Shown: piece after piece, positions 1-64,000 of the stretch
How the letters are laid out: the number at the start of each line of letters is the position of its first letter
Position numbering within the stretch: position 1 is the first letter of the stretch
NCBI RefSeq assembly: GCF_000739715.2
Contig: NZ_BBJC02000005.1
Coordinates: forward strand, 32,480 to 96,479
Direction of reading: 5' to 3'
Length of the DNA stretch: 64,000 nucleotides
DNA from: Falsirhodobacter sp. alg1
GTDB taxonomy: Bacteria > Pseudomonadota > Alphaproteobacteria > Rhodobacterales > Rhodobacteraceae
The notes under the pieces: model-generated
Database searches by the model: none
What the model was told of the DNA's origin: nothing
Seen by the model: the letters and a program-made list of their open reading frames with translations, nothing else
Program-made: the position numbers and the translations under genes

Positions 1-161
1 GGGGAGGGGAAGTGGCTCCGATGCGTGGCGAAGCTACATACGCAGGGCAACGAACAAGATAAACTATTCCCGTGAACTTCTCTTGGCACAGGGTGTTGTG
101 TTCGATATCTGATTCAGCTCCGCCTTCGGGCACTATCCATATTACGCCGGGGGCGGACCAT

Positions 162-1007
162 ATGAAGTTGCTACTGATCGAAACGGGGGGCACCATAGTG
201 ATGGCGCCCGGTCCCGATGGTCTGGCACCCGTAGCCGGTTTGCTGGATCGGGCCATTGCGCACCGCACGCAAGGCATTGATCTGCGCCGTGTTACATTCG
301 ATCCGCTGGTGGATAGCGCGGAAATGGGCCCTGCCGAATGGAACGATATTCTGGATGCCATAACCGCCGCACCCGATCGTGTTGCGCTTGTCACCCATGG
401 CACCGATACGATGCCGTTCACGGCGGCTGCAATCGCTCAGGCGCTGGCGGGGACGGGGCATCGCGTCATTCTATGTGGGTCCATGCATCCGCTAGGGCAG
501 GGGGGGGATGCCGAAGGTAATCTGGATCTGGCGCTGAATGCCGCCGCCCAGACCGAGCCCGGTGTATATCTAGCATTTGCGGGTAGGCTTTGGCCTGCAG
601 CGGGGTTGGTCAAACGGCATAGCAGTGCCAATGAGGCGTTTGCGTCGGTAGAACAGGACCCGCTATCCCGGCCGATACGGGCCCGTTTCGATGCGCGGCG
701 TCTGGCCATTCTCACCCTGACCCCGGGGATCCCGGCCGCTGCATTGCGCGCTGCATTGTCGGAGCTGGACGGAGCTGTATTGCGTGTGTTCGGAGCAGGC
801 GGCGCGATGTCGGACCCTGCCATTCATCAAGCGCTGGAAGAAGCAGTCTCGGCAGGCAAACCAATACGGGCTGTCAGCATGTGCGAAGGGGGCGGTATCG
901 CGCCGGGCACTTATGCATCGGGGGCTGCCTTATGGAAATGCGGGGTGACCTCGGGGGGTAAGGAAACACCCGAGGCCGCCTTGATGCATCTGTGGCTATG
1001 CACATGA
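162..1007 (+). CDS. Asparaginase/glutaminase-family amidohydrolase
   Basis: A 281-residue protein of the bacterial L-asparaginase family, which hydrolyses asparagine (and sometimes glutamine) to the acid and ammonia. Both family signatures are visible: ETGGTI at residues 7-12, with Thr11 at the nucleophile position, and THGTDTM in the first third. I chose the ATG at 162 because GTIV-type family N termini begin here; an upstream in-frame start at 72 would add 30 residues with no family resemblance. The protein has no signal peptide, so a cytoplasmic type I-like role is likely. It is shorter than the usual 320-350 residues, so the C-terminal domain is reduced. It converges on the YHYH gene. Substrate specificity cannot be read from the sequence. 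Confidence 0.85.
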   Translation: MKLLLIETGGTIVMAPGPDGLAPVAGLLDRAIAHRTQGIDLRRVTFDPLVDSAEMGPAEWNDILDAITAAPDRVALVTHGTDTMPFTAAAIAQALAGTGHRVILCGSMHPLGQGGDAEGNLDLALNAAAQTEPGVYLAFAGRLWPAAGLVKRHSSANEAFASVEQDPLSRPIRARFDARRLAILTLTPGIPAAALRAALSELDGAVLRVFGAGGAMSDPAIHQALEEAVSAGKPIRAVSMCEGGGIAPGTYASGAALWKCGVTSGGKETPEAALMHLWLCT

Positions 1008-1030
1008 GGAACCGGGCAGCCCGGTCCCTC
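1006..1030. terminator. Bidirectional terminator hairpin between convergent genes
   Basis: GAGGAACCGGG pairs with CCCGGTCCCTC around a three-base loop, with one A-C mismatch. It begins inside the stop codon of the asparaginase gene and lies just before the end of the convergent YHYH gene. No long T tract follows on either strand, so strength is uncertain. Confidence 0.5.
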
Positions 1031-1037
1031 ATGCATA

Positions 1038-2033
1038 TCATGGAAACATCGGGCTGGGTGTTCCCGAAAGGCATTTGACCGCATAGGGGTAATCGGCGGT
1101 CACATAGTAGCCGTACTGACCATCGATCGTCATCCCGTTGCAGGCATCCAGATCGCCCGATCCTTCGGCATAACGATAATCGCCGATAAACTGGCCATTA
1201 TAATCGTCGGTCAATACGTTGCCGGTTTTATAGGGCGTCTCATACCCCTCCACATCTTGGCGTTTGCCTTCACGCAGCACATAGCTGCTTTTGGCAGCGC
1301 GGACCGTGCCGTCGGCATCGGTAAAGCAAGGGCCGTACAGCGGAAAACCGTCGCTTGCGAAACCGATAACCGGTGACACACCATTCGCCTTGCAGTCCAG
1401 GCTTTTTTCCAGATCCACCGTCGGTGTATAAAGAACCCGCGGGGTCGAGTGGTAATGGTAGACGCCTGTTGCCTGAACATGCGCGTAATGCGTATCGAAC
1501 CGGAAGCTCGAATTCAGCGGCGATCCGACGTTGTAGCGCCATGGATGGTTGATCACACTTGGGCCACCACCGCAGCCGATCATTTCCCGGCCGGCAGGTT
1601 GCTGGCCCTCACCAAAGCACGCGGCGGGATAGGCTTCCCACATCACACCGTTCAACATCACGGCTGTTGCCCCGAGCCCGAGGCTGCTTGGTTCGTCCGC
1701 GATTTCGGGGTGCCGTGTCACGGTCAGCGTTTCGTCATAAACGCCCATTTGGTTTGGCCAATGAACCCCTTCACCCGCATCATGACTGGGGATCTGGTTG
1801 ACGTGCATCGTGCATGTATCGGCGTCGGCTTCGATATCAAACTTTCCGTCGAATTTGTTGCCCGTCGATACATCCGTCATACTGGAGGTATAATTGCCGA
1901 CGTAGGCCCCGCAATCCGGTGCACGGCTATGCAGTACGGCATCGGTGATGTCGGTTGTGGTGCCATCCTGCGCGAATGCGGCCATTGGCAAAAGCGTGGC
2001 GCCAATCATGGCAATGGCAGAGGGTCGAAACAT
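1038..2033 (-). CDS. Exported YHYH-domain protein
   Basis: A 331-residue secreted protein. Residues 1-21 form a signal peptide ending AFA. The YHYH signature is at residues 192-195, within a histidine-rich stretch (THYAHVQATGVYHYH) typical of the YHYH domain family. Seven or more cysteines in the mature part suggest disulfides in the periplasm. YHYH proteins have no settled biochemical function; metal binding by the histidines is an inference. It is the last gene of a five-gene minus-strand set after cytochrome b561, 21 bases downstream of it. Confidence 0.8.
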   Translation of the reverse strand: MFRPSAIAMIGATLLPMAAFAQDGTTTDITDAVLHSRAPDCGAYVGNYTSSMTDVSTGNKFDGKFDIEADADTCTMHVNQIPSHDAGEGVHWPNQMGVYDETLTVTRHPEIADEPSSLGLGATAVMLNGVMWEAYPAACFGEGQQPAGREMIGCGGGPSVINHPWRYNVGSPLNSSFRFDTHYAHVQATGVYHYHSTPRVLYTPTVDLEKSLDCKANGVSPVIGFASDGFPLYGPCFTDADGTVRAAKSSYVLREGKRQDVEGYETPYKTGNVLTDDYNGQFIGDYRYAEGSGDLDACNGMTIDGQYGYYVTADYPYAVKCLSGTPSPMFP

Positions 2034-2054
2034 GATAAACTCCTGATGGTTGGT

Positions 2055-2651
2055 TCAATCAAATCTGGAAGTACGAGGATTGGTCATGCGGCGCAGGATG
2101 TTATCCCGGCGAACAAACTGGTGATAAAGGGCGGCACTGATATGCAGGGCAATCAGGACCCAAACCACACGAGCGCCGCCCGTTTTGTGGATGAAGTCCA
2201 TCACACTTTCAAAACTTTCCCATGTAATGCCGAACCACCCCTCCACGATTGTCGTGAAAATCCAGGTTTCACGGAACGGGGGCAGGTCGAACAGGAAGAA
2301 CAGTCGTGCCGAGCCGCCCGTACCCAGATATCCGGTCAGCGGAATAACGATCATCACAGCATAAAGGATCAGGTGAACCGTGCTTGCGGCCAGATGCTCC
2401 AATCGTGATCCCTTGGGCGGAGACGGCTGTCGATCGACCAGTTTCCAGATGATCCGCAGTGCCACAAATACGATCACCGAAACGCCAATCGCCATGTGCG
2501 TGGAAATCAGGGTGCGGCCCAGATCACTTCTCGGCGCTAAAAACCATTCGCGGCCGAAGATCAGCGCATAATTCGCAATAAAGGCGAAGGCGACGATCCA
2601 GTGCAGCGTGATCGCGATTAGCCCGTATCCGTGTTCGGTGTTCCTGAACAT
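2055..2651 (-). CDS. Cytochrome b561 family protein
   Basis: A 198-residue inner-membrane di-haem cytochrome b of the CybB type, which passes electrons between the quinone pool and periplasmic partners. Four hydrophobic segments are visible. Candidate haem ligands are the His in LHWIVAF (about 17), in STHMAIG (about 51) and the pair in ALHISAALYHQF near the C terminus. It sits between an exported sulfatase and an exported YHYH protein in one transcriptional direction, so it may serve a periplasmic redox reaction of that operon. The partner is not identifiable from the sequence. Confidence 0.88.
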   Translation of the reverse strand: MFRNTEHGYGLIAITLHWIVAFAFIANYALIFGREWFLAPRSDLGRTLISTHMAIGVSVIVFVALRIIWKLVDRQPSPPKGSRLEHLAASTVHLILYAVMIVIPLTGYLGTGGSARLFFLFDLPPFRETWIFTTIVEGWFGITWESFESVMDFIHKTGGARVVWVLIALHISAALYHQFVRRDNILRRMTNPRTSRFD

Positions 2652-2662
2652 TCCTGCCCCCT

Positions 2663-3961
2663 CTATCCGGCCTGTTGTGTAGCCAGTCTGGCATGAATTT
2701 CGCTTAGGGTATCAATTTCCTGCTGTTCGGATGCATTGATGCCGTCTGCCAGCAGGTTTTGCTGCTCTCGGGGGTCGGTAGCCAGGTCATAAAGTTCGGT
2801 CGTTCCATCCGGCAATACGACCAGTTTCCGATCTCCCTGACGCACGATCCAGCCGTACACGTCAGCCCGCCTTGGTGGGTCATCGGAAAACTGCTCGGAA
2901 TAAATGTAGGTACGTCCGGATTGGCCCCCATGCAGGACAGGCAGAAAGCTGATGCTGTCGGCCACATCTGTTTTGGCGCCAGTGATCTCGGCCACGGTGG
3001 CAAAAATATCCGTGGTATTCACAAGGGCGGACGTGCGCCCGGGCTGTACATCCTTACCCCAGATGATCAGCGGAACATGGATACCGCCTTCGTAGATGCT
3101 GCCCTTGGCGCCGTGTCGGCCATAGATATTGCGGGCCACCTGCGCAGGTGTTCCGTTGTCGCCAACAAAGATGAAAACAGTATTGTCCCGCGTTTCTGCG
3201 TCCATCGACGCCAGCATCCGTCCGATCTCGGTATCCAGCGCCTGTAGCATCGCATTGTAATAGGGAAGCGGATTTGCATCGATCGCCTTATGGTCATCCG
3301 TCAGATCATGAAAGCTGTGAAGATTTTCGGGCGGCAGATGAAACGGCGCATGCGGGGCGTTATACGCAAGCCACAGGAACCACGGTTTATCCTGTGCACC
3401 GGTCCATTGAATTGCGCGATCCGTGAACTCGGTGGTGGCATAGGTGTCGACCTTTACCTCATGCTCATCCTCTATCGCGGTCCAGTGGAAATAGTCGGGC
3501 ACACCGCCACGGAATATGCCGAAATAATCAGGCACGCCCAATTGACGTGGGTGGTCATAGCCCATGCCAGCGCCGGCAAGATGCCATTTTCCGATCAGGT
3601 TCGCACTATAGCCTGTCCCCGCCAGCGCATCGAACAAGCTGGGCGTGTCCGGGTCCAGCCCGTTATCTCCCCTTATCGCCACAACCCCGCCAACACCTGT
3701 TTTAATGCCATATTGCCCCGTCAACATCGTGGCGCGTGTCGGTGAACAGACAGGTGCTGAATAGGCGTTGTCAAAGACCATACCGCTTTGGCACATCGCC
3801 TCGATATTCGGCATCGGCGCCTGCTGGTCCCCTAGCGAATAGCAATTGGATGCATCGATCCCCATATCATCCGCAATGATCAGCATGACGTTGGGTGCGG
3901 CCATGGTTGCGGCGGGACACAGCCCTATTGCCAATGCGGTTGCGGTCAGGCTGGCTTTCAT
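2663..3961 (-). CDS. Exported arylsulfatase-type sulfatase
   Basis: A 432-residue periplasmic sulfatase that would hydrolyse a sulfate ester. Residues 1-22 are a signal peptide (cleavage after TMAA). Metal-binding residues appear in IIADDMG (about 28-34). The formylglycine motif CSPTR is at 72-76, so this is a Cys-type enzyme that needs an activating formylglycine-generating enzyme, which is not in the window. VGDNGTP and KGSIYEGG further on are typical of the family. I start at the ATG that opens the signal peptide; a longer frame to 4033 would overlap the DedA gene and spoil the signal. It is the third gene of a minus-strand set. The natural substrate is unknown. Confidence 0.9.
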   Translation of the reverse strand: MKASLTATALAIGLCPAATMAAPNVMLIIADDMGIDASNCYSLGDQQAPMPNIEAMCQSGMVFDNAYSAPVCSPTRATMLTGQYGIKTGVGGVVAIRGDNGLDPDTPSLFDALAGTGYSANLIGKWHLAGAGMGYDHPRQLGVPDYFGIFRGGVPDYFHWTAIEDEHEVKVDTYATTEFTDRAIQWTGAQDKPWFLWLAYNAPHAPFHLPPENLHSFHDLTDDHKAIDANPLPYYNAMLQALDTEIGRMLASMDAETRDNTVFIFVGDNGTPAQVARNIYGRHGAKGSIYEGGIHVPLIIWGKDVQPGRTSALVNTTDIFATVAEITGAKTDVADSISFLPVLHGGQSGRTYIYSEQFSDDPPRRADVYGWIVRQGDRKLVVLPDGTTELYDLATDPREQQNLLADGINASEQQEIDTLSEIHARLATQQAG

Positions 3962-3996
3962 CTGGATTGTTCTCCGGGTCAATAAATCGGCAAAGA

Positions 3997-4608
3997 TCAT
4001 GATCGTTTTTCCATATCGGCGGCTGCACGCCATCTGCCATGCAGATGTAACAGCGTCCCTATGGCCACGGCTGCTGCCAGAACCACGCCGAAAAACTGGC
4101 CAAGGATATTTGCAAGCTGTTCAAGCTGGGTTGCGAATACATATCCAAGACCAACGTAGGCAAAGGTCCAGATGGCGGCTCCGGGTATGGCGGTGAACGA
4201 AAAGCGACCCCACGCCAGTCCGCCGGCCCCGCATAGATAACTGACATACGGACAAATCGGGCTCAGGATAGTATGGCTCAGCAGCACCGCAACCGTGCCG
4301 CGTTGCTGCAGCAGTTCCTCACCACGGCCCATCGCGTTTGCCATACGGGACGATCGCCCCATAAAGGCCATGAGGCGCGGCCCTGCTGTGCGGGCAAGGG
4401 CATAGGCAAGCTGGTCGCCCATCACAAAAGCCATGAACGCTGTCATGAAGACCGCAATCAACGACAGATCATCGGAAGCCGCAAAGCTGCCTGCCGTCAA
4501 GACAAGGATCGACGCCGGTACAGGAACCGCCAGACACGCCAGTGAAACGACGGCGAAAATCAGGGTCAACCCGTACTCTGGGACCAGCGCAAGGATCGTT
4601 TCGGTCAT
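3997..4608 (-). CDS. DedA family membrane protein
   Basis: A 203-residue inner-membrane protein of the DedA/VTT family. It has about five hydrophobic segments and the family-like stretch with PVPAS near residues 29-33, GDQLAYALAR, and a G-R-F-pattern before the last membrane segments. DedA proteins are linked to lipid (undecaprenyl phosphate or phospholipid) flipping and membrane homeostasis. It overlaps the upstream 119-residue gene by four bases (ATGA), so the two are probably translationally coupled, and it ends 35 bases before the sulfatase start. Why a DedA protein accompanies an exported sulfatase is not clear. Confidence 0.85.
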   Translation of the reverse strand: MTETILALVPEYGLTLIFAVVSLACLAVPVPASILVLTAGSFAASDDLSLIAVFMTAFMAFVMGDQLAYALARTAGPRLMAFMGRSSRMANAMGRGEELLQQRGTVAVLLSHTILSPICPYVSYLCGAGGLAWGRFSFTAIPGAAIWTFAYVGLGYVFATQLEQLANILGQFFGVVLAAAVAIGTLLHLHGRWRAAADMEKRS

Positions 4609-4964
4609 GGCTGGCCCTCGCGATAGATTGCGGCGCGTTCGCGAATGGCTGCCGTCAACTCCTCCATTGATATGCCAAGATCCTGCGCCACCTGCCGCAA
4701 ATGGCGGCGGTCATCCGCACCGGGTTCAAGATGCAGAAAATCGAAAACAAGCGGTCTTGGCAGATCATAGGTCATGACGATGAACTTCGGCGTCATCCAG
4801 CCTTTCAGATCCACATCGACATTGCGCGGATCATTGAAATAGATCAGATCCTTCAGGAAATGCGTTCCGAACCACAGCGCCAGAATGGTCGTGGCCACAA
4901 AAACGACCAACGGTAACCAGTTCTCTCGGCCAAAACGTATCACGGCGGATGATCGGCGTTTCAT
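4605..4964 (-). CDS. Hypothetical single-pass membrane protein
   Basis: A 119-residue protein I do not recognise. It has a basic start (KRRSSAVIRFGRENW), one membrane segment at about 17-37, and a soluble part predicted to face the periplasm, with the stretch GWMTPKFIVMTYDLPRPLVFDFL and a helical, charged C terminus (ISMEELTAAIRER). It is the first gene of the minus-strand set and shares an ATGA overlap with DedA. The coding potential is supported by this coupling and by the codon use matching the neighbours. Confidence 0.7.
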   Translation of the reverse strand: MKRRSSAVIRFGRENWLPLVVFVATTILALWFGTHFLKDLIYFNDPRNVDVDLKGWMTPKFIVMTYDLPRPLVFDFLHLEPGADDRRHLRQVAQDLGISMEELTAAIRERAAIYREGQP

Positions 4965-5254
4965 GAACCCTCAATGTTTCGTATTATCCTGTGATCGGCA
5001 GCCTATCACGCGATGAGTTATATCCCATACGGTTATCAATTGGGTTTCCGTCGCGGATATGAGCCGTTCTTTCAAAATGATCTTTAGGGCATGTGAAATG
5101 CTGAACGGCGGTGTTTTCACCACCTTACGCCGGATTATCGGGGCAAAACCCTATAACCACCCGTTATGACAAAATCGTTGATGGCTTTTATTCCATTGTC
5201 TCACCATAGCGTGATCGCTTAGAAGGGAACAAAATTCAAGGGGAGTGAACCTTC
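4965..5254. other. Divergent intergenic region (small membrane protein / TAXI)
   Basis: 290 bases between two genes reading outward. It must hold both promoters. I see a short GGTG-TTTT-CACC hairpin near 5110-5121 and an AGGGGAG ribosome site just before the TAXI start at 5255. No convincing operator or RNA gene was seen. Confidence 0.4.
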
Positions 5255-6262
5255 ATGGCGATCCGTTTCAAACCGCTGGTTGCAGTGGCTGTTGCCGCAG
5301 CAGTCCTGACCACCGGCGCAATTGCTCAGAACATGTCGTTTTTCCGTATCGGTACAGGCGGTACTGCGGGTACCTATTACCCGATCGGTGGCCTGATCGC
5401 GAATGCACTGTCCAATCCCCCCGGTTCGCGCGCCTGCGAAGACGGCGGCTCCTGCGGTGTACCCGGCCTGATCGCCACGGCTGTTGCGTCGAACGGATCG
5501 GTTGGCAATATCAACGCCATCAAATCCGGCGCCATGGAAAGCGGCTTCACCCAAGCAGACGTTGCCACATGGGCGCAAACCGGTACGGGCATGTGGGAAG
5601 GCCAACCCGCAGTTGAAGAGCTGCGCATGATCGCCAACCTCTACCCAGAGAGCCTTCATCTTGTCGCAAGTGCTGAATCCGGCATCCAATCCGTGGCAGA
5701 TCTGGCCGGCAAACGCGTCTCGATGGATGAGCCTGGCTCAGGCACGCTCGTTGACGCGCGGATCATTCTGGCCGGCTATGGCCTGTCGGAATCCGATGTC
5801 AAAGCGGAATACCTGAAGCCCGATCAGGCGTCGGACCGGATGCGCGACGGCGCTATGGATGCGTTCTTCTTCGTTGGCGGCTTCCCGGCCGGTGCAATTG
5901 CCGAACTGGCCAGCCAGGAAGATATCCGCCTAATCCCGATCGATGGTGAAGGTGCGGATGCGATCCGTGCCGAATATCCCTTCTTCTCGGCCAATACCGT
6001 TCCCGCCGGCACATACGAAGGTCAGGACACTGATGTCACCACGCTTTCGGTTGGCGCACAGATGGTCACCAGCTCCAAACAACCTGAAGAGCTGATCTAC
6101 AACGTGACAAAGGCGATGTGGAACGACAACACCCGCAAGATGTTCGATGCCGGCCATTCCAAAGGCAAGCAGATCGTTCTGGAAAATGCAACGGCAGGTG
6201 TAGGCATCCCGTTCCACCCGGGCGCTGAGCGTTTCTACCGCGAAGTCGGTATCCTGCAATAA
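5255..6262 (+). CDS. TAXI family TRAP transporter solute-binding protein
   Basis: A 335-residue periplasmic binding protein. Residues 1-24 are a signal peptide ending AIA. The mature start FRIGTGGTAGTYYPIGG is the hallmark of TAXI (TRAP-associated extracytoplasmic immunogenic) proteins, as is VSMDEPGSGT in the middle. It would capture an organic acid or amino acid for the fused permease encoded 72 bases downstream. Family members bind glutamate, glutamine or C4-type acids, but the ligand cannot be deduced here. The start is fixed by the signal peptide and an AGGGGAG ribosome site. Confidence 0.93.
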   Translation: MAIRFKPLVAVAVAAAVLTTGAIAQNMSFFRIGTGGTAGTYYPIGGLIANALSNPPGSRACEDGGSCGVPGLIATAVASNGSVGNINAIKSGAMESGFTQADVATWAQTGTGMWEGQPAVEELRMIANLYPESLHLVASAESGIQSVADLAGKRVSMDEPGSGTLVDARIILAGYGLSESDVKAEYLKPDQASDRMRDGAMDAFFFVGGFPAGAIAELASQEDIRLIPIDGEGADAIRAEYPFFSANTVPAGTYEGQDTDVTTLSVGAQMVTSSKQPEELIYNVTKAMWNDNTRKMFDAGHSKGKQIVLENATAGVGIPFHPGAERFYREVGILQ

Positions 6263-6285
6263 TATTGACGACATAGATTTCTGTT

Positions 6286-6315
6286 ACGGGGCAGCTTCGC
6301 GCGGCCCCGTTTTTT
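6286..6315 (+). terminator. Intra-operon hairpin with T tract after TAXI binding protein
   Basis: ACGGGGC (6286-6292) pairs with GCCCCGT (6304-6310), followed by six Ts. It looks like a true intrinsic terminator but lies between the binding-protein gene and its permease. Partial termination would give more binding protein than permease. Confidence 0.75.
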
Positions 6316-6334
6316 ATGACCATGGGAGATTGTC

Positions 6335-8401
6335 ATGCCCCCTGATACCGCAACACAAACACGCGCGTTAAGTGCGGAAGAGCTTAAGGAACTGGAAGAA
6401 AAGTTCGACCCCGAACTCCGTTTCCGGAATCTGGGGCAGGCGCTGACGATCCTGTCGGGACTGCTCCTTTTCCTGCTGTCCTGTTACCATTTCTATACTG
6501 CCGGTTTCGGCCTGCCGCGTACGGCGACCCATCGCGGCATCCACATGGCGACAACGCTGTTTCTCGTGTTTGTCAGCTTCTCCGCATTCGGGCGCCGAGA
6601 TACGAAGCCGGGTATTCTAGCCCCCTTCGGTTTGCCTCTGGCTGATTGGATTTTGGGGATCGCCGGTGCTGTCGCGGCCCTTTATGTGCCATGGATCTAC
6701 GAACAGCTGGCATTCCGCGTAGGCAATCCCACCACCCTTGATCTGGTTATGGGCACGACGTTGATCGTGACGCTGCTGGAGGGGGTTCGCCGTTCCATGG
6801 GGTGGCCGCTGCCCGTTATCGCGATCCTGTTCATGGCCTATGCCTATTTCGGGCAGTCCATGCCGGGGATTCTGGTGCATCCAGGCGCAAGCTGGCCGGT
6901 CATCGTCAACCATCTGTATCTGACATCACAAGGCATCTACGGCACCGCGCTCGGCGTGATTGCTACTTACGTGTTTCACTTCGTCCTGTTCGGGGTGCTG
7001 GCCACGCGGATCGGTTTGGGCCAATTGTTCATTGATGTGGCCTCGGCCCTGACCGGACGCTTTGCGGGCGGTCCGGCCAAGGTGTCAGTCGTCTCGTCTG
7101 CCTTGCTCGGCTCTATCTCCGGTTCTTCAATCGCCAATACGGTGACCACGGGCGCGTTGACCATCCCTGCCATGGTCCGTGTGGGATACCAGCGCCACTT
7201 CGCGGCAGCGGTCGAGGCGGCTTCCTCCACCGGCGGCCAGATCACCCCGCCGGTTATGGGGGCTGTTGCCTTCCTGATGATCGACTATCTGGGCCTGCCG
7301 CTGACAACGATCCTTCTGGCTGCGATCGTACCCGCATTCATGCATTTCTTCGGTGTGCTGCTTCAGGTGCATCTGGAGGCTCGCCGTCTTGGACTGCGTG
7401 GCCTGACGAAAGAGGAGTTGCCGAATGCCATGAAGGTCATCCGTGAAGGCTGGCTGTCGGTCGTGCCTCTCCTCCTGCTTATTGCCATGCTGATGAGCGG
7501 TCGGACGCCTTTCCTCGCGGCTTTCTGGGCAATCGTCTCCTGTATTGCCGTGCTGGTCATCCAGTCGGTCATGAAACACGGCCTTCTGGATGGCCTGAAG
7601 GATGCAGCGGTCGGTGTTTTCGAAGGTTTCGTCATGGGCGCAAAGCAATCGCTTTCGGTCACGGCGGCGGCGGCATTGGTCGGTATCGTAATCGGTGTGG
7701 TCACACTGACGGGCGTAGGTTTCAAGATCGCCTATATGGTGACGGGCCTTGCAACGGGCTGGGCGACGGACGTCTCGTCCATGCTGTCGGTTCTCCCGTT
7801 CGAGGTTATGAGCGTTGCATCGCTGACGCTGCTGTTCACGCTGATCATGACAGCAATCGTCTGCATCCTGATGGGCTGCGGCATTCCGACAACAGCCAAT
7901 TATATCATCATGGTTGCTGTAGCTGCACCAATTCTCGGCCTGCTGGGGGTAGAACCTATCGTTGCCCACTTCTTCGTATTCTATTACGGGGTTCTGGCAG
8001 ATGTGACACCGCCTGTGGCATTGGCTGCCTATGCCGCTTCGGGTATTGCGGGGGCAAATGCGTTCAAGGCTGGCAATACGGCGTTCCGTCTTTCGATGGG
8101 CAAGGCGCTTGTGCCTTTCGTATTTGTCTTTTCCCCTGCATTGCTGCTGGTCACGCCCGAATTCACCGTGCCCGCATTCATTCTGGCAGCCGGTGGGGCG
8201 ATGCTTGGCATCTTCGCGTTGTCGGCAGCTATCTCAAACTGGATGCTGGCCCCGCTTTATGCGTGGGAACGTGCACTACTTGTCATTGCAGCGCTGCTGC
8301 TGATCGCGCCTGCGTTGGTTCCGACGATCATCGGGTGCGCAATTCTGGCCATACCCTTCCTGCGTCAGGTTGCGGCACGCCGCCGGCCTGCCACAGCATG
8401 A
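6335..8401 (+). CDS. TRAP transporter fused permease (4TM/12TM, TAXI type)
   Basis: A 688-residue inner-membrane protein combining the small (DctQ-like) and large (DctM-like) TRAP subunits in one chain, as is usual for TAXI systems. Hydrophobic segments run from about residue 34 to the end. SSALLGSISGSSIANTVTTG and STGGQITPPVMGA near residues 250-310 are typical DctM-family substrate and sodium-site loops, and a second half repeats GCGIPTTANYIIMV and DVTPPVALAAYAASG. It is driven by ion gradients, not ATP. It works with the binding protein encoded just upstream. Confidence 0.93.
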   Translation: MPPDTATQTRALSAEELKELEEKFDPELRFRNLGQALTILSGLLLFLLSCYHFYTAGFGLPRTATHRGIHMATTLFLVFVSFSAFGRRDTKPGILAPFGLPLADWILGIAGAVAALYVPWIYEQLAFRVGNPTTLDLVMGTTLIVTLLEGVRRSMGWPLPVIAILFMAYAYFGQSMPGILVHPGASWPVIVNHLYLTSQGIYGTALGVIATYVFHFVLFGVLATRIGLGQLFIDVASALTGRFAGGPAKVSVVSSALLGSISGSSIANTVTTGALTIPAMVRVGYQRHFAAAVEAASSTGGQITPPVMGAVAFLMIDYLGLPLTTILLAAIVPAFMHFFGVLLQVHLEARRLGLRGLTKEELPNAMKVIREGWLSVVPLLLLIAMLMSGRTPFLAAFWAIVSCIAVLVIQSVMKHGLLDGLKDAAVGVFEGFVMGAKQSLSVTAAAALVGIVIGVVTLTGVGFKIAYMVTGLATGWATDVSSMLSVLPFEVMSVASLTLLFTLIMTAIVCILMGCGIPTTANYIIMVAVAAPILGLLGVEPIVAHFFVFYYGVLADVTPPVALAAYAASGIAGANAFKAGNTAFRLSMGKALVPFVFVFSPALLLVTPEFTVPAFILAAGGAMLGIFALSAAISNWMLAPLYAWERALLVIAALLLIAPALVPTIIGCAILAIPFLRQVAARRRPATA

Positions 8402-8405
8402 TACG

Positions 8406-8437
8406 ATATCCGGCCCCGTTTGCACGGGGCCGGATAT
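8406..8437. terminator. Bidirectional terminator between TRAP permease and mmsA
   Basis: A perfect 14-base-pair stem, ATATCCGGCCCCGT with ACGGGGCCGGATAT, around a TTGC loop. It sits between two converging genes three bases from one of them and can serve both. Confidence 0.85.
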
Positions 8438-8440
8438 ATT

Positions 8441-9940
8441 CTATCCCATCGTCGGCATCACGAATTCTGCAGCCGTGGGCACACCGGAAGGCCAGCGCGT
8501 AGTGATGGTTTTCAACCGGGTATAGAACCGCACGCCTTCAGGGCCATGCATGTGATGATCTCCGAACAGCGATGCCTTCCACCCCCCGAATGAGTGAAAT
8601 GCCATCGGAACCGGGATCGGCACGTTGATGCCAACCATCCCGACCTCTACTTCCTGGGCAAAGGTCCGGGCTGCATTGCCGTCGCGGGTGAAGATGGCGA
8701 CCCCGTTCCCATATTCATGCTGTGCCACAATGTCGGCGGCCTCTTTGTAATCGCCAGCCCGCACCACGGATAGCACCGGTCCGAAAATCTCGTCTTTCCA
8801 TACGGTCATATCAGGGGTCACGTTGTCCAACAGCGTACCGCCAATGAAATATCCGCCCTCGTATCCCTGTGGCGCAGCAAACCCGCGTCCGTCCACGACC
8901 AGCTTGGCACCTTCGGCCTCACCCTTGTCTACCAGCGACCGGACCTTCTCCAGATGTGCTGCCGTTACCAGAGGCCCCATTTCCGTGGCAGTATCTGACG
9001 CCGGGCCAATTTTCAGCGCTTCGATTTTCGGGACCAGCTTCTCGATCAGGCGGTTGGCTGTTTCTTCGCCCACCGGCACCGCAACCGAAATTGCCATGCA
9101 TCGCTCGCCGGCCGAACCATAGGCCGCCCCCATCAAGGCATCTGTGGCCATGTCAAGATCCGCGTCCGGCATGATGATCGCATGGTTCTTTGCGCCGCCA
9201 AGGGCCTGCACGCGTTTTCCGTTTGCCGTGCCCGTCGTGTAGACATGCCGTGCGATGGGGGTGGAACCTACGAAGCTGATTGCCTTGACATCAGGATGCG
9301 CCAACAGGCGGTCGACGGCCTCCCGGTCGCCCTGAACGACGCTGAATACGCCCTCTGGCAAGCCAGCCTCTGCCAGCCATTCCGCCATCATCAGGGCGGC
9401 CGACGGGGTGCGCTCTGACGGTTTCAGCACAAAGCAGTTGCCGCAGGCCAATGCCACAGGGAACATCCACATCGGCACCATCGCCGGAAAGTTGAACGGG
9501 GTGATACCCGCCACAACGCCAAGAGCCTGCCGCATGGAATGGCTATCCACGCCTGTGCCGACGTTTTCCGTGATCTCGCCCTTCAGCAAGGTCGGGGCGC
9601 CGATGGCGAATTCCACCACTTCCAGACCGCGGGTGATTTCGCCCAAGGCATCATCATGCGTCTTGCCATGTTCGGCAGAAATGACTTTGGCCAGATCATC
9701 TGCCCGCGTTTCCAGCATCGTCTTGAACTTGCCCAGAATGCGGGCGCGGCGCAGCGGCGGGGTCCGGCCCCATGCCGGAAAGGCGGCGACAGCCAAGGCT
9801 ACGGCATGATCGACCTCGGCCGCCGATGCCAGCGCGACCGATGAATTGCTTTGCCCCGTAGCAGGGTTGTAAACGGGCTGGCTGCGCCCCGATGTGCCAG
9901 CCAGCGGGGCGTTGGCAATGAAATGGCCAATCTCGGTCAT
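8441..9940 (-). CDS. mmsA: Methylmalonate-semialdehyde dehydrogenase (CoA-acylating)
   Basis: A 499-residue aldehyde dehydrogenase. MmsA converts methylmalonate or malonate semialdehyde plus CoA and NAD to propionyl- or acetyl-CoA in valine, beta-alanine and inositol breakdown. Features seen are ITPFNFPAMVPMWMFPVALACGN, FVGSTPIARHVY for NAD binding, and the catalytic Cys in GSAGERCMAIS, all characteristic of MmsA. I chose the ATG at 9940, which follows AAAGGATACCCT as ribosome site; the frame extends further upstream without homology. It is the last gene before a bidirectional terminator. A substrate from uracil breakdown (malonate semialdehyde) would fit the dihydropyrimidinase and M20 genes elsewhere in the window, but that link is only inferred. 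Confidence 0.93.
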   Translation of the reverse strand: MTEIGHFIANAPLAGTSGRSQPVYNPATGQSNSSVALASAAEVDHAVALAVAAFPAWGRTPPLRRARILGKFKTMLETRADDLAKVISAEHGKTHDDALGEITRGLEVVEFAIGAPTLLKGEITENVGTGVDSHSMRQALGVVAGITPFNFPAMVPMWMFPVALACGNCFVLKPSERTPSAALMMAEWLAEAGLPEGVFSVVQGDREAVDRLLAHPDVKAISFVGSTPIARHVYTTGTANGKRVQALGGAKNHAIIMPDADLDMATDALMGAAYGSAGERCMAISVAVPVGEETANRLIEKLVPKIEALKIGPASDTATEMGPLVTAAHLEKVRSLVDKGEAEGAKLVVDGRGFAAPQGYEGGYFIGGTLLDNVTPDMTVWKDEIFGPVLSVVRAGDYKEAADIVAQHEYGNGVAIFTRDGNAARTFAQEVEVGMVGINVPIPVPMAFHSFGGWKASLFGDHHMHGPEGVRFYTRLKTITTRWPSGVPTAAEFVMPTMG

Positions 9941-10008
9941 AGGGTATCCTTTTGCGGTTCGCATCATTCTTGAGGCATATAACCACGCGATCTCCCCTAC
10001 GTCGACAT

Positions 10009-11250
10009 TTACCCCCGCGTATTCTGCGCTGCCAGTGCCAGCCCGTCCACAACGGCTGTAAATACCTCGCTTCGCAGCAATTCCGCCTTCGGGCACAGTT
10101 CTGTCGCGATATCTTCGACCATACGCATCAGGCTGGACCCGCCTACAAGCACAACGCGGTCAATATCGCCGGCACGTATTCCGGCACGGTTGATTGTTTC
10201 CTGCGCGGCATCGGCCAGATCGGCGCGATATCCTGATAGGGAGACATCTAGGCTGGTTCTTGATATGACCGGTGCAAGGCCCGCCTCAACGAAGCCCATC
10301 TCTATCGCGCCATCTTGGCCGGAGTTGGCAACGATCTTGCCCCGTTCCACCGCAAAGGCGAGTTCGTGCCCCAGCTCTTCTGCCAGCACCGTCTCAAGGC
10401 GGTCCATGCGTGTTTCGGGCGTTGCCTGCCGTACCATCCGCGCAACGCTCCGGCGCGTTTCGGGGGTATAGACAAAGGGTATCTTGGCCCATGTCGATAG
10501 CTCTACATAGACCGCATTCGGAACCGGCAACAGGCCCGCCCCCATATCCCGCTTCAGGGCGCCGCCATGTCCCAGAGCCGGCATGGCGTGGGCCATGGAC
10601 ACGACATGGTCGAAATCCGTTCCACCCAACCGGATGCCGTGGCTTGCCAATATTTCCACACCATGATCACCGGTGCGGAACACCGAAAAGTCCGACGTCC
10701 CGCCGCCAATATCGACCACCAGTCCCAGCCCGCCGCGCTGCCCCATCGCGCCACAGGCAATTGCCGCGGCCTCCGGTTCCGGAAGGAATGCCGCCGAATG
10801 AAATCCTGCGGCGATGTAGCAGGCGCGCAGGTCGTCTTCGGCCTGCTTATCCCGCGCTGGATCATGGTGAAACCTTGCGGGGCGCCCTGACAGCGCATGA
10901 TGAAAGGTCATGCCTGTCGCCGTTTCGGCGCGTGTGCGGATTTCGACCAGAAAGTCGGTGATGATGTCGGCCAGTGTCCGGCGCTTCCCCCCGATCAATC
11001 GCGATTCATGCAGAAGCGGCGTTCCCAATACGGATTTCAGGGCACGCATGTACCGCCCTTCGTCACCGGCGATCAGCGCCGCGCCTGCGGCAGAACCGAT
11101 CCGCAATGCCTCCCCCTTGGGTAGGAAAATTGCGGTCGGAAGGGTTTCATGGCCCGGTTCCAGCTGGATACGGAATATCCCCTCAGGCGAAGCCACGGCG
11201 GCTGCGGAATTCGAGGTGCCAAAGTCGATTGCGAGGGTATCAGTGTTCAT
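10009..11250 (-). CDS. Hsp70-family (YegD-like) ATPase
   Basis: A 413-residue protein of the DnaK/YegD actin-fold family. The phosphate motifs are clear: IDFGTSNSAAAVA (residues 8-20), VVDIGGGTSDFSVF in the middle and VVLVGGSSLMRMV near the end. It lacks the C-terminal peptide-binding domain of DnaK, as YegD does, so it is probably an accessory chaperone-like ATPase of unknown client. It ends 68 bases before mmsA in the same direction, but there is no evidence for functional linkage. Confidence 0.87.
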   Translation of the reverse strand: MNTDTLAIDFGTSNSAAAVASPEGIFRIQLEPGHETLPTAIFLPKGEALRIGSAAGAALIAGDEGRYMRALKSVLGTPLLHESRLIGGKRRTLADIITDFLVEIRTRAETATGMTFHHALSGRPARFHHDPARDKQAEDDLRACYIAAGFHSAAFLPEPEAAAIACGAMGQRGGLGLVVDIGGGTSDFSVFRTGDHGVEILASHGIRLGGTDFDHVVSMAHAMPALGHGGALKRDMGAGLLPVPNAVYVELSTWAKIPFVYTPETRRSVARMVRQATPETRMDRLETVLAEELGHELAFAVERGKIVANSGQDGAIEMGFVEAGLAPVISRTSLDVSLSGYRADLADAAQETINRAGIRAGDIDRVVLVGGSSLMRMVEDIATELCPKAELLRSEVFTAVVDGLALAAQNTRG

Positions 11251-11318
11251 GCCAAGGCCTGCCGGATGGTGGGACCGGACCGGTTATGCGCAATCCCCCG
11301 TAGGTGCAAGGCCGTTGG

Positions 11319-11786
11319 TCAGAGCGCGATCACCGACTGTTCCACAACCGCCTCCATCGAGACATGGCTGGAGGTTGAATGGACAAAGGGAAGGCCTGAG
11401 ATATGCTCGCTCATGATGCGACGATAATCGGCCATGTCCACCGATCGCACTTTCAGAAGATAATCGCAGCCGCCCGCGATCATGTAGCATTCTTCTACCT
11501 CGCCGATCTGTTTGACGGCGGCATTGAAGCGGGAAAGGGCAGCTTCGCGCGTATCCTCCATCTTCACCTCGACATACGTGATATGTGTCAGACCCAGACG
11601 GATGGGCGACAGAATTGCTCGATAGGCCGAGATGACACCGCTGTCTTCCAGCGCCTTGATGCGCGCGGCAACCGGCGTTTTTGACAGGCCGATCCGGCGC
11701 GCAAGTTCGGCGACAGTGATCCGCGCATTGCGCTGCAATTCGGTCAGGATCTTGCGATCGAGGGTATCGATGTGCGGTTGTGCCAA
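11319..11786 (-). CDS. putR: Lrp/AsnC-type regulator, probable putA activator (PutR)
   Basis: A 155-residue Lrp-family regulator. The winged helix-turn-helix is at about residues 5-60 (ARITVAELARRIGLSKTPVAARIKALEDSGVI), followed by the effector-binding RAM domain. No ATG is available at the proper N terminus; a TTG at 11786 preceded by GAGG at suitable spacing gives AQPHIDTLDRKIL, the usual Lrp start. A far longer open frame upstream is antisense to putA and not real. The gene is divergent from putA, the arrangement known for PutR, which activates putA when proline is present. Confidence 0.85.
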   Translation of the reverse strand: MAQPHIDTLDRKILTELQRNARITVAELARRIGLSKTPVAARIKALEDSGVISAYRAILSPIRLGLTHITYVEVKMEDTREAALSRFNAAVKQIGEVEECYMIAGGCDYLLKVRSVDMADYRRIMSEHISGLPFVHSTSSHVSMEAVVEQSVIAL

Positions 11787-11894
11787 AACATCCTCGTAAA
11801 TTATGTGAAAAAGCCTATCGGACCATATATCTTTGGTCACATCGCCTATCAACCATGCGGTATGTTCGCGTACAAGCCTGCCCGGAGTTCGCAG
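11787..11894. promoter_or_regulatory. Divergent putR-putA regulatory region
   Basis: 108 bases between the two starts. It contains a GACCA / TGGTC inverted repeat (11821-11825 and 11834-11838, 8-base spacer) and two direct copies of GCCTATC (11813-11819 and 11844-11850) 31 bases apart, about three helical turns. These are candidate Lrp-type binding sites. Confidence 0.5.
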
Positions 11895-14800
11895 ATGACA
11901 TTTTCCGCCTTTACCCCCGCCGCAAAAACAGCCCCCGAGGGCAGTCTGCTGAATAATCCGTATCGTTGTAGTGAGGCAGTGGCAGCACGGGCAACCGATC
12001 TCATCCGCCGCGCGCGTGAGGGGCGTCCCGGCTTGATGGAGCGTTTCCTGGGGGAGTACGGCCTTTCGACTGCCGAAGGTGTGGCGCTGATGACATTGGC
12101 AGAGGCACTGTTGCGGGTGCCGGATTCTGCAACAGCAGACGCCCTGATCGCGGATCGCATCGTTCCGGCGGACTGGAAAAGCCATGCGGGGCAATCCGAT
12201 GACATGCTGATCAATGCAGCCACCCGCGGGCTGATGGTGGCGCAATGGCTGTTGCCTCGTGCACCGGTCGTGCGCCCGGTCGTGCGCCATGCGGCAATCC
12301 GGGCGATGAAGGAGATGGGCCGACAGTTCGTATTGGGCGAAAATATCCGGGCGGCCCTGCAGCGGGCCCGCAAGGCCGAGGCGAAAGGCTACACCTACAG
12401 CTACGATATGCTGGGAGAGGCGGCGATGACCGCAGCCGATGCCAAACGCTACGCCCGTTCCTATTCCGACGCGATCGCCACCTTGGCCGAGCATGGCGGC
12501 GAAGGTGGTGTCGCCGACCGGCCCGGCATTTCGGTGAAATTGTCGGCCCTGCATCCACGATACGAGGTGGCGCAGCAGGACCGTGTCATGGCCGAACTGG
12601 TCCCCGTGGTGGCATCTCTTGCCCGTCAGGCAGCGGCCGCTGGTATCGGCTTCAACATTGATGCCGAGGAGCAGGACCGTCTTGTCCTGTCACTACGCGT
12701 GATCGAGGATGTTCTGGCCGATCCGGCCCTTGCCGGATGGGACGGCTTCGGCGTGGTCGTGCAGGCCTATGGCAAGCGTTCGGGGGCCGTGATCGACTGG
12801 CTGGCGGAAACGGCCAAACGGCTGGACCGTCGCCTTATGGTGCGCCTGGTCAAGGGGGCCTATTGGGATACGGAAATGAAGCGGGCGCAAGTGGATGGCC
12901 ATGAGGGCTTTCCCCTGTTCACGCGCAAGGCCGCAACCGATGTGAATTACCTGACCCTTGCACGGAAGCTTTTCGGATATTCCGACTGCATCTATCCGCA
13001 ATTTGCAACGCATAACGCGCACACCGTTGCCGCTGTTCTGGAAATGGCTGCCGGGCGCCCCTATGAATTCCAGCGTTTGCATGGTATGGGCGAAGGATTG
13101 CACGATCTGGTATTGAAGGAAACCGGCGGACGGTGCCGCATCTATGCGCCGGTCGGCGCGCATCGTGACCTGCTGGCGTATCTTGTGCGGCGATTGCTGG
13201 AAAACGGCGCAAACTCTTCCTTCGTGAACCAGATGGCTGATCCGGCGGTGCCGCCCTCCGCGATGGCCGGCGATCCGGCGTTGTCCCTGCATGAACCTGC
13301 GCCCGCTGTGCTGCGCGAACCTGCCGATCTGTTCGGTGCTGCTCGCCGGAACTCCAGGGGTTGGGATCTGACCGAGGAGGGCGTGCTGGCCGCGCTGGCC
13401 ACCGCGCGTGCTGAAACCATGCCCGAGGCTGCCGGAACGGATCCGGCCACGGCGCTGAACGCCGCGCGGACCTGGGATGCGCCTGTTGCCGAACGCGCCC
13501 GCGTCCTGCGTGCCGCAGCCGATCTGCATGAGGCCGCTGTCGCTCCGATCATCGAATTGCTGATGCGCGAAGGTGGTAAGACCTGGCCTGATGCCATCGG
13601 CGAACTGCGCGAAGCTGTCGATTTCCTGCGCTACTACGCCACTGAGGCCGAGACGGCCGGTGAGAATGCGCCACGCGGTATCATAACGGCAATCTCTCCA
13701 TGGAATTTTCCCTTGGCCATTTTCCTGGGGCAAGTCTGCGCCGCCTTGGCAACCGGCAATGCGGTGCTGGCAAAGCCCGCCGAGCAGACCCCCCGCATCG
13801 CGGCGCTTTCGCTCGCCTTGATGCATAAGGCAGGTGTCCCCGAAACCGCCCTGCAACTGGTGCCGGGAGACGGTCCGACCGTGGGCGTTGCGCTGACCAC
13901 CGATCCTCGGGTGGCCGGGGTGGTCTTTACCGGATCGACCGGCACGGCGCATCTGATCCGCCGTGCCATGGCCGCGTCACTGGATCCCGGCGCGCCGCTG
14001 ATTGCCGAAACCGGTGGTCTGAATGCGATGATCGTGGATTCTACCGCGCTGCCGGAACAGGCGGTCCGAGATATTGTGGGATCGGCTTTCCGCTCGGCAG
14101 GGCAGCGGTGCTCGGCCTTGCGCTGCCTGTACCTGCAGGAAGATATCGCCCCCCATATGCTGGAGATGATCCGCGGCGCGATGGACGAGCTCGTTGTCGG
14201 CGATCCTGCGAACCTGTCCACAGACGTTGGCCCCGTCATCGATACGGAGGCACAAGGCGGCATTGCCGATCATATCGCAATTGCCCGCGCCGAGGGGCGT
14301 ATCCTGCACCAGATCGTGGCGCCAAAGGACGGCATCTTCATTGCGCCTACGATGATCGGCGTAAACGGTATTGCCGACCTCAAGGAAGAAATTTTCGGCC
14401 CGGTTCTGCATGTTGCAACCTTTGCCGCCAAGGATATCAACCGCGTGGTCGATGCGGTCAACGAGGCGGGATACGGGCTTACTTTCGGGCTGCACAGCCG
14501 TATCACGGGGCGTATCGATACCGTCGGCGGCCGCGTGGACGCCGGGAACCTGTATGTAAACCGCAACCAGATCGGCGCTGTCGTCGGCAGTCAGCCCTTT
14601 GGCGGTGAGGGGCTTTCGGGTACGGGGCCAAAGGCGGGCGGACCACTCTACCTTGGCCGCTTTCGCAAACCCGAACCTGTATCGGCACAGGGTGTATGGG
14701 AAAAACCTGCCGATCTTGCCGCGCTGGAGCGGGCATTGGGTGCCCCTGTCGCAGGTAGGACGACCAGCCGTCAAATGCCGGGTCCGACGGGCGAGGAGAA

Positions 14801-15137
14801 CCGCCTGACAATTCTGCCGCGCGGCCCTATCCTGTGTCTTGGACCGGGGGAAGGGGTGGCAAAACAGCAGGCAGAGGCTGTCCGTGCCCTTGGTGGGCAT
14901 GCGGTGATCGCCGATGGTGCTGTTCCCCCCGAGGCATTGGTAACGATGCCCTATGTGGCCTGCGTTCTGTATTGGGGACCTGATGCGCGAAGCTTTGCGC
15001 AGGCTCTGGCCCGGCGTGAAGGGCCGATCGTGGCACTGGTAACAGCCATGCCGGATGCCGGCTATGTGCTGCATGAACGCCATCTGTGCATTGACACCAC
15101 GGCTGCAGGAGGTAATGCCGCGCTTCTGGCCGGCTGA
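11895..15137 (+). CDS. putA: Bifunctional proline dehydrogenase / P5C dehydrogenase PutA
   Basis: A 1080-residue enzyme that oxidises proline to glutamate in two steps. The N-terminal arm and FAD-dependent proline dehydrogenase barrel come first (VKGAYWDTEMKRAQ, PQFATHNAHT, and YEFQRLHGMGE are seen). The NAD-dependent P5C dehydrogenase follows, with catalytic Glu705 in AETGG and Cys739 in AGQRCSALRC. EEIFGPVLHV marks the end of the catalytic part and a short C-terminal domain closes the protein. No ribbon-helix-helix DNA-binding domain is present, so this PutA does not repress its own gene, in line with the divergent Lrp regulator. I chose the ATG at 11895 (CGGAG upstream); the frame extends 41 codons further without homology. 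Confidence 0.96.
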   Translation: MTFSAFTPAAKTAPEGSLLNNPYRCSEAVAARATDLIRRAREGRPGLMERFLGEYGLSTAEGVALMTLAEALLRVPDSATADALIADRIVPADWKSHAGQSDDMLINAATRGLMVAQWLLPRAPVVRPVVRHAAIRAMKEMGRQFVLGENIRAALQRARKAEAKGYTYSYDMLGEAAMTAADAKRYARSYSDAIATLAEHGGEGGVADRPGISVKLSALHPRYEVAQQDRVMAELVPVVASLARQAAAAGIGFNIDAEEQDRLVLSLRVIEDVLADPALAGWDGFGVVVQAYGKRSGAVIDWLAETAKRLDRRLMVRLVKGAYWDTEMKRAQVDGHEGFPLFTRKAATDVNYLTLARKLFGYSDCIYPQFATHNAHTVAAVLEMAAGRPYEFQRLHGMGEGLHDLVLKETGGRCRIYAPVGAHRDLLAYLVRRLLENGANSSFVNQMADPAVPPSAMAGDPALSLHEPAPAVLREPADLFGAARRNSRGWDLTEEGVLAALATARAETMPEAAGTDPATALNAARTWDAPVAERARVLRAAADLHEAAVAPIIELLMREGGKTWPDAIGELREAVDFLRYYATEAETAGENAPRGIITAISPWNFPLAIFLGQVCAALATGNAVLAKPAEQTPRIAALSLALMHKAGVPETALQLVPGDGPTVGVALTTDPRVAGVVFTGSTGTAHLIRRAMAASLDPGAPLIAETGGLNAMIVDSTALPEQAVRDIVGSAFRSAGQRCSALRCLYLQEDIAPHMLEMIRGAMDELVVGDPANLSTDVGPVIDTEAQGGIADHIAIARAEGRILHQIVAPKDGIFIAPTMIGVNGIADLKEEIFGPVLHVATFAAKDINRVVDAVNEAGYGLTFGLHSRITGRIDTVGGRVDAGNLYVNRNQIGAVVGSQPFGGEGLSGTGPKAGGPLYLGRFRKPEPVSAQGVWEKPADLAALERALGAPVAGRTTSRQMPGPTGEENRLTILPRGPILCLGPGEGVAKQQAEAVRALGGHAVIADGAVPPEALVTMPYVACVLYWGPDARSFAQALARREGPIVALVTAMPDAGYVLHERHLCIDTTAAGGNAALLAG

Positions 15138-15193
15138 TTTGCGGGAACAGCACGGTGCCGCGCAACGTTGGGGTGCCAAAGCTGGGGGCGCAA

Positions 15194-16786
15194 ATGGGGC
15201 GACGGAAACGTCTGATGGTGGCGCTGGTGGCAGGAACTGCCCTGCTGGCGCTGCGCCGGTCCACGCGTCTGCCAGCGCGAGGGCTGTGCACGGCCCCGCC
15301 ATCACGCCCCAAACCGGACGATACGCGCCTTGGTCGAGCGGCCAAGGCGCGTGTTGCCTATCGGGGGCGTAAATCCGGCATCCACCTTTTGACAGATGCA
15401 CAGGATGCATTCGCCGCTAGGGTTCTTATGGCGCGGCAAGCCGAGCGCACGCTCGATATGCAATATTATATCTGGCACGGGGACCTGACAGGCACCCTGA
15501 TGCTGGATGAGGTGTTGCGGGCCGCCGAGCGCGGCGTGCGGGTGCGCCTGTTGCTGGATGACAACGGAGTTTCCGGGATGGACCGCATTCTATCGGCCAT
15601 GAACCGGCATCCGTTGATTGAAATACGTATCTTCAACCCGTTTCTTCCGCGTTTTCCCAAGTCATTGGGGTTTCTGCTGGATTTCAAACGCCTGAACCGT
15701 CGGATGCATAATAAATGCATGATCGCGGACAATGCGGTGGCCATTGTCGGTGGGCGAAATATTGGGGACGAATACTTCGGGGCGGGCGATGGCGGACTGT
15801 TTACCGATCTTGATGCACTGGCAATCGGGCCGGTCGTGCAGGATGTCAGCCATAGCTTTGATGCCTATTGGTCGGCAGATTCCGCCTATCCCGCACAAAG
15901 CATCCTCGGGCGCGGCCCGAAGCGGATGCTGAAGCGCCTGCATCGACGTGCTGCGAAAATCGCGGCTGATCCGGGCGCAATGGAATTCATCCAGCGTATC
16001 GCCGCACAGCCGATCATCGCGCGGTTCCTGACAGGAAATCTGGATCTGGAGTGGGGTCGTGTTCGCGTGATGGCTGATGACCCGGATAAGGTATTGGGCA
16101 AGGCCAAAGACAGTCCGCTTGGCGGGCGGCTGTTCACAGCAATGGGCCGTCCGGAGACGGAACTGGGCATTGTCGCAGGTTATTTCGTGCCGGGACACAT
16201 GGGAATCCGCCATCTGACAGAGCTTGCGCGCAACGGTGTGAATGTCTCGGTCATGACAAACGGGTATGAGGCCACGGATACCGGCATTGTGCATGCCGGA
16301 TACGCCCCCGCGCGCCGTCAATTGCTGCGGGCAGGGGTGCGCCTGTTCGAGATGCGGGCCTATCAGTATGCGGGAGTGAATGCCGGGAATAGCCACCGCG
16401 GTATCGGCAGTATCTGGCGAGGCACCGGCCAAGGCTCCACCGCACGGCTGCGCAGCCGGATTTCCACGCTACATGCCAAGACCTTCACAGTGGATCGGAA
16501 ACGGCTGTTCATCGGGTCATTCAATTTCGATCCACGTTCCTGGGAATTGAATACCGAAATCGGATTTGTAGTCGACAGCCCCGCTTTGGCCGCTCGTGTG
16601 GCCGATGCATTTGAATCGGCCATTCCCCAATGCGCGTATGAAGTGCAACTGCATCATGGACGCATGCAATGGCTGCGTCGAAGCAGTACCGATTTCGAAC
16701 GGTTGCAGCATGAGCCCGGCTTGCGCCTGCCCGCGCGTGCGGTGTTGGGCACTGTCCGGCTGCTACGGCTTCAGTGGTTGTTATGA
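15194..16786 (+). CDS. Phospholipase D / cardiolipin synthase-family protein
   Basis: A protein of about 530 residues with two phospholipase D catalytic motifs: HNKCMIAD in the first half and HAKTFTVD in the second, each followed by the G-G/S-x-N element (VGGRNIGD, IGSFNFDPRS). These two HKD halves form one active site that transfers phosphatidyl groups, as in cardiolipin synthase, or hydrolyses phosphodiesters. One hydrophobic N-terminal segment (LMVALVAGTALLAL) anchors or exports it. The start is uncertain: a GTG at 15155 would give 543 residues, but the ATG at 15194 has a G-rich ribosome site and puts the basic residues right before the hydrophobic segment. It ends seven bases before the convergent Lrp gene. 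Confidence 0.87.
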   Translation: MGRRKRLMVALVAGTALLALRRSTRLPARGLCTAPPSRPKPDDTRLGRAAKARVAYRGRKSGIHLLTDAQDAFAARVLMARQAERTLDMQYYIWHGDLTGTLMLDEVLRAAERGVRVRLLLDDNGVSGMDRILSAMNRHPLIEIRIFNPFLPRFPKSLGFLLDFKRLNRRMHNKCMIADNAVAIVGGRNIGDEYFGAGDGGLFTDLDALAIGPVVQDVSHSFDAYWSADSAYPAQSILGRGPKRMLKRLHRRAAKIAADPGAMEFIQRIAAQPIIARFLTGNLDLEWGRVRVMADDPDKVLGKAKDSPLGGRLFTAMGRPETELGIVAGYFVPGHMGIRHLTELARNGVNVSVMTNGYEATDTGIVHAGYAPARRQLLRAGVRLFEMRAYQYAGVNAGNSHRGIGSIWRGTGQGSTARLRSRISTLHAKTFTVDRKRLFIGSFNFDPRSWELNTEIGFVVDSPALAARVADAFESAIPQCAYEVQLHHGRMQWLRRSSTDFERLQHEPGLRLPARAVLGTVRLLRLQWLL

Positions 16787-16793
16787 CCACCCG

Positions 16794-17249
16794 TCAGATC
16801 GGCAGCGGGCGATTTTCTGCAATACCTTCCATCGCAAAATACGATGTGACGGCATCCAGATCTGCCCCCTCGATCAACTTCTGGTAGACGCGATCATAGC
16901 TTTGCATGTTTTCCGTAACGATACGCAGCATGTAATCGAAATCCCCGCCGATACGATAGAAATCCACCACATCAGGAATGGCCAGAACATGGCGACGGAA
17001 TTCCCGCAGCCATGCGGCAGAATGGTTACGCGTGCGGATCAGCGTGAAAACCACCAGCCCCAGCCCCAGCTGATGGCGATCCAGCTGTAGCGCGGATCCG
17101 CGGATGATACCTGCCTCTTCCATCTGACGGATGCGGCGCCAGCACGCATTCTGCGACATTCCAACCCGTACGGCCAGATCGCGCTGCGACGCGTTTGGGT
17201 CATCCTGCATAGCTTGCAGGATCTTTTGGTTCATATGATCCAACTTCAT
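16794..17249 (-). CDS. Lrp/AsnC family transcriptional regulator
   Basis: A 151-residue Lrp-type regulator: helix-turn-helix in the first 60 residues (ASQRDLAVRVGMSQNACWRRIRQMEEAGII) and a RAM ligand-binding domain (VVDFYRIGGDFDYMLRIV). Ribosome site AAGGA lies just before the ATG. It is divergent from a class V PLP enzyme and probably controls it in response to an amino acid. An 11-base box (GAACGAAGGAT) precedes both genes. Confidence 0.9.
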   Translation of the reverse strand: MKLDHMNQKILQAMQDDPNASQRDLAVRVGMSQNACWRRIRQMEEAGIIRGSALQLDRHQLGLGLVVFTLIRTRNHSAAWLREFRRHVLAIPDVVDFYRIGGDFDYMLRIVTENMQSYDRVYQKLIEGADLDAVTSYFAMEGIAENRPLPI

Positions 17250-17253
17250 GGGT

Positions 17254-17344
17254 ATCCTTCGTTCATTTCATGAAAATGCGTTGGATGTCGCGGGAAGAAA
17301 AGATCAAATCCGCGTTGCTGATCATCCAGAATGGAACGAAGGAT
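17254..17344. promoter_or_regulatory. 11-bp inverted boxes flanking the Lrp/PLP-enzyme divergent promoter
   Basis: ATCCTTCGTTC at 17254-17264 and its exact complement GAACGAAGGAT at 17334-17344. On each strand the box GAACGAAGGAT therefore sits shortly before a start codon. For the lrp gene it includes the AAGGA ribosome site. Could be a paired operator or a shared RNA leader element. Confidence 0.5.
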
Positions 17345-17359
17345 CACAGGAGTACAATT

Positions 17360-18784
17360 ATGACCGCCACCGCCCTGCAGAAATTCCGCGCCAAGCTTGA
17401 CCGGCCGGACGTTGTAGAGCATCTTCGGGTGGGCCTGATCGGCAACGATTTCGAAATTGAGACGCCGTTCGGCATTCGCAAGATGCTTTACGCCGATTAC
17501 GTCGCCTCGGGGCGCGCTTTGGCGCAGGTTGAGCATTTCGTGATGACCGAGGTTCTGCCCTATTACGCCAACAGCCATACGGAAGCTTCGTATGTCGGGG
17601 CGACGATGACGCGAATGCGCGACGAAGCCAGAGCCACGATTGCACGGCTTACGGGGGCAGGGGCGGATGCGCACGTTATTTTCGCCGGGGCAGGGGCCAC
17701 GGCCGGAATCAACCGGATCGTCCGGCTGCTGGATATCCCCTCGCGTCGGGATGTGACGGTTCTGATCGGACCCTATGAGCATCATTCGAACATTCTGCCA
17801 TGGCGCGAATCCGGTGCGCGGGTTGTAGAGATTGCCGAGGCTCCGGAGGGTGGCCCTGATATGGCCGTGCTGCAGGCGGAACTGCTGGCCGCTGGGGGGC
17901 TGGTGGTCGGAGCCTTCTCCGCCGCTTCCAATGTTACCGGCATTCTGACGGATGTAGTTGCGGTAACACGGTTGCTGAAACGGCACGGGGCGCTGGCCAT
18001 ATGGGATTATGCAGGCGGCGGCCCGTACCTATCCATGAACATGACACCTGCGCCCGATGCCCCGATCGATGCGATCGTGGTGTCCGCGCATAAATTTCCG
18101 GGCGGTCCGGGTGCATCCGGGGTGCTTGTCGTACGCGATACGGTCTGCGCCCTATCGCGCCCCACGGCCCCGGGTGGGGGAACGGTCAGCTTCGTTTCGC
18201 CTTGGGCGCATGTCTATTCCACCAGTGTTGAAGCGCGTGAGGAGGGGGGCACTCCGAATGTCGTGGGGGACATTCGCGCCGCACTGGTCATGCTGGTGAA
18301 GGATGCGGTGGGGGCAGATTATCTGCACCAGATCGATATGTCTCTTCGGGAACGGGCGCTGACGGCGTGGCGTGATCATCCACGTTTGCAGATGTTGGGA
18401 AATATCGATGCGCCGGCGCTGCCGATCTTTTCGTTCCGTATCCGCGACGGGCAGGGCGCTTGGGTCCATCAGCAATTGTTCTGCCGGATGCTCTCGGATC
18501 ATCTGGGCATCCAGGCGCGCGGGGGGTGCGCTTGTGCTGGTCCCTATGCCCATCGGCTGATGGGGATAGACAAGGCTGCCTCAAGCGAGATCGTAAACCG
18601 TCTTCAGCAAGGACATGAGGTGGAGAAACCCGGCTGGGTCCGGCTGAACCTGTCCTATCTGCACGATGAGGGGCAGGTCGCCCGCATTCTGGCGGGTGTA
18701 GCCGATCTGGCAGACCGTGCCCCGGATCTTGCCCGTCAGTATATCTGTGATGCAAGCACCGCACGGTTCCGTCCCGCCGCCTGA
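17360..18784 (+). CDS. Class V aminotransferase-fold PLP enzyme
   Basis: A 474-residue PLP-dependent enzyme of the cysteine desulfurase/class V aminotransferase fold. The PLP lysine is Lys245 in SAHKFPGGPGASG, Asp216 in WDYAGG is the pyridine-ring acid, and His141-His142 in YEHHSN matches the stacking histidine region. CACAGPYAH near residue 392 carries two cysteines in the position of the catalytic loop in desulfurases (RGGCACAGPY), as in group II-like members, so a C-S lyase or desulfurase activity is possible. The ATG at 17360 has AGGAG nearby. The divergent Lrp gene suggests amino acid-dependent control. The substrate is unknown. Confidence 0.85.
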   Translation: MTATALQKFRAKLDRPDVVEHLRVGLIGNDFEIETPFGIRKMLYADYVASGRALAQVEHFVMTEVLPYYANSHTEASYVGATMTRMRDEARATIARLTGAGADAHVIFAGAGATAGINRIVRLLDIPSRRDVTVLIGPYEHHSNILPWRESGARVVEIAEAPEGGPDMAVLQAELLAAGGLVVGAFSAASNVTGILTDVVAVTRLLKRHGALAIWDYAGGGPYLSMNMTPAPDAPIDAIVVSAHKFPGGPGASGVLVVRDTVCALSRPTAPGGGTVSFVSPWAHVYSTSVEAREEGGTPNVVGDIRAALVMLVKDAVGADYLHQIDMSLRERALTAWRDHPRLQMLGNIDAPALPIFSFRIRDGQGAWVHQQLFCRMLSDHLGIQARGGCACAGPYAHRLMGIDKAASSEIVNRLQQGHEVEKPGWVRLNLSYLHDEGQVARILAGVADLADRAPDLARQYICDASTARFRPAA

Positions 18785-18870
18785 CACGCTGCGAAAAATT
18801 GGTGCGGAACCTCATGATGCGCTGTATCGGGAGGACACCCCGCGCAAGCGCAGAAGAATGAGGTAGTGCT

Positions 18871-20151
18871 ATGAGCTTATTTCCCCGCTGGCAGCGCGCC
18901 ACAGGGCCTGTTGTCCAGCCCGATGAACGGTTGGATGCAGGTTCGACGGCTACGCTTGGCGTGCAGCATCTGCTGGCGATGTCCGGCTCGACCATCTTGG
19001 CACCGCTTTTGATGGGGTTCGACCCGAATCTCGCGATCCTGTTTTCAGGGATCGGCACGCTGATTTTCTTTGTGGCTACGCGAGGACGGATGCCCAGCTA
19101 TCTCGGCTCATCCTTTGCTTTTATTGCCGTTGTCATTGCAGCAACGGGATATGCAGGGTCGGGGCCGAACCCGAATATCGCGATCGCCCTGGGTGGTATC
19201 GTCGCCTGTGGCGCGGTCTATGCCGCTATCGGCGCCTTGGTTATGGCTACAGGAACCGATTGGATAGAGCGGTGGATGCCACCGGTGGTCACGGCGGCAG
19301 TGGGGGCGGCGATCGGCCTGAACCTCGCCCCGATTGCCGTATCCGGCATTCAGGGGTCCGGCGCACATATGACCGTGGCCCTAGCAACGATCCTGATCAC
19401 GGCATTGGTGGCCGCACATGGCAGCCCCGGATTGCGCCGCCTATCCATTCTGGCCGGAATCGCATCGGGTTATGTTCTGGTATTGTTGCTTGGGAACGGA
19501 TTGGGCCTGATGCCGGCAATTGATTATGCGCCGCTTCTAGATGCCGCATGGATCGGAATGCCCAGCTTTGTCACGCCGGTATTCCACACCGGTGCAATAG
19601 CGTTGATTGCCTCGGTCGCGGTTATTCTAGTGGCCGAGAATCTGGCCCATATCAAGGCGATCGGGGCCATGACGGGCCGCGATATGAACCGTCAGATCGG
19701 TCCGGGGTTCATCGGTGACGGGATTGCGACAATGGTATCGGGCGCCGGTGGCGGTACGGGCGTCACCACCTATGCAGAGAATATGGGAGTCATGGCGGTT
19801 ACCCGGGTATTTTCCACGCTGGTGTTCGTCGTGGCGGCATTTGCAGCCATCGCGCTCGGCTTCAGCCCGAAGTTCGGGGCTCTGTTGCAAACAATCCCCG
19901 GGCCGGTGCTGGGCGGATTGTCTGTGGTGGTCTTTGGCCTGATTGCCGCAGCAATGGTGCGGTTGTGGGTTGATAATCGCGTGGATTTTTCCGACCCTCG
20001 GAATCTGATCACCGTGGGGGTGACGCTGGTGCTGGGTGCCGGAAACTTCGAGGTGACCTTCGGCGGATTTTCCATCGGGGGGATCGGTACGGCCACGATT
20101 GCGGCAGTGGTCTTGTATCGCATATTGGGCCGCAAGGAAAACCGGCGCTGA
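18871..20151 (+). CDS. NCS2-family uracil/xanthine permease
   Basis: A 426-residue inner-membrane transporter with about 12-14 hydrophobic segments. Family features include the N-terminal QHLLAMSGSTILAPLLMG, the AENLAHIKAIGAMTGRD motif and GAGGGTGVTTYAENMGVMAVTRV. Proton-coupled uptake of uracil or a purine base is the usual role; UraA/RutG-like sequences keep the AEN...AV-TRV pattern seen here. Uracil uptake would fit the dihydropyrimidinase 33 kb away. Its stop codon overlaps the start of the methyltransferase gene (TGATG). Confidence 0.92.
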   Translation: MSLFPRWQRATGPVVQPDERLDAGSTATLGVQHLLAMSGSTILAPLLMGFDPNLAILFSGIGTLIFFVATRGRMPSYLGSSFAFIAVVIAATGYAGSGPNPNIAIALGGIVACGAVYAAIGALVMATGTDWIERWMPPVVTAAVGAAIGLNLAPIAVSGIQGSGAHMTVALATILITALVAAHGSPGLRRLSILAGIASGYVLVLLLGNGLGLMPAIDYAPLLDAAWIGMPSFVTPVFHTGAIALIASVAVILVAENLAHIKAIGAMTGRDMNRQIGPGFIGDGIATMVSGAGGGTGVTTYAENMGVMAVTRVFSTLVFVVAAFAAIALGFSPKFGALLQTIPGPVLGGLSVVVFGLIAAAMVRLWVDNRVDFSDPRNLITVGVTLVLGAGNFEVTFGGFSIGGIGTATIAAVVLYRILGRKENRR

Positions 20152-20642
20152 TGCTGTATCGCAAGACATACGATTCTCCGGTTGGGCGGTTGCAGCTGGT
20201 CGCAAGCGATCAGGGGCTGTCTGCGGTTCTCTGGTCGGAAGAGGATGGTTCGAGAATTCGCTTGGGTGCGGTACAAGACGTGGAAACGCATCCGGTGCTG
20301 GATGAAGCCGAACGCCAGTTGGGTGAATACTTTGCGGGCAGGCGGCGCAGTTTCGATCTGCCGACAGATGTGAAGGGAACGCCGTTCCAAAAAACCGTCT
20401 GGGCTGCACTGGCCGGTATCCCGCATGGAGAAACCCGCAGCTATGGCGACATTGCGCGACAGATCGGCAGGGTGAGGGCATTTCGGGCGGTCGGTTCGGC
20501 AAATGGCCGCAACCCGTTGTCAATTATCGTGCCGTGCCACAGGGTTCTGGCAACAGGTGGACGGTTGGGCGGTTTTGCAGGCCCCCTGTCCACCAAGCAA
20601 TATCTGCTGGATCTTGAGCGTCAGATCGGCGCTGTCAGATAA
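20151..20642 (+). CDS. ogt: Methylated-DNA-protein cysteine methyltransferase
   Basis: A 163-residue DNA repair protein that takes methyl groups from O6-methylguanine onto its own cysteine. The PCHRV motif with acceptor Cys129 and the helix-turn-helix-like SYGDIARQIGRVRAFRAVGSANGRNP are clear. It is the Ogt-type single domain with no Ada regulatory domain. The start codon overlaps the permease stop, and its 3' end overlaps the convergent alkA-like gene by 22 bases. Confidence 0.93.
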   Translation: MLYRKTYDSPVGRLQLVASDQGLSAVLWSEEDGSRIRLGAVQDVETHPVLDEAERQLGEYFAGRRRSFDLPTDVKGTPFQKTVWAALAGIPHGETRSYGDIARQIGRVRAFRAVGSANGRNPLSIIVPCHRVLATGGRLGGFAGPLSTKQYLLDLERQIGAVR

Positions 20643-21241
20643 AGATGCCATGCCAAAAGGGCGGCCGTGCTGCGATGCGGGCGCCATTCCTTTGCCATCA
20701 GGCGCAAAAGGGCTTCGGGTGGCCGCGGATCGTTCATCTGTAGAATGCGCGAAATACCGATACGGACTGCCAGATCCCCCGCAGGCCAGATGTCTGCTCG
20801 CCCTTCAGCCATCAGAAGATATATTTCCGCGGTCCATCGTCCGATCCCCTTAACCGCCATAAGCGCGGAAATTGCCTCTTCGTCCGAAGCGGGAAGATGG
20901 TTCAAGGGTAGCGCCCCTGATGCGATAGCCTCTGCAAGGCTGCGGGCATGCGAGATCTTCTGGCGGGAAAAGCCTGTTTCGCGAAGGGTCTGGTCATCTG
21001 CCTGCAGGATGGATGACGGATTGTCCAGATCGCCCCGTGCTGCCTGCAATCGCAGAAACACCGCCTGCGCCGAGGCGACACTGACCTGCTGGCCCAGAAT
21101 GATCCGGAGCAATGCCGACTGCCCGCGTTCGATACCATGCGGCGGGGGAAATCCGATCCGTGTGACAGTTTCCGCAAAGCGTGGGTCCATTCGGGACAAC
21201 GCCCTACAACTCTCGATAATTCTATCTGGATGAAGGCTCAT
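20621..21241 (-). CDS. DNA-3-methyladenine glycosylase (AlkA-like, HhH-GPD)
   Basis: A 206-residue base-excision glycosylase that removes alkylated bases. The helix-hairpin-helix MAVKGIGRWTAEIYLLMA covers about 128-145, and catalytic Asp156 lies in WPAGDLAVR. It lacks the N-terminal domain of E. coli AlkA, so it resembles the short MagIII/AlkA-type enzymes of 200-230 residues. Its 3' end overlaps ogt by 22 bases, so two alkylation-repair genes converge tail to tail. Confidence 0.92.
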   Translation of the reverse strand: MSLHPDRIIESCRALSRMDPRFAETVTRIGFPPPHGIERGQSALLRIILGQQVSVASAQAVFLRLQAARGDLDNPSSILQADDQTLRETGFSRQKISHARSLAEAIASGALPLNHLPASDEEAISALMAVKGIGRWTAEIYLLMAEGRADIWPAGDLAVRIGISRILQMNDPRPPEALLRLMAKEWRPHRSTAALLAWHLYLTAPI

Positions 21242-21415
21242 TTACAGGTAATCTTCTTTCATGGGAACCGGATCCCGGAAGGTGCGTTATCAGTTTGGCG
21301 ATCGATATTTCGATCGTGAGCGCTGGACCGCTTGGGCTGCATGAAGGGGGTATATGGGTAATTTCTGCGCAAAGGTGTAGATTTTCGGCGTCATTCAGCC
21401 TATAGTAAAGAACAT

Positions 21416-22597
21416 ATGCAAAACCAAAAAGAACGCGCCCCGGCGTCATCCGGGGTATCATCGGGGCTGGATTCATCCGGTCTTTCGCAACAGGCCCTTT
21501 CCGTTCGCCCCTATCAGCACATCGCTGTTGTCGGGGGTGGTGCTTGGGGTACAGCACTTGCTGTGGTTGCCGCACGGGCGGGGCGTGATGTGCGCCTGTG
21601 GATGCGGAACGCTGAACAGGCTGCCGAAATGGCAGAAACACGTACCAACAAACGATATCTTGGGGAATTGCCGCTTCCGCGCGGTATCCGGCCCATGACC
21701 GATCTTGCCGAGGCGCTTGATGGGGTTGAGGCCGTTCTGCTCGTGACGCCTTCGGTCACCATCCGCGAAATGGCAGGCCGGATCGGAGAGCTTGCGGCCC
21801 CCGGCGTGCCGATTTTCGTATGTGCCAAGGGCATCGAGGCGGGAAGCGGGCTGTTGATGTCCGCCGTTGTAGAGGAAGCAGCGCCGGGACGTGCGATCGG
21901 AACGGTGACCGGCCCGACCTTTGCCACCGAAACGGCTGCAGGACATCCGACCGCTGTAACTGTGGCCTGTACCTCCGGCGCCCAGACTCCGCATCATTCA
22001 CGTGCGGCGGTCCGCATGGCACTGGCGCTGACAACCGGCAGTTTCCGTCCCTATGTCTCGGACGATATGGCCGGGGTCGAGGTTGGCGGTGCGGTGAAAA
22101 ACGTGATCGCGATTGCTTGCGGGATACTCGCCGGGGCAGGTTTCGGCGACAACAGCCGTGCAGCCATCATTACCCGCGGGCTGGATGAGATGAAGGAACT
22201 GGCAGTACGCCTTGGTGGCCGTCGTGAAACCGTAACCGGCTTGGGCGGTTTGGGTGATCTGATCCTGACATGTTCTTCCCGCCAGTCGCGCAATTTTTCC
22301 TACGGGTTCCAGCGCGGGCAGGGTATCGGAGATGATGCCGTGTTTGATGGCAGACCCGTGGTTGTAGAGGGGCGGCACAACGCCGTCACCGTCACGGATC
22401 TGGCGCGCAAACTTGGGTTGGAAATGCCCATTTGCGAAATGGTGCGCGCCATCACTGCTGATGGCCAGCCAATTGCCATCGCTTTTGCAAATTATTGGGC
22501 CGGACCCATCCGCGGCGAACCCCGCGCGCTGGATATGGAGTTCGACCACCCGGCTGTCGAGGCCGTTACCCGCCACTTTGAGGACAAGTTTCAATGA
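21416..22597 (+). CDS. gpsA: Glycerol-3-phosphate dehydrogenase (NAD(P)+), probable dedicated paralogue
   Basis: A 393-residue GpsA-family enzyme that reduces dihydroxyacetone phosphate to sn-glycerol 3-phosphate. The Rossmann loop is VVGGGAWGTALA at about 37-48, and the catalytic lysine lies in GGAVKNVIAIACGI. FGDNSRAAIITRGLDEM and GLGGLGDLILTCSSRQSRN are canonical. The N terminus is about 30 residues longer than usual and Ser-rich, and the C-terminal end departs from housekeeping GpsA, which suggests a paralogue. It shares an ATGA overlap with the phosphatase gene. In this cassette its product would be the acceptor for glucosylglycerol-phosphate synthase. Confidence 0.92.
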   Translation: MQNQKERAPASSGVSSGLDSSGLSQQALSVRPYQHIAVVGGGAWGTALAVVAARAGRDVRLWMRNAEQAAEMAETRTNKRYLGELPLPRGIRPMTDLAEALDGVEAVLLVTPSVTIREMAGRIGELAAPGVPIFVCAKGIEAGSGLLMSAVVEEAAPGRAIGTVTGPTFATETAAGHPTAVTVACTSGAQTPHHSRAAVRMALALTTGSFRPYVSDDMAGVEVGGAVKNVIAIACGILAGAGFGDNSRAAIITRGLDEMKELAVRLGGRRETVTGLGGLGDLILTCSSRQSRNFSYGFQRGQGIGDDAVFDGRPVVVEGRHNAVTVTDLARKLGLEMPICEMVRAITADGQPIAIAFANYWAGPIRGEPRALDMEFDHPAVEAVTRHFEDKFQ

Positions 22598-23367
22598 GCG
22601 ATACCAAGAACCCGAAAAACTGGAGCTTTGTTCTGGCCACCGATCTGGACGGCACATTCCTTGGCGGAACGCCCGCCATGCGGAAAGAGCTGTATGACTG
22701 GATTGAGGCCCGCCGCGAAGATGTCGGTTTGATCTTTGTGACTGGGCGCGATCCTGCCTTCATCGAAAACCTGTGCAATTCGGGAGATGCGCCTTGGCCC
22801 GACTATGTTGTCGGGGATGTCGGCACGACGATCGCCGGTATCGTCAATGGCCGGGTAACCCCTCTGGATGATCTCGAAGGGCATATTCGTGAGGCTTGGG
22901 GTGGTCGCGGAGATGCGGTGCGTGCCGCGCTGAAAGACGCAGGTGGCCTGAGCGAACAGGACACGCCGTTCCGTCACCGCGTGAGCTACCATTGGGATCC
23001 TGAAACCTATGATCCGGCACCCGTAGAGCCGCTGAAAGCGGATTTCGATATCCTGATTTCCCATGGGTGCTATCTGGACGTGCTACCGAAGGGCGTCAGC
23101 AAGGGCCCATCCCTGCTGCGGCTGCTGGCTCAGCTTGGCATTGATGCCGAGCGGGTTCTGGTGGCAGGTGATACCCTCAATGACTTGTCGATGTTCCAGA
23201 CCGGCCTGCACGGCGCGGTTGTGGGTGAAAGCGAGCAGGGTCTGCTGGATGCCACCGCAGATCTGCCGCGTGCACGCCACTGCAAACTGCCCGGAACCGG
23301 CGGGATTGCAGAATCCATCCGTGCTTTCAAACTCCATGCGACCCCGCCGGTAGAGGTAACAGAATGA
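22594..23367 (+). CDS. HAD-family sugar-phosphate phosphatase, probable glucosylglycerol-phosphate phosphatase
   Basis: A 257-residue haloacid-dehalogenase phosphatase of the sucrose-phosphatase/MPGP type (Cof-like, type IIB cap). Motif I is DLDGT at 17-21, motif II the Thr in VTGRD, motif III Lys in LPKGVSKG, and motif IV GDTLNDLSMF. The gene overlaps gpsA upstream and ggpS downstream by four bases each, so it should act on the product of the latter: glucosylglycerol phosphate to glucosylglycerol. It is not the StpA-type phosphatase known from cyanobacteria by length, so this assignment rests on context. Confidence 0.82.
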   Translation: MSDTKNPKNWSFVLATDLDGTFLGGTPAMRKELYDWIEARREDVGLIFVTGRDPAFIENLCNSGDAPWPDYVVGDVGTTIAGIVNGRVTPLDDLEGHIREAWGGRGDAVRAALKDAGGLSEQDTPFRHRVSYHWDPETYDPAPVEPLKADFDILISHGCYLDVLPKGVSKGPSLLRLLAQLGIDAERVLVAGDTLNDLSMFQTGLHGAVVGESEQGLLDATADLPRARHCKLPGTGGIAESIRAFKLHATPPVEVTE

Positions 23368-24884
23368 CCGAGAAATCAGCCCTCGTTGTTGTGTATCACC
23401 GCCAACCCTATGAAGAGGTGGAACATGAGGATGGCACCACCGAATTGCAGGAGAACAAATCTCCGAACGGGATCGTGCCGACCTTGAAAGGGATTATGGG
23501 CCGCATGGGAAATGCGGCCTGGGTGGCGTGGAAGCATGCTGACGACCCTGCCCACCCGGATTTCGAGCGTGTTATCGAGATCAACGACAGCTATGGAAAA
23601 TATAAGGTTAGCCGCTTGCCGCTGACGCCGGCGCAGGTATCCAGCTTCTATCACGTCACCTCGAAAGAAGCGTTCTGGCCAATCCTGCATGGGTTCAAGG
23701 AGCGTTATAATTACGATCCGGTTGACTGGCCTACCTTCCGCGAGGTGAACTGGGCCTTCGCCGAGGCCGCATCCCATGAGGTGGCCGAAGGCGGCGTCGT
23801 CTGGGTGCATGATTACAACCTGTGGCTGGTGCCTGGCTATCTTCGTCAGTTGCGCCCTGATGTGAAAATCGCCTTCTTCCACCATACACCGTTCCCTTCT
23901 GCCGACATGTTCAACGTGTTGCCTTGGCGCGAGGAAATCGTGCGAAGCCTTTTGGCGTGCGATTCCGTAGGCTTCCACATTCCGCGGTATGCGCAGAATT
24001 TCGCCTCGGTCGCGCACTCTCTGACCCGCGCCCGGACTACAACGGATGAACTGACCGCCGATACGATGACGCCGCGCGGTGCAGCCTTGTCCGAGCGATT
24101 CACCCCTGTGACGATGGAACATCGCGGTCGCAAGGTTCGCATCGAGGTGAACCCCGTCGGCGTCAACTCCGACTTTATCGACGAACTGGCAAGCACGCCC
24201 GAGGTAGATGAGAAGGTCGAGGCGATCCGCGAGTGGTTGGGTGATGCCCAGCTTGTGGTTTCCGTCAGCCGTACAGATTACACCAAGGGCAATATTGAAC
24301 AACTTGAAGCGTTCGAGCGGCTTATGGCCCGCCGTGAAGATCTACACGGCAAGGTCCGCCTGATGCTCGTGTCGGTCGGGGCGAACCGGGCGATGGTGGC
24401 CTATGAAGAGGTACAGCAACGGATCGAGGAACTGACCGGCCGGATCAACGGTACCTATGGCAGTTTTGAATGGCAGCCTGTCTCGTTGATTTCCACGGCA
24501 ATTCCGCTGGCCGAGCTGGTTGCCTATTATCGCGCCGCGGATGTGGCCTCGATCACGCCGCTAGCCGATGGCCTCAACCTTGTGGCTGCCGAATATTGCC
24601 TGGCAAAGCAGGAGGGGGATACCAAGGGTGCCCTGATCCTTTCGGAGTTCGCGGGCTGCGCGGTATTGCTGAATGGCGCAATTCCGGTGAATCCCTTCTC
24701 CTTTGCCTCCATGGATCGGGCTCTGGATCAGGCCTTGGCCATGAGTGCGGAAGAACGGGCATCCCGTATGGCGGATTTGCGGGCATCGGCAAAGCGTTGG
24801 AACATTTCAGCGTGGAGCGATCGGACCACAAGGCATTTCAAGGAAATGCTGGCGGTTCCGGAAGATGCAGGTCTTATCACCTGA
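23364..24884 (+). CDS. ggpS: Glucosylglycerol-phosphate synthase (GT20)
   Basis: A 506-residue glycosyltransferase of family GT20, which also contains trehalose-phosphate synthase. The start (VVVYHRQPYEE...SPNGIVPTLKG) and YHVTSKEAFWPILH resemble cyanobacterial GgpS rather than OtsA, as remembered from that family. VWVHDYNLWLVPGYLRQL, FFHHTPFPSADMFNVLPWRE and the donor-site segment PLADGLNLVAAEYCLAKQ are present. GgpS joins glucose from a nucleotide sugar to glycerol 3-phosphate. The coupled gpsA and phosphatase genes support this over trehalose synthesis. The pathway gives the compatible solute glucosylglycerol, used under salt stress. Confidence 0.87.
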   Translation: MTEKSALVVVYHRQPYEEVEHEDGTTELQENKSPNGIVPTLKGIMGRMGNAAWVAWKHADDPAHPDFERVIEINDSYGKYKVSRLPLTPAQVSSFYHVTSKEAFWPILHGFKERYNYDPVDWPTFREVNWAFAEAASHEVAEGGVVWVHDYNLWLVPGYLRQLRPDVKIAFFHHTPFPSADMFNVLPWREEIVRSLLACDSVGFHIPRYAQNFASVAHSLTRARTTTDELTADTMTPRGAALSERFTPVTMEHRGRKVRIEVNPVGVNSDFIDELASTPEVDEKVEAIREWLGDAQLVVSVSRTDYTKGNIEQLEAFERLMARREDLHGKVRLMLVSVGANRAMVAYEEVQQRIEELTGRINGTYGSFEWQPVSLISTAIPLAELVAYYRAADVASITPLADGLNLVAAEYCLAKQEGDTKGALILSEFAGCAVLLNGAIPVNPFSFASMDRALDQALAMSAEERASRMADLRASAKRWNISAWSDRTTRHFKEMLAVPEDAGLIT

Positions 24885-24888
24885 TGAT

Positions 24889-24924
24889 AAAAGCGGCGGC
24901 AGAACACTCTGTCGCCGCTTTTTT
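24889..24924 (+). terminator. Intrinsic terminator after ggpS
   Basis: AAAAGCGGCG followed by GCAGA pairs with TCTGT and CGCCGCTTTT (15-base-pair stem with one G-T pair, ACAC loop), ending in a run of Ts. Confidence 0.88.
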
Positions 24925-25081
24925 CTTCCGATATCGTCGGAGGTGTTTACTACGCCTGAAACGATCAGTATGAGCGAAGGTATCCGAACGCTCGTTTTGA
25001 TAACAGCGGGGGATCGCGCCGCTTCGGCGCTCTTGGAACATATGTGCACGGATACCGATCTCCGTCAAAAACGAGATACTC

Positions 25082-26509
25082 ATGAGCGAGAAGCCCTCTA
25101 CCGCCCTTCGAATTGCCCGCAACGGGACTGCCCTGTTCGCAATTGCGGCCGTGCTGGCTGGCTGTGGCCTGGCGGAATATACGGCCCCCAGCACCGATCT
25201 GCCCGCAGAGTTCAGCGCACCCGCGCCCGAACGGGATGCCACGCGCGGCATGCAATGGTGGGCCGCCTTTAACGATTCCGAATTGAACGGGCTGATCTCG
25301 GCCGGTCTGCAGCGCAACCTTGATGTCGCTCAGGCGATCGAGGCGGTGAACGAGGCTCGTGGGAATGCACGTCTTGCAGGCGCATCGGATCTGCCAAGCG
25401 CATCGGTCAGCGGCACCTACTATCGCGGTGATCCCGATGCGACAGGTTTCGTTACTTCCGGGTCCTATGCCGATCTTGATGTATCGTGGATGATCGATCT
25501 TTTCGGGCAGAACCGCAATTCGCGGGCGGCTGCCGAGGCGCAGCTCGATGCAGCCTACCTGTCGATCGACGTGGCGCGCCTGACAATGATGAGTGCGATC
25601 GCGTCGGCCTATATCGACGCGCGCTATTATCAGGAAACCATCGAACTGACCCGCCAGAGCATTTCGAGCCGGCGTGAATCCTTGGGGCTGACAGAAACCA
25701 AGGTTGAATATGGCAGCGCACCGCGTCTGGAACTGGTTCAGGCCCAGCAACTGGTTGCGCAGGCCGAAGCGCAGCTTCCGGCACTGGAAGTAGGCTTTGA
25801 TCAATCGATCAACCGCTTGGCCACTTTGACGAACCAGTCGGTATCATCCCTGAAATCGCGGCTGCAAAAAGGGGCACCACAACCACGCCCCCGTTATTCG
25901 GCCAGCGTCGGCATTCCGGCAGAGGCGATCCGCAACCGTCCCGATATCCAAGCCGCAGAACGCCAATATGCCGCATCGGTTTATAACGTCGGCGTGGCAA
26001 AGGCGGCTTTTTATCCGTCCCTGTCCCTCACCGGATCCTTTACGCCGGTAAATGTGAATGGTCGTGGCAGCTATAAAACATGGAGCTTCGGGCCGACACT
26101 CAGCCTGCCGATCTTCTCGGGCGAGAACAACGCAAATCTGACCATCGCCGAATCCCAGGCCGTACAGGCCCGGCTCGGGTATCAGGCAACGGTACTTGGC
26201 GCGGTAGAAGAAGTCGAAAGTGCGCTGGCAGCCTATAACCGCGACAGCCGCAACATTTCCGCGCAGCGTCGTCTGGTGGATGCGGCGCAGGAAACGGTAA
26301 CGCTGTCGCGGACCAGCTTCGATATTGGGGATACGGAGTTCTTCACCGTTCTGGATGCGGAACGTGAACTGCTCGATGCGCGCAATTCGCTTTCCCAAGC
26401 GGTACGTCAGCAGGCACAGAACTTTGTCACTCTGAGTGTAGCCACGGCAGGCGCGGGAATTGGTCCGCGTCCGGCAACGGCGGCAACTGCTACCGCTGCT
26501 CCCCAATAG
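25082..26509 (+). CDS. NodT-family outer-membrane efflux lipoprotein
   Basis: A 475-residue outer-membrane factor of the TolC/OprM group. The lipobox VLAGC ends at Cys28, after a short hydrophobic signal, which marks the lipid-anchored NodT type. QWWAAFNDSELNGLI, IAEAxx-like helices, IRNRPDIQAAERQYAASVYNVGVAKAAFYPSLSLTGSF and DVGDTEFFTVLDAEREL-like segments follow the family repeat. It would form the outer channel of a tripartite pump, but no membrane-fusion or RND gene is nearby, so the partner is encoded elsewhere. Terminators lie on both sides, so it is probably transcribed alone. Confidence 0.92.
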   Translation: MSEKPSTALRIARNGTALFAIAAVLAGCGLAEYTAPSTDLPAEFSAPAPERDATRGMQWWAAFNDSELNGLISAGLQRNLDVAQAIEAVNEARGNARLAGASDLPSASVSGTYYRGDPDATGFVTSGSYADLDVSWMIDLFGQNRNSRAAAEAQLDAAYLSIDVARLTMMSAIASAYIDARYYQETIELTRQSISSRRESLGLTETKVEYGSAPRLELVQAQQLVAQAEAQLPALEVGFDQSINRLATLTNQSVSSLKSRLQKGAPQPRPRYSASVGIPAEAIRNRPDIQAAERQYAASVYNVGVAKAAFYPSLSLTGSFTPVNVNGRGSYKTWSFGPTLSLPIFSGENNANLTIAESQAVQARLGYQATVLGAVEEVESALAAYNRDSRNISAQRRLVDAAQETVTLSRTSFDIGDTEFFTVLDAERELLDARNSLSQAVRQQAQNFVTLSVATAGAGIGPRPATAATATAAPQ

Positions 26510-26540
26510 CACGCTAATCAAGCTACTACGCCCAAAAAAC

Positions 26541-26572
26541 AGGCACTTCATCATTGATGGAGTGCCTTTTTT
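26541..26572 (+). terminator. Intrinsic terminator after the efflux lipoprotein gene
   Basis: AGGCACT-T-CATC pairs with GATG-G-AGTGCCT (26541-26567), three-base loop, one T-G pair, followed by six Ts and preceded by six As. Confidence 0.85.
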
Positions 26573-26613
26573 ATTTTTTAGCCACAAAACCTTTGCGAAC
26601 CAATCCGGAAATA

Positions 26614-26627
26614 GGTTCAGTTGAACC
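26614..26627. promoter_or_regulatory. Palindrome GGTTCA-GT-TGAACC upstream of the GntR gene
   Basis: A perfect six-base inverted repeat with a two-base spacer, 23 bases before the ATG at 26651. A second GAACCAAT copy lies at 26597-26604. A likely autoregulatory operator for the GntR regulator and its co-transcribed ABC operon. It also argues against a start at the TTG at 26621, which lies inside it. Confidence 0.5.
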
Positions 26628-26650
26628 AATTGCTGATTGATCCGGTATTC

Positions 26651-27415
26651 ATGACACAGTCATCTCCCCCATCCGAGCCAAACTCGACCTATGCGTTGGA
26701 ACAGCTTCGTGCGTTTCTGACCACCAGTGGATTGGGGCAGGGCAGTCGTCTTCCCACCGAACGGCAGCTTGCGGAAAAATTTCAGGTTGGACGGCGTGCA
26801 CTGCGCCGCGCGTTGGATGCCCTTGAGGCTGAGGGCGTACTGTGGCGGCGGCAAGGGGCGGGAACCTTCGTGGGCATGCGAGAGGATGACGCAACGCCCG
26901 ACGTTCTGATGCAGGTAACCGATTTCAACGAAATCATGGAGGTCCGCCTGCGGATAGAGCCGCAGTTGGCGCAGTTGGCGGCCCTCCGAGCACGCCCTGA
27001 AGAGATAACGCGAATGCGTGCGCTTACGAAACGTCTGGCCGAAAGCGAGGACGCCGACAGCCGCGAACTTTGGGATGGTACGTTGCACCGTCTGATCGCC
27101 CAATCTGCCCGCAACCGGCTGTTTTTGTCGTTGTTCGATATCGTGAACCGCATCCGGCAGGACGAGGCGTGGCGCGCCATGCGCGAGCAGGCACGCCGGA
27201 TTGCCAAGTCGCGTGCGCAAACGGCAATGCAGCACCATGATATTGTCGAGGCCATTGCTGCGCGGGATCCCGTCGCCGCCGGAGAGGCGATGCGGGAACA
27301 TCTGCTGCTGATGCATGAAACCTTGATCCGCCAGACCTCCATGATCGGAACCCTTCATACCCCGAGCCCGGACCAACCGGAGCCGCAACCCCTCCAGCAA
27401 GGAACAGCCATATGA
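26651..27415 (+). CDS. GntR-family regulator (FadR/FCD subfamily)
   Basis: A 254-residue regulator. The winged helix is at about 25-75 (SRLPTERQLAEKFQVGRRALRRALDALEAEGVLWRRQGAGTFVG), followed by an all-helical FCD ligand-binding domain with Asp/His residues for metal binding (for example LHRLIAQSARN, QHHDIVEAI). Its end overlaps the next gene by four bases, so it is co-transcribed with the peptide transporter it probably controls. A TTG ten codons upstream is a less likely start. Confidence 0.9.
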   Translation: MTQSSPPSEPNSTYALEQLRAFLTTSGLGQGSRLPTERQLAEKFQVGRRALRRALDALEAEGVLWRRQGAGTFVGMREDDATPDVLMQVTDFNEIMEVRLRIEPQLAQLAALRARPEEITRMRALTKRLAESEDADSRELWDGTLHRLIAQSARNRLFLSLFDIVNRIRQDEAWRAMREQARRIAKSRAQTAMQHHDIVEAIAARDPVAAGEAMREHLLLMHETLIRQTSMIGTLHTPSPDQPEPQPLQQGTAI

Positions 27416-28920
27416 AACGACTTTCCCTTACGGCCACCGCGCTTGTAGCCCTGATGGCCGCAATGCCCGCCGCGGCAAATGAATTGCGCATCGGTTTGCA
27501 AGATGATCCGGATGTCCTTGATCCCGCGCAGTCGCGGACATTCGTCGGGCGGATCGTTTATACCGCACTATGCGACAAGCTGGTTGATCTCGATCAGGAC
27601 GTGGAAATCGTGCCGCAGCTCGCAACCGACTGGACAACTTCCGAAGACGGGTTGAGCCTGGTCATGAACCTGCGCGACGGCGTGACGTTCCACGACGGTA
27701 CACCGTTTGATGCCGAAGCGGTCGTGTACAACATCAACCGTGGCATGACCCTGCCGGAATCCCGCCGTAAATCGGAACTTGCTTCCATCGCAAGCATCGA
27801 GGCGACAGGCCCCCTGCAGGTGACATTCACCCTGACTGCGCCCGATGCGTCCTTGGTCGCGCAATTGGCAGATCGCGCAGGCATGATGATCTCGCCCACC
27901 GCAGCCGAAGAGATGGGGGCCGATTTCGGATCAAATCCCGTCTGCTCCGGCCCGTTCAAATTCGTGGAACGCATTCAGCAGGATCGTATCGTGCTGGAAA
28001 AATTTGACGATTACTGGAATGCCGACAATATCCATATCGATCGCGTCACGTATCTTCCCATCCCGGACACTACCGTGCGGCTGGCGAACCTGCGTTCGGG
28101 GCAGTTCGACATGATCGAACGTGTGGCCGCGCCAGATGTAGCCTCGGTAAAAGCCGATCCGGACCTTTCCCTGGCCGAGGCTGTCGGGCTTGGCTACATG
28201 GCAATCTACAACAACGTCGGCAATGGCGACCGCGCAGATAACCCGCTGGGTCAGGATGCCCGTGTCCGTCAGGCCTTCTCCATGGCGATTGACCGGGAAG
28301 CCCTGAACCAGGTTGTGTTCGAAGGGACGGCAAAGGCCGGCAACCAGCCGTTTCCACCAAACAGCCGGTGGTATGACCAGAGCAATCCAGTGCCCGAGCG
28401 GGACGTAGAAGGGGCAAAGGCCCTGCTGGCCGAAGCGGGCTACGATCGCGTGCCGATCGTTCTGCAACACGCGAACAACCCCGTTGTCACGCAAACCATG
28501 CAGGTTATTCAGGCCATGGTGGCCGAAGCAGGGTTTGATGTAGAATTGCGGGCCACCGAATTCGCCACCCTGCTGTCGGAGCAAACGGCCGGCAATTACC
28601 AGATGTCCCGTTCCGACTGGTCGGGTCGTGTGGATCCTGATGGCAATATCCACCAGTTCGTGACCTGTGACGGCGGGATCAATGATGCAGGTTATTGTAA
28701 TCCCGAGGTGGACGAGCATCTGAACGCCGCCCGCGCAACGCAGGATTTTGCCGAGCGTAAGGCCAATTATGATGCGGCAGGCAAGATCCTCGCAGAGGAT
28801 CTGCCCATCATCTATCTGGGCCACCAGACCTACATTTTCGCGATGGACGACGGCGTGGAGGGGTTCGAAGCCTATCCCGACGGCATGATCCGCCTTGAGG
28901 GCGTGACCGACGCCGATTGA
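27412..28920 (+). CDS. Peptide/glutathione ABC transporter substrate-binding protein (family 5)
   Basis: A 502-residue periplasmic binding protein of the DppA/OppA/GsiB family. Residues 1-23 are a signal peptide ending AAA. LRIGLQDDPDVLDPAQSRTFVGRIVYTALCDKLVDLD, VTFHDGTPFDAEAVVYNINR and DVNDARVRQAFSMAIDREAL-like segments are family markers. With the gamma-glutamyltranspeptidase in the same operon, glutathione or a gamma-glutamyl peptide is a reasonable ligand, by analogy with the Gsi system, but this is inference. Confidence 0.92.
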   Translation: MKRLSLTATALVALMAAMPAAANELRIGLQDDPDVLDPAQSRTFVGRIVYTALCDKLVDLDQDVEIVPQLATDWTTSEDGLSLVMNLRDGVTFHDGTPFDAEAVVYNINRGMTLPESRRKSELASIASIEATGPLQVTFTLTAPDASLVAQLADRAGMMISPTAAEEMGADFGSNPVCSGPFKFVERIQQDRIVLEKFDDYWNADNIHIDRVTYLPIPDTTVRLANLRSGQFDMIERVAAPDVASVKADPDLSLAEAVGLGYMAIYNNVGNGDRADNPLGQDARVRQAFSMAIDREALNQVVFEGTAKAGNQPFPPNSRWYDQSNPVPERDVEGAKALLAEAGYDRVPIVLQHANNPVVTQTMQVIQAMVAEAGFDVELRATEFATLLSEQTAGNYQMSRSDWSGRVDPDGNIHQFVTCDGGINDAGYCNPEVDEHLNAARATQDFAERKANYDAAGKILAEDLPIIYLGHQTYIFAMDDGVEGFEAYPDGMIRLEGVTDAD

Positions 28921-28925
28921 TTACG

Positions 28926-28957
28926 GCGGGCGGGGCCGTCGTGCCCCGCCCGCTTTT
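28926..28957 (+). terminator. Intra-operon hairpin after the binding-protein gene
   Basis: GCGGGCGGGGC (28926-28936) pairs perfectly with GCCCCGCCCGC (28943-28953), six-base loop, followed by TTTT. It lies between the binding-protein and permease genes and probably lowers permease expression or protects the upstream transcript. Confidence 0.75.
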
Positions 28958-28970
28958 ATAGGAGCCATCC

Positions 28971-29918
28971 ATGCCCATCTATATCCTGAAGCGTATTCTC
29001 GGGGCCTTGCCGACACTGCTGATTGTGTCGGTTCTGGTATTCCTGCTGCAAAAGCTGTTGCCCGGTGATCCGGTTCTGGCCCTGGCAGGCGAAGAGCGTG
29101 ACCCCGCGACTCTGGCGTTGCTGCGCGAGCAGTACCATCTTAACGATCCACTGGTCACGCAGTACTTCCGTTGGCTGGGGGGGGTGCTGACGGGGGATTT
29201 CGGCATTTCGCTTCGCACCAACCAACCGGTACTGGAACTGATCGGACAAAAGCTGCCCGTGACGCTTCAGCTTGCCGCAATGTCGATGATATTCGCGATG
29301 CTGATCGGCATTCCTGCCGGAATCATCGCGGCAGTGAAAAAGAATACGCTGCTGGATTGGATTGCGAATATCGTCGCTCTCTCCGGTCTGTCCATCCCGA
29401 ACTTCTGGCTGGGAATTATGCTCATCCTGCTGGTATCGGTGAATCTTGGATGGCTCCCTGCATCCGGGTATGAATCCCCCTTGGTGGATTTCTGGCTTTC
29501 GATCAAGACGATGCTGATGCCCGCATTCGTATTGGGCACGGGGCTGGCGGCGACGCTGATGCGCCACACCCGCTCGGCAATGCTGGGGGTCATGAGTGCC
29601 GATTATATCCGGACTGCGCGGGCCAAAGGCCTTTCAACATCCGAGGTGGTGCTGACCCATTCGTTCCGTAATGCGCTTTTGCCGATCATCACGCTTTCGG
29701 CGCTGCTGTTTGGCGAATTGCTGGCAGGTGCGGTGCTGACCGAGCAGATTTTCACGATCCCCGGTTTCGGCAAGCTGATTGTGGACGCGGTTTTCAACCG
29801 TGATTATGCCGTCGTGCAGGGCGTTGTCCTTTGCACGGCCGTGGGCTTTCTGCTGATGAACCTGATTGCCGACGTTCTATCCGTCATCATGAATCCCCGT
29901 ATGAGGAGCGCGCTATGA
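28971..29918 (+). CDS. Peptide ABC transporter permease (DppB-like)
   Basis: A 315-residue inner-membrane permease with about six hydrophobic segments. IYILKRILGALPTLLIVSVLVFLLQKLLPGDPV is the typical DppB start, and the EAA loop for the ATPase is near YIRTARAKGLSTSEVVLTHSFRNALLPII. It ends in an ATGA overlap with the second permease. Confidence 0.94.
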   Translation: MPIYILKRILGALPTLLIVSVLVFLLQKLLPGDPVLALAGEERDPATLALLREQYHLNDPLVTQYFRWLGGVLTGDFGISLRTNQPVLELIGQKLPVTLQLAAMSMIFAMLIGIPAGIIAAVKKNTLLDWIANIVALSGLSIPNFWLGIMLILLVSVNLGWLPASGYESPLVDFWLSIKTMLMPAFVLGTGLAATLMRHTRSAMLGVMSADYIRTARAKGLSTSEVVLTHSFRNALLPIITLSALLFGELLAGAVLTEQIFTIPGFGKLIVDAVFNRDYAVVQGVVLCTAVGFLLMNLIADVLSVIMNPRMRSAL

Positions 29919-30772
29919 CCGAGGCAACTGTTCCGCCCCGTTCCCGCAGCCGCGTCTGGCGCAAGCTGCGCCGTAGCCCCGCCGCGCTTGCAGGGCTGCT
30001 GATCGTAGGGTTTTTCGTGGCCCTGGCGGTTCTGGCGCCGGTATTGCCCATTGCCGATCCACTCGCCACAAGCTGGACTGCCATCCGCAAGCCGCCGTCC
30101 GACATCTATCTTTTGGGATCGGACGATATCGGACGTGACGTGCTATCGCGTATGATCTGGGGCGCGCAAGCCTCGTTGATGGCGGGTGTGATCTCGGTGG
30201 CGATCGCTCTCTTTACAGGCGTGCCACTGGGGTTGGTTGCGGGGTATTTCGGCGGTTGGGTGGATATCATCATCTCGCGCTTTACCGATGCGCTGCTTGC
30301 CATGCCGTTCCTGATCATGGCCATTGCGCTTGCGGCCTTTCTGGGGCCAAGCCTGACCAATGCCATGATCGCGATCGGCCTGTCCGCTATGCCCGTGTTC
30401 ATCCGTCTGACACGTGGTCAGGTATTGGCGGTCAAGACCGAGGATTATGTCGAGGGGGCACGCTCCGTGGGCCTCGGGCATATCGATATCATGTCGCGGT
30501 ATATCCTGCCAAACATCGTGCCACCGTTGATTGTACAGGCCACGCTGACCGTGGCAACCGCGATCATTGCCGAAGCCAGCCTGTCGTTTCTGGGTTTGGG
30601 CCAACAGGCCCCTGCGCCCAGCTGGGGATCCATGCTGAACGTGGCCAAGAATTTTCTGACACAGGCGCCCTGGATGGCGATCTGGCCGGGCGCTGCAATT
30701 TTCCTTGTGGTGATCGGCTTCAACCTTCTGGGTGACGGGTTGCGCGACGCGCTTGACCCTCGCGAACATTAA
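29915..30772 (+). CDS. Peptide ABC transporter permease (DppC-like)
   Basis: A 285-residue permease paired with the preceding gene. GSDDIGRDVLSRMIWGAQASLMAGVISV is the DppC signature and the EAA loop lies at DYVEGARSVGLGHIDIMSRYILPNIVPPLIV. The ATG at 29915 overlaps the previous stop and has GAGGAG upstream; the frame continues further upstream without homology. Confidence 0.94.
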   Translation: MTEATVPPRSRSRVWRKLRRSPAALAGLLIVGFFVALAVLAPVLPIADPLATSWTAIRKPPSDIYLLGSDDIGRDVLSRMIWGAQASLMAGVISVAIALFTGVPLGLVAGYFGGWVDIIISRFTDALLAMPFLIMAIALAAFLGPSLTNAMIAIGLSAMPVFIRLTRGQVLAVKTEDYVEGARSVGLGHIDIMSRYILPNIVPPLIVQATLTVATAIIAEASLSFLGLGQQAPAPSWGSMLNVAKNFLTQAPWMAIWPGAAIFLVVIGFNLLGDGLRDALDPREH

Positions 30773-30775
30773 GAG

Positions 30776-32563
30776 ATGACCATGACCCAATTCACGACCC
30801 GCCCCGAACTGACCGGCACCTTCGGCATGGTAACCTCCACGCATTGGATCGCATCCTCGGTGGGGATGAGCATGCTGGAAAAAGGGGGGAACGCCTTCGA
30901 TGCTGCTGTTGCAGCCGGATTTGTGCTGAACGTACTGGAACCACATCTGAACGGGCCGGGCGGCGATATGCCCGCAGTGATCTATTCTGCTGAAAGCGCC
31001 AGAACCGAAGTCATATGCGCCCAGGGAACGACGCCTGCCGGTGCCACCATCAAGCATTACAAATCCGAAGGGATCGATGTGATTCCGGGAGACGGGATGC
31101 TCGCAACCGTCATTCCGGGTGCGTTTGACGGCTGGATGCTGATGTTGCGCGATTACGGGAGCATGACCGTGCGCGAGGTGCTGGAGCCTGCAATCCATTA
31201 TGCCCGTCACGGCCATCCGCTGCTGGCGCGCGTGGCAGCGTCCATTGCCGGATTGTCGGGGTTCTTTGCAGAACACTGGCCAACGTCCTATGCCACATGG
31301 GTGCCGAACGGCCGGTTGCCCCAAGCGGGGGAGCTGTTCAAGAACCCCGTCCTTGCCGACACATGGGACCGCCTGGCCGCCGAGGCCGATGCCGCCGGAA
31401 ATCGCGAATTGGGAATCGAGGCTGCCCGGCACGCGTTCTATCACGGCTTCGTTGCCGAGGAAATTGATACGTTCTGCCGGGAAACCGAGGTTATGGATGC
31501 CTCGGGGTCGTGCCATCGTGCTGTTCTGAACGGGGCGGATCTGGCTGGGTGGAATGCAACCATCGAAGCGCCGCAGACCGCGACCTATCATGACTGGACT
31601 GTGGCGAAAACCGGCCCTTGGGGGCAGGGACCAGTGTTCCTGCAAACGCTGAAGCTGCTGGAAGGCTTGGATATTGCGGCGATGGACCCCTCCGGGCCGG
31701 ATTTCGTGCATAGCGTGATCGAGGCGATGAAGCTGTCGTTCGCGGATCGTGAAGCCTATTACGGGGACCCCGAATTTGCCAAGGTTCCCATGGCGACGCT
31801 GCTATCGGCAGATTACAACAGCGCCCGGCGGAAACTCATCGGCGAGAAAGCTTCGAATATCCTGAACCCCGGCACTATTTCGGGTTTCGAGGCGCAGCGA
31901 CGGGCGACGCTCGATTTGATCGGCGGAATGGCTCAGGGCGCGGTCTATGAACCGACAATGGCGCACCTGACTGAGAAGCGCGGCGACACAGTTCATATCG
32001 ATGTGGTGGATCGCTGGGGCAATATGGTGGCGGTCACGCCATCGGGCGGATGGTTGCAGTCTTCGCCCATCATTCCGTCGCTCGGGTTCTGTCTGAATAG
32101 CCGCGCCCAGATGTTCTGGCTGACCGAGGGGTTGCCGACATCCCTGGAGCCGGGCAAACGCCCGCGCACCACGCTGACACCCAGCATCGCCTGGCATCAG
32201 GATGGCACGCGGCTGGCGTTCGGTACGCCGGGGGGGGACCAGCAGGACCAGTGGCAGCTAGCCTTCTTCCTGCGCTATGCCCACCATGAGGCCAATCTGC
32301 AGGCTGCAATCGATTTGCCTCTGTTCCATTCCACACATTTTCCAGCCAGCTTCTATCCGCGTACGGGCAAACCTGGCGGGATGCTGATCGAGGCGCGCGC
32401 GGGCGAAGCGACGATTGCCGAGCTGCGCCGCAGGGGGCATGATGTGGAGGTATCAGGTGACTGGGATATCGGGCGGCTGACTGCGGCCCGCCGCGATACC
32501 TCGGGGCTGCTGCGTGCGGCAGCCACCCCGCGCCTTATGCAGGCCTATGCGGTGGGGCGTTAA
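30776..32563 (+). CDS. Gamma-glutamyltransferase family protein
   Basis: A 595-residue member of the gamma-glutamyltranspeptidase family. These N-terminal nucleophile hydrolases cleave themselves before a Thr and then hydrolyse or transfer gamma-glutamyl groups. The autoprocessing Thr lies in [18 protein letters not shown], and [28 protein letters not shown] is the family start. No signal peptide is visible, so it would be cytoplasmic, unlike E. coli Ggt. It lies between the permease and ATPase genes of a peptide importer, so imported gamma-glutamyl peptides are the likely substrate. It could also be a cephalosporin-acylase-like member. Confidence 0.9.
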
Positions 32564-32564
32564 C

Positions 32565-34370
32565 ATGGCACCAGTTCTTTCTGTTCGCAATCTGACGACG
32601 GCCTTCAAAACCGATGACGGCTGGAAATCCGTGGTTCGCGACGTGTCCTTCGATGTGAATGCGGGGGAAACCGTTGCGATTGTCGGAGAGAGCGGATCAG
32701 GGAAATCCGTCACATCCCTGTCCATTCTCGGATTGCTGGACCCCAAGCGATCACGGGTGACAGGTGATATCGATCTGGACGGCCGGAATCTTCTGACCCT
32801 GTCGGAAACGGACATGCGCAAGATACGCGGCAACGATATCGCCATGATCTTTCAGGAACCGATGACCAGTCTGAACCCCGTCTTTACCGTGGGGCGCCAG
32901 ATTGGTGAAGTTCTGATCCGCCATGAAGGCATGTCCAGGGCCGCAGCGCGTCAGGAAACCCTGAGGTTGATGGAGCGCGTCCGTATTCCAAATGCGCAGA
33001 CGCGGATCGATGAATATCCACATCAGTTTTCGGGCGGAATGCGGCAGCGGGTCATGATCGCAATGGCGCTTGCCTCGCGCCCCAAGCTGCTGATTGCGGA
33101 TGAACCGACAACGGCGCTTGATGTGACGATTCAGGGGCAGATTCTGGATCTGATAAAGGAACTGCAGGCAGAGCAAGGAATGGCAGTACTGTTCATCACC
33201 CATGATATGGGGGTGGTGGCCGAGATTGCGGACCGGACCGTGGTCATGTTTCGCGGGGATTGCGTGGAAACGGGGGCAACATCCCAGATTTTTGCCGCAC
33301 CCCGCCATCCCTACACCCGTGCCTTGCTGGCCGCTGTTCCACGTCTGGGTTCAATGACTGGGCAGGATTGGCCTCTGCGCTTCCCCAAGGTGGATATGGA
33401 AACGGGCGCCGTCACGCCCCAACCGGCGGTTGTTGGCAGTGTTGCACAGGGCGGTTCACCGGTGTTGTCAGTAAAAGGTCTGGTGACGCGGTTCGATGTA
33501 GGATCCGATCTGCTGGGGCGTCCGACGGGCGCGGTGCACGCGGTGGAGAATGTCTCTTTTGATCTGTTTCACGGTGAAACCCTGAGCCTTGTCGGGGAAT
33601 CCGGATGTGGTAAATCGACGACCGGGCGATCTGTGCTTCGGCTTGTGGAGCCGAGAGAGGGTGACATCACCCTAGATGGATATGATGTACGCCATCTGGC
33701 ACCCGCCGATTTGCAACGCATGCGCCGATCGGGGCAGATGATTTTTCAGGATCCTTTTTCCAGCCTCAATCCGCGCATGACGGTGGGGCAGACCGTTGCC
33801 GAGCCGATTGTGAAGCATGGTCTGGCACGAGGGGGCGCTGCAAGAGCGCGGGTGGCGGAACTGCTGGACCAGGTTGGCCTTCCGGCAGCAATGATGGACC
33901 GCTATCCGCATGAATTTTCCGGTGGCCAGCGTCAGCGTATCGCCATCGCCCGGGTTCTGGGTCTGAACCCAAAGGTGATTGTTGCCGATGAAAGCGTCTC
34001 TGCGCTGGATGTATCGATCAAGGCGCAGGTCTGTAACCTGCTGATGGATCTGCAGGAACGCCTCAAGATCGCATATCTGTTTATCAGCCATGATATGGCG
34101 GTAGTGGAGCGCGTCAGCCACCGCATTGCCGTCATGTATCTTGGGGAGATTGTGGAGATCGGCCCCCGCGAGGCAATTTTCGGTAACCCTCAGCACCCCT
34201 ATACGCAAAAGTTGATTGCAGCTGTGCCCGTACCGGATCCGGCCCGCAGGGGATTGCGCCGGGCGGCCTCGGTGGACGAACTCAAAAGCCCGGTTCGCCC
34301 CCGCGACTATGTTCCTGCCGTGCGTGAATGGGCCGAGGTCGGACCGGGGCACCGGGTGATGGTGGCGTGA
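32565..34370 (+). CDS. Peptide ABC transporter, double ATP-binding protein (GsiA-like)
   Basis: A 601-residue protein with two ABC ATPase halves in tandem, equivalent to DppD and DppF fused, as in GsiA. Walker A motifs are [11 protein letters not shown] and [11 protein letters not shown]. Signature motifs are [12 protein letters not shown] and [12 protein letters not shown]. The last residues of each half show the oligopeptide-transporter C-terminal region. The ATG at 32565 follows the previous stop by one base. It powers the importer formed with the two permeases. Confidence 0.94.
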
Positions 34371-34388
34371 TCACGCCGATGTGCCACC
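34364..34388. other. Palindromic sequence at the end of the peptide-transport operon
   Basis: GGCGTGATCACGCC (34364-34377) is a perfect palindrome covering the stop codon; GGTGGC (34361-34366) can also pair with GCCACC (34383-34388). It may act as a weak 3' hairpin; there is no T tract. Confidence 0.3.
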
Positions 34389-34465
34389 ACAGTCGCACGC
34401 AGTGCGGAACGATACGGGCGCACCGGCGTTGAGCCTGCGAAACTACACTGTGGAAGGAGCTTACC

Positions 34466-34648
34466 ATGGGCGAACTTACAGATAAGACCAAAGCTGCAGG
34501 CAACAAGATTGCAGGTGGCATCAAGGATGGCGTCGGCGACATGACCGACAACAAGGATCTGCAGGCCGAAGGCAAGGCGCAAAAGGCCAAGGGCGATGCG
34601 CAAGATGTCTCGGGTACCGTAAAGGGTAAGCTCGGGAACGATATCTGA
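34466..34648 (+). CDS. CsbD family stress protein
   Basis: A 60-residue hydrophilic protein, rich in Lys, Asp and Gly, with the CsbD pattern ELTDKTKAAGNKIAGGIKDGVGDMTDNKDLQAEGKAQKAKGDAQ. CsbD proteins are small, abundant and induced by general stress, with no known enzymatic activity. It stands alone, with a GGAG ribosome site and a strong terminator after it. Confidence 0.9.
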   Translation: MGELTDKTKAAGNKIAGGIKDGVGDMTDNKDLQAEGKAQKAKGDAQDVSGTVKGKLGNDI

Positions 34649-34666
34649 AACATACCCGTCAAGAAT

Positions 34667-34689
34667 GCCCCGCTTCGGCGGGGCTTTTT
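34667..34689 (+). terminator. Intrinsic terminator after the CsbD gene
   Basis: GCCCCGC-TTCG-GCGGGGC followed by five Ts: a textbook tetraloop terminator. The next gene starts 23 bases later and may have its own promoter. Confidence 0.92.
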
Positions 34690-34711
34690 GCGTTTGAAAG
34701 GACCTGGCTGC

Positions 34712-35416
34712 GTGGACGATAATTTTGATCCTTATGGCAATGCTATAGTCATTGGGGCGTCGGGTGGCATTGGTGCCGCCTTGATGCGTAAGCTGGAATC
34801 CGACGGGAAGTTCCGAAAGGTGATCGGCCTATCTCGTACAAGCGATCCAGCGCTGGATTTGACCGACGAGGATTCGATCAGATCGGCGGCGTCTTATGTT
34901 GGCGATATGGGCACACCGCGTTTGGTCATTATTGCCACCGGAGTGCTGCATGGCCAAGGGATGGAGCCGGAGAAAAGCCACCGAGCCCTGACGGCGGCAA
35001 GCATGGCAAATTCCTATGCCGTAAATACCATCGGCCCCGCCCTGATCATGAAGCATTTCCTGCCGCTATTTTCCAAGTCAGGAAAGTCCGTCATGGCAGC
35101 GTTATCGGCAAAAGTCGGCAGCATCGGGGATAACCATCTGGGTGGTTGGTATTCCTACCGCGCATCAAAGGCCGCATTGAACCAGATTGTACATACCGCG
35201 GCGATAGAATTGCGGCGCAGCCATCCGAAAGCCGTTTGCGTTGCCCTGCATCCTGGTACGGTCGATACGGGATTGTCAGGAAAGTTCGCCAAATCAGGTT
35301 TGACCGTTCAACCTGTGGATTCAGCCGCGGAAGCATTGATAGGTTGTGTTGACAGGCTGAAGCCTGAGAACAACGGCGCCTTTCTTGATAGAACGGGCGA
35401 GCCGCTTCCCTGGTGA
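34712..35416 (+). CDS. Short-chain dehydrogenase/reductase (C-factor-like)
   Basis: A 234-residue SDR. The cofactor loop is [14 protein letters not shown] near the N terminus and the catalytic YRASKAAL (Tyr-x-x-x-Lys) is present in the second half, with Ser in AALSAKVGS. This resembles the CsgA/C-factor-like group. The start is a GTG at 34712 with AAAGGA at suitable distance; the frame runs a few codons upstream into the preceding terminator. Substrate unknown. The following gene encodes a polyol dehydrogenase and could share the transcript. Confidence 0.82.
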
Positions 35417-35486
35417 TGCCGGAATAATATTTACATTCCACCGTTTCCGCGCCAGCACATGCGGAGACAAAGCAATGGAGTTGGAT

Positions 35487-36548
35487 ATGAAAGCGCTGGT
35501 TCTGGAAGAAAAGCATCGGCTTGCGCTGCGGGATATCCAGATTGACGAGCCCTTGGGTCCGAAAGACGTAAGGATCGCGGTGCATACCGTCGGCATATGC
35601 GGATCCGATGTCCACTATTACACGCACGGCAGGATCGGGCATTTCGTTGTGGATGCGCCGATGGTCCTTGGGCATGAGGCATCAGGGACCATTGTTGAAT
35701 GCGGCACGGAGGTGCAGGGCCTCAGCGTCGGCGATCGCGTTTGTATGGAGCCGGGGGTGCCCGACGCTTCGTCCAAGGCCTCGAAGCTTGGCCTTTATAA
35801 TGTCGATCCCGCCGTCCGGTTTTGGGCAACGCCGCCCGTACATGGTTGTTTGCGCCCAGAGGTGGTTCATCCTGCGGCCTTCACCTATAAGTTGCCGGAT
35901 AACGTCAGCTTCGGGGAAGGCGCGATGGTGGAGCCATTCGCCATCGGTATGCAGGCGGCCCTACGGGCACGTATCCAACCCGGAGATATTGCTGTCGTTA
36001 CAGGGGCGGGCCCGATCGGCATCATGGTCGCCCTTGCAGCGCTTGCAGGGGGGTGTGCCAAGGTAATCGTGGCAGATATGGCACAGCCGAAGCTGGACAT
36101 TATCGGTGCCTATTCTGGAATAGAAACGGTCAATATCAGCCAGCAATCTTTGGTGAGTGTGGTTTCTGATACGACCGGAGGTTGGGGCGCCGATATCGTA
36201 TTCGAATGTTCGGGCGCGGCACCTGCAATATTGCGGGTGGCCGATGTGGCCCGCCCCGGCGGGGCTGTCGTATTGGTTGGAATGCCGGTGGACCCGGTGC
36301 CTGTTGATGTTGTGGCTTTGCAGGCCAAGGAATTGCGGGTGGAAACCGTTTTCCGATATGCGAATGTCTATGACCGTGCGATCGCGCTCATAGCTTCGGG
36401 CAAAGTGGACCTGAAGCCGCTGATCACAGCGACGCTGCCCTTCGAAGAGAGCATCGCTGCATTCGATCGTGCCGCAGAGGGAAGGCCTACGGACGTGAAG
36501 CTGCAGATCGTTCTTGCGGATCAGACCGGATTATTGCTGTCGGCGTGA
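35487..36548 (+). CDS. Zinc-type polyol dehydrogenase, xylitol/sorbitol dehydrogenase-like
   Basis: A 353-residue medium-chain dehydrogenase. Catalytic zinc ligands are seen in [10 protein letters not shown] and GHEASG, with VVHPAAF and [12 protein letters not shown] typical of xylitol dehydrogenases; NAD loop [13 protein letters not shown]. The four cysteines that bind structural zinc in many relatives are missing: the segment reads [17 protein letters not shown] where the cysteines would stand. This is known for some xylitol and sorbitol dehydrogenases. The start is uncertain between ATG at 35475 and 35487; the latter has GGAG close by. Confidence 0.85.
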
Positions 36549-36612
36549 GCGACCCTGACGTACCGATCCTGTTATAGGTCAGGTGAAGTAAAGCCAAATC
36601 ATCAGTAGTCGA

Positions 36613-36642
36613 CATTGGTCATTCCCAATGAAATGGCCAATG
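36613..36642. promoter_or_regulatory. Regular CATTGG/CCAATG array
   Basis: Three hexamers (one inverted) with exact 12-base period: CATTGG 36613-36618, CCAATG 36625-36630, CCAATG 36637-36642. Operator-like; the regulator is unknown. Confidence 0.35.
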
Positions 36643-36730
36643 CCAGACATCTAAAATCCGAGATCGGTAAACTGGCATATGTGTAAACCCACTAACCCGT
36701 CCAGCGCGCTATTGCCGTAGGAAAGGCATG

Positions 36731-36757
36731 TTATCGACATTTAATATGGTTCGATAA
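36731..36757. promoter_or_regulatory. Inverted repeat TTATCGA-N13-TCGATAA
   Basis: Perfect seven-base arms whose centres are 20 bases apart, about two helical turns. It lies 130 bases before the GntR gene in an AT-richer stretch. Confidence 0.4.
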
Positions 36758-36802
36758 GTCCGATGTATTATAAGAACCGGTATTTGGTTGCCAGGTAACA
36801 GT

Positions 36803-36831
36803 GCTCGAATGCTCGAATGCTCGAATGCTCG
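36803..36831 (+). repeat. Tandem octamer repeat GCTCGAAT x 3.6
   Basis: Three complete copies of GCTCGAAT and a final GCTCG, head to tail with no change. It lies 57-85 bases before the GTG start. Eight-base units do not keep the reading frame, which fits non-coding or slippage-prone DNA, and it argues against a start at 36801. Confidence 0.8.
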
Positions 36832-36887
36832 GCAGTGGCAGTTCTTTTAGAACCTGTCAGGTCATTCACTACCGACGGAGGTTGTCT

Positions 36888-37649
36888 GTGTCGGAACAGG
36901 TAAAGAAACCACGCCACGGACAATGCAGCGGCCTGCGTTATATCCGTCTGCAATCCATATTATTGCAGCAGATCGAATCTGGCCGCATCGCCGTCGGTGA
37001 TAATTTGCCTCCTGAACGGGAGTTGTCGGAGATGCACGGTGTCAGCCGTGCAACCGTGCGGGAGGCGTTGCGTAATCTTGAAAGCCTCGGCGTAATACGC
37101 CGGATGCAGGGCGCGGGGACAACCGTCATCTCCGTCACGCCGCAGGACAGAACTCCTGTCATTCCCTCGGTTGAAACATTCTTCCACTACGATCAGGGAA
37201 CGCAACTGGTGAATACCGGTATCACCGCTGCTTCGGATATGGCGCTGGAGGCGATTGGACTTGATCGTACGTTATATTCCGATTGGCTGGTCGCCGGTAT
37301 GCTACGTACAGACATCGCAACAGGGCAGCCCGTTTCGTTCACGCATGCATTCGTGCCCGCCGATTTCGCGGGATTGTTCGAGCATGAGTTATGTCTGCGC
37401 GTCCCTTTTTTCATTATCCTGCAACGGCATTTCGGGATTTCGCTAAAGACCGCGGAACTGGAAATCCAGCCGGTTATTTTGCCGGATGACATATGTACGG
37501 TCCTGCTGGCCGATGAAGGGGAAGACACGGTCAGCCCCGGAATACAGCTTCTACGGGGCTACCGTGATGATGCCGGAAAACAGCATATGAAGACGAGATC
37601 GTGGCATGCGCCGGGGCTCGGCGGCTTCCGCTCGCAAATTGCTATCTGA
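36888..37649 (+). CDS. GntR-family regulator with UTRA domain (HutC subfamily)
   Basis: A 253-residue regulator: winged helix at about 20-85 (GDNLPPERELSEMHGVSRATVREALRNLESLGVIRRMQGAGTTV) and a UTRA effector domain after residue 100 (WLVAGMLRTDIATGQPVSFTHAFVPADF). The start is a GTG at 36888, six bases after a perfect GGAGG; the frame upstream runs through the octamer repeat and is unlikely to be translated. HutC-type proteins usually bind GT-N-TA-N-AC boxes, and boxes of similar form (GT-N-CG-N-AC) occur before the following operon and near the amidase genes. Confidence 0.88.
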   Translation: MSEQVKKPRHGQCSGLRYIRLQSILLQQIESGRIAVGDNLPPERELSEMHGVSRATVREALRNLESLGVIRRMQGAGTTVISVTPQDRTPVIPSVETFFHYDQGTQLVNTGITAASDMALEAIGLDRTLYSDWLVAGMLRTDIATGQPVSFTHAFVPADFAGLFEHELCLRVPFFIILQRHFGISLKTAELEIQPVILPDDICTVLLADEGEDTVSPGIQLLRGYRDDAGKQHMKTRSWHAPGLGGFRSQIAI

Positions 37650-37720
37650 CACTTATCTTCCCACAATCACGCCGTTTTATCAGGCGGACCGGCTTATATA
37701 AGCGCAAAAAATCGGCAAAA

Positions 37721-37752
37721 GGTTCGGACCTGTCTTTTTGATGGTCCGAACC
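37721..37752. promoter_or_regulatory. Paired GGTTCGGACC operator boxes before the second peptide ABC operon
   Basis: GGTTCGGACC (37721-37730, followed by TGTC) and its complement GGTCCGAACC (37743-37752), centres 22 bases apart. With flanking bases the arms form a 13-base inverted repeat. Each box has the form GGT-N-CG-N-ACC. No T run follows the hairpin, so an operator is more likely than a terminator. It lies about 62-93 bases before the ATG of the binding-protein gene. Confidence 0.6.
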
Positions 37753-37813
37753 TTTGCATGTTCGATCCGGTCTGTCTTCGTTGTCCGTACAACACATGGT
37801 GGGGACAACCTCG

Positions 37814-39418
37814 ATGAAAAAAAGTGTGACAGGGAAAATTGCGGCGCTGTTGATCGGAACGATGCTTTCGGCAGGCACCGCTCTGGCCGATGGTGGTACA
37901 TTGCGGATCGCCATGACCTCTTCGGATGTACCGGTAACGACCGGCATGCCGAACAACGGGTTCGAGGGGATGCGCTTTCTGGGCTATCCGGTCTTCGAGC
38001 CGCTGGTCGATTGGGATCTGAGCAGTGCGGACAAACCGGCAGATATCCGGCCGGGCTTGGCTGAAAGCTGGGAAATCGACCCCGAGGACACGAAACGGTG
38101 GATTTTCCATCTTCGACCCGATGTCGAATTTCACGATGGTTCCGCCTTTGATGCAGATGCCGTGGTCTGGAACCTTGAGCGTTTCTTTGATGAAACCAGC
38201 CCGCAATTCGATCAGGCAGGATCCGCAATCGTGCGCGGGCGCAACCCCATTCTGGATAGCTGGGAAAAGATCGATGACATGACCGTCGCGATCACGACGA
38301 AATATCCGGCGTCCTATTTCCCCTACATCATGTCCTATATGCTGATTGCGAGCCCTGCGGCCTTTGAGACCGCCAATTCGGATTGGAATGAATACGGCAA
38401 GGCCCCATCCGGTACGGGACCGTTCAAGGTGACGAATGTTACCCCTCGTGTTTCGGTGGAACTGTCCCGTAATGATGATTACTGGAACCCTGACCGTATT
38501 GCCAAGCTGGATCATATCCAGCTGTTCCCCATGCCGGAGCCTACGACGCGTCTTGCTGCGTTGCGGTCCGGGCAGGTAGACTGGATAGAGGTGCCGCCCC
38601 CGGATGCGATCCCCGGACTGGAAGGTGCAGGATTCAACGTGGTGACCAATACCTATCCGCACGTCTGGCCGTGGGAGTTCGATACGACCGAAGGATCTCC
38701 GTTTGCCGATGTACGGGTTCGCCAAGCGGCAAACTACGCGGTTAATCGTGAAGGTATCGTGGCATTGATGAACGGCACTGCCGCCCCTGCGAAGGGCTTC
38801 TTCGATGTGGACAGCCCGCTGTTCGGATCGCCTGAAAATGACTACACCTACGATCCTGAAAAAGCACGGGCTCTGCTGGCCGAGGCCGGATATGGCCCTG
38901 ATAACCCTGTCCATGCCAAGATCCTGACATCCACATCAGGGTCGGGTCAGATGCTGCCGGTCCAGATGAACGAATATCTGCAGCAGACCATGGCCGAAAG
39001 CGGCTTCGATATCGATCTTGAAATGACGGAATGGGGCAGCCTGCTTGTTGCACTGCGTAATCCGCCCGGGACCGCGCCCACAATGGATGCCGATGCCCTG
39101 AACATTTCGTTCGCGTCATCTGATATCAGCTACCTTGCCAAATACTTCCATTCCAAGAACGCTTCACCTGTGTCGCAGAACTGGGGTGCCTTCGGTACAC
39201 CAGAAACCGATGCCCTTCTGGATCAGATCGAAACAACCTTCGATGCGGAAAAGCAGGCAGAGCTGACGGCCGAGCTGCATGCCAAGATTGTGGACCAGGC
39301 ACCTTGGCTGTTCATCGTCCATGACCTGAACCCCCGCGCGATGAGCGAGCATGTCAAAGGCTTCGTCTCGGCCCAATCCTGGTTTCAGGATCTGACCAGC
39401 GTGTACATCGAGGAGTGA
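37814..39418 (+). CDS. Peptide-type ABC transporter substrate-binding protein (family 5)
   Basis: A 534-residue periplasmic binding protein. Signal peptide at residues 1-25, ending ALA. WIFHLRPDVEFHDGSAFDADAVVWNLERFFD, ADVRVRQAANYAVNREGIVALMNG and the C-terminal WLFIVHDLNPRAMSEHVKGF are typical of the DppA/OppA/NikA group. The ATG at 37814 fits the signal peptide. Candidate regulatory boxes lie in the leader. The ligand is unknown; the regulon context suggests an amide or ureido compound rather than ordinary peptides. Confidence 0.92.
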   Translation: MKKSVTGKIAALLIGTMLSAGTALADGGTLRIAMTSSDVPVTTGMPNNGFEGMRFLGYPVFEPLVDWDLSSADKPADIRPGLAESWEIDPEDTKRWIFHLRPDVEFHDGSAFDADAVVWNLERFFDETSPQFDQAGSAIVRGRNPILDSWEKIDDMTVAITTKYPASYFPYIMSYMLIASPAAFETANSDWNEYGKAPSGTGPFKVTNVTPRVSVELSRNDDYWNPDRIAKLDHIQLFPMPEPTTRLAALRSGQVDWIEVPPPDAIPGLEGAGFNVVTNTYPHVWPWEFDTTEGSPFADVRVRQAANYAVNREGIVALMNGTAAPAKGFFDVDSPLFGSPENDYTYDPEKARALLAEAGYGPDNPVHAKILTSTSGSGQMLPVQMNEYLQQTMAESGFDIDLEMTEWGSLLVALRNPPGTAPTMDADALNISFASSDISYLAKYFHSKNASPVSQNWGAFGTPETDALLDQIETTFDAEKQAELTAELHAKIVDQAPWLFIVHDLNPRAMSEHVKGFVSAQSWFQDLTSVYIEE

Positions 39419-39443
39419 TCGGGCACCGTACATCCTGATCCGC

Positions 39444-39465
39444 TCGGGGGTGTGCCCGCCCCCGA
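39444..39465 (+). other. Intra-operon hairpin after the second binding-protein gene
   Basis: TCGGGGG (39444-39450) pairs with CCCCCGA (39459-39465) around an eight-base loop, without a T tract. A stabilising or attenuating 3' hairpin between the binding-protein and permease genes. Confidence 0.6.
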
Positions 39466-39504
39466 TCCCCCACCAGGTGCTTCTGGAAGATAAGGGACGC
39501 TTCT

Positions 39505-40446
39505 ATGTTATCATTCATTCTCAGGCGGTTGCTGCAGGCCATCCCGATCCTGTTCGGCGTGTCGGTCATGGTGTTCCTGATGGTCCAGATGATCCCCGGA
39601 AGCCCGTTGGATCTGCTGCTGCCGCCCGATGCCTCGCCGCAATTGATCGAGCAGATGAAAGAGGCATATGGCTTCGACAAGCCTGCATGGCAGCAGTATC
39701 TGCTTTGGCTGTGGCAGTTGCTTCATGGCAATCTGGGCTATTCCATCTTCAACGGAGCGCCTGTTGCGGATGAGCTGTTCGACGCTTTGGGCAATACGTT
39801 CGTTCTTGCCATTCCGGCGGCATTCACAGGTTTCGGTCTTGGTATTCTGCTGGGTGTGTCGGCGGCGCTGTCGCAGGGTGGTCCGCTGGACAAGTTGCTT
39901 TCGGCTATCGCAATCACCGGTGTAAGTTTGCCGCATTACTGGTTCGCAATTGTCATGGTGGTGATCTTTTCGGTGAACCTGAACTGGCTTCCGGCGCAAG
40001 GCATGCAATTCACCGGCGTTCCGACCACGCTTGCTGGTTTCAAATCCATGATACTGCCTGTCATCACCCTATCGCTCATTCCGATGGGTGTTGTCGCGCG
40101 GGTTGTCCGCGCTGCCGTGCTGGAGGTCATGAGCCAAGAGTTCGTGAATACGCTTCATGCCAAGGGGCTATGGGACAGGAGCGTACTGCTGCATGTGATG
40201 AAGAACGCGGCCCCCGCGACACTTGCCGTGATGGGGCTGCAATTCGGATACCTGCTTGGTGGCTCTATCCTGGTGGAAACGGTGTTCAACTGGCCGGGGT
40301 CCGGAAATCTGCTGAACCTCGCGATTTTCCGGCGCGACATTCCCGTTATGCAGGCCACAATTATCGTTCTTGCCGCATTTTTCGTGCTGCTGAACCTCAT
40401 TGTCGATATCGCACAGGCGCTGATCGACCCGCGCATCCGCCGCTGA
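39505..40446 (+). CDS. Peptide-type ABC transporter permease (DppB-like)
   Basis: A 313-residue permease: LSFILRRLLQAIPILFGVSVMVFLMVQMIPGSPL is the family start and FVNTLHAKGLWDRSVLLHVMKNAAPATLAVM the ATPase-contact loop. About six hydrophobic segments. Ends 17 bases before the partner permease. Confidence 0.94.
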   Translation: MLSFILRRLLQAIPILFGVSVMVFLMVQMIPGSPLDLLLPPDASPQLIEQMKEAYGFDKPAWQQYLLWLWQLLHGNLGYSIFNGAPVADELFDALGNTFVLAIPAAFTGFGLGILLGVSAALSQGGPLDKLLSAIAITGVSLPHYWFAIVMVVIFSVNLNWLPAQGMQFTGVPTTLAGFKSMILPVITLSLIPMGVVARVVRAAVLEVMSQEFVNTLHAKGLWDRSVLLHVMKNAAPATLAVMGLQFGYLLGGSILVETVFNWPGSGNLLNLAIFRRDIPVMQATIIVLAAFFVLLNLIVDIAQALIDPRIRR

Positions 40447-40463
40447 CAGCCAAAGAGACAGCC

Positions 40464-41384
40464 ATGACCAGCTACGCCAAGGATACCGGTTCCGAATTCC
40501 CAAGTGTTTCAAGCTATCGCGATCTGAAGGTTCAGGAGTCTCCGGGATATTGGGCCATGGTGCGCAAACGCATCCTGCGGGATCCGGTGACCCTGATTTC
40601 CGCAGCGATCCTGCTGGTTATCATCCTGTCCGCCATTCTTGCACCCGTGCTTGCGCCTTATGATCCATATGTCGGTAATATCATGACGCGGATGAAGCCG
40701 GTCGGTTTTGAGGGCCATCTGCTTGGTACAGATGAAACCGGGCGGGACATGCTTTCACGCCTTCTGTTCGGGGGGCGGCTATCCCTGATCGCGGGCGTGG
40801 TACCTGTCTCCATCGCCTTGTTGATCGGCGGATCGCTGGGGATCACGGCAGGCTTTTTCGGGGGCCTGGTCAATACCGTCATCATGCGTGTAACGGATGT
40901 ATTCTACGCCTTTCCCTCCATCCTGTTGGCCATTGCGATCTGCGGTATGCTGGGGACGGGGCTGTTCAATACACTGCTGTCACTGACGCTGGTGTTCATT
41001 CCACCGATCGTCCGTATTTCCGAGTCGGTCACGACACAGGTCCGGAACCTCGATTTCGTCGAGGCGGCCCGGGCGTCAGGGGCAGGGTCGTTCGCGCTTA
41101 TGCGCTATCAGGTTCTGCCGAACGTATTGGCTCCAATTCTGGTCTACACGACGTCACTTGTATCACTGTCGATCATTCTGGCGGCGGGGCTTTCGTTTCT
41201 CGGGCTTGGCGTTTCGGCACCCGCGGCCGAATGGGGGCTGATGCTGAACAGCCTGCGCCAGATGATCTACATCGATCCAGTGCTCGCCGCTTTGCCGGGT
41301 GTGCTGATTTTTGCGACATCCATGTGCTTCAACCTCATTTCCGACGGGCTTCGCAGCGCGATGGATGTCCGGCTCAAAGTCTGA
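40464..41384 (+). CDS. Peptide-type ABC transporter permease (DppC-like)
   Basis: A 306-residue permease, partner of the preceding gene. GTDETGRDMLSRLLFGGRLSLIAGVVPVSIALL and DFVEAARASGAGSFALMRYQVLPNVLAPILVY are diagnostic. The ATG at 40464 is preceded by AAAGAGA; the frame runs further upstream, inside the previous gene, and is not coding there. Confidence 0.94.
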   Translation: MTSYAKDTGSEFPSVSSYRDLKVQESPGYWAMVRKRILRDPVTLISAAILLVIILSAILAPVLAPYDPYVGNIMTRMKPVGFEGHLLGTDETGRDMLSRLLFGGRLSLIAGVVPVSIALLIGGSLGITAGFFGGLVNTVIMRVTDVFYAFPSILLAIAICGMLGTGLFNTLLSLTLVFIPPIVRISESVTTQVRNLDFVEAARASGAGSFALMRYQVLPNVLAPILVYTTSLVSLSIILAAGLSFLGLGVSAPAAEWGLMLNSLRQMIYIDPVLAALPGVLIFATSMCFNLISDGLRSAMDVRLKV

Positions 41385-41395
41385 AGGGGATTATC

Positions 41396-42502
41396 ATGAT
41401 TGGCCAGGTTCCGACGACCGGGGCAGACCGGATGCAACGTATTCTTGCCGATGCGCGGGATCGTGGCGGACCGGGCCAGCCGATGCTGATATTGAAGGAC
41501 ATCAAGCGGCATTTTCCCATTCGGAAGGGCGTGATGAACCGTACGGTCGGGCATGTACAGGCTGTCGACGGTGTGTCGCTGACGGTAATGAAGGGCGAAA
41601 TCCTTGGCGTTGTGGGAGAATCGGGCTGTGGAAAATCGACCCTGTCACGTCTGATGATGCGCCTTGTCGAACCCGATACGGGTGAAATGATCTTTGATGG
41701 GGATCTGGTGGATGACAAGGTCGGATTGACCACGCGCCGTTTGCGTCGCCAGATGCAGATGGTGTTTCAGGACAGCTTTTCCTCCTTGAACCCGCGCATG
41801 CCGATCGAAGAGACGATCGCCTTTGCCCCCATGATGAACGGATCATCCCGGTCCGATGCAATTGCGGCTGCCCGTGCCCTGTTGGATCAGGTGGGGCTGT
41901 CGGCCGCGATGTTCGCAAGACGTTATCCGCACGAACTCTCGGGGGGGCAACGGCAGCGTGTCAATATCGCGCGGGCGCTGGCCGTAAACCCGCGCGTCGT
42001 GATATTGGATGAGGCCGTGTCCGCGTTGGACAAATCGGTAGAGGCGCAGGTCCTTCAGTTGCTGATCCGCCTGCAGGAAGAGATGGATCTGACCTATGTC
42101 TTCGTCAGCCATGATCTGAACGTCGTGCGCTACATCTCCGACAGGATCGCAGTGATGTATCTGGGCCGGATCGTGGAGACCGGCAGCGTGGACGAGATAT
42201 GGGACAATCCGCGCCATCCATACACCCAGGCGCTTCTGGCCTCTATTCCCAGCCTTGATCCTGACCGTCGTACAATGGCGGCGCCGATATACGGCGATCC
42301 GCCCAACCCGATCAATCCGCCATCAGGCTGCCGGTTCCGCACGCGATGCCCCTTTGCAGAAACCTGCTGCGAGATGCATGATCCTGCCGCTGTCACATTG
42401 CCCGGCTCGTCCGCTCATGCCGTTTCCTGCCATATGGAAAACGAGGCATCCGGCCACAGCCGCGTCGGCACAAACGCCCGCATTGCAGAGGTTACGCAAT
42501 GA
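41396..42502 (+). CDS. Peptide-type ABC transporter ATP-binding protein (DppF-like)
   Basis: A 368-residue ATPase. Walker [12 protein letters not shown], signature LSGGQRQRVNIA, Walker B VVILDEAVSALD, and the C-terminal oligopeptide region with CRFRTRCPFAETCC, whose cysteines resemble the iron-sulfur or zinc site noted in DppD/DppF-type ATPases. The ATG at 41396 has AAGGGGA upstream. ATGA overlap with the next gene. The order F before D is swapped compared with the usual D-F. Confidence 0.93.
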   Translation: MIGQVPTTGADRMQRILADARDRGGPGQPMLILKDIKRHFPIRKGVMNRTVGHVQAVDGVSLTVMKGEILGVVGESGCGKSTLSRLMMRLVEPDTGEMIFDGDLVDDKVGLTTRRLRRQMQMVFQDSFSSLNPRMPIEETIAFAPMMNGSSRSDAIAAARALLDQVGLSAAMFARRYPHELSGGQRQRVNIARALAVNPRVVILDEAVSALDKSVEAQVLQLLIRLQEEMDLTYVFVSHDLNVVRYISDRIAVMYLGRIVETGSVDEIWDNPRHPYTQALLASIPSLDPDRRTMAAPIYGDPPNPINPPSGCRFRTRCPFAETCCEMHDPAAVTLPGSSAHAVSCHMENEASGHSRVGTNARIAEVTQ

Positions 42503-43491
42503 AACATGACATCATCGCCGAGCCCGGCATTCTGGAGGTCAGCAATCTGCACGTGGCCTTCGGTAGGCCCAAGGACAGGGTGAGCGTGGTCAACGGTGTG
42601 GATTTCAGCCTGGCCAAGGGGGAGGTTCTGGGCATTCTGGGCGAATCCGGTTCGGGCAAATCGGTCATGCTGCGATCATTGATGGGGCTGTTCCCTCGCC
42701 GGACCCACGTCACGGGCCATGTGCGGCTGGCCGGGCAGGACCTTCTGGCAATGGACAAGAAAACCCTGCGAAACATACGCGGGCGCGATGTGTCGATGAT
42801 CTTTCAGGAACCCATGACCTCATTCGATCCCGTATTTACCGTGGGTCGGCAGATCACCGAAACCATCCGTCGGCATGATGGTGTGTCCGAGCAGGACGCC
42901 CAGGCCCGCGCTCTGGAGCTTTTCGAGCTGGTCGCCATCCCCTCGGCCAAATCACGGCTGACGAACTACCCGCATGAGATGTCTGGCGGAATGCGCCAAC
43001 GTGTGATGATCGCCTTGGCCCTTGCCTGTCGGCCAAAGGTGCTGTTGGCCGATGAACCGACCACCGCGCTGGATGTGACAGTCCAGATCCAGATCCTTTT
43101 GCTGTTGCGCGAATTGCAGCGTGAAATGGGAATGTCCGTCGTTTTCGTAACTCATGATATCGGCGTCGCGGCCGAAGTGGCAGACAGGATCGGCGTGATG
43201 TATGCAGGGCGTTTTGCCGAGCTTGCACCGACAAGGGCGGCAATTCTTACCCCGCGCCATCCTTACACCCGGGGCCTCCTTGCGGCAACGATCCACGGCC
43301 AGCAGCGCGGTGATCATATCGAGACCATTCCGGGTGCACCGCCAAATCTGGCTCATCTTCCAACGGGATGCGCCTTTGCACCCCGCTGCGGCAGGTCTGT
43401 TGCGGCCTGTACCGAAAAAATGCCGGAGATGACGGTTTTCGGCAAAACGCATATGGCCCGGTGTTATAACCCCGAGCCATCTCAGATATGA
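42499..43491 (+). CDS. Peptide-type ABC transporter ATP-binding protein (DppD-like)
   Basis: A 330-residue ATPase with Walker [12 protein letters not shown], signature [12 protein letters not shown] and Walker [14 protein letters not shown]-terminal [19 protein letters not shown] carries the cysteines common to this group. It overlaps the DppF-like gene and the following membrane-protein gene by four bases each. Confidence 0.93.
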
Positions 43492-44837
43492 TCGATCTGC
43501 GCGCCTTCTGCGCCCGCCCCGATTTGAATGCGGGAATAGGGACGGCAATTGTGGCCATAGGGCTGATCCTGTGGATACAAAGCATCCAGAATGCGCTTGT
43601 CCCCCTTATGGAAGTGCGAATGGGGGCCATGGTGCTTCTTGGTTTGTATCTGGCACTCTCGTGGTCCCGATGCCGGCTGATGACACGGCGTATCTCCATG
43701 ATCTGCCTGCTGATCTGTGCGGCTGGTCTGGTTGCCGGATCTCCCCTTTCCGCCGTGTATGACGGATTGGATACGGCACTGCTGTTCGCCGGATTTTTTC
43801 CGGCGCTTGCGCTGATCCGGAGCCTGATCAATCGTACCGATCTGTTGCAAAGGGTGGGCGACAGCCTGATCGCCCTGCCGGATAAAGAACGGGATCATGC
43901 GACCTTGGTCGCGGCCCATGCAGTAGGATCCGTCATGACGCTTGGTGCGTTCGCCGCGCTCTCTGCCCCTTTGGAACGGGTCGAGGCCCCTGCAGAGCGT
44001 CAGCAAAGCGGGCTGGTCGCAATCCGCGGCGTCAGCCTGGCAATCCTGTGGACCCCCTTCACCGTAGGCATGGGGTTTGCGGCAAACCATTTCCCACAGG
44101 TGCCGCTTTGGCAGGGTATCGGATGCGGTCTGGTTATTGCGATGCTGGGAATGGTGATCTCGATCGGATGGGGTAATCCGTTCCGGATAGGGCCGGTTTT
44201 CAGGGCCGTCCGCCCGATGACCGTGCCGGTCATTGCTGCGGCAGTGGTGCTGGCAGGGCTGAACAAGATCACCGGATTGTCCGCAATGAGTGTGATCATC
44301 ATCACCACCCCCATTTTAACGGCCTTGATTTTTATCCTGCGTGATCCGCGGGGTCTGCCCAGCTTGATACCACCGCTGCGCAAGGAATTGGGCGGCATGG
44401 GTAACGAGTTGCTGTTGTTCTCCTGCTCTATTTCCATGGGGGCCGTCATGGCGGCAAACCCGCACTTTCAAGCAGTACTGGCCGGTTTGGGGCTGGCAGT
44501 GCTGCCGGTGCCGATGATTTTCGCGATCGTTGTAGCCATCTGCATATCGGCGGCACTTGTGGGGATGCATAGCTCGGTCATCGGTGCAATGGTTATCGCT
44601 GTTACGGCGGCACTGAATGGCGCACTGGGTCCGTTGCCGATATTTCTGCTGATTCTGTTCGGCTGGTGCTGCGGGGCCATGCTGTCCATGTCGTCGCTTA
44701 CCGTTTCGGTGGTGTGCCGCGATTTCGACACGTCGCTGCGGCAGATCATGTTCGGCGATAATCTGCGCTTTACGATCATCCTGGGTGCGCTTGTCTCCCT
44801 GATATTTGCTGTGCTGCATCTTTGCGGGCTGACCTGA
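43488..44837 (+). CDS. Unrecognised polytopic membrane protein in the ABC operon
   Basis: A 449-residue hydrophobic protein with about 11-13 membrane segments, including re-entrant-looking Gly/Ala-rich stretches (AAHAVGSVMTLGAFAALSAPLE; VGMHSSVIGAMVIAVTAALNG; LFGWCCGAMLSMSSLTVSVVCRDF). The overall pattern, two halves each with a polar-capped hairpin, recalls ion-transporter-superfamily carriers (ArsB/DctM/DcuC-like), but I see no motif that fixes a family. It begins inside the stop of the ATPase gene (ATGA), so it is translationally coupled to an ABC importer, which already has its own permeases. A second export or counter-transport function is possible. Confidence 0.7.
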   Translation: MIDLRAFCARPDLNAGIGTAIVAIGLILWIQSIQNALVPLMEVRMGAMVLLGLYLALSWSRCRLMTRRISMICLLICAAGLVAGSPLSAVYDGLDTALLFAGFFPALALIRSLINRTDLLQRVGDSLIALPDKERDHATLVAAHAVGSVMTLGAFAALSAPLERVEAPAERQQSGLVAIRGVSLAILWTPFTVGMGFAANHFPQVPLWQGIGCGLVIAMLGMVISIGWGNPFRIGPVFRAVRPMTVPVIAAAVVLAGLNKITGLSAMSVIIITTPILTALIFILRDPRGLPSLIPPLRKELGGMGNELLLFSCSISMGAVMAANPHFQAVLAGLGLAVLPVPMIFAIVVAICISAALVGMHSSVIGAMVIAVTAALNGALGPLPIFLLILFGWCCGAMLSMSSLTVSVVCRDFDTSLRQIMFGDNLRFTIILGALVSLIFAVLHLCGLT

Positions 44838-44881
44838 GCCGTTTCCACTGGATAATTTCGTACCCCAAAAAAGGACTGGTC

Positions 44882-45082
44882 ATGCCGACCGAACTGAATG
44901 CTGACGAGATTGATGCGCTGATTGCTCGTGCGGGGCTGTCACCTGACGCATCCCTGCGTGAGGCGCTGCACCGGGCCTGGCCCTACGTTGCGGAAATGGC
45001 GGAGCGTGTCCGCACCCCTCGTGGTAGGGCAGCAGAGCCTGCCCATATCTTCGCGCTACTGTTGCCCGAGGGATCGAAATAA
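44882..45082 (+). CDS. Small AtzG-like protein (GatC-like amidase partner)
   Basis: A 66-residue protein. The pattern ADEIDALIARAGLSPDA...YVAEMAERVR...AAEPAHIFALLLP resembles AtzG-like (DUF4089) proteins: two helices followed by an E-P-A-h-h-F element (residues 52-57). AtzG is a GatC-like small subunit that binds the amidase AtzE in 1-carboxybiuret hydrolysis. The ATG at 44882 has AAAGGA upstream. The next gene, on the other strand, is an AtzE-like amidase whose end is ten bases away. I assign the family by remembered pattern, so moderate confidence. Confidence 0.65.
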   Translation: MPTELNADEIDALIARAGLSPDASLREALHRAWPYVAEMAERVRTPRGRAAEPAHIFALLLPEGSK

Positions 45083-45092
45083 TACGCCATCA

Positions 45093-46508
45093 TCAGGTAC
45101 CGCTCGCGACAAGTTCGGTCAGATCAGGCCGCACATCCCGCCGTGACAGAGACTCCAGAATGCGCCCGGCCCGATAGGCCGTCGCCTCGGCAAAGGGGGC
45201 GGCGACAATCTGGACCGACCGTGGCAGGCCCGCTGCGTTCAGCCCCAGCGGCATCGACAGCACCGGGTTTCCGGTCGTGTTGAATTGCGAGGTGGTATTC
45301 ATTCCCTCCAGCATGGTACGCGGCCTCAGATCGGCCACAGTCGGCGCATCAGAGGCACCGGACACGCAAATCAGCAGATCAAACGTGTCGAACGCCCTTG
45401 CAATCTCTGCGACCAGTTCGCTACGGCGCCTCAGGGCCTGAACATAGTCGGCAGCCGTGAACAGGGCACCGACGGCCAGCCTTTCGCGCATGAAGGGGCC
45501 GAAGATTTCGGGCCGCGTACGGAAATCCGCTTCGTGCAGGGTATAGGCTTCGGATAGCAGAATGATACGGTTTACTGCCAGATAATCTGCCAAAGGGCTA
45601 AGGACACAATCCTCGATGATAGCGCCATGTTCGGCCAGATGTGCCGTTGCCAGATTGCAGGCTTCGCGGGCATCGGGTGTCATGCGTGCCGAAATCTCGT
45701 CGTGCCAACAATTCAGGATACCGATGCGCATTCCTTTGACGTCTGCGGGACTGTCGGCTGAAAAATCCGGAACGTCTACCTGCGCGGAGGCGGGATCGAG
45801 AGGATCATGGCCCGCAATGGCCTGAAGCATCGCGATATTATCGGCAACTGTCCAGGTCATCGGGCCGGCATGATCCAGCGAATACGCAAGCGGGGAAATA
45901 CCGCGACGTGACACGCGACCATAGGTCGGTTTCATGCCCACCAGCCCGCAATATCCCGCCGGAATACGGATCGATCCGCCTGTATCCGTGCCGATGGCTG
46001 CAGGTACCACCCCCGCCGCTACCGCCGCGCCCGATCCCGAAGATGAACCACCGGGATAATTGGCGGTATTCCAGGGATTGAGCGCGGGCCCATGTGGAAG
46101 GCTCGGATCCGGGCCGCCGATTGCGAATTCGTGGGTTTCTGTTTTTGCGATGATGATTGCACCTGCGGCCTTCAGTTTCTGCGCCACAACGCAATCGGCC
46201 ATGGCGGGTGCGTCTCCGTCGGACAGGTGAGAGCCGTTTCCGGTAACATACCCTTCAAGATCACAAATGTCTTTCAATCCTATAGGAACCCCGTGCAATG
46301 CCCCTAGGGTCTGACCTGCCGCAAGGGCCGCATCGGCAGCCCGCGCTTCGGCCAAAGCCCTATTGGGGTTCACCGCAGCGATGCATCGCAAATCACGCCC
46401 CGTCGTGGCGATGCGGCCAAGATAAAGCGCCGTTACCTCTTCGGCTGTTGCTTCACCGTTTCGGATTTGCCGGGCAATTTCCAAAATATCTGGTGTTCCG
46501 AGTGTCAT
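45093..46508 (-). CDS. Amidase-signature-family amidohydrolase (AtzE/GatA-like)
   Basis: A 471-residue amidase. The Ser-cisSer-Lys triad is visible: Lys79 in GLKDI, Ser155 in [10 protein letters not shown], and nucleophile Ser179 in [12 protein letters not shown]. These enzymes hydrolyse amides; AtzE-type members act on carboxybiuret-like compounds and need a small GatC-like partner. Such a partner candidate is encoded ten bases from its end on the opposite strand. A GGTTCGTACC box lies 50-60 bases upstream of its start, linking it to the peptide ABC operon. Substrate not determinable. Confidence 0.9.
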
Positions 46509-46836
46509 TCGGCTCTCCGTTATATCCCGGTTACCGTTCTATGACGCGCTTCAGACAGGTTCGTACCATTGAGCGGTAATTCGTTCTCACAATCTGGCGT
46601 TTCATGCCTGTTGCCCAGAATTACGACCCGAATGAAGGGTGGACGCCCATGATCGCGGCGCTTGTTGGACGCGCCCCCTGTTTTCACACTGCCCAGTGAC
46701 AGTGCAGATATGCAGTCAAATCCAGCAAGCCGAAATTGGTTCGTACCTGTCGGGCGATTGTTTCCAGCTTCTTCTGGCAGCGCACGCGCATATCCGGAAC
46801 CATGGCCAAGCTGTCAAAAAAGAAAGCGGAGCCCGC
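46509..46836. promoter_or_regulatory. Divergent amidase/M20 hydrolase region with two GGTTCGTACC boxes
   Basis: 328 bases without a gene. GGTTCGTACC occurs at 46558-46567 (preceded by GACA) and at 46738-46747 (followed by TGTC). The second extended copy, GGTTCGTACCTGTC, differs in one base from the box at 37721-37734. One box lies near each gene start, 180 bases apart, which would allow looping or separate control. Confidence 0.6.
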
Positions 46837-48072
46837 ATGTCAAATCTGATCGTCAATGAAAACCGCCTTTGGGATGACCTGATGGTCACTGCAGAATTTG
46901 GCGCAAAGGATGGCGGCGTGTGTCGTCTGACATTAGGGCCGGAGGATAAGGCGGTCCGTGACTGGTTTTCGGGGCAGTGCAACGCGCTTGGTCTCGAAAT
47001 GGCAGTGGACGAGGTGGGCAATATGTTTGCCCTGCGCAAGGGTCGCTCCGATCTGCCCCCTATTGCAATGGGCAGCCATCTGGATACCCAGCCGACAGGC
47101 GGGCGGTTCGACGGTATTCTGGGCGTTCTGGCGGGATTGGAAGTGATCCGCGTTCTGGAAGATGCGGGCTATGTGACCGAGGCACCGCTGATGCTTGTAA
47201 ACTGGACGAATGAAGAAGGGTCGCGGTTCAATCCGTCGATGCTCGGGTCGGGCGTTTATTGCGGGGTGCATGAACGCAGCTATGCCGATGCGCGTCAGGA
47301 TGAAGGCGGTGAAACATTCGGCGATGCGCTGGAGGCTATCGGCTATCGTGGTGATAGGCCCGCAGGGTCGGTCGAACTGGGGGCGATGTTTGAGTTGCAT
47401 ATCGAACAGGGGCCAATCCTTGAGGCCGAGGGCGCCAGTATCGGTATCGTGCAAGGGGTTCAGGGCTGCCGGTGGTACGAAGTCGTTCTGACAGGTAACA
47501 GCGCGCACACAGGTTCTACACCGATGGGCATGCGGCAGGACGCGCTGGTGGCAGCCTCGCATCTGGTGGTTGCTGTGCAGGCCATGGCGCTGGCCGAAGA
47601 AGATGCCGTCGGCAGCGTGGGTTTCATGGAGGTTCTGCCCAATTCCACAAATGTCATTCCCGGAGTCGTGCGGCTGAATGTCGATCTGCGCCATCCGAAA
47701 GATGCCGTACTGGACCGGATGGAGGCCAGCTTGCAGGAGACTGTCGCATCCCTTGGGGTAACGGCCAAGATCACCCCGATTTCCCGTACTGATGCTGTGG
47801 AGTTCGATACGGAGTGCATCACCTCGGTTCGCCATGCGGTGTCGCGGTTGAACATGTCTGCCCGCGATATCGTATCGGGGGCCGGGCATGACGCCCAGCA
47901 TCTGGCCGGGCATGTGCCAACGACCATGATCTTCGTGCCGAGTACGAACGGGCTGAGCCATAATCCCGCTGAATACACTGCCCCCGCCGAATGCGCGAAT
48001 GGCGCACAGGTTCTGTTGGAGGCCGTATTGGATTATGACCGGCGTATGTCCGACCCCGTGTCGGCCCCATAG
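46837..48072 (+). CDS. M20-family amidohydrolase (N-carbamoyl-amino-acid hydrolase / allantoate amidohydrolase type)
   Basis: A 411-residue zinc-dependent hydrolase of the hydantoinase/carbamoylase group. Metal-ligand segments: GSHLDTQPTGGRFDG, NWTNEEGSRF, FELHIEQGPILE and a C-terminal SHNPAEYT. Enzymes of this group remove the carbamoyl group from N-carbamoyl amino acids, ureidopropionate or allantoate, releasing CO2 and ammonia. The ATG at 46837 has GGAG upstream; the frame continues upstream without homology. It is divergent from the amidase and shares a GGTTCGTACC box. A dihydropyrimidinase gene 4 kb downstream provides the matching ring-opening step. Confidence 0.92.
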   Translation: MSNLIVNENRLWDDLMVTAEFGAKDGGVCRLTLGPEDKAVRDWFSGQCNALGLEMAVDEVGNMFALRKGRSDLPPIAMGSHLDTQPTGGRFDGILGVLAGLEVIRVLEDAGYVTEAPLMLVNWTNEEGSRFNPSMLGSGVYCGVHERSYADARQDEGGETFGDALEAIGYRGDRPAGSVELGAMFELHIEQGPILEAEGASIGIVQGVQGCRWYEVVLTGNSAHTGSTPMGMRQDALVAASHLVVAVQAMALAEEDAVGSVGFMEVLPNSTNVIPGVVRLNVDLRHPKDAVLDRMEASLQETVASLGVTAKITPISRTDAVEFDTECITSVRHAVSRLNMSARDIVSGAGHDAQHLAGHVPTTMIFVPSTNGLSHNPAEYTAPAECANGAQVLLEAVLDYDRRMSDPVSAP

Positions 48073-48121
48073 GCCCGTCGCAGCCCCCCGCATGGTTTCC
48101 AGAGGTTGAGGAGGCTAAACC

Positions 48122-48808
48122 CTAGGGGATGATGCCGGCACAACGCGCCGTATTCCGCACATGGACCTGCATCCGGTCACGGGCGGCATCGGGATCGTTT
48201 CGCATCAGGGCATCCAGAATGTCGCGGTGTTCTGCAATGGACTGGCGCATCCGTTCTGGCGCCGTGTTCGGGATTGGCTGACGCTGCGTCTCACTCAGCA
48301 GATGGCGCATGTTACGATAAACATTGGCCAGCATGCGGTTCGGACAGGCGTCGGCGATCGCTTGGTGGAAGGCCAGATCCGCCTCCACATGTGCGACCAG
48401 ATCGCCGCTATGCCAGGCATTCTCAAACACCGCAGCAACATCCTGCATCTTCTGCAACATATCGGCAGTCATTGCCCCGGCCGCCAAGCGGCACATCTCT
48501 CCCTCGATCAGGATGCGGGTGTGGAACACATCAGCCAGCGTATGGTCATCATCATAGCGCCACGCGGTCGGCTGCGGCCGGCTGCTCGGGTCCAGAACGA
48601 ATGTTCCACGGGCGGGCAGGGTCTGGATCAGCCCCAGCGTTTCCAATGTCAGCAATGCTTCCCGCAAGGAAGGTCGCGAGACGTTCAGCGATTCTGACAA
48701 TATCCGCTGTGATGGCAATTTCTGACCGGCTTTCAGTTCGCCAGAGCGGATCATCTCCTGCAACCGTCGTGCGATGACCTGCGTCACCGGTCCCTTATCC
48801 GACATCAT
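48122..48808 (-). CDS. GntR-family regulator (FadR/FCD subfamily)
   Basis: A 228-residue regulator. Winged helix in the first 75 residues (GQKLPSQRILSESLNVSRPSLREALLTLETLGLIQTLPARGTFVL), then the FCD helical domain with likely metal ligands (ADLAFHQAIADACPN, IAEHRDILDALM). Two adjacent ATGs (48808, 48805) follow AGGGGG. The frame extends far upstream through the promoter region but shows no homology there. It is divergent from the amino-acid ABC operon, which it probably represses. Confidence 0.9.
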   Translation of the reverse strand: MMSDKGPVTQVIARRLQEMIRSGELKAGQKLPSQRILSESLNVSRPSLREALLTLETLGLIQTLPARGTFVLDPSSRPQPTAWRYDDDHTLADVFHTRILIEGEMCRLAAGAMTADMLQKMQDVAAVFENAWHSGDLVAHVEADLAFHQAIADACPNRMLANVYRNMRHLLSETQRQPIPNTAPERMRQSIAEHRDILDALMRNDPDAARDRMQVHVRNTARCAGIIP

Positions 48809-48944
48809 TCCCCCTGAACCGCATAAGCGCCTTGATAAGCGCGTCTTATAAATACGGGTGTTGCAAAATGAAACGACCCATGGCTTCATGCTGGTCGGAC
48901 CGGTAAGTCCGGTCAAGCCAGAATTATAAAAAACGGGGAGTATC
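48809..48944. promoter_or_regulatory. Divergent gntR(FCD)/ABC promoter with operator-like elements
   Basis: Two direct copies of ATAAGCGC (48823-48830, 48835-48842) 12 bases apart and a FadR-type box TGGTCGGACCG (48892-48902; GGTC-G-GACC core), close to the FadR-subfamily consensus TNGTNNNACNA. The latter sits about 45 bases before the binding-protein start. Confidence 0.55.
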
Positions 48945-49739
48945 ATGTTCAAGAACGGGATGCGTATATCATCTGTTGCACTTATGCTGCTGGCCGGTTC
49001 TGCCATGGCAGCGATGGCGCAGGAAAAATTGACGGTCGGCGCCAATATCGGCAACGTGCCGTGGGAATTTCAGAATGAAACCGGCGATTTTGTCGGATTT
49101 GAAATCGATCTTGTCGCAGCTGTGGCCGAACGCCTCGGGGCTGAGGTGGAGACGGTGAATATTCCGTTCAACGGATTGTTTTCCGCCGTTCAGTCGGGCC
49201 GGATCGATATTGCCACATCTTCGATCACCATCACTGACGAACGGCTGGAATCGGTGACATTCGCCCAACCCTATTATGATAGCGATCAGTCGCTGACGGC
49301 CCTTGCCGGGGGGGCGACCTCGTTGGAGGATATGAAGGGCAAGGTTGTGGGCGTCGATACCGGATCCACCGGCGATATGTGGGCCACCGCCCAGCAGGAA
49401 ACCTATGGCTTTGCCGACATCCGCCGCTATGAAGGCCTGTCCCCCGCGATGCTGGATCTGACTGCGGGGCGGATCGACGGATACATTTCCGACATCCCGG
49501 CCCTGCAGTATTATGTGAAGGACAAGCCCAATCTGGCGGTCGTTGCGCGCATTCCGACCGGTGAGAAATATTCGATGATGTTCGCCAAGGATGCGGAGCT
49601 TGCAACCGAAGTGAACGCCGTACTGGATGATCTGAAAGCCGAGGGCGTCCTGGCGGAGCTGCACGAGAAATGGTTCGGGACGGCCCCCGATGAAGGGTCA
49701 TCGACTGTCACGATCCTGCCGATACCATCGCTGGACTGA
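48945..49739 (+). CDS. Amino-acid ABC transporter substrate-binding protein (family 3)
   Basis: A 264-residue periplasmic binding protein. Signal peptide at residues 1-26 (MAAMA, then QEKLTVG). WEFQNETGDFVGFEIDLVAAVAERLG, FNGLFSAVQSGRIDIATSSITITDERLESVTFAQPYYDSDQSL and GVDTGSTGDMWA are typical family 3 segments. The ligand-binding Arg of standard amino-acid binders lies in TDERLE. It probably binds an amino acid or carbamoyl amino acid, in view of the following enzymes. Confidence 0.93.
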   Translation: MFKNGMRISSVALMLLAGSAMAAMAQEKLTVGANIGNVPWEFQNETGDFVGFEIDLVAAVAERLGAEVETVNIPFNGLFSAVQSGRIDIATSSITITDERLESVTFAQPYYDSDQSLTALAGGATSLEDMKGKVVGVDTGSTGDMWATAQQETYGFADIRRYEGLSPAMLDLTAGRIDGYISDIPALQYYVKDKPNLAVVARIPTGEKYSMMFAKDAELATEVNAVLDDLKAEGVLAELHEKWFGTAPDEGSSTVTILPIPSLD

Positions 49740-49750
49740 GTGTTAACCAG

Positions 49751-49774
49751 AGGGCCTGCGGGTGCGCAGGCCCT
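49751..49774 (+). other. Intra-operon hairpin after the amino-acid binding-protein gene
   Basis: AGGGCCTGCG (49751-49760) pairs perfectly with CGCAGGCCCT (49765-49774) around GGTG, without a T tract. Confidence 0.7.
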
Positions 49775-49798
49775 GCCGGATGCCGGCAAGGAATATTC

Positions 49799-50470
49799 AT
49801 GGATATTTTCGACACATTTCTGAATGTGGAGGTGATGCAGCGAACCTTCCCGATGCTGATACGCGGTTTGTGGATCACGCTGCAGCTTGGTGCAGCAAGT
49901 ATCGTGGCGGGGTTAATCCTGGGGCTGCTGCTGGCGATGGCGCGATTGTACGGGGTGGCCCCGCTCCGGTTTCTGACGCGCCTCTATATCGATATCTTCC
50001 GCTCCATCCCGTTGCTGGTGCTGTTGATCATCGTCTATTACGCATTGCCGTTTCTGGGGCTGCGGCTGTCACCCTTCGCTTCGGCAATGGGGGCGCTGAC
50101 CCTCGTGTCTGGCGCCTATACGGCCGAGATATTCCGCGCGGGGATCGAGGCAATTCCAAAGGGCCAATTCGAGGCCTCTGCCGCCTTGGGCCTCAACCCC
50201 CTGCGCATGATGGCTGATATCATCCTGCCACAAGCGGTACGCATCGTCATTCCGCCGTTGACCAACAATTCGATCAATGTAGTCAAGGATACGGCGCTGG
50301 CGTCGGTGGTTGCCATGCCGGACCTGCTGAAACAGGCGACACAAGCACAGGCCCTTTCCGCCAATCCCACACCGCTGATCGTGGCCGCGATCATCTATAT
50401 CGCGTTCCTGTGGCCATTGGTGGCAGGTGTGTCGCGCATGGAACGGCGTTTTGCCGCAAGGAGACGCTAG
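49799..50470 (+). CDS. Amino-acid ABC transporter permease
   Basis: A 223-residue permease of the HisMQ family: [33 protein letters not shown] at the start and the EAA loop [62 protein letters not shown]. Only one permease is present, so it probably works as a homodimer. It ends one base before the ATPase start. Confidence 0.94.
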
Positions 50471-50471
50471 G

Positions 50472-51209
50472 ATGACCGCATTCGTCAGTATCAGGAATCT
50501 TCGTAAGTCATTCGGGACGTTTGAGGTTCTGAAGGGTATTGATCTGGATGTCGCCAAGGGTGAGGTGGTCTGCATCATCGGCCCGTCAGGATCCGGAAAA
50601 TCTACTCTGATCCGCTGTATCAATCGGCTGGAGCCGTTTTCCGCTGGCAGTGAAATCCGTGTGGACGGTACGGCCGTCACCTCGGGGCGCGCATTGGCCA
50701 AGGTGCGGGCAGAGGTGGGAATGGTTTTCCAGTCCTTCAACCTTTTTCCGCATCTGACTGTGCGGGAAAACATCATGATTGCACCGCGCAGGGTGCGGGG
50801 CACATCCCGCGCCGATGCCGCCAGACAGGCGGACCGCTTGCTGGAGCGTGTAGGCATCGCAAGTCAGGCCGATAAATACCCAGAGCACCTGTCCGGGGGG
50901 CAGCAGCAGCGTGTGGCCATTGCCCGGGCCTTGGCGATGGAACCGCAGGTAATGCTGTTCGACGAGCCGACCAGCGCGCTTGATCCTGAAATGGTGGGTG
51001 AAGTGCTGGACGTCATGCGCGATCTGGCGCGCACCGGCGTGACCATGATCGTTGTGACGCATGAAATGGGCTTTGCCTCGCAGGTCGCGGATCGGGTCAT
51101 ATTCATGGATGCCGGACAGATCATCGAACAGGGTCCGCCCGCCCAGGTTCTGTCGAACCCGCAAGAACCACGCACGCGCAATTTCCTTGGCGCTGTGCTG
51201 AATCATTGA
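50472..51209 (+). CDS. Amino-acid ABC transporter ATP-binding protein
   Basis: A 245-residue ATPase of the GlnQ/HisP type. Walker [12 protein letters not shown], signature [12 protein letters not shown], Walker [17 protein letters not shown]. Completes the three-gene importer. The following PLP-enzyme gene starts 11 bases later, so the operon runs on into catabolic genes. Confidence 0.94.
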
Positions 51210-51220
51210 AAAGAGACGTG

Positions 51221-52462
51221 ATGACACAATTGGACATGACCTATGTGCAATCCCAATTTCCCGGCCTGACCGACGATTGGGTGTTTTTCGACAATGCGGG
51301 TGGTGCGCAGATTGCCAAACCTGCCCTAGACCGCATGACGGAGTTCCTGACGCATCGGAACGTGCAGATCGGCGGAAGCTATGCAGTGTCGCAATCCGCT
51401 GCCGAGGCATTGCTCAAGGGGCGTCAGGCCGCTGCCACATTGGTTAACGCCGCCCGGGCAGAGGAAATCGTGTTCGGGGCCTCTACTACCGTGCTGATGG
51501 GCAATCTGATGCAGGCCATGCGCAGCCAGTTTTCCGAGGGCGATGAGGTCATCGTGACCATGGCGGATCATGAAAGCAATATCGGTCCGTGGACGCGCTT
51601 GGCGGAATTCGGGGTGACGATCAAGGTATGGCCGCTGAATGCCGAAACAATGGATCTGCAGCTCTCTGATCTGGAACCGCTGATGACCGACCGCACGCGG
51701 CTGGTTTGCGTTACCCATGTCTCAAATATTTTGGGCCAGGTGCATCCTGTGGGTGACTTCGCGCGTTTCATTCATGACCGGGGTGCCCTGATCTGTGTGG
51801 ATGCCGTTGCCTATGCCCCGCACCGGTTGATCGACGTTCAGGCATGGGATGTGGATTACTATGTCTTCAGTCTGTACAAAGCATATGGGCCGCATGGGGC
51901 GGTGATGTACGGCAAATATGACCTGCTGGCAGAGCTGGACGGCCTGTACCACTATTTCTACGGCAAGGACAAAGTACCGGGCAAGCTGGAGCCGGGCAAT
52001 CCAAGCTATGAAATGGCCTATGCCGCTGACGGGATTCTGGAATATCTGACCGGGCTGGCGCGGCATCACGGGGTAACGGGCGATGACCGCGCCTTGACCA
52101 AGGCCGCTTTCGATCTGATTACCGCACAGGAAGACCGGCTGACCGATCGCCTTCTGAAATGGATCGCGGCACGCAATGATTGTCGCGTGATCGGTACGGA
52201 TACGAATATGGACAGCAGGCGCGTTCCCACGATCTGCTTTCGCTTCGACGGTATCAATTCGGGAAAAATTGCACAGGCTATGGATGGATACGGCATTGCG
52301 ATGCGCTTCGGGGATTTCCACTCCCGTCGGCTGATCGAAGGGTTGGCCGAAGATCACGATGATGGCGTCCTACGTGTGTCCATGGTGCATTATAACACGG
52401 TGGAGCAGGTGGACCGTCTGACGGCGGCTCTGGCTGATATCGTATCGAAGGACGCCGCGTGA
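51221..52462 (+). CDS. Cysteine desulfurase-like class V PLP enzyme
   Basis: A 413-residue PLP enzyme. FFDNAGGAQIAKPALDRM is the start typical of the cysteine-desulfurase-like group, His117 in ADHESN stacks on PLP, Asp194 in CVDAVAYAPH is the ring acid, and Lys220 in SLYKAYGPHGA binds PLP. It has no desulfurase catalytic Cys loop that I can see, so a lyase or transaminase role is open. It is co-transcribed with an amino-acid importer upstream and a dihydropyrimidinase that overlaps its stop. The ATG at 51221 is chosen; a TTG at 51206 overlaps the previous gene. Confidence 0.85.
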   Translation: MTQLDMTYVQSQFPGLTDDWVFFDNAGGAQIAKPALDRMTEFLTHRNVQIGGSYAVSQSAAEALLKGRQAAATLVNAARAEEIVFGASTTVLMGNLMQAMRSQFSEGDEVIVTMADHESNIGPWTRLAEFGVTIKVWPLNAETMDLQLSDLEPLMTDRTRLVCVTHVSNILGQVHPVGDFARFIHDRGALICVDAVAYAPHRLIDVQAWDVDYYVFSLYKAYGPHGAVMYGKYDLLAELDGLYHYFYGKDKVPGKLEPGNPSYEMAYAADGILEYLTGLARHHGVTGDDRALTKAAFDLITAQEDRLTDRLLKWIAARNDCRVIGTDTNMDSRRVPTICFRFDGINSGKIAQAMDGYGIAMRFGDFHSRRLIEGLAEDHDDGVLRVSMVHYNTVEQVDRLTAALADIVSKDAA

Positions 52463-53862
52463 TGGATCTGGTCATTACCGGTGGAACCGTCGTCACCGCA
52501 TCTGATAGTTATGCCGCCGATATCGGTATCAGGGATGGCTGCATCGTGCAGATCGGGCAGGGGCTGGAAGGGGCCGAGCGGATTGACGCGACCGGCCTTC
52601 TGGTTCTGCCGGGCGGCATTGATGCCCATGTGCATCTGGATCAACCGACATCGGACGGGACCGTGATGGCCGATGGTTTTGCCAGTGGAACCCGCTCGGC
52701 TGCGGCGGGCGGCAATACGACGGTGCTGCCCTTCGCCCTGCAGATCAAGGGCCAGTCCCTGCGAAGCTGCGTGGAGGATTACCACCGCAAGGCGGATGGA
52801 AACTGCCATACCGATGTCTCATTCCACCTGATCGTGACGGACCCGACGCCCCAGGTTCTGGGGCAGGAGCTGCCTGCACTGGTTCAGGACGGCTATACCT
52901 CGTTCAAGGTTTTCATGACCTATGACGATTTGGTGCTGAATGACGCCGAATTGCTGGATGTGTTCGAGGTGGCCCGCCGCGAACGTGCCCTCGTGATGGT
53001 CCATGCCGAGGGGCACGATGCCATCAAGCATCTGACGCGGCGGCTGGAGGATATGGGCCGGACTGCCCCGTTCTATCACGGTCAGGCCCACGCCCAGATT
53101 GCTGAACGAGAGGCGACGCATCGCGCAATTAGCCATGCCCAGTTGATCGATGTGCCGATCGTCATTGTCCATGTATCCGGCCGGGACCCGATGGAGCAGA
53201 TCCAATGGGCACGGGCGCGGGGCCTGAAGGTTCACGCAGAAACCTGCTCGCAATATATCGCGCTGACGGCTGACGATCTGCGCGGCCTGAATATGGATTT
53301 CGAAGGGGCAAAATACGTCTGTTCTCCGCCTCCCCGCGATGCCGATAGCCAGGCGGCAATCTGGCAGGGCCTGCGGGATGGTACCTTCGACATCTTTTCC
53401 TCCGATCACTGCCCGTTTCGGATCGATGGTACGGGCAAGGATACCCCGCGTGCGCGAACATCGTTCAAATGGGTGCCAAACGGCATTCCGGGGGTCGAGA
53501 CGCGCCTGCCGATCCTGTTTTCCGAAGGTGTGTCGAAAGGGCGGATCAGCCTGCAACGCTTTGTGGCGCTGACCTCGACCAATCCAGCGCGGCTTTATGG
53601 CCTCTATCCCCAGAAAGGCAGTATCGCGATTGGGGCTGATGCCGACCTGACGCTATGGGATCCGACCCTTACACGGCCGATCCGTCAGACGGCGTTGAAC
53701 CACGGCTGCGATTACACACCTTACGAAGGCATGGATATTACCGGCTGGCCAGTTCGGACGATCCTGCGCGGGCAGACGATTGCCGTGGATGGCAAGGTGG
53801 TCGGCACGCCGACAGGCGGGCATCTGGTACGTGGAACGAGTGAGGCCTTTTCCCCGGAATAA
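52462..53862 (+). CDS. hydA: Dihydropyrimidinase / D-hydantoinase
   Basis: A 466-residue cyclic amidohydrolase that opens dihydrouracil or 5-substituted hydantoins to N-carbamoyl (ureido) acids. Zinc ligands: DAHVHLD, carboxylated Lys in SFKVFMTYD, His in VHAEGHDA, His in IVHVSGRD, and Asp in SSDHCPF. The overall pattern (TSDGTVMADGFASGTRSAAAGGNTTVLPF) is typical of the DHPase/hydantoinase group. The ATG overlaps the previous stop (TGATG). The product fits the M20 carbamoylase encoded at 46.8 kb. No hydantoin racemase or pyrimidine reductase (PreTA) lies in the window. Confidence 0.92.
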   Translation: MDLVITGGTVVTASDSYAADIGIRDGCIVQIGQGLEGAERIDATGLLVLPGGIDAHVHLDQPTSDGTVMADGFASGTRSAAAGGNTTVLPFALQIKGQSLRSCVEDYHRKADGNCHTDVSFHLIVTDPTPQVLGQELPALVQDGYTSFKVFMTYDDLVLNDAELLDVFEVARRERALVMVHAEGHDAIKHLTRRLEDMGRTAPFYHGQAHAQIAEREATHRAISHAQLIDVPIVIVHVSGRDPMEQIQWARARGLKVHAETCSQYIALTADDLRGLNMDFEGAKYVCSPPPRDADSQAAIWQGLRDGTFDIFSSDHCPFRIDGTGKDTPRARTSFKWVPNGIPGVETRLPILFSEGVSKGRISLQRFVALTSTNPARLYGLYPQKGSIAIGADADLTLWDPTLTRPIRQTALNHGCDYTPYEGMDITGWPVRTILRGQTIAVDGKVVGTPTGGHLVRGTSEAFSPE

Positions 53863-53867
53863 CGCCT

Positions 53868-55034
53868 TCAGTCCGGTAAATGTCGCAGAACATCCTGCAC
53901 AGGGGCCGCCTTCAGCTCTGCCAATGATGACATGCCCATCAACTGCAGTGTGATGCGTATCTCGTCCGCCAGCAGGGTGAACAGGCGGTCCACTCCCCAC
54001 GCCCCTTCGGCCGCCACGGCCCATGCAAACGGGCGTCCCATCAGAACGGCATCGGCACCAAGCGCAACCGCCTTGATGATATCTGTGCCCCGTCTGAAAC
54101 CGCTGTCCACCATCAGCTCCATATCGGGGCCTAGCGCCTCCCTGATCGGTCGGACAAGCGAGATCGTGGAACAGCCATGATCCAGTTGCCGCCCACCGTG
54201 GTTCGAGATGATGATCCCATCAGCGCCGCTGCTTCGGGCGATCGCGGCATCACGCGGATCCGAAATGCCCTTTATGACCAGGCGGCCCGGCCAAAGGTCT
54301 CGTAACGCCTTCACCTTGTCCCATGTCAGATCCTTGTCCAGCCGGGCGGACAGATTTGCAGCCTGTGCAAGTGCACCGCGGCCAAATTCGGGCCGGTCAT
54401 TCACCAGTTCCACCCCCGGCATGCCATTCCGCAGCAGATCGATCGACCACCGTGGTCGGCGCATGAACTGCAGCGCGAGGGCGGGGGTTATATGCGATAC
54501 GCTGCGGAACTGGTTTCTGACATCACGTTCCCGTACCGAAGTGATGGCGGTATCCACGGTCAGGAAAATGGTTTCCACCCCCGCATGTCGGCAAGCTTCC
54601 AGATAGCCGGCATTTACCTCAGGGTCCCTGTCCAGATACAACTGGAACGCCAGTGTTTCCCCAAGCTGCGGCGCAAGTGAGGAAACCCCCTTTATCGAAA
54701 AGGTAGACAGGCCGAACGGAACGCCATGCCTGCGTGCCGAGAGTCCTACAAGCTGGTCACCATCGCGACGATACAGCCCCATGAATCCGACCGGGCCGGG
54801 AAAGAACGGCAGCGCTTGGATCCTGCCCAGATACGTCGTTGACAGATCCGCCTCGACCAGATTGCGCAACACCCGTTGGCGAAGGGCGTAACGGTCGAAA
54901 TCCGTTCGGTTGCGTGCCAGCGTGGTTTCGGAAAATGCGCCACCATCTATGTAATCGGCAAAAATCTTCGGCAGCCGGCGACGCGCGGCCCGCTGGAAGT
55001 CGTTGCAGTTGATATAGTGGCGGTCTTGAGGCAT
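53868..55034 (-). CDS. FMN-dependent alpha-hydroxy-acid oxidase/dehydrogenase (LldD/mandelate dehydrogenase-like)
   Basis: A 388-residue FMN TIM-barrel enzyme that oxidises 2-hydroxy acids to 2-oxo acids. IFADYIDGGAFSETTLARNR is the family start. The active-site base is His in SNHGGRQLDH, with Lys in VIKGI and the FMN phosphate loop DSGFRRGTDIIKA. The substrate is not evident. It is the last gene of an eight-gene minus-strand set and lies 24 bases after the kinase gene; the HisD-like enzyme in the same operon could supply its 2-hydroxy acid. It ends five bases from the convergent dihydropyrimidinase. Confidence 0.92.
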   Translation of the reverse strand: MPQDRHYINCNDFQRAARRRLPKIFADYIDGGAFSETTLARNRTDFDRYALRQRVLRNLVEADLSTTYLGRIQALPFFPGPVGFMGLYRRDGDQLVGLSARRHGVPFGLSTFSIKGVSSLAPQLGETLAFQLYLDRDPEVNAGYLEACRHAGVETIFLTVDTAITSVRERDVRNQFRSVSHITPALALQFMRRPRWSIDLLRNGMPGVELVNDRPEFGRGALAQAANLSARLDKDLTWDKVKALRDLWPGRLVIKGISDPRDAAIARSSGADGIIISNHGGRQLDHGCSTISLVRPIREALGPDMELMVDSGFRRGTDIIKAVALGADAVLMGRPFAWAVAAEGAWGVDRLFTLLADEIRITLQLMGMSSLAELKAAPVQDVLRHLPD

Positions 55035-55058
55035 GTGCCGATCCTGTCGCGCGCGAGG

Positions 55059-56351
55059 TTAGGGCCGGGTGGGGCGAATACTGTCGAAAAACCGGGTCAT
55101 ATGATCCTGACCATCGACCGGCACAGACCCGCAGGTCACAGCTTGGATCAGCCCGATACCGGCGCTTTGCGGGTTATGCCGCCCCCCTTCGGCCCCGGCA
55201 CGAAGATTCATCACCAGTGTCGGGCACAGGAATAGCGCAAGCCGGATGACACGCTCCCAATCCGCGGGCAGCAGTTCGTGATCCTGCAGAGTTTGCAGCC
55301 ATGGCCGCCAATAGCTGGAGGCTTTTACGTCCAGAAGCTTTTCCCGCAGCGTGCCGATATGCCAATCGGTCGTTAATGAAAGTACGCCATCGGTATAATC
55401 CGCTGTGACGTGCCACCTGTCCGGCACCATAGGGCTGTCATATAGCCATAGCGGATGAGCGAGCGTGTTGTGGAAGGTCGATTTCACCTCGGCCAGCAGC
55501 GCGGGAACATCCTCGCCGGCAAAGGCGGGGTCGAAGAATGCCAGATGGTCGGCATCCTCCCCCCTCTCGTACCAGACGTTGGCATTATGCGCGTCGCCAT
55601 GGGCCACGATGCCGCCCGCATCCGCAAGCCGTTCAGGCAAAAGTCGTTCATGGGCCGCATCGAACAATTCGGCTAGCGTGTGGGCGTATTGGCGGCCATT
55701 CAGCCGCAGCGTGGCATGCGCCAGATCCTTCCATGGTAGGCTGACGCCCGGCAGGGAAAAATCCTTGTCCACGTAGAAAGAGGCCAGCCGCCCCGCCGGA
55801 TAGGCGCCCGTGGTCGGATTGACCAGCCGTTCGTGGAACAACCGGTGGATCGGTTCGGCTCGCGATTGGGCAGGCCGGATCGTATGCAATGTATCCCGCG
55901 CCACCTGAAGCAGTTTCGCATTCAGTTCGGCCTCGGCGGCAAGGGCGCGGCTCATGGCTGCGGGGTCCGGTGCCAGATCCAGCTCTCGCAGGACATCCGA
56001 AAATCGCGGGTCATTCCGCCGACGATAGACAAGTACCTGATCGCCCGTCAGGGTCGAGGACAGGATCGGCTGATCCACCGGCAGTCCGGCCCGCGCAAGA
56101 ATGTCGGCACGGTACAGCTCACCATGCATTTCCTCCTCGCCCTCTTCCTGATGGAACTTGAAAAAGCACGGGCCGTGTTCGCAAGTGAAAAATCCGTTCA
56201 GCGAATTCAGCGAATACTGATCGGCATTGATCTTCATCCCTTCTGTCCTGATTGCGAAAAGATCATTCAGGAATGCGGTCAGCATCGTTTCGGCCCTTGC
56301 AGGATCCTGCAGGGCAACAGCGCGTATTTCGGCGGTACGGGACAGGGTCAT
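55059..56351 (-). CDS. APH-like small-molecule kinase
   Basis: A 430-residue protein of the aminoglycoside-phosphotransferase/choline-kinase fold. The catalytic loop is VAHGDAHNANVWYERG (His-Gly-Asp...Asn) and the metal-binding Asp lies in FFDPAFAGEDVPAL. GPCFFKFHQEEGEEEMHGELYRADIL may hold the ATP-binding Lys and Glu. No homologue of known substrate comes to mind. The ATG at 56351 follows the hisD-like stop after one base, so it belongs firmly to the same transcript. It would phosphorylate a hydroxyl on the imported compound or a derivative. Confidence 0.78.
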   Translation of the reverse strand: MTLSRTAEIRAVALQDPARAETMLTAFLNDLFAIRTEGMKINADQYSLNSLNGFFTCEHGPCFFKFHQEEGEEEMHGELYRADILARAGLPVDQPILSSTLTGDQVLVYRRRNDPRFSDVLRELDLAPDPAAMSRALAAEAELNAKLLQVARDTLHTIRPAQSRAEPIHRLFHERLVNPTTGAYPAGRLASFYVDKDFSLPGVSLPWKDLAHATLRLNGRQYAHTLAELFDAAHERLLPERLADAGGIVAHGDAHNANVWYERGEDADHLAFFDPAFAGEDVPALLAEVKSTFHNTLAHPLWLYDSPMVPDRWHVTADYTDGVLSLTTDWHIGTLREKLLDVKASSYWRPWLQTLQDHELLPADWERVIRLALFLCPTLVMNLRAGAEGGRHNPQSAGIGLIQAVTCGSVPVDGQDHMTRFFDSIRPTRP

Positions 56352-56352
56352 A

Positions 56353-57678
56353 TCAACCTTTGAGGTATGTCTGGCGGGCCTCACCAACCGCATTGGCGTG
56401 GCTGGAAAATCCTTCGTATTCGGCAAGGGTCCGGGCGGCATGCGCCAGTTCCGGATAGGCCTTGGCCGTGACATACCCGACAGAACTGCGGCGGATGAAA
56501 TCGGTCACCGAGAGCGGGCCGTACGTCCGGGCGCCGCGGGATGTCGGAAGAACGGCATTCGGGCCAAGGCAGAAGTTGCCGATCGAGACAGGTGTATGCG
56601 GCCCCATCAGGATCTCGGCGGCGGCGGTGATCATGCCCAGATGCTCGAACGGTTTTTCCGAAAGAAGCTGCAGGTGCTCCGGCGCATAATCGTTGATGAA
56701 TGCATAGGCTTCTTCCAGCGTTTCCGTCAGCAGAATGCCCCCCGATTTGCCACAGAGGACTGCCTTTGAAAACGCGACCCGCTGCTCGGTCATGTTCGCC
56801 CAATGGTCGGGCAGGGCCGCGAGGGCCTGTTCGGCAACGCGGCGCGAGGAGGTGACCAGCCAGGCCGAACTGTCCGGTCCGTGCTCGGCTTCGATCAGCA
56901 GATCAAGGGCTGCAAGCCCCCCGTGTACGGTATCATCGGCAAAGATGATCGATTCCGAAGGGCCGGCAGGAAGGCCGGGATCGATCTGACCCGCCAACAA
57001 ACGCTTGGCCGCCACCACCCAGGGGCTACCCGGCCCCACAATTTTGTGGCAGGGCCTGACAGTATCCGTGCCGAAGGTGGCTGCGGCAACAGCCTGGGCG
57101 CCCCCCGCCTTGTAGACGGTTTTCACGCCGGCCAGACGGGCCGCAACCAATGTGGCTGCATCCACCTTGCCCTCTTTGGTGGGCGGGGTGAATATGGCCA
57201 CATTCGGGACGCCGGCAACAACTGCCGGAACGCCGGTCATCATCGTAACGGATGGAAACGAGCCCTTGCCGCGGGGAACGTAGAGTGCGACCGACTCGAT
57301 GGGAAGGAACCGGTCCCCCGCGAAGGCACCGGGGCGGATTTCTTTCAGCGTCATCGGTTCGGGAAGCTGCTCTTCGTGAAATGAGCGAATGTTGGCGATA
57401 CCGGTTTTGATAGCGGCAATCACCTCCGGGTCCACAAGGGTGAAAGCCTCATCGAATTCGGCCTCGGTCACCTGCAGTGTATCGGCGGTCAGGCCGACTG
57501 CCCCGTCAAGTTCCGTGCCGAAACGCACCAGCGCCGCGTCTCCCTCGGTCCGCACGGCCTCGAGGATGGCGGGGACCTTTTCCAGAAACATCGACATGTC
57601 GGTTTCAGAGCGCTGCATCAGGGCCGCACGCTCAGAAATGGAAAGATCGGCGAGGATCTTGAAGTTTACGTCGCCCAT
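56353..57678 (-). CDS. HisD-superfamily dehydrogenase, not the histidine-pathway enzyme (HpsN-like candidate)
   Basis: A 441-residue NAD-dependent dehydrogenase of the histidinol dehydrogenase superfamily, which oxidises a primary alcohol to the carboxylate in two steps. GVPAVVAGVPNV, AGGAQAVAAATFGTDT, AGPSESIIFADDT and NDYAPEHLQ are shared with HisD. Differences from E. coli-type HisD: GPGSPWV (215-221) replaces GPGNAFV, and at the zinc site Glu263 and Asn368 stand where HisD has Gln259 and Asp360, while His266 and His427 are kept. The neighbours are a Pot-type importer, a kinase and a hydroxyacid oxidase, not his genes. DHPS-3-dehydrogenase (HpsN) is a known HisD-like relative, so a sulfo- or other diol substrate is possible. 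ATG at 57678 has AGAAGG upstream. Confidence 0.85.
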   Translation of the reverse strand: MGDVNFKILADLSISERAALMQRSETDMSMFLEKVPAILEAVRTEGDAALVRFGTELDGAVGLTADTLQVTEAEFDEAFTLVDPEVIAAIKTGIANIRSFHEEQLPEPMTLKEIRPGAFAGDRFLPIESVALYVPRGKGSFPSVTMMTGVPAVVAGVPNVAIFTPPTKEGKVDAATLVAARLAGVKTVYKAGGAQAVAAATFGTDTVRPCHKIVGPGSPWVVAAKRLLAGQIDPGLPAGPSESIIFADDTVHGGLAALDLLIEAEHGPDSSAWLVTSSRRVAEQALAALPDHWANMTEQRVAFSKAVLCGKSGGILLTETLEEAYAFINDYAPEHLQLLSEKPFEHLGMITAAAEILMGPHTPVSIGNFCLGPNAVLPTSRGARTYGPLSVTDFIRRSSVGYVTAKAYPELAHAARTLAEYEGFSSHANAVGEARQTYLKG

Positions 57679-57723
57679 ATCAGCATACCTTCTGGAAAGT
57701 TCTGGACGCAAAAGGTCCGGTCG

Positions 57724-58521
57724 TCATTTGGATTTCAGAAAAACTTCGAGGCCGACCAGCTTATCAAGCAGCCAGATCGCCAGAAGCGCGATGAGAATGA
57801 AAACAACCGATACCGCCGCAAGATCGGGCGTGATGATTGAGCGGATGGAATTATAGATCTGCACGGGCAAGGTAACGGTTCGCGCATCCGTCAGCAGCAG
57901 GCTGACCAGAAATTCGTTCATTGCCAGGATGAACATGAGCAAGCTGCCGGTAATCACCCCCGGCATCACGGCCGGCAGCGTCACGTGCAGGAATGTCTGT
58001 ACCCGGCCTGCGCCACAGCTTTGGGCCGCCAGTTCCAGATCCGGGTCCAGTAGCACCGCCGAGGAGGAAACCGACCAGACGATAAACGGCAGGTTGATCA
58101 CCGCGCAGGCCACTCCCACCGGCCATAGGCTACCCAAAACCCGCCATTCACCGAATACCAGCATAAGTCCGATCCCGGACCCGATCAGCGGTACGGTGAA
58201 CGGCAGTAGCAGGTAAACCTGAATAGCGCCCTCATACCGCAGGCGAAAGCGGGACAGGGCAAGCCCGGCCAGGGTACCCACGGGCAAGGCAACTGCCGTA
58301 CAGATCAGGGAGACCACAAGGGATCGCAGGAACGCCTGTTGCAGATCGCGGGCCATGGCGAGTTTGGCATACCACTTCAGCGAAAGCCCATCGGGGGGGA
58401 AGGCAATGATGTTCCCCGAAGTGAAGCTGGCCCCCAGCACGACAATCGTGGGCAAGGACAGGGTAAGCAACGCGATCCAGACGAGGGTCCAGATGGTGAT
58501 GCGCTGGCTTTGTGAAATCAT
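57724..58521 (-). CDS. Pot-type ABC transporter permease (PotC-like)
   Basis: A 265-residue permease with six hydrophobic segments. The EAA loop is AAQSCGAGRVQTFLHVTLPAVMPGVITGSLLMFILAMNEFLVSLLL, and FIVWSVSSSAVL precedes it. Partner of the next permease, overlapping it by four bases. Confidence 0.93.
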   Translation of the reverse strand: MISQSQRITIWTLVWIALLTLSLPTIVVLGASFTSGNIIAFPPDGLSLKWYAKLAMARDLQQAFLRSLVVSLICTAVALPVGTLAGLALSRFRLRYEGAIQVYLLLPFTVPLIGSGIGLMLVFGEWRVLGSLWPVGVACAVINLPFIVWSVSSSAVLLDPDLELAAQSCGAGRVQTFLHVTLPAVMPGVITGSLLMFILAMNEFLVSLLLTDARTVTLPVQIYNSIRSIITPDLAAVSVVFILIALLAIWLLDKLVGLEVFLKSK

Positions 58522-59465
58522 TTGCGCGCCCCCATCGACAGGGTTCCTGCGCCGAACACCATGAACACCAACCCGACGATCAGTGAACCGACCGCCACCA
58601 GCAATAGCGCAAGTGCTGCCCCGAGCCCCTGATCGGCAGTTCGGAAAAACTGATCGTAAATCGCATTTGCTACAAAATCCTGTGATCCGCCGCCCAGCAT
58701 CGCCGGAACGGCAAAATCGGTCAGGCTAAGGGTGCCGACCACCAGTCCGGCACCCACCAATCCCGGCTTTGCCATCGGCAGGATCACGTGCCACAGCGTC
58801 TGCAGCCAGTTGGCCCCCAGAGATCCGGCAGCAATTTCGGTTTCCGTCGGAATGGCGGTCAGGGCAGGGGCCAGCATGAGCACTGCGAACGGCAGCATGT
58901 ATTGAACCAGGCCGAAAATGACCGCGGGATAGTTGAACAGCAGCCGTACCGGACCGATACCGACCAGCCCGAGGACGTCGTTTACCATACCGCCATTGCC
59001 CAGAAGGATCAGCCAGCCATAGGCGCGGACCACCTGCCCGATGAAAAACGGAAGAAAAAGCGCAATCAGCAGGGCTTTGCGGACCTTGGGGCTTTGCGTC
59101 CGTACCATCGCATAGGCGTAGGGGAAGGCAAAGCAGAGGGTAATGGCCGTTGTCAGGGCCGCGCCTAGCAAAGATCTCCATGCGACCTTGAAATAAACGC
59201 TTGAACCGAGGGCTTTCTGGAAATTGTCCAGTGACCAGTTATCCGATGGCAGATAGGTTGCGGTATCCAACGTACGCAGTGAAGCGTCCGCAATCTGTAT
59301 CAGCCCCAGCACCAATATTCCCACAAGCATTAAAGCAGGCATGATGAAGAGCCAGCCGGTGTATTTCGACAGGCGGCGCGGCCAAAGAAAATCTGCAATC
59401 GCCTCAGCCATATCCATGATGCGCCAGCGCAACGGGTAGCGGAAATCGGGGTTCGTCTCTGGCAT
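58518..59465 (-). CDS. Pot-type ABC transporter permease (PotB-like)
   Basis: A 315-residue permease. It has a cytoplasmic N terminus of about 40 residues, then six membrane segments. The ATPase-contact loop is TEIAAGSLGANWLQTLWHVILPMAKPGLVGAGLVVGTLSLTDFAVPAMLGG. It overlaps the PotC-like gene (ATGA). Confidence 0.93.
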   Translation of the reverse strand: MPETNPDFRYPLRWRIMDMAEAIADFLWPRRLSKYTGWLFIMPALMLVGILVLGLIQIADASLRTLDTATYLPSDNWSLDNFQKALGSSVYFKVAWRSLLGAALTTAITLCFAFPYAYAMVRTQSPKVRKALLIALFLPFFIGQVVRAYGWLILLGNGGMVNDVLGLVGIGPVRLLFNYPAVIFGLVQYMLPFAVLMLAPALTAIPTETEIAAGSLGANWLQTLWHVILPMAKPGLVGAGLVVGTLSLTDFAVPAMLGGGSQDFVANAIYDQFFRTADQGLGAALALLLVAVGSLIVGLVFMVFGAGTLSMGARK

Positions 59466-59524
59466 CGTGGGACCGTTTCAAACACCGCAGTTGGGGAATG
59501 CGGTGGCTTTTCTTAGGAGGAACA

Positions 59525-59548
59525 GGCGGCGCGCAAAGGTGCGCCGCC
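59525..59548 (-). other. Intra-operon hairpin after the Pot-type binding-protein gene
   Basis: GGCGGCGC-GC pairs with GT-GCGCCGCC (eight base pairs plus a C-G and a G-T) around an AAAG loop. A second hairpin (CACCGCA/TGCGGTG, 59483-59489 and 59499-59505) follows before the permease start. Both lie between the binding-protein gene and the permease gene on the minus strand. Confidence 0.65.
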
Positions 59549-59560
59549 AATGGGTGGGCG

Positions 59561-60670
59561 TCAGCCTTGCATGATCTCTTTGAACTTGCTGAACCATTCG
59601 GACTCGTTCTGGACCTGTACCTGTGCGGAGATACGGATCAGATGCGCAAAATCCTCGGGCTTGGTGGGATAGGACGGATCATCGACCAGATCTTCGGGCG
59701 GGGTAAGACCCGGCACGACACCCGGCAGCCCCAATCCGTCCAGCCAGACCTGCTGTGCCTGTTGGGTCAGAGCGAAATTGACGTATTCCTTGGCCCAGTA
59801 AAGCTCGTTTTCCGGCAGACCTTTCGGAATCCACAGCCCGTCTGTGTCGAACTTGCAGCCCTCTTCTGGTACGACCCATGCGATTTCCAGGCCGTTTTTT
59901 CTGGCCTCGCGCGCATTTGTCGAAATGGTGCAGGCAATGTCGATCTCACCGTTCTGGAACCAGTTGGTGAAATCGGGGTCTTCGCCCAGCAACGGGTCCT
60001 GCTCTTTGACCTTGGCAATGAAATCCCAAGCGGCTTGCATGTTGTCCGGAATATCTTCCAGCGAACCGCCACCCGCAACCTGTGCCGGAAAGTGGAATCC
60101 TATTCCGTCATTGTAGAGTGCGATCCGGCCTTTGAACTTCGGATCCAGCAGGGCCGTCCAGGATGTCGGGGGGCCGTCGGGGAATGCCTCGGGGCGATAG
60201 GCCAGTACGTAGACATAACCATAAGTGTTGATGATCGGATATCCTTCCAACCCGACCGGTTTTGCCAGATCGGTGGTATTGGCCAGATTGGAAACGTCCG
60301 ACAGATCCTCGGTCACGCCGCGCAGCGCCGACTTGGTGGCATTCGTGGTCGTATCCCAGTTCACATGGATCGGGGGAATCCGCCCTTGGGCGACGGCAGC
60401 CCACAGCTTGGGCTGGATCTCGTTATCCTCGGTCAGATCATGGCGAACGGCAATGCCCGTTGCTTCGGTAAAGGGATCGGAGACGCCTGCCTTCAAGGCC
60501 TCTACCCATGATCCACCCCATGCGCGCACGATGATTTCGCGCGGTTTTTCAGGTGCGTTCTGTGCCATCAGGCGGCGCGTGGAGGCGCCGGTGATCAGAA
60601 GGGCTGCGCCGGCAGTTGCACTACCGCACAACATTGCGCGACGCGAAAGCCGGATGTGGGAATTTGCCAT
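59561..60670 (-). CDS. Pot-type ABC transporter substrate-binding protein, Tat-exported
   Basis: A 369-residue binding protein of the PotD/PotF-related family 1. The N terminus SRRAMLCGSATAGAALLITG is a twin-arginine signal (RLSRRAML). IIVRAWGGSWVEALKAGVSDPFTEATGI and WVKPEE-like INTYGYVYVLAYRPEAFPDGPPTSW are typical. The ATG at 60670 is preceded by AAGGAG. Tat export implies folding in the cytoplasm. The ligand is unknown; Pot-type systems carry polyamines, but relatives carry other small compounds such as 2-aminoethylphosphonate or sulfonates. Confidence 0.92.
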   Translation of the reverse strand: MANSHIRLSRRAMLCGSATAGAALLITGASTRRLMAQNAPEKPREIIVRAWGGSWVEALKAGVSDPFTEATGIAVRHDLTEDNEIQPKLWAAVAQGRIPPIHVNWDTTTNATKSALRGVTEDLSDVSNLANTTDLAKPVGLEGYPIINTYGYVYVLAYRPEAFPDGPPTSWTALLDPKFKGRIALYNDGIGFHFPAQVAGGGSLEDIPDNMQAAWDFIAKVKEQDPLLGEDPDFTNWFQNGEIDIACTISTNAREARKNGLEIAWVVPEEGCKFDTDGLWIPKGLPENELYWAKEYVNFALTQQAQQVWLDGLGLPGVVPGLTPPEDLVDDPSYPTKPEDFAHLIRISAQVQVQNESEWFSKFKEIMQG

Positions 60671-60702
60671 GATCGTCTCCTTGTTGAACGGCGCGCCGTT
60701 TT

Positions 60703-61851
60703 TCACATGTTTTGGGGCGGGAATATCAGCAGATCGCGGGCATTCCATCCGATTGTCACCGCTGCTCCCCGATCATGGGGGGCATGCCCAAGCGGGTCAT
60801 GGTGATAGATCTGCAGCGCCGTTGCGAGGCCCGGCACCGCAACGAAATAGAGCAAACGCTCTCCTTCGAAAATCGTATCGGTGACGGTGCCCTGAAGGGT
60901 GGTATCGCATGAAGCAAGATCGGCCGCAGTGGCGCTGATGCGGATCTGTTCGGCGCGGATCGCCCCTTGTGCCACAGAGCCAAGGGACATGTTCCGGGGC
61001 AACGTGCCTGCACAGGAGAAGCCGTTCACCGATAGTCCGGTTTCAGTGACCTCTCCCTTCAGGAAGCTGGAAACTCCGATGAAATTCGCGACGAAAGGGG
61101 AGGCGGGCTTGCGGTACATCGCGACCGGATCCGCATGTTGCTGGATGCGGCCCTGGTCCATCACGATGATCTCGTCAGATACGACCAGCGCTTCGCGTTG
61201 ATCATGGGTCACATTGATCGTGGTCACACCCAGCTCTTTCTGTATCCGACGAAATTCCAGCTGCATCTCCTCGCGCAGTTTCCGGTCCAGCGCGGCAAGG
61301 GGCTCGTCCAGAAGCAACAGGTCAGGTTCGAAGACAAGCGCACGGGCGATCGCCACGCGCTGTTGCTGTCCGCCCGACAGCTCGTGGATCCTGCGCGTGC
61401 CGTATCCCCCAAGCCTGACAAGATCGAGATAGCGCGCAACACGTTCGGGAATATCCTTCGGATTGAAACGGCGCATCTTCAGGGGAAAGGCGACGTTTTC
61501 ATTCACCGTCATATGCGGAAAAAGGGCCAGTTTCTGAAATACCATGCCGATCGTACGCTTATGCGGCGCAACGGCATCAGAGGCCTTTCCCCCTATCAGT
61601 ATCTGCCCCCGACTAGGCTTTTGAAACCCCGCGATCATCCGCAGCAATGTGGTTTTTCCCGAACCTGACGGACCGAGAATGGTCAGGAACCGACCAGCCT
61701 CCAGAGAAAAACTGGCACTTTGTACCGCCAACGGGCCATTTCCAAAATCCATGTCCACATCCCGGACCAGAACGGCGGCATGGCGTTCGCCATCGGCTGG
61801 CTGTGCTGCGGGCATATTCACGATGTTCGTCTCCGGTCGGTGGTGCGTCAT
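60703..61851 (-). CDS. Pot-type ABC transporter ATP-binding protein (PotA-like)
   Basis: A 382-residue ATPase. Walker A GPSGSGKTTLL, signature [12 protein letters not shown], Walker B LLLLDEPLAALDRKL, and a C-terminal TOBE domain. The start is uncertain: ATG at 61851, GTG at 61821 with GGAGA at good spacing, or ATG at 61815. It reads into the binding-protein gene 32 bases later. Confidence 0.92.
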   Translation of the reverse strand: MTHHRPETNIVNMPAAQPADGERHAAVLVRDVDMDFGNGPLAVQSASFSLEAGRFLTILGPSGSGKTTLLRMIAGFQKPSRGQILIGGKASDAVAPHKRTIGMVFQKLALFPHMTVNENVAFPLKMRRFNPKDIPERVARYLDLVRLGGYGTRRIHELSGGQQQRVAIARALVFEPDLLLLDEPLAALDRKLREEMQLEFRRIQKELGVTTINVTHDQREALVVSDEIIVMDQGRIQQHADPVAMYRKPASPFVANFIGVSSFLKGEVTETGLSVNGFSCAGTLPRNMSLGSVAQGAIRAEQIRISATAADLASCDTTLQGTVTDTIFEGERLLYFVAVPGLATALQIYHHDPLGHAPHDRGAAVTIGWNARDLLIFPPQNM

Positions 61852-61940
61852 TGTCGTCTGGCAGGCTACGGATGCGGACGGGTATATGTGAGCATCTGAC
61901 CATCGGCCAGCCTCGGCAGCGCAATAATCAATGTTATCGG

Positions 61941-62693
61941 CTAGATCGAGGCAAGATAACCGCCATCGACCCCGATACATTGGCCCGTGACATATGCAGA
62001 GGCATCTGAGGCAAGGAAAACAACCGTGCCGACCACATCATCATTGTTACCGAAACGGCGCTGAGGGATTTTATCCAGCATCGCCTTTGTCCATTGCGGG
62101 TCTTCATAGAAGGCTTCGGTCATTTCTGTCCGGAAATAGCCGGGGGCAATCGCATTCACACGCAATCCGCGTGGCGCCCATTCTGCGGCAAGCGCGCGGG
62201 TCATTCCTAAAAGCCCCGATTTGGAGGATCCGTAGGGTACAGCCGTTGGTACCCCGACATAAGAAGTAAGGGAGCAGAGATTGATGATTGCGCCGCTGCC
62301 TCGGGTCAGCATGGTCTTTGCAACCGCCTGTGTGGTGAAGAAGCTGCCGCGCAGGTTTGTATCGATGATCCGGTTCCAAAGGGCGGGAGTAACATCCTCG
62401 GAGGGGCTGATCTGCTCGATCCCTGCATTATTGACAAGAATGTCGAATGGTCCCTTGCCGTTCAGCGCAGGCACTATCAGGTCCGTTTGGCTTTGATCCA
62501 GTGCGATACATTCCACAGACCGGCCCGTTGCACGGATTTTTTCGGCCGTTGTGCCAAGGGCGTTCAGTGTGCGAGCGGTGATCGTGATATCTGCCCCTGC
62601 CTCTGCCAGCCCGACGGCCATTGCTTGCCCCAGCCCGCGGCTGGCCCCGGTCACAAGTGCATGACGGCCTGCCAAGGAAAACAGGTTTGGCAT
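61941..62693 (-). CDS. Short-chain dehydrogenase/reductase
   Basis: A 250-residue classical SDR. Cofactor loop TGASRGLGQAMA at about 15-26, NNAGIEQI, catalytic Ser in LCSLTSYVG, Tyr-x-x-x-Lys in YGSSKSG, and a C-terminal YVTGQCIGVDGGYLASI. The ATG at 62693 is preceded by AAAGGA. It is the first gene of the eight-gene minus-strand set and so is probably a catabolic dehydrogenase or epimerising enzyme for the imported compound. Confidence 0.92.
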   Translation of the reverse strand: MPNLFSLAGRHALVTGASRGLGQAMAVGLAEAGADITITARTLNALGTTAEKIRATGRSVECIALDQSQTDLIVPALNGKGPFDILVNNAGIEQISPSEDVTPALWNRIIDTNLRGSFFTTQAVAKTMLTRGSGAIINLCSLTSYVGVPTAVPYGSSKSGLLGMTRALAAEWAPRGLRVNAIAPGYFRTEMTEAFYEDPQWTKAMLDKIPQRRFGNNDDVVGTVVFLASDASAYVTGQCIGVDGGYLASI

Positions 62694-62740
62694 GGTATTT
62701 CCTTTCATCAGCCTGTTGGCCACCAAGGCAAAGCATTCTT

Positions 62741-62759
62741 TACAAGTATATATATTGTA
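62741..62759. promoter_or_regulatory. AT-rich near-palindrome between the SDR and HisC-like genes
   Basis: TACAAGTATATATATTGTA: 19 bases with one mismatched pair, in the 123-base divergent promoter. Several GntR and other regulators bind TTGTATACAA-like sites, so this is a good operator candidate for the whole cluster. No regulator gene lies next to it in the window. Confidence 0.5.
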
Positions 62760-62816
62760 TTTAGCGAGGGGCGCATCTGTTAATTGCGTTTTCCGCAGAA
62801 TAGGAGCCTTGTCGAT

Positions 62817-63935
62817 ATGGCCGCGAACCCCACAATCCTGCGTCCTGAACTGACAAATCTGGCACCTTATAATGCTGGTCTGACACTGGCCGAAGTCGCG
62901 GCACGTAAAGGGGTCACCCGCGTGGCCAAGCTTGGATCGAATGAAAACCCAGCAGGCACGGATCCGGCCGTGGTGGATGCACTGGAAAACGCGATGCGAT
63001 CGATCGGGGCCTATCCGGATCCGGTCGGGCGTAATCTCGTCGCGCGGCTTGCTGAAAAGCATGGCTGGCCACAGGACAAATTCGTTCTGGGAAACGGGTC
63101 GGAGGATTTGCTGGCAGTACTTGCCAGAGCGGTCCTTCGTCCGGGGGACAAGGTGGTCACGCTTTACCCTTCATTTCCACTGCACGAAGATTACGCCCGT
63201 CTGATGGGTGCAGAAGTCATCCGCATCGGATTGGACGCTGAGGGTATGATCGACCTGCCTGCCCTGCTGGACGCGGTGGCGAAGCCGGTTCGGCTGGTCC
63301 TGTTTGCCAATCCTATGAATCCTGCCGGTGTTTGGCTTCAACCTGCGGATCTGCGCCGCGTTCTGGCTGCAGTACATCCGGAAGCAATAACATGCGTGGA
63401 TGAAGCCTATCATGAATATGCCAGTGGACCGGACTATGTCTCTGCCGAGGAGCAATTGGCGACATATGCACGCCCCCTGGTCATTTTGAGAACCTTCTCC
63501 AAGGCATGGGGACTGGCAGGATTGCGTATCGGCTATGCAATGACGAATTCGGACCAGCTCAGACAGGGCTTCGATCTGGCACGCACACCGTTCAACGTGA
63601 ACCTGATGGCACAGATTGCTGCCGAAGCTGCATTGGACCATCCTGATGCGGTGGACCGCGCAGTGGCCTTGGTCAGGATCGAACGAACGCGTGTTGCAAA
63701 AGCAATTTCGGATATGGGGATGCGCGTTCTACCCTCGCGTGGAAATTTTCTGTTCTTCGATGCAGGCCAGCCCTCTTCCATGATTGCAGAAAGGTTGCTC
63801 GATCACGGAGTGATCGTGAAGCCGTGGCGACAGGAAGGGTATGAGAGCTGGCTGCGCGTTTCGATAGGGTCGATCATGGATAACGATCAGTTTCTGATGG
63901 CCTTGGCCCGGATCAGAGAAGCTGCCATCGGATAA
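62817..63935 (+). CDS. HisC-like PLP-dependent aminotransferase
   Basis: A 372-residue class I/II aminotransferase close to histidinol-phosphate aminotransferases. LGSNENPAGTDPAV, AYPDPVG, NGSEDLL, FANPMNPAG, DEAYHEYA, the PLP lysine in RTFSKAWGLAGLRIGYA and the carboxylate-binding Arg in WLRVSIGS are all visible. The ATG at 62817 has AGGAG upstream. HisC-like enzymes often act on other 2-oxo acids, aromatic or acidic. It diverges from the SDR and importer operon with only 123 bases between and probably acts in the same pathway. Confidence 0.9.
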   Translation: MAANPTILRPELTNLAPYNAGLTLAEVAARKGVTRVAKLGSNENPAGTDPAVVDALENAMRSIGAYPDPVGRNLVARLAEKHGWPQDKFVLGNGSEDLLAVLARAVLRPGDKVVTLYPSFPLHEDYARLMGAEVIRIGLDAEGMIDLPALLDAVAKPVRLVLFANPMNPAGVWLQPADLRRVLAAVHPEAITCVDEAYHEYASGPDYVSAEEQLATYARPLVILRTFSKAWGLAGLRIGYAMTNSDQLRQGFDLARTPFNVNLMAQIAAEAALDHPDAVDRAVALVRIERTRVAKAISDMGMRVLPSRGNFLFFDAGQPSSMIAERLLDHGVIVKPWRQEGYESWLRVSIGSIMDNDQFLMALARIREAAIG

Positions 63936-64000
63936 AACCGGTCGTGGCGGCTACATTGAATCGTGGTTCCGCTCTCCGGTGGGGGTGAAGTGGGTAACGA
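63936..64000. other. Window end, no feature identified
   Basis: 65 bases after the aminotransferase stop. Short frames on both strands are open to the edge, but nothing can be assigned. Confidence 0.3.

Follow-up and report, generated by a model that had tools for sequence, protein, structure and literature searches.

We wondered what an operon that places a histidinol dehydrogenase (HisD)-like enzyme among an ABC importer, other oxidoreductases and a kinase-like protein might do in Falsirhodobacter sp. alg1, a genome that holds a second HisD (at C2) and a second HisC above cut-off (at C1, 311.5 bits) elsewhere, as the preliminary description had expected. That description listed eight minus-strand genes facing a HisC-like gene in the window, the whole 64,000-nucleotide stretch of DNA analyzed here. 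An ORF check recovered the eight minus-strand frames and the plus-strand frame where it had placed them, and the operon ORFs matched the Pfam families FMN_dh, Histidinol_dh, BPD_transp_1 (twice), SBP_bac_8, ABC_tran, adh_short_C2 and Aminotran_1_2 (Table 1). The starts of the kinase, HisD-like, PotD, PotA, SDR and HisC genes were refined against relatives. With these starts the reported gap of 123 bases between SDR and HisC is exact, and the kinase ATG lies one base past the HisD-like stop. The PotD-like protein has a putative twin-arginine leader, judged by eye. LldD-type NCBIfam models scored under cut-off for the FMN enzyme, and the HisC-like protein reached 488 bits against PRK05166 (cut-off 540). 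Two genes are additions to the earlier picture: a HutC-type GntR gene, which extends 706 bases beyond the window end (L013 16431-17186), and a zinc alcohol dehydrogenase (MDR) that lies between HisD and kinase in relatives and is absent from the window copy.

Table 1. Features of the operon in the window, with positions, strand and supporting evidence.
Feature	Position	Strand	Evidence
FMN-dependent alpha-hydroxyacid oxidase/dehydrogenase family; optional cluster member	53868..55034	-	PF01070, 375 bits
Kinase-like protein, APH/methylthioribose-kinase fold (predicted)	55059..56351	-	invariant motifs, predicted structure, Foldseek
HisD-superfamily dehydrogenase, third clade; zinc ligands Gln->Glu, Asp->Asn	56353..57678	-	profile, alignment, tree
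PotC-like permease	57724..58521	-	PF00528; PotC model 115 bits < cut-off 326
PotB-like permease	58518..59465	-	PF00528; PotB model 133 bits < cut-off 348
PotD-like solute-binding protein	59561..60670	-	PF13416; 44.7 bits vs PotD-type chains
PotA-like ATPase	60703..61815	-	PF00005, PF08402; TIGR01187 331 bits < cut-off 355.6
SDR dehydrogenase, of the same superfamily as HpsO	61941..62693	-	PF13561, 186 bits
Divergent SDR/HisC promoter	62694..62816	.	exactly 123 bases between refined starts
HisC-like class I/II aminotransferase	62817..63935	+	PF00155; TIGR01141 279.6 bits vs cut-off 276.6
HutC-type GntR/UTRA regulator, 3' end only	63951..64000	-	TIGR02018 248.1 bits vs cut-off 220

The HisD-like protein scored 419 bits against TIGR00069 hisD (cut-off 243.8), which we take as superfamily membership alone and not as HisD identity, and it shares 37.8% identity with the HisD of the same genome. 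We assembled 95 such proteins: the 89 kinase loci L015-L103 supplied 87, plasmid loci 7, and a relative outside the kinase check one more (L142). A protein was counted when its best match was the window protein rather than one HisD or one HpsN. In the tree the cluster proteins formed one group (support 100/100) and HisD another (94/74), and the cluster clade was also apart from HpsN (CpHpsN). The HisD-like proteins are a third clade, and their distinctness from true HisD, claimed before, holds. Using residue numbers that we take to follow E. coli HisD, they resemble HisD in the family fold by profile and keep the catalytic Glu326/His327 together with His262, Glu414 and His419. They differ in gene context and at the zinc site, which reads E/H/N/H in 95/95 proteins as against Gln/His/Asp/His in HisD (Gln259 to Glu, Asp360 to Asn), and at His367, replaced by Ala in 93 and by Cys in 2; Gln/Asp/His are retained in 22/22 HisD-best proteins. 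Identity with the true HisD of histidine biosynthesis was rejected on the exchanged ligands, His367 and the separate clade. Sequence marks are now available for a third HisD class.

The suspected co-occurrence of the cluster genes was borne out. Among 80 kinase-bearing loci (the best 80 of 206 relatives, several truncated by contig ends), tblastn of the retrieved flanking sequence, with identity thresholds chosen by the analyst, found the HisD-like gene in 78, the MDR in 75, the SDR in 72, HisC in 38 and the FMN enzyme in 30; importers were of the Pot type in 58 and of the Ssu type in 16, both together in 0/80. Four loci without HisC on the flank carry an aromatic-type aminotransferase (L088 was run against NCBIfam, the remaining ones were assigned by similarity), the Klebsiella copy carries a D-2-hydroxyacid dehydrogenase, and two minimal carriers, G084 and G199, have HisD and kinase alone. 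Accessory amide hydrolases (amidase, DMFA2-like) accompany Ssu-type loci. Chance adjacency is untenable because the gene set is conserved across families, and was rejected; the operon is real, conserved and of a catabolic type. A role for the plus-strand genes upstream was also rejected, their co-occurrence at the threshold used being 0/80 for the aminotransferase, 0/80 for the dihydropyrimidinase and 5/80 for the ABC ATPase.

Carriers are soil, plant-associated and marine bacteria, and the operon is partly plasmid-borne, with copies on rhizobial plasmids, in roseobacters and on Klebsiella and Pantoea plasmids. A kinase search across the phylum was positive in 7/398 genomes, all in the window's class; this sampling is shallow, since plasmid loci revealed carriers outside that class (Klebsiella, Pantoea, Pseudomonas). 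The S. meliloti pSymA region SMa0387-SMa0402 (hisC3-hisD2; L111) is the same operon in a full copy that includes the HutC-like gene, kinase, FMN gene and, unlike the window copy, the MDR. Annotation calls the operon proteins histidinol dehydrogenase, histidinol-phosphate transaminase or hypothetical protein, biosynthetic names beneath which a widespread operon is hidden, and the accessible text of the PMC open subset yielded no paper assigning it a function.

The regulator pointed to a possible physiological context. Against TIGR02018 (cut-off 220) two representative GntR genes scored 287 and 280 and the gene beside the window's HisC 248; the model was run on these three, and other HutC-type calls rest on similarity, including those in 48/80 loci (best 80 of 206). 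We searched for TGT[AC]TA[GT]ACA, presumably the shape of the HutC operator; ATGTATAGACAT is the putative target sequence of the HutC-type regulator. The pattern gave 97 sites in 1.74 Mb from 89 cluster loci as against 2.8 expected from base shuffles, a post hoc count since the pattern was widened after the first sites appeared, and 90 of the 97 lie upstream of cluster or hut genes. A strict operator precedes SDR or HisC in 49/78 SDR-bearing loci, and no strict operator was found anywhere in 23/78. Clusters of S. meliloti, Agrobacterium, Pantoea and Paroceanicella contain two sites each, the Klebsiella copies have no strict site, and of the five nearest relatives (L024-L028) four lack any strict site. 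The window copy is not filed as a member of the HutC regulon because its own SDR/HisC promoter lacks a HutC-type operator at up to one mismatch; one operator-like site at two mismatches is not claimed as an operator.

The same operator stands at hutF/hutI in 20/20 hut loci of a first sample of carrier genomes; these were drawn from the upper portion of the HutH list, and all are Hyphomicrobiales. Sixteen further loci, mainly from Rhodobacterales carriers on the window's side of the tree, gave a strict site in 2, a one-mismatch site in 7 more and none in 7, so that the operator is common to hut genes in 22/36 sampled hut loci from 49 carrier genomes. Hut genes also flank 16/80 clusters (best 80 of 206), longer stretches showed them joined to SDR/HisC in L026, a near relative of the window, and in L043, and HutF is the commonest non-core enzyme gene beside clusters (13/89 loci). 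HutH was above cut-off in 48/49 carrier genomes (50 of 80 loci chosen, L051 left out) versus 96/385 of the class background, a comparison confounded by taxonomy and genome size. The minimal carriers G084 and G199 lack HutH; a search of the window's genome gave no match for HutH or urocanase and no HutF over cut-off. In an S. meliloti tolC mutant, PMC2912261 reports that hisC3, SMa0391-0396, hisD2 and SMa0402 fall with hutU/G/H and ntrBC, and names the transporter of this region one of unknown function. In many carriers the operon seems, from regulator, operator (22/36) and linkage (16/80), to be switched like the HutC (histidine utilization) regulon, which would tie it to a defined regulon. 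By contrast, PMC5343134 names hut enzymes and histidine transporters as the regulon, and 'histidinol' is absent from that text.

Our leading reading, to which we give slightly less than an even chance, is that the operon forms an upstream branch of histidine utilization leading from an imidazole alcohol through a 2-hydroxy acid and a 2-oxo acid to histidine. The ABC importer, of Pot or Ssu type, would take up a polar compound of small size. An alcohol that bears an imidazole is the likeliest candidate, probably a diol (1,2), a ketol or a triol such as those of the imidazole-propanediol, -acetol or -glycerol type. The HisD-like enzyme would oxidize its CH2OH to COOH with NAD and zinc, and SDR and MDR could handle the C2 stereoisomers or a C2 carbonyl, as HpsO and HpsP do for the two dihydroxypropanesulfonate enantiomers. 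The FMN enzyme would then yield the 2-oxo acid and HisC or the aromatic-type aminotransferase histidine, which Hut enzymes would degrade. We infer every reaction, and likewise the imidazole nature of the substrate, as the most likely case. By analogy, the alcohol-to-amino acid logic is plausible because SDR, MDR and HisD form a trio like HpsO/HpsP/HpsN, accompanied by an FMN oxidase and aminotransferases, with the D-2-hydroxyacid dehydrogenase in Klebsiella and the aromatic-type aminotransferase where the flank lacks HisC; histidine is proposed as the end amino acid because of the HutC-type regulators and the hut linkage. Several observations speak against the leading reading: the low operator sharing in the second hut sample, the absence of Hut enzymes from the window's genome and of HutH from G084 and G199, the loci and promoters that lack a strict operator (the window's own, the Klebsiella copies), a kinase that none of the steps requires and, in one locus, a tryptophan dioxygenase gene after the kinase. 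The fate may differ in the window's genome, since Hut enzymes, MDR and operator are all missing there: the product may merely spare histidine synthesis, the pathway may be decaying, or it may have another end.

HutC-type control might instead reflect shared descent or nitrogen regulation, with the operon converting a polar diol or amino alcohol that lacks an imidazole into another amino acid, an explanation that we consider possible but doubtful. It would account for the carriers without Hut enzymes (the window's genome and the two minimal ones), for a strict hut operator in just 2/16 loci of the second sample, for the amide hydrolases of Ssu-type loci, for a kinase that a simple imidazole route leaves without a role and, in S. 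meliloti, for expression alongside the NtrC regulon. However, the identical operator recurs in hut promoters in 20/20 first-sample loci, HutF is the top non-core enzyme neighbor (13/89), and hut genes are contiguous with SDR/HisC in several lineages. These histidine links via regulators and hut genes would also suit plain uptake of L-histidinol, the HisD-like protein then acting as an additional histidinol dehydrogenase whose histidine is passed on to Hut, and the TIGR00069 score (419 versus 243.8 bits) and the retained catalytic Glu/His and Glu414/His419 fit such an enzyme. We nevertheless regard this as unlikely: two zinc ligands and His367 are altered in 95/95 proteins whereas Gln/Asp/His persist in 22/22 HisD-best ones, and SDR, MDR, FMN enzyme, HisC and kinase would be superfluous for histidinol.

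The preliminary description had named dihydroxypropanesulfonate as one substrate that fits, degraded by an HpsN-like chain via sulfolactate and sulfopyruvate to cysteate. According to PMC11382572 and PMC11131964, HpsN is a HisD-superfamily four-electron dehydrogenase that works with an SDR (HpsO) and a medium-chain dehydrogenase (HpsP), often with transporter and regulator genes within one operon; the match in trio (PMC11131964) is what speaks for this substrate. However, at the HpsN residues given in PMC11382572, the motif G-R-Y-A/S-H with the sulfonate-binding His126 was found in 0/95 HisD-like proteins, all 95 having G-K-G-S/A-F instead, and Lys353 (likewise sulfonate-binding), Asp352 and Gln248 are replaced by Phe, Asn and Glu. 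The clade also stands apart from HpsN with zinc ligands exchanged, the window protein is nearer HisD (242 bits) than HpsN (175 bits), and the window's genome has no Xsc above cut-off (SuyAB and CuyA lay outside the search). Moreover, the operon adds kinase, aminotransferase and HutC-type regulators, and no sulfo-lyase gene is among its recurrent neighbors. On motif, tree and the Xsc result we rejected this substrate, which we hold to be highly improbable; of the original reading, the catabolic operon with a distinct HisD-like enzyme stands. The substrate is open to ordinary mutant work because S. meliloti 1021 has a full copy of the operon.

The kinase is unexplained and has no place in the simple imidazole route. 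Its ORF matched no Pfam or NCBIfam model at E 0.001, and 34 aligned rows share K65, HGDAHNAN and DPAFAG, the second holding the HxDxxxxN motif of the APH superfamily. A structure model from these rows reached pLDDT 90.8. The best Foldseek match was an MTR kinase (E 1.3e-05; query-normalized TM 0.43, target-normalized TM 0.47), and TM among the 50 matches listed was 0.27-0.43 by query length and at most 0.53 by target. The protein is predicted to have a kinase fold with a catalytic Asp/Asn motif; it is like the APH/methylthioribose kinase superfamily in these respects but of moderate similarity in fold (TM at most 0.43 by query among the 50 listed), and it marks a kinase family that Pfam and NCBIfam do not model. 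A homoserine-kinase-like reading, suggested by an Agrobacterium homoserine kinase at match 7, was rejected since no homoserine gene recurs among neighbor groups of at least 4 loci. HisD-like enzyme and kinase might themselves be a two-enzyme core from imidazoleglycerol, a dephosphorylated histidine-biosynthesis intermediate, to imidazolepyruvate, an idea that we consider quite unlikely. The HisD-like class would oxidize the CH2OH to give imidazoleglycerate, the kinase would phosphorylate the hydroxyl adjacent to the ring, and the phosphate would depart with help from the imidazole ring; the resulting enol would become imidazolepyruvate, which HisC would convert to histidine for Hut. If true, this would be a new scavenging route for leaked histidine-biosynthesis intermediates, with the zinc-ligand exchange tuned to a new substrate.

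All nine genes that the preliminary description placed in this operon are present as placed, with start sites picked by comparison with relatives. The divergent SDR and HisC genes lie 123 bases apart, and a single base separates the stop of the HisD-like gene from the start of the kinase gene. The families were also as read for all but the APH-like gene, which has no match among Pfam or NCBIfam models. Elsewhere the genome encodes another HisD (C2), which scores 558 bits vs 443 for the window copy, and another HisC above the cut-off (C1; 311.5 bits vs 279.5). Relatives of the plus-strand aminotransferase and dihydropyrimidinase that converge on the FMN gene occur in 0/80 cluster loci (best 80 of 206).

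Coordinates of the operon and of features discussed in the text
Stretch	Position	Strand	Feature
Window	53868-63935	-/+	Operon (HisC on +, other genes on -)
Window	48945-53862	+	Amino-acid-type ABC transporter, class V aminotransferase (VC1184-like) and dihydropyrimidinase-like gene (named by eye), converging on the FMN gene
L075 (kinase locus)	11332-12282		Tryptophan 2,3-dioxygenase-family gene after the kinase gene
L112 (Klebsiella plasmid)	16642-23345		Class III aminotransferase, glutamine-synthetase-family and N-formylglutamate amidohydrolase genes by the cluster
S. meliloti pSymA	214937-214957		hisD2-linked site (PMC12542648)
S. meliloti pSymA	215427		HISD match of L111

By the sequence criteria tested, the window HisD-like protein is neither HisD nor HpsN, because of its residue exchanges and its place in a three-group tree. 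Glu stands in for the zinc-ligand Gln and Asn for the zinc-ligand Asp in all 95 cluster-type proteins (93 distinct); their loop reads G-K-G-S/A-F, and the catalytic Glu/His, Glu414 and both His ligands are kept. The His367 position holds Ala in 93 of them and Cys in 2. The HpsN reference and 6 HpsN-best relatives keep Gln, Asp and His, as do 3 HisD references and 22 HisD-best proteins. A 55-row tree sorted the sequences into three groups that single branches set apart: cluster rows (support 100/100), HisD rows (94/74) and HpsN rows (100/100); the program flagged meeting long branches. The exchange of both ligands in every member suggests a different metal-bound substrate group.

These comparisons bear on dihydroxypropanesulfonate, which had been proposed as a fitting substrate. 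PMC11382572 gives HpsN the motif G-R-Y-A/S-H and sulfonate contacts through His126 and Lys353, and reports D352A as inactive. In contrast, cluster-type proteins lack the motif, His126, Lys353 and Asp352. With motif and contacts absent and HpsN in a separate tree group, the sulfonate proposal is unsupported. What is alike is the gene set: PMC11131964 classes HpsO as an SDR and HpsP as a medium-chain dehydrogenase, which with a HisD-superfamily enzyme makes the same trio as in the cluster. Four further HisD-superfamily proteins from relatives (L137, L138, L140, L141) form a group sister to HpsN with G-K-[YF]-P-M in place of the HpsN motif, and therefore without His126, possibly reflecting another specificity; Thr occupies the Ser237 position in 6/6 HpsN-best relatives.

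The operon is conserved in relatives. A kinase search identified carriers in 10/385 genomes of the class, the window's own counted, and the 9 others all hold a HisD-like gene within the same stretch (up to 20 kb). Scanning genome contigs yielded 206 relatives, by title mainly Hyphomicrobiales and Rhodobacterales, and the best 80 were retained. Their flanks of up to 10 kb, some cut by contig ends, carry the HisD-like gene in 78/80, a zinc alcohol dehydrogenase (MDR) in 75/80, SDR in 72/80, Pot genes in 56-58/80, HisC in 38/80 and FMN in 30/80; SDR, HisD, MDR and kinase occur together in 69/80. The genes are mostly ordered SDR-PotA-D-B-C-HisD-MDR-[HutC-like]-kinase-[FMN], with HisC divergent. 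Five of these 80 lack MDR, as does the window. An Ssu/taurine-type importer replaces Pot in 16/80, none has both types and 6/80 have neither. Klebsiella and Pantoea plasmids carry SsuABC-HisD-kinase-MDR-SDR, and two Klebsiella plasmids additionally GhrA-type and FMN hydroxyacid enzymes. A DMFA2_C (N,N-dimethylformamidase-like) gene, assigned by a Pfam run on L093 only, lies by 7/16 Ssu-type clusters (L052, L056, L060, L074, L080, L093, L102) and beside 0/58 Pot-type clusters. Three related loci, L015-L017, have an amidase gene next to their Ssu genes (Pfam run on L016 only), and amidase fragments are annotated close to the Pseudomonas silvicola copy (L145), where gene annotation is fragmentary. 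In L021 and L022 (genomes of ~2 Mb, HutH absent), the kinase and the HisD-like gene are the only members of the set in the stretches read, adjoining class I glutamine amidotransferase-like and threonine ammonia-lyase-like genes (families run on L021).

The regulators tested are of HutC type. A GntR/UTRA gene convergent with the window HisC, mostly past the window end, reached 248 (HutC cut-off 220), two genes chosen to represent relatives reached 287 and 280, and NCBI annotates the Agrobacterium cluster regulator as hutC. The 89 kinase loci (1.74 Mb) contain 97 matches to the pattern TGT[AC]TA[GT]ACA vs 2.8 in shuffles, with 90/97 sites at most 330 bases upstream of HISC, SDR, POTA, HISD, HutF, HutI or KIN. 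Among 78 SDR-bearing loci, 49 have a site upstream of SDR or HISC and 40 in the SDR-upstream stretch (0.01 expected), while 23 lack the strict operator. Two sites each were counted in the clusters of S. meliloti, Agrobacterium, Pantoea and Paroceanicella, and none in the two Klebsiella stretches scanned.

Sharing of the operator with hut genes is evident in Hyphomicrobiales and weak in a second set. All 20 hut loci of Hyphomicrobiales carriers, fetched afterwards, have a site at hutF/hutI; 16 further hut loci, mainly of Rhodobacterales carriers, showed a strict site in 2, a one-mismatch site in 7 and none in 7. Three promoters of this second set (L187, L189, L198) share the one-mismatch variant AAGTATATACAT, and the window SDR/HisC promoter holds AAGTATATATAT, a resemblance too slight to claim an operator. 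Hut genes, their representatives checked as equivalogs, flank 16 of the best 80 cluster loci (of 206) in several arrangements. Longer stretches placed them contiguous with SDR/HISC in Ciceribacter (L043/L175) and also in a near relative of the window, Pseudogemmobacter bohemicus (L026/L190), in which a strict site lies between SDR and HISC. HutH exceeded the cut-off in 48/49 carrier genomes vs 96/385 genomes of the class; within the class sample it did so in 7/10 carriers vs 89/375 others (Fisher p 0.003, uncorrected for kinship or genome size).

The S. meliloti copy appears in published data. PMC2912261 reports hisC3 (SMa0387), SMa0391-0396, hisD2 (SMa0398) and SMa0402 (GntR) down 8- to 24-fold in a tolC mutant, with ntrBC and hutU/G/H dropping alongside; its authors called the SMa transporter's function unknown and suggested an NtrC effect. 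SMa0392 is listed as an AbcR1/2 sRNA target in PMC8844928. The hisD2-linked site of PMC12542648 sits ~470 bases upstream of where HISD of L111 matches, which supports the identification.

The operon and the reaction logic of the preliminary description are supported in part, the reactions being predicted from a conserved gene set. CH2OH would be oxidised to COOH, the 2-hydroxy acid to the 2-oxo acid, and the latter aminated to an amino acid. The trio, FMN oxidase, Klebsiella D-hydroxyacid dehydrogenase and aminotransferase (HisC, or an aromatic type in four loci whose flank has no HisC) fit this chain. Because regulators and hut linkage point there, the product may be histidine and the substrate side chain imidazole. 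Neither HutH nor urocanase has a match in the window genome and no HutF there exceeds the cut-off; its SDR/HisC promoter has no operator at up to one mismatch, and its best MDR match is only 28% identical and no ortholog. Since these are missing, the pathway there is incomplete or serves another end. Better supported is a description as an operon that encodes a new class of HisD, has HutC-type regulators and is often linked to hut genes.

The kinase-like protein is a predicted kinase by fold and motifs. Among solved folds, a model built from 34 relatives (pLDDT 90.8) came closest to those of aminoglycoside phosphotransferases and of methylthioribose kinase (E 1.3e-05 for the latter), with TM among the 50 matches listed of 0.27-0.43 by query length and up to 0.53 by target length; HGDAHNAN, DPAFAG and one Lys are invariant in the alignment. 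Speculatively, it would fit best with an acid that carries a hydroxyl next to the ring. The genes by the L112 cluster are perhaps those of another amine or imidazole pathway.
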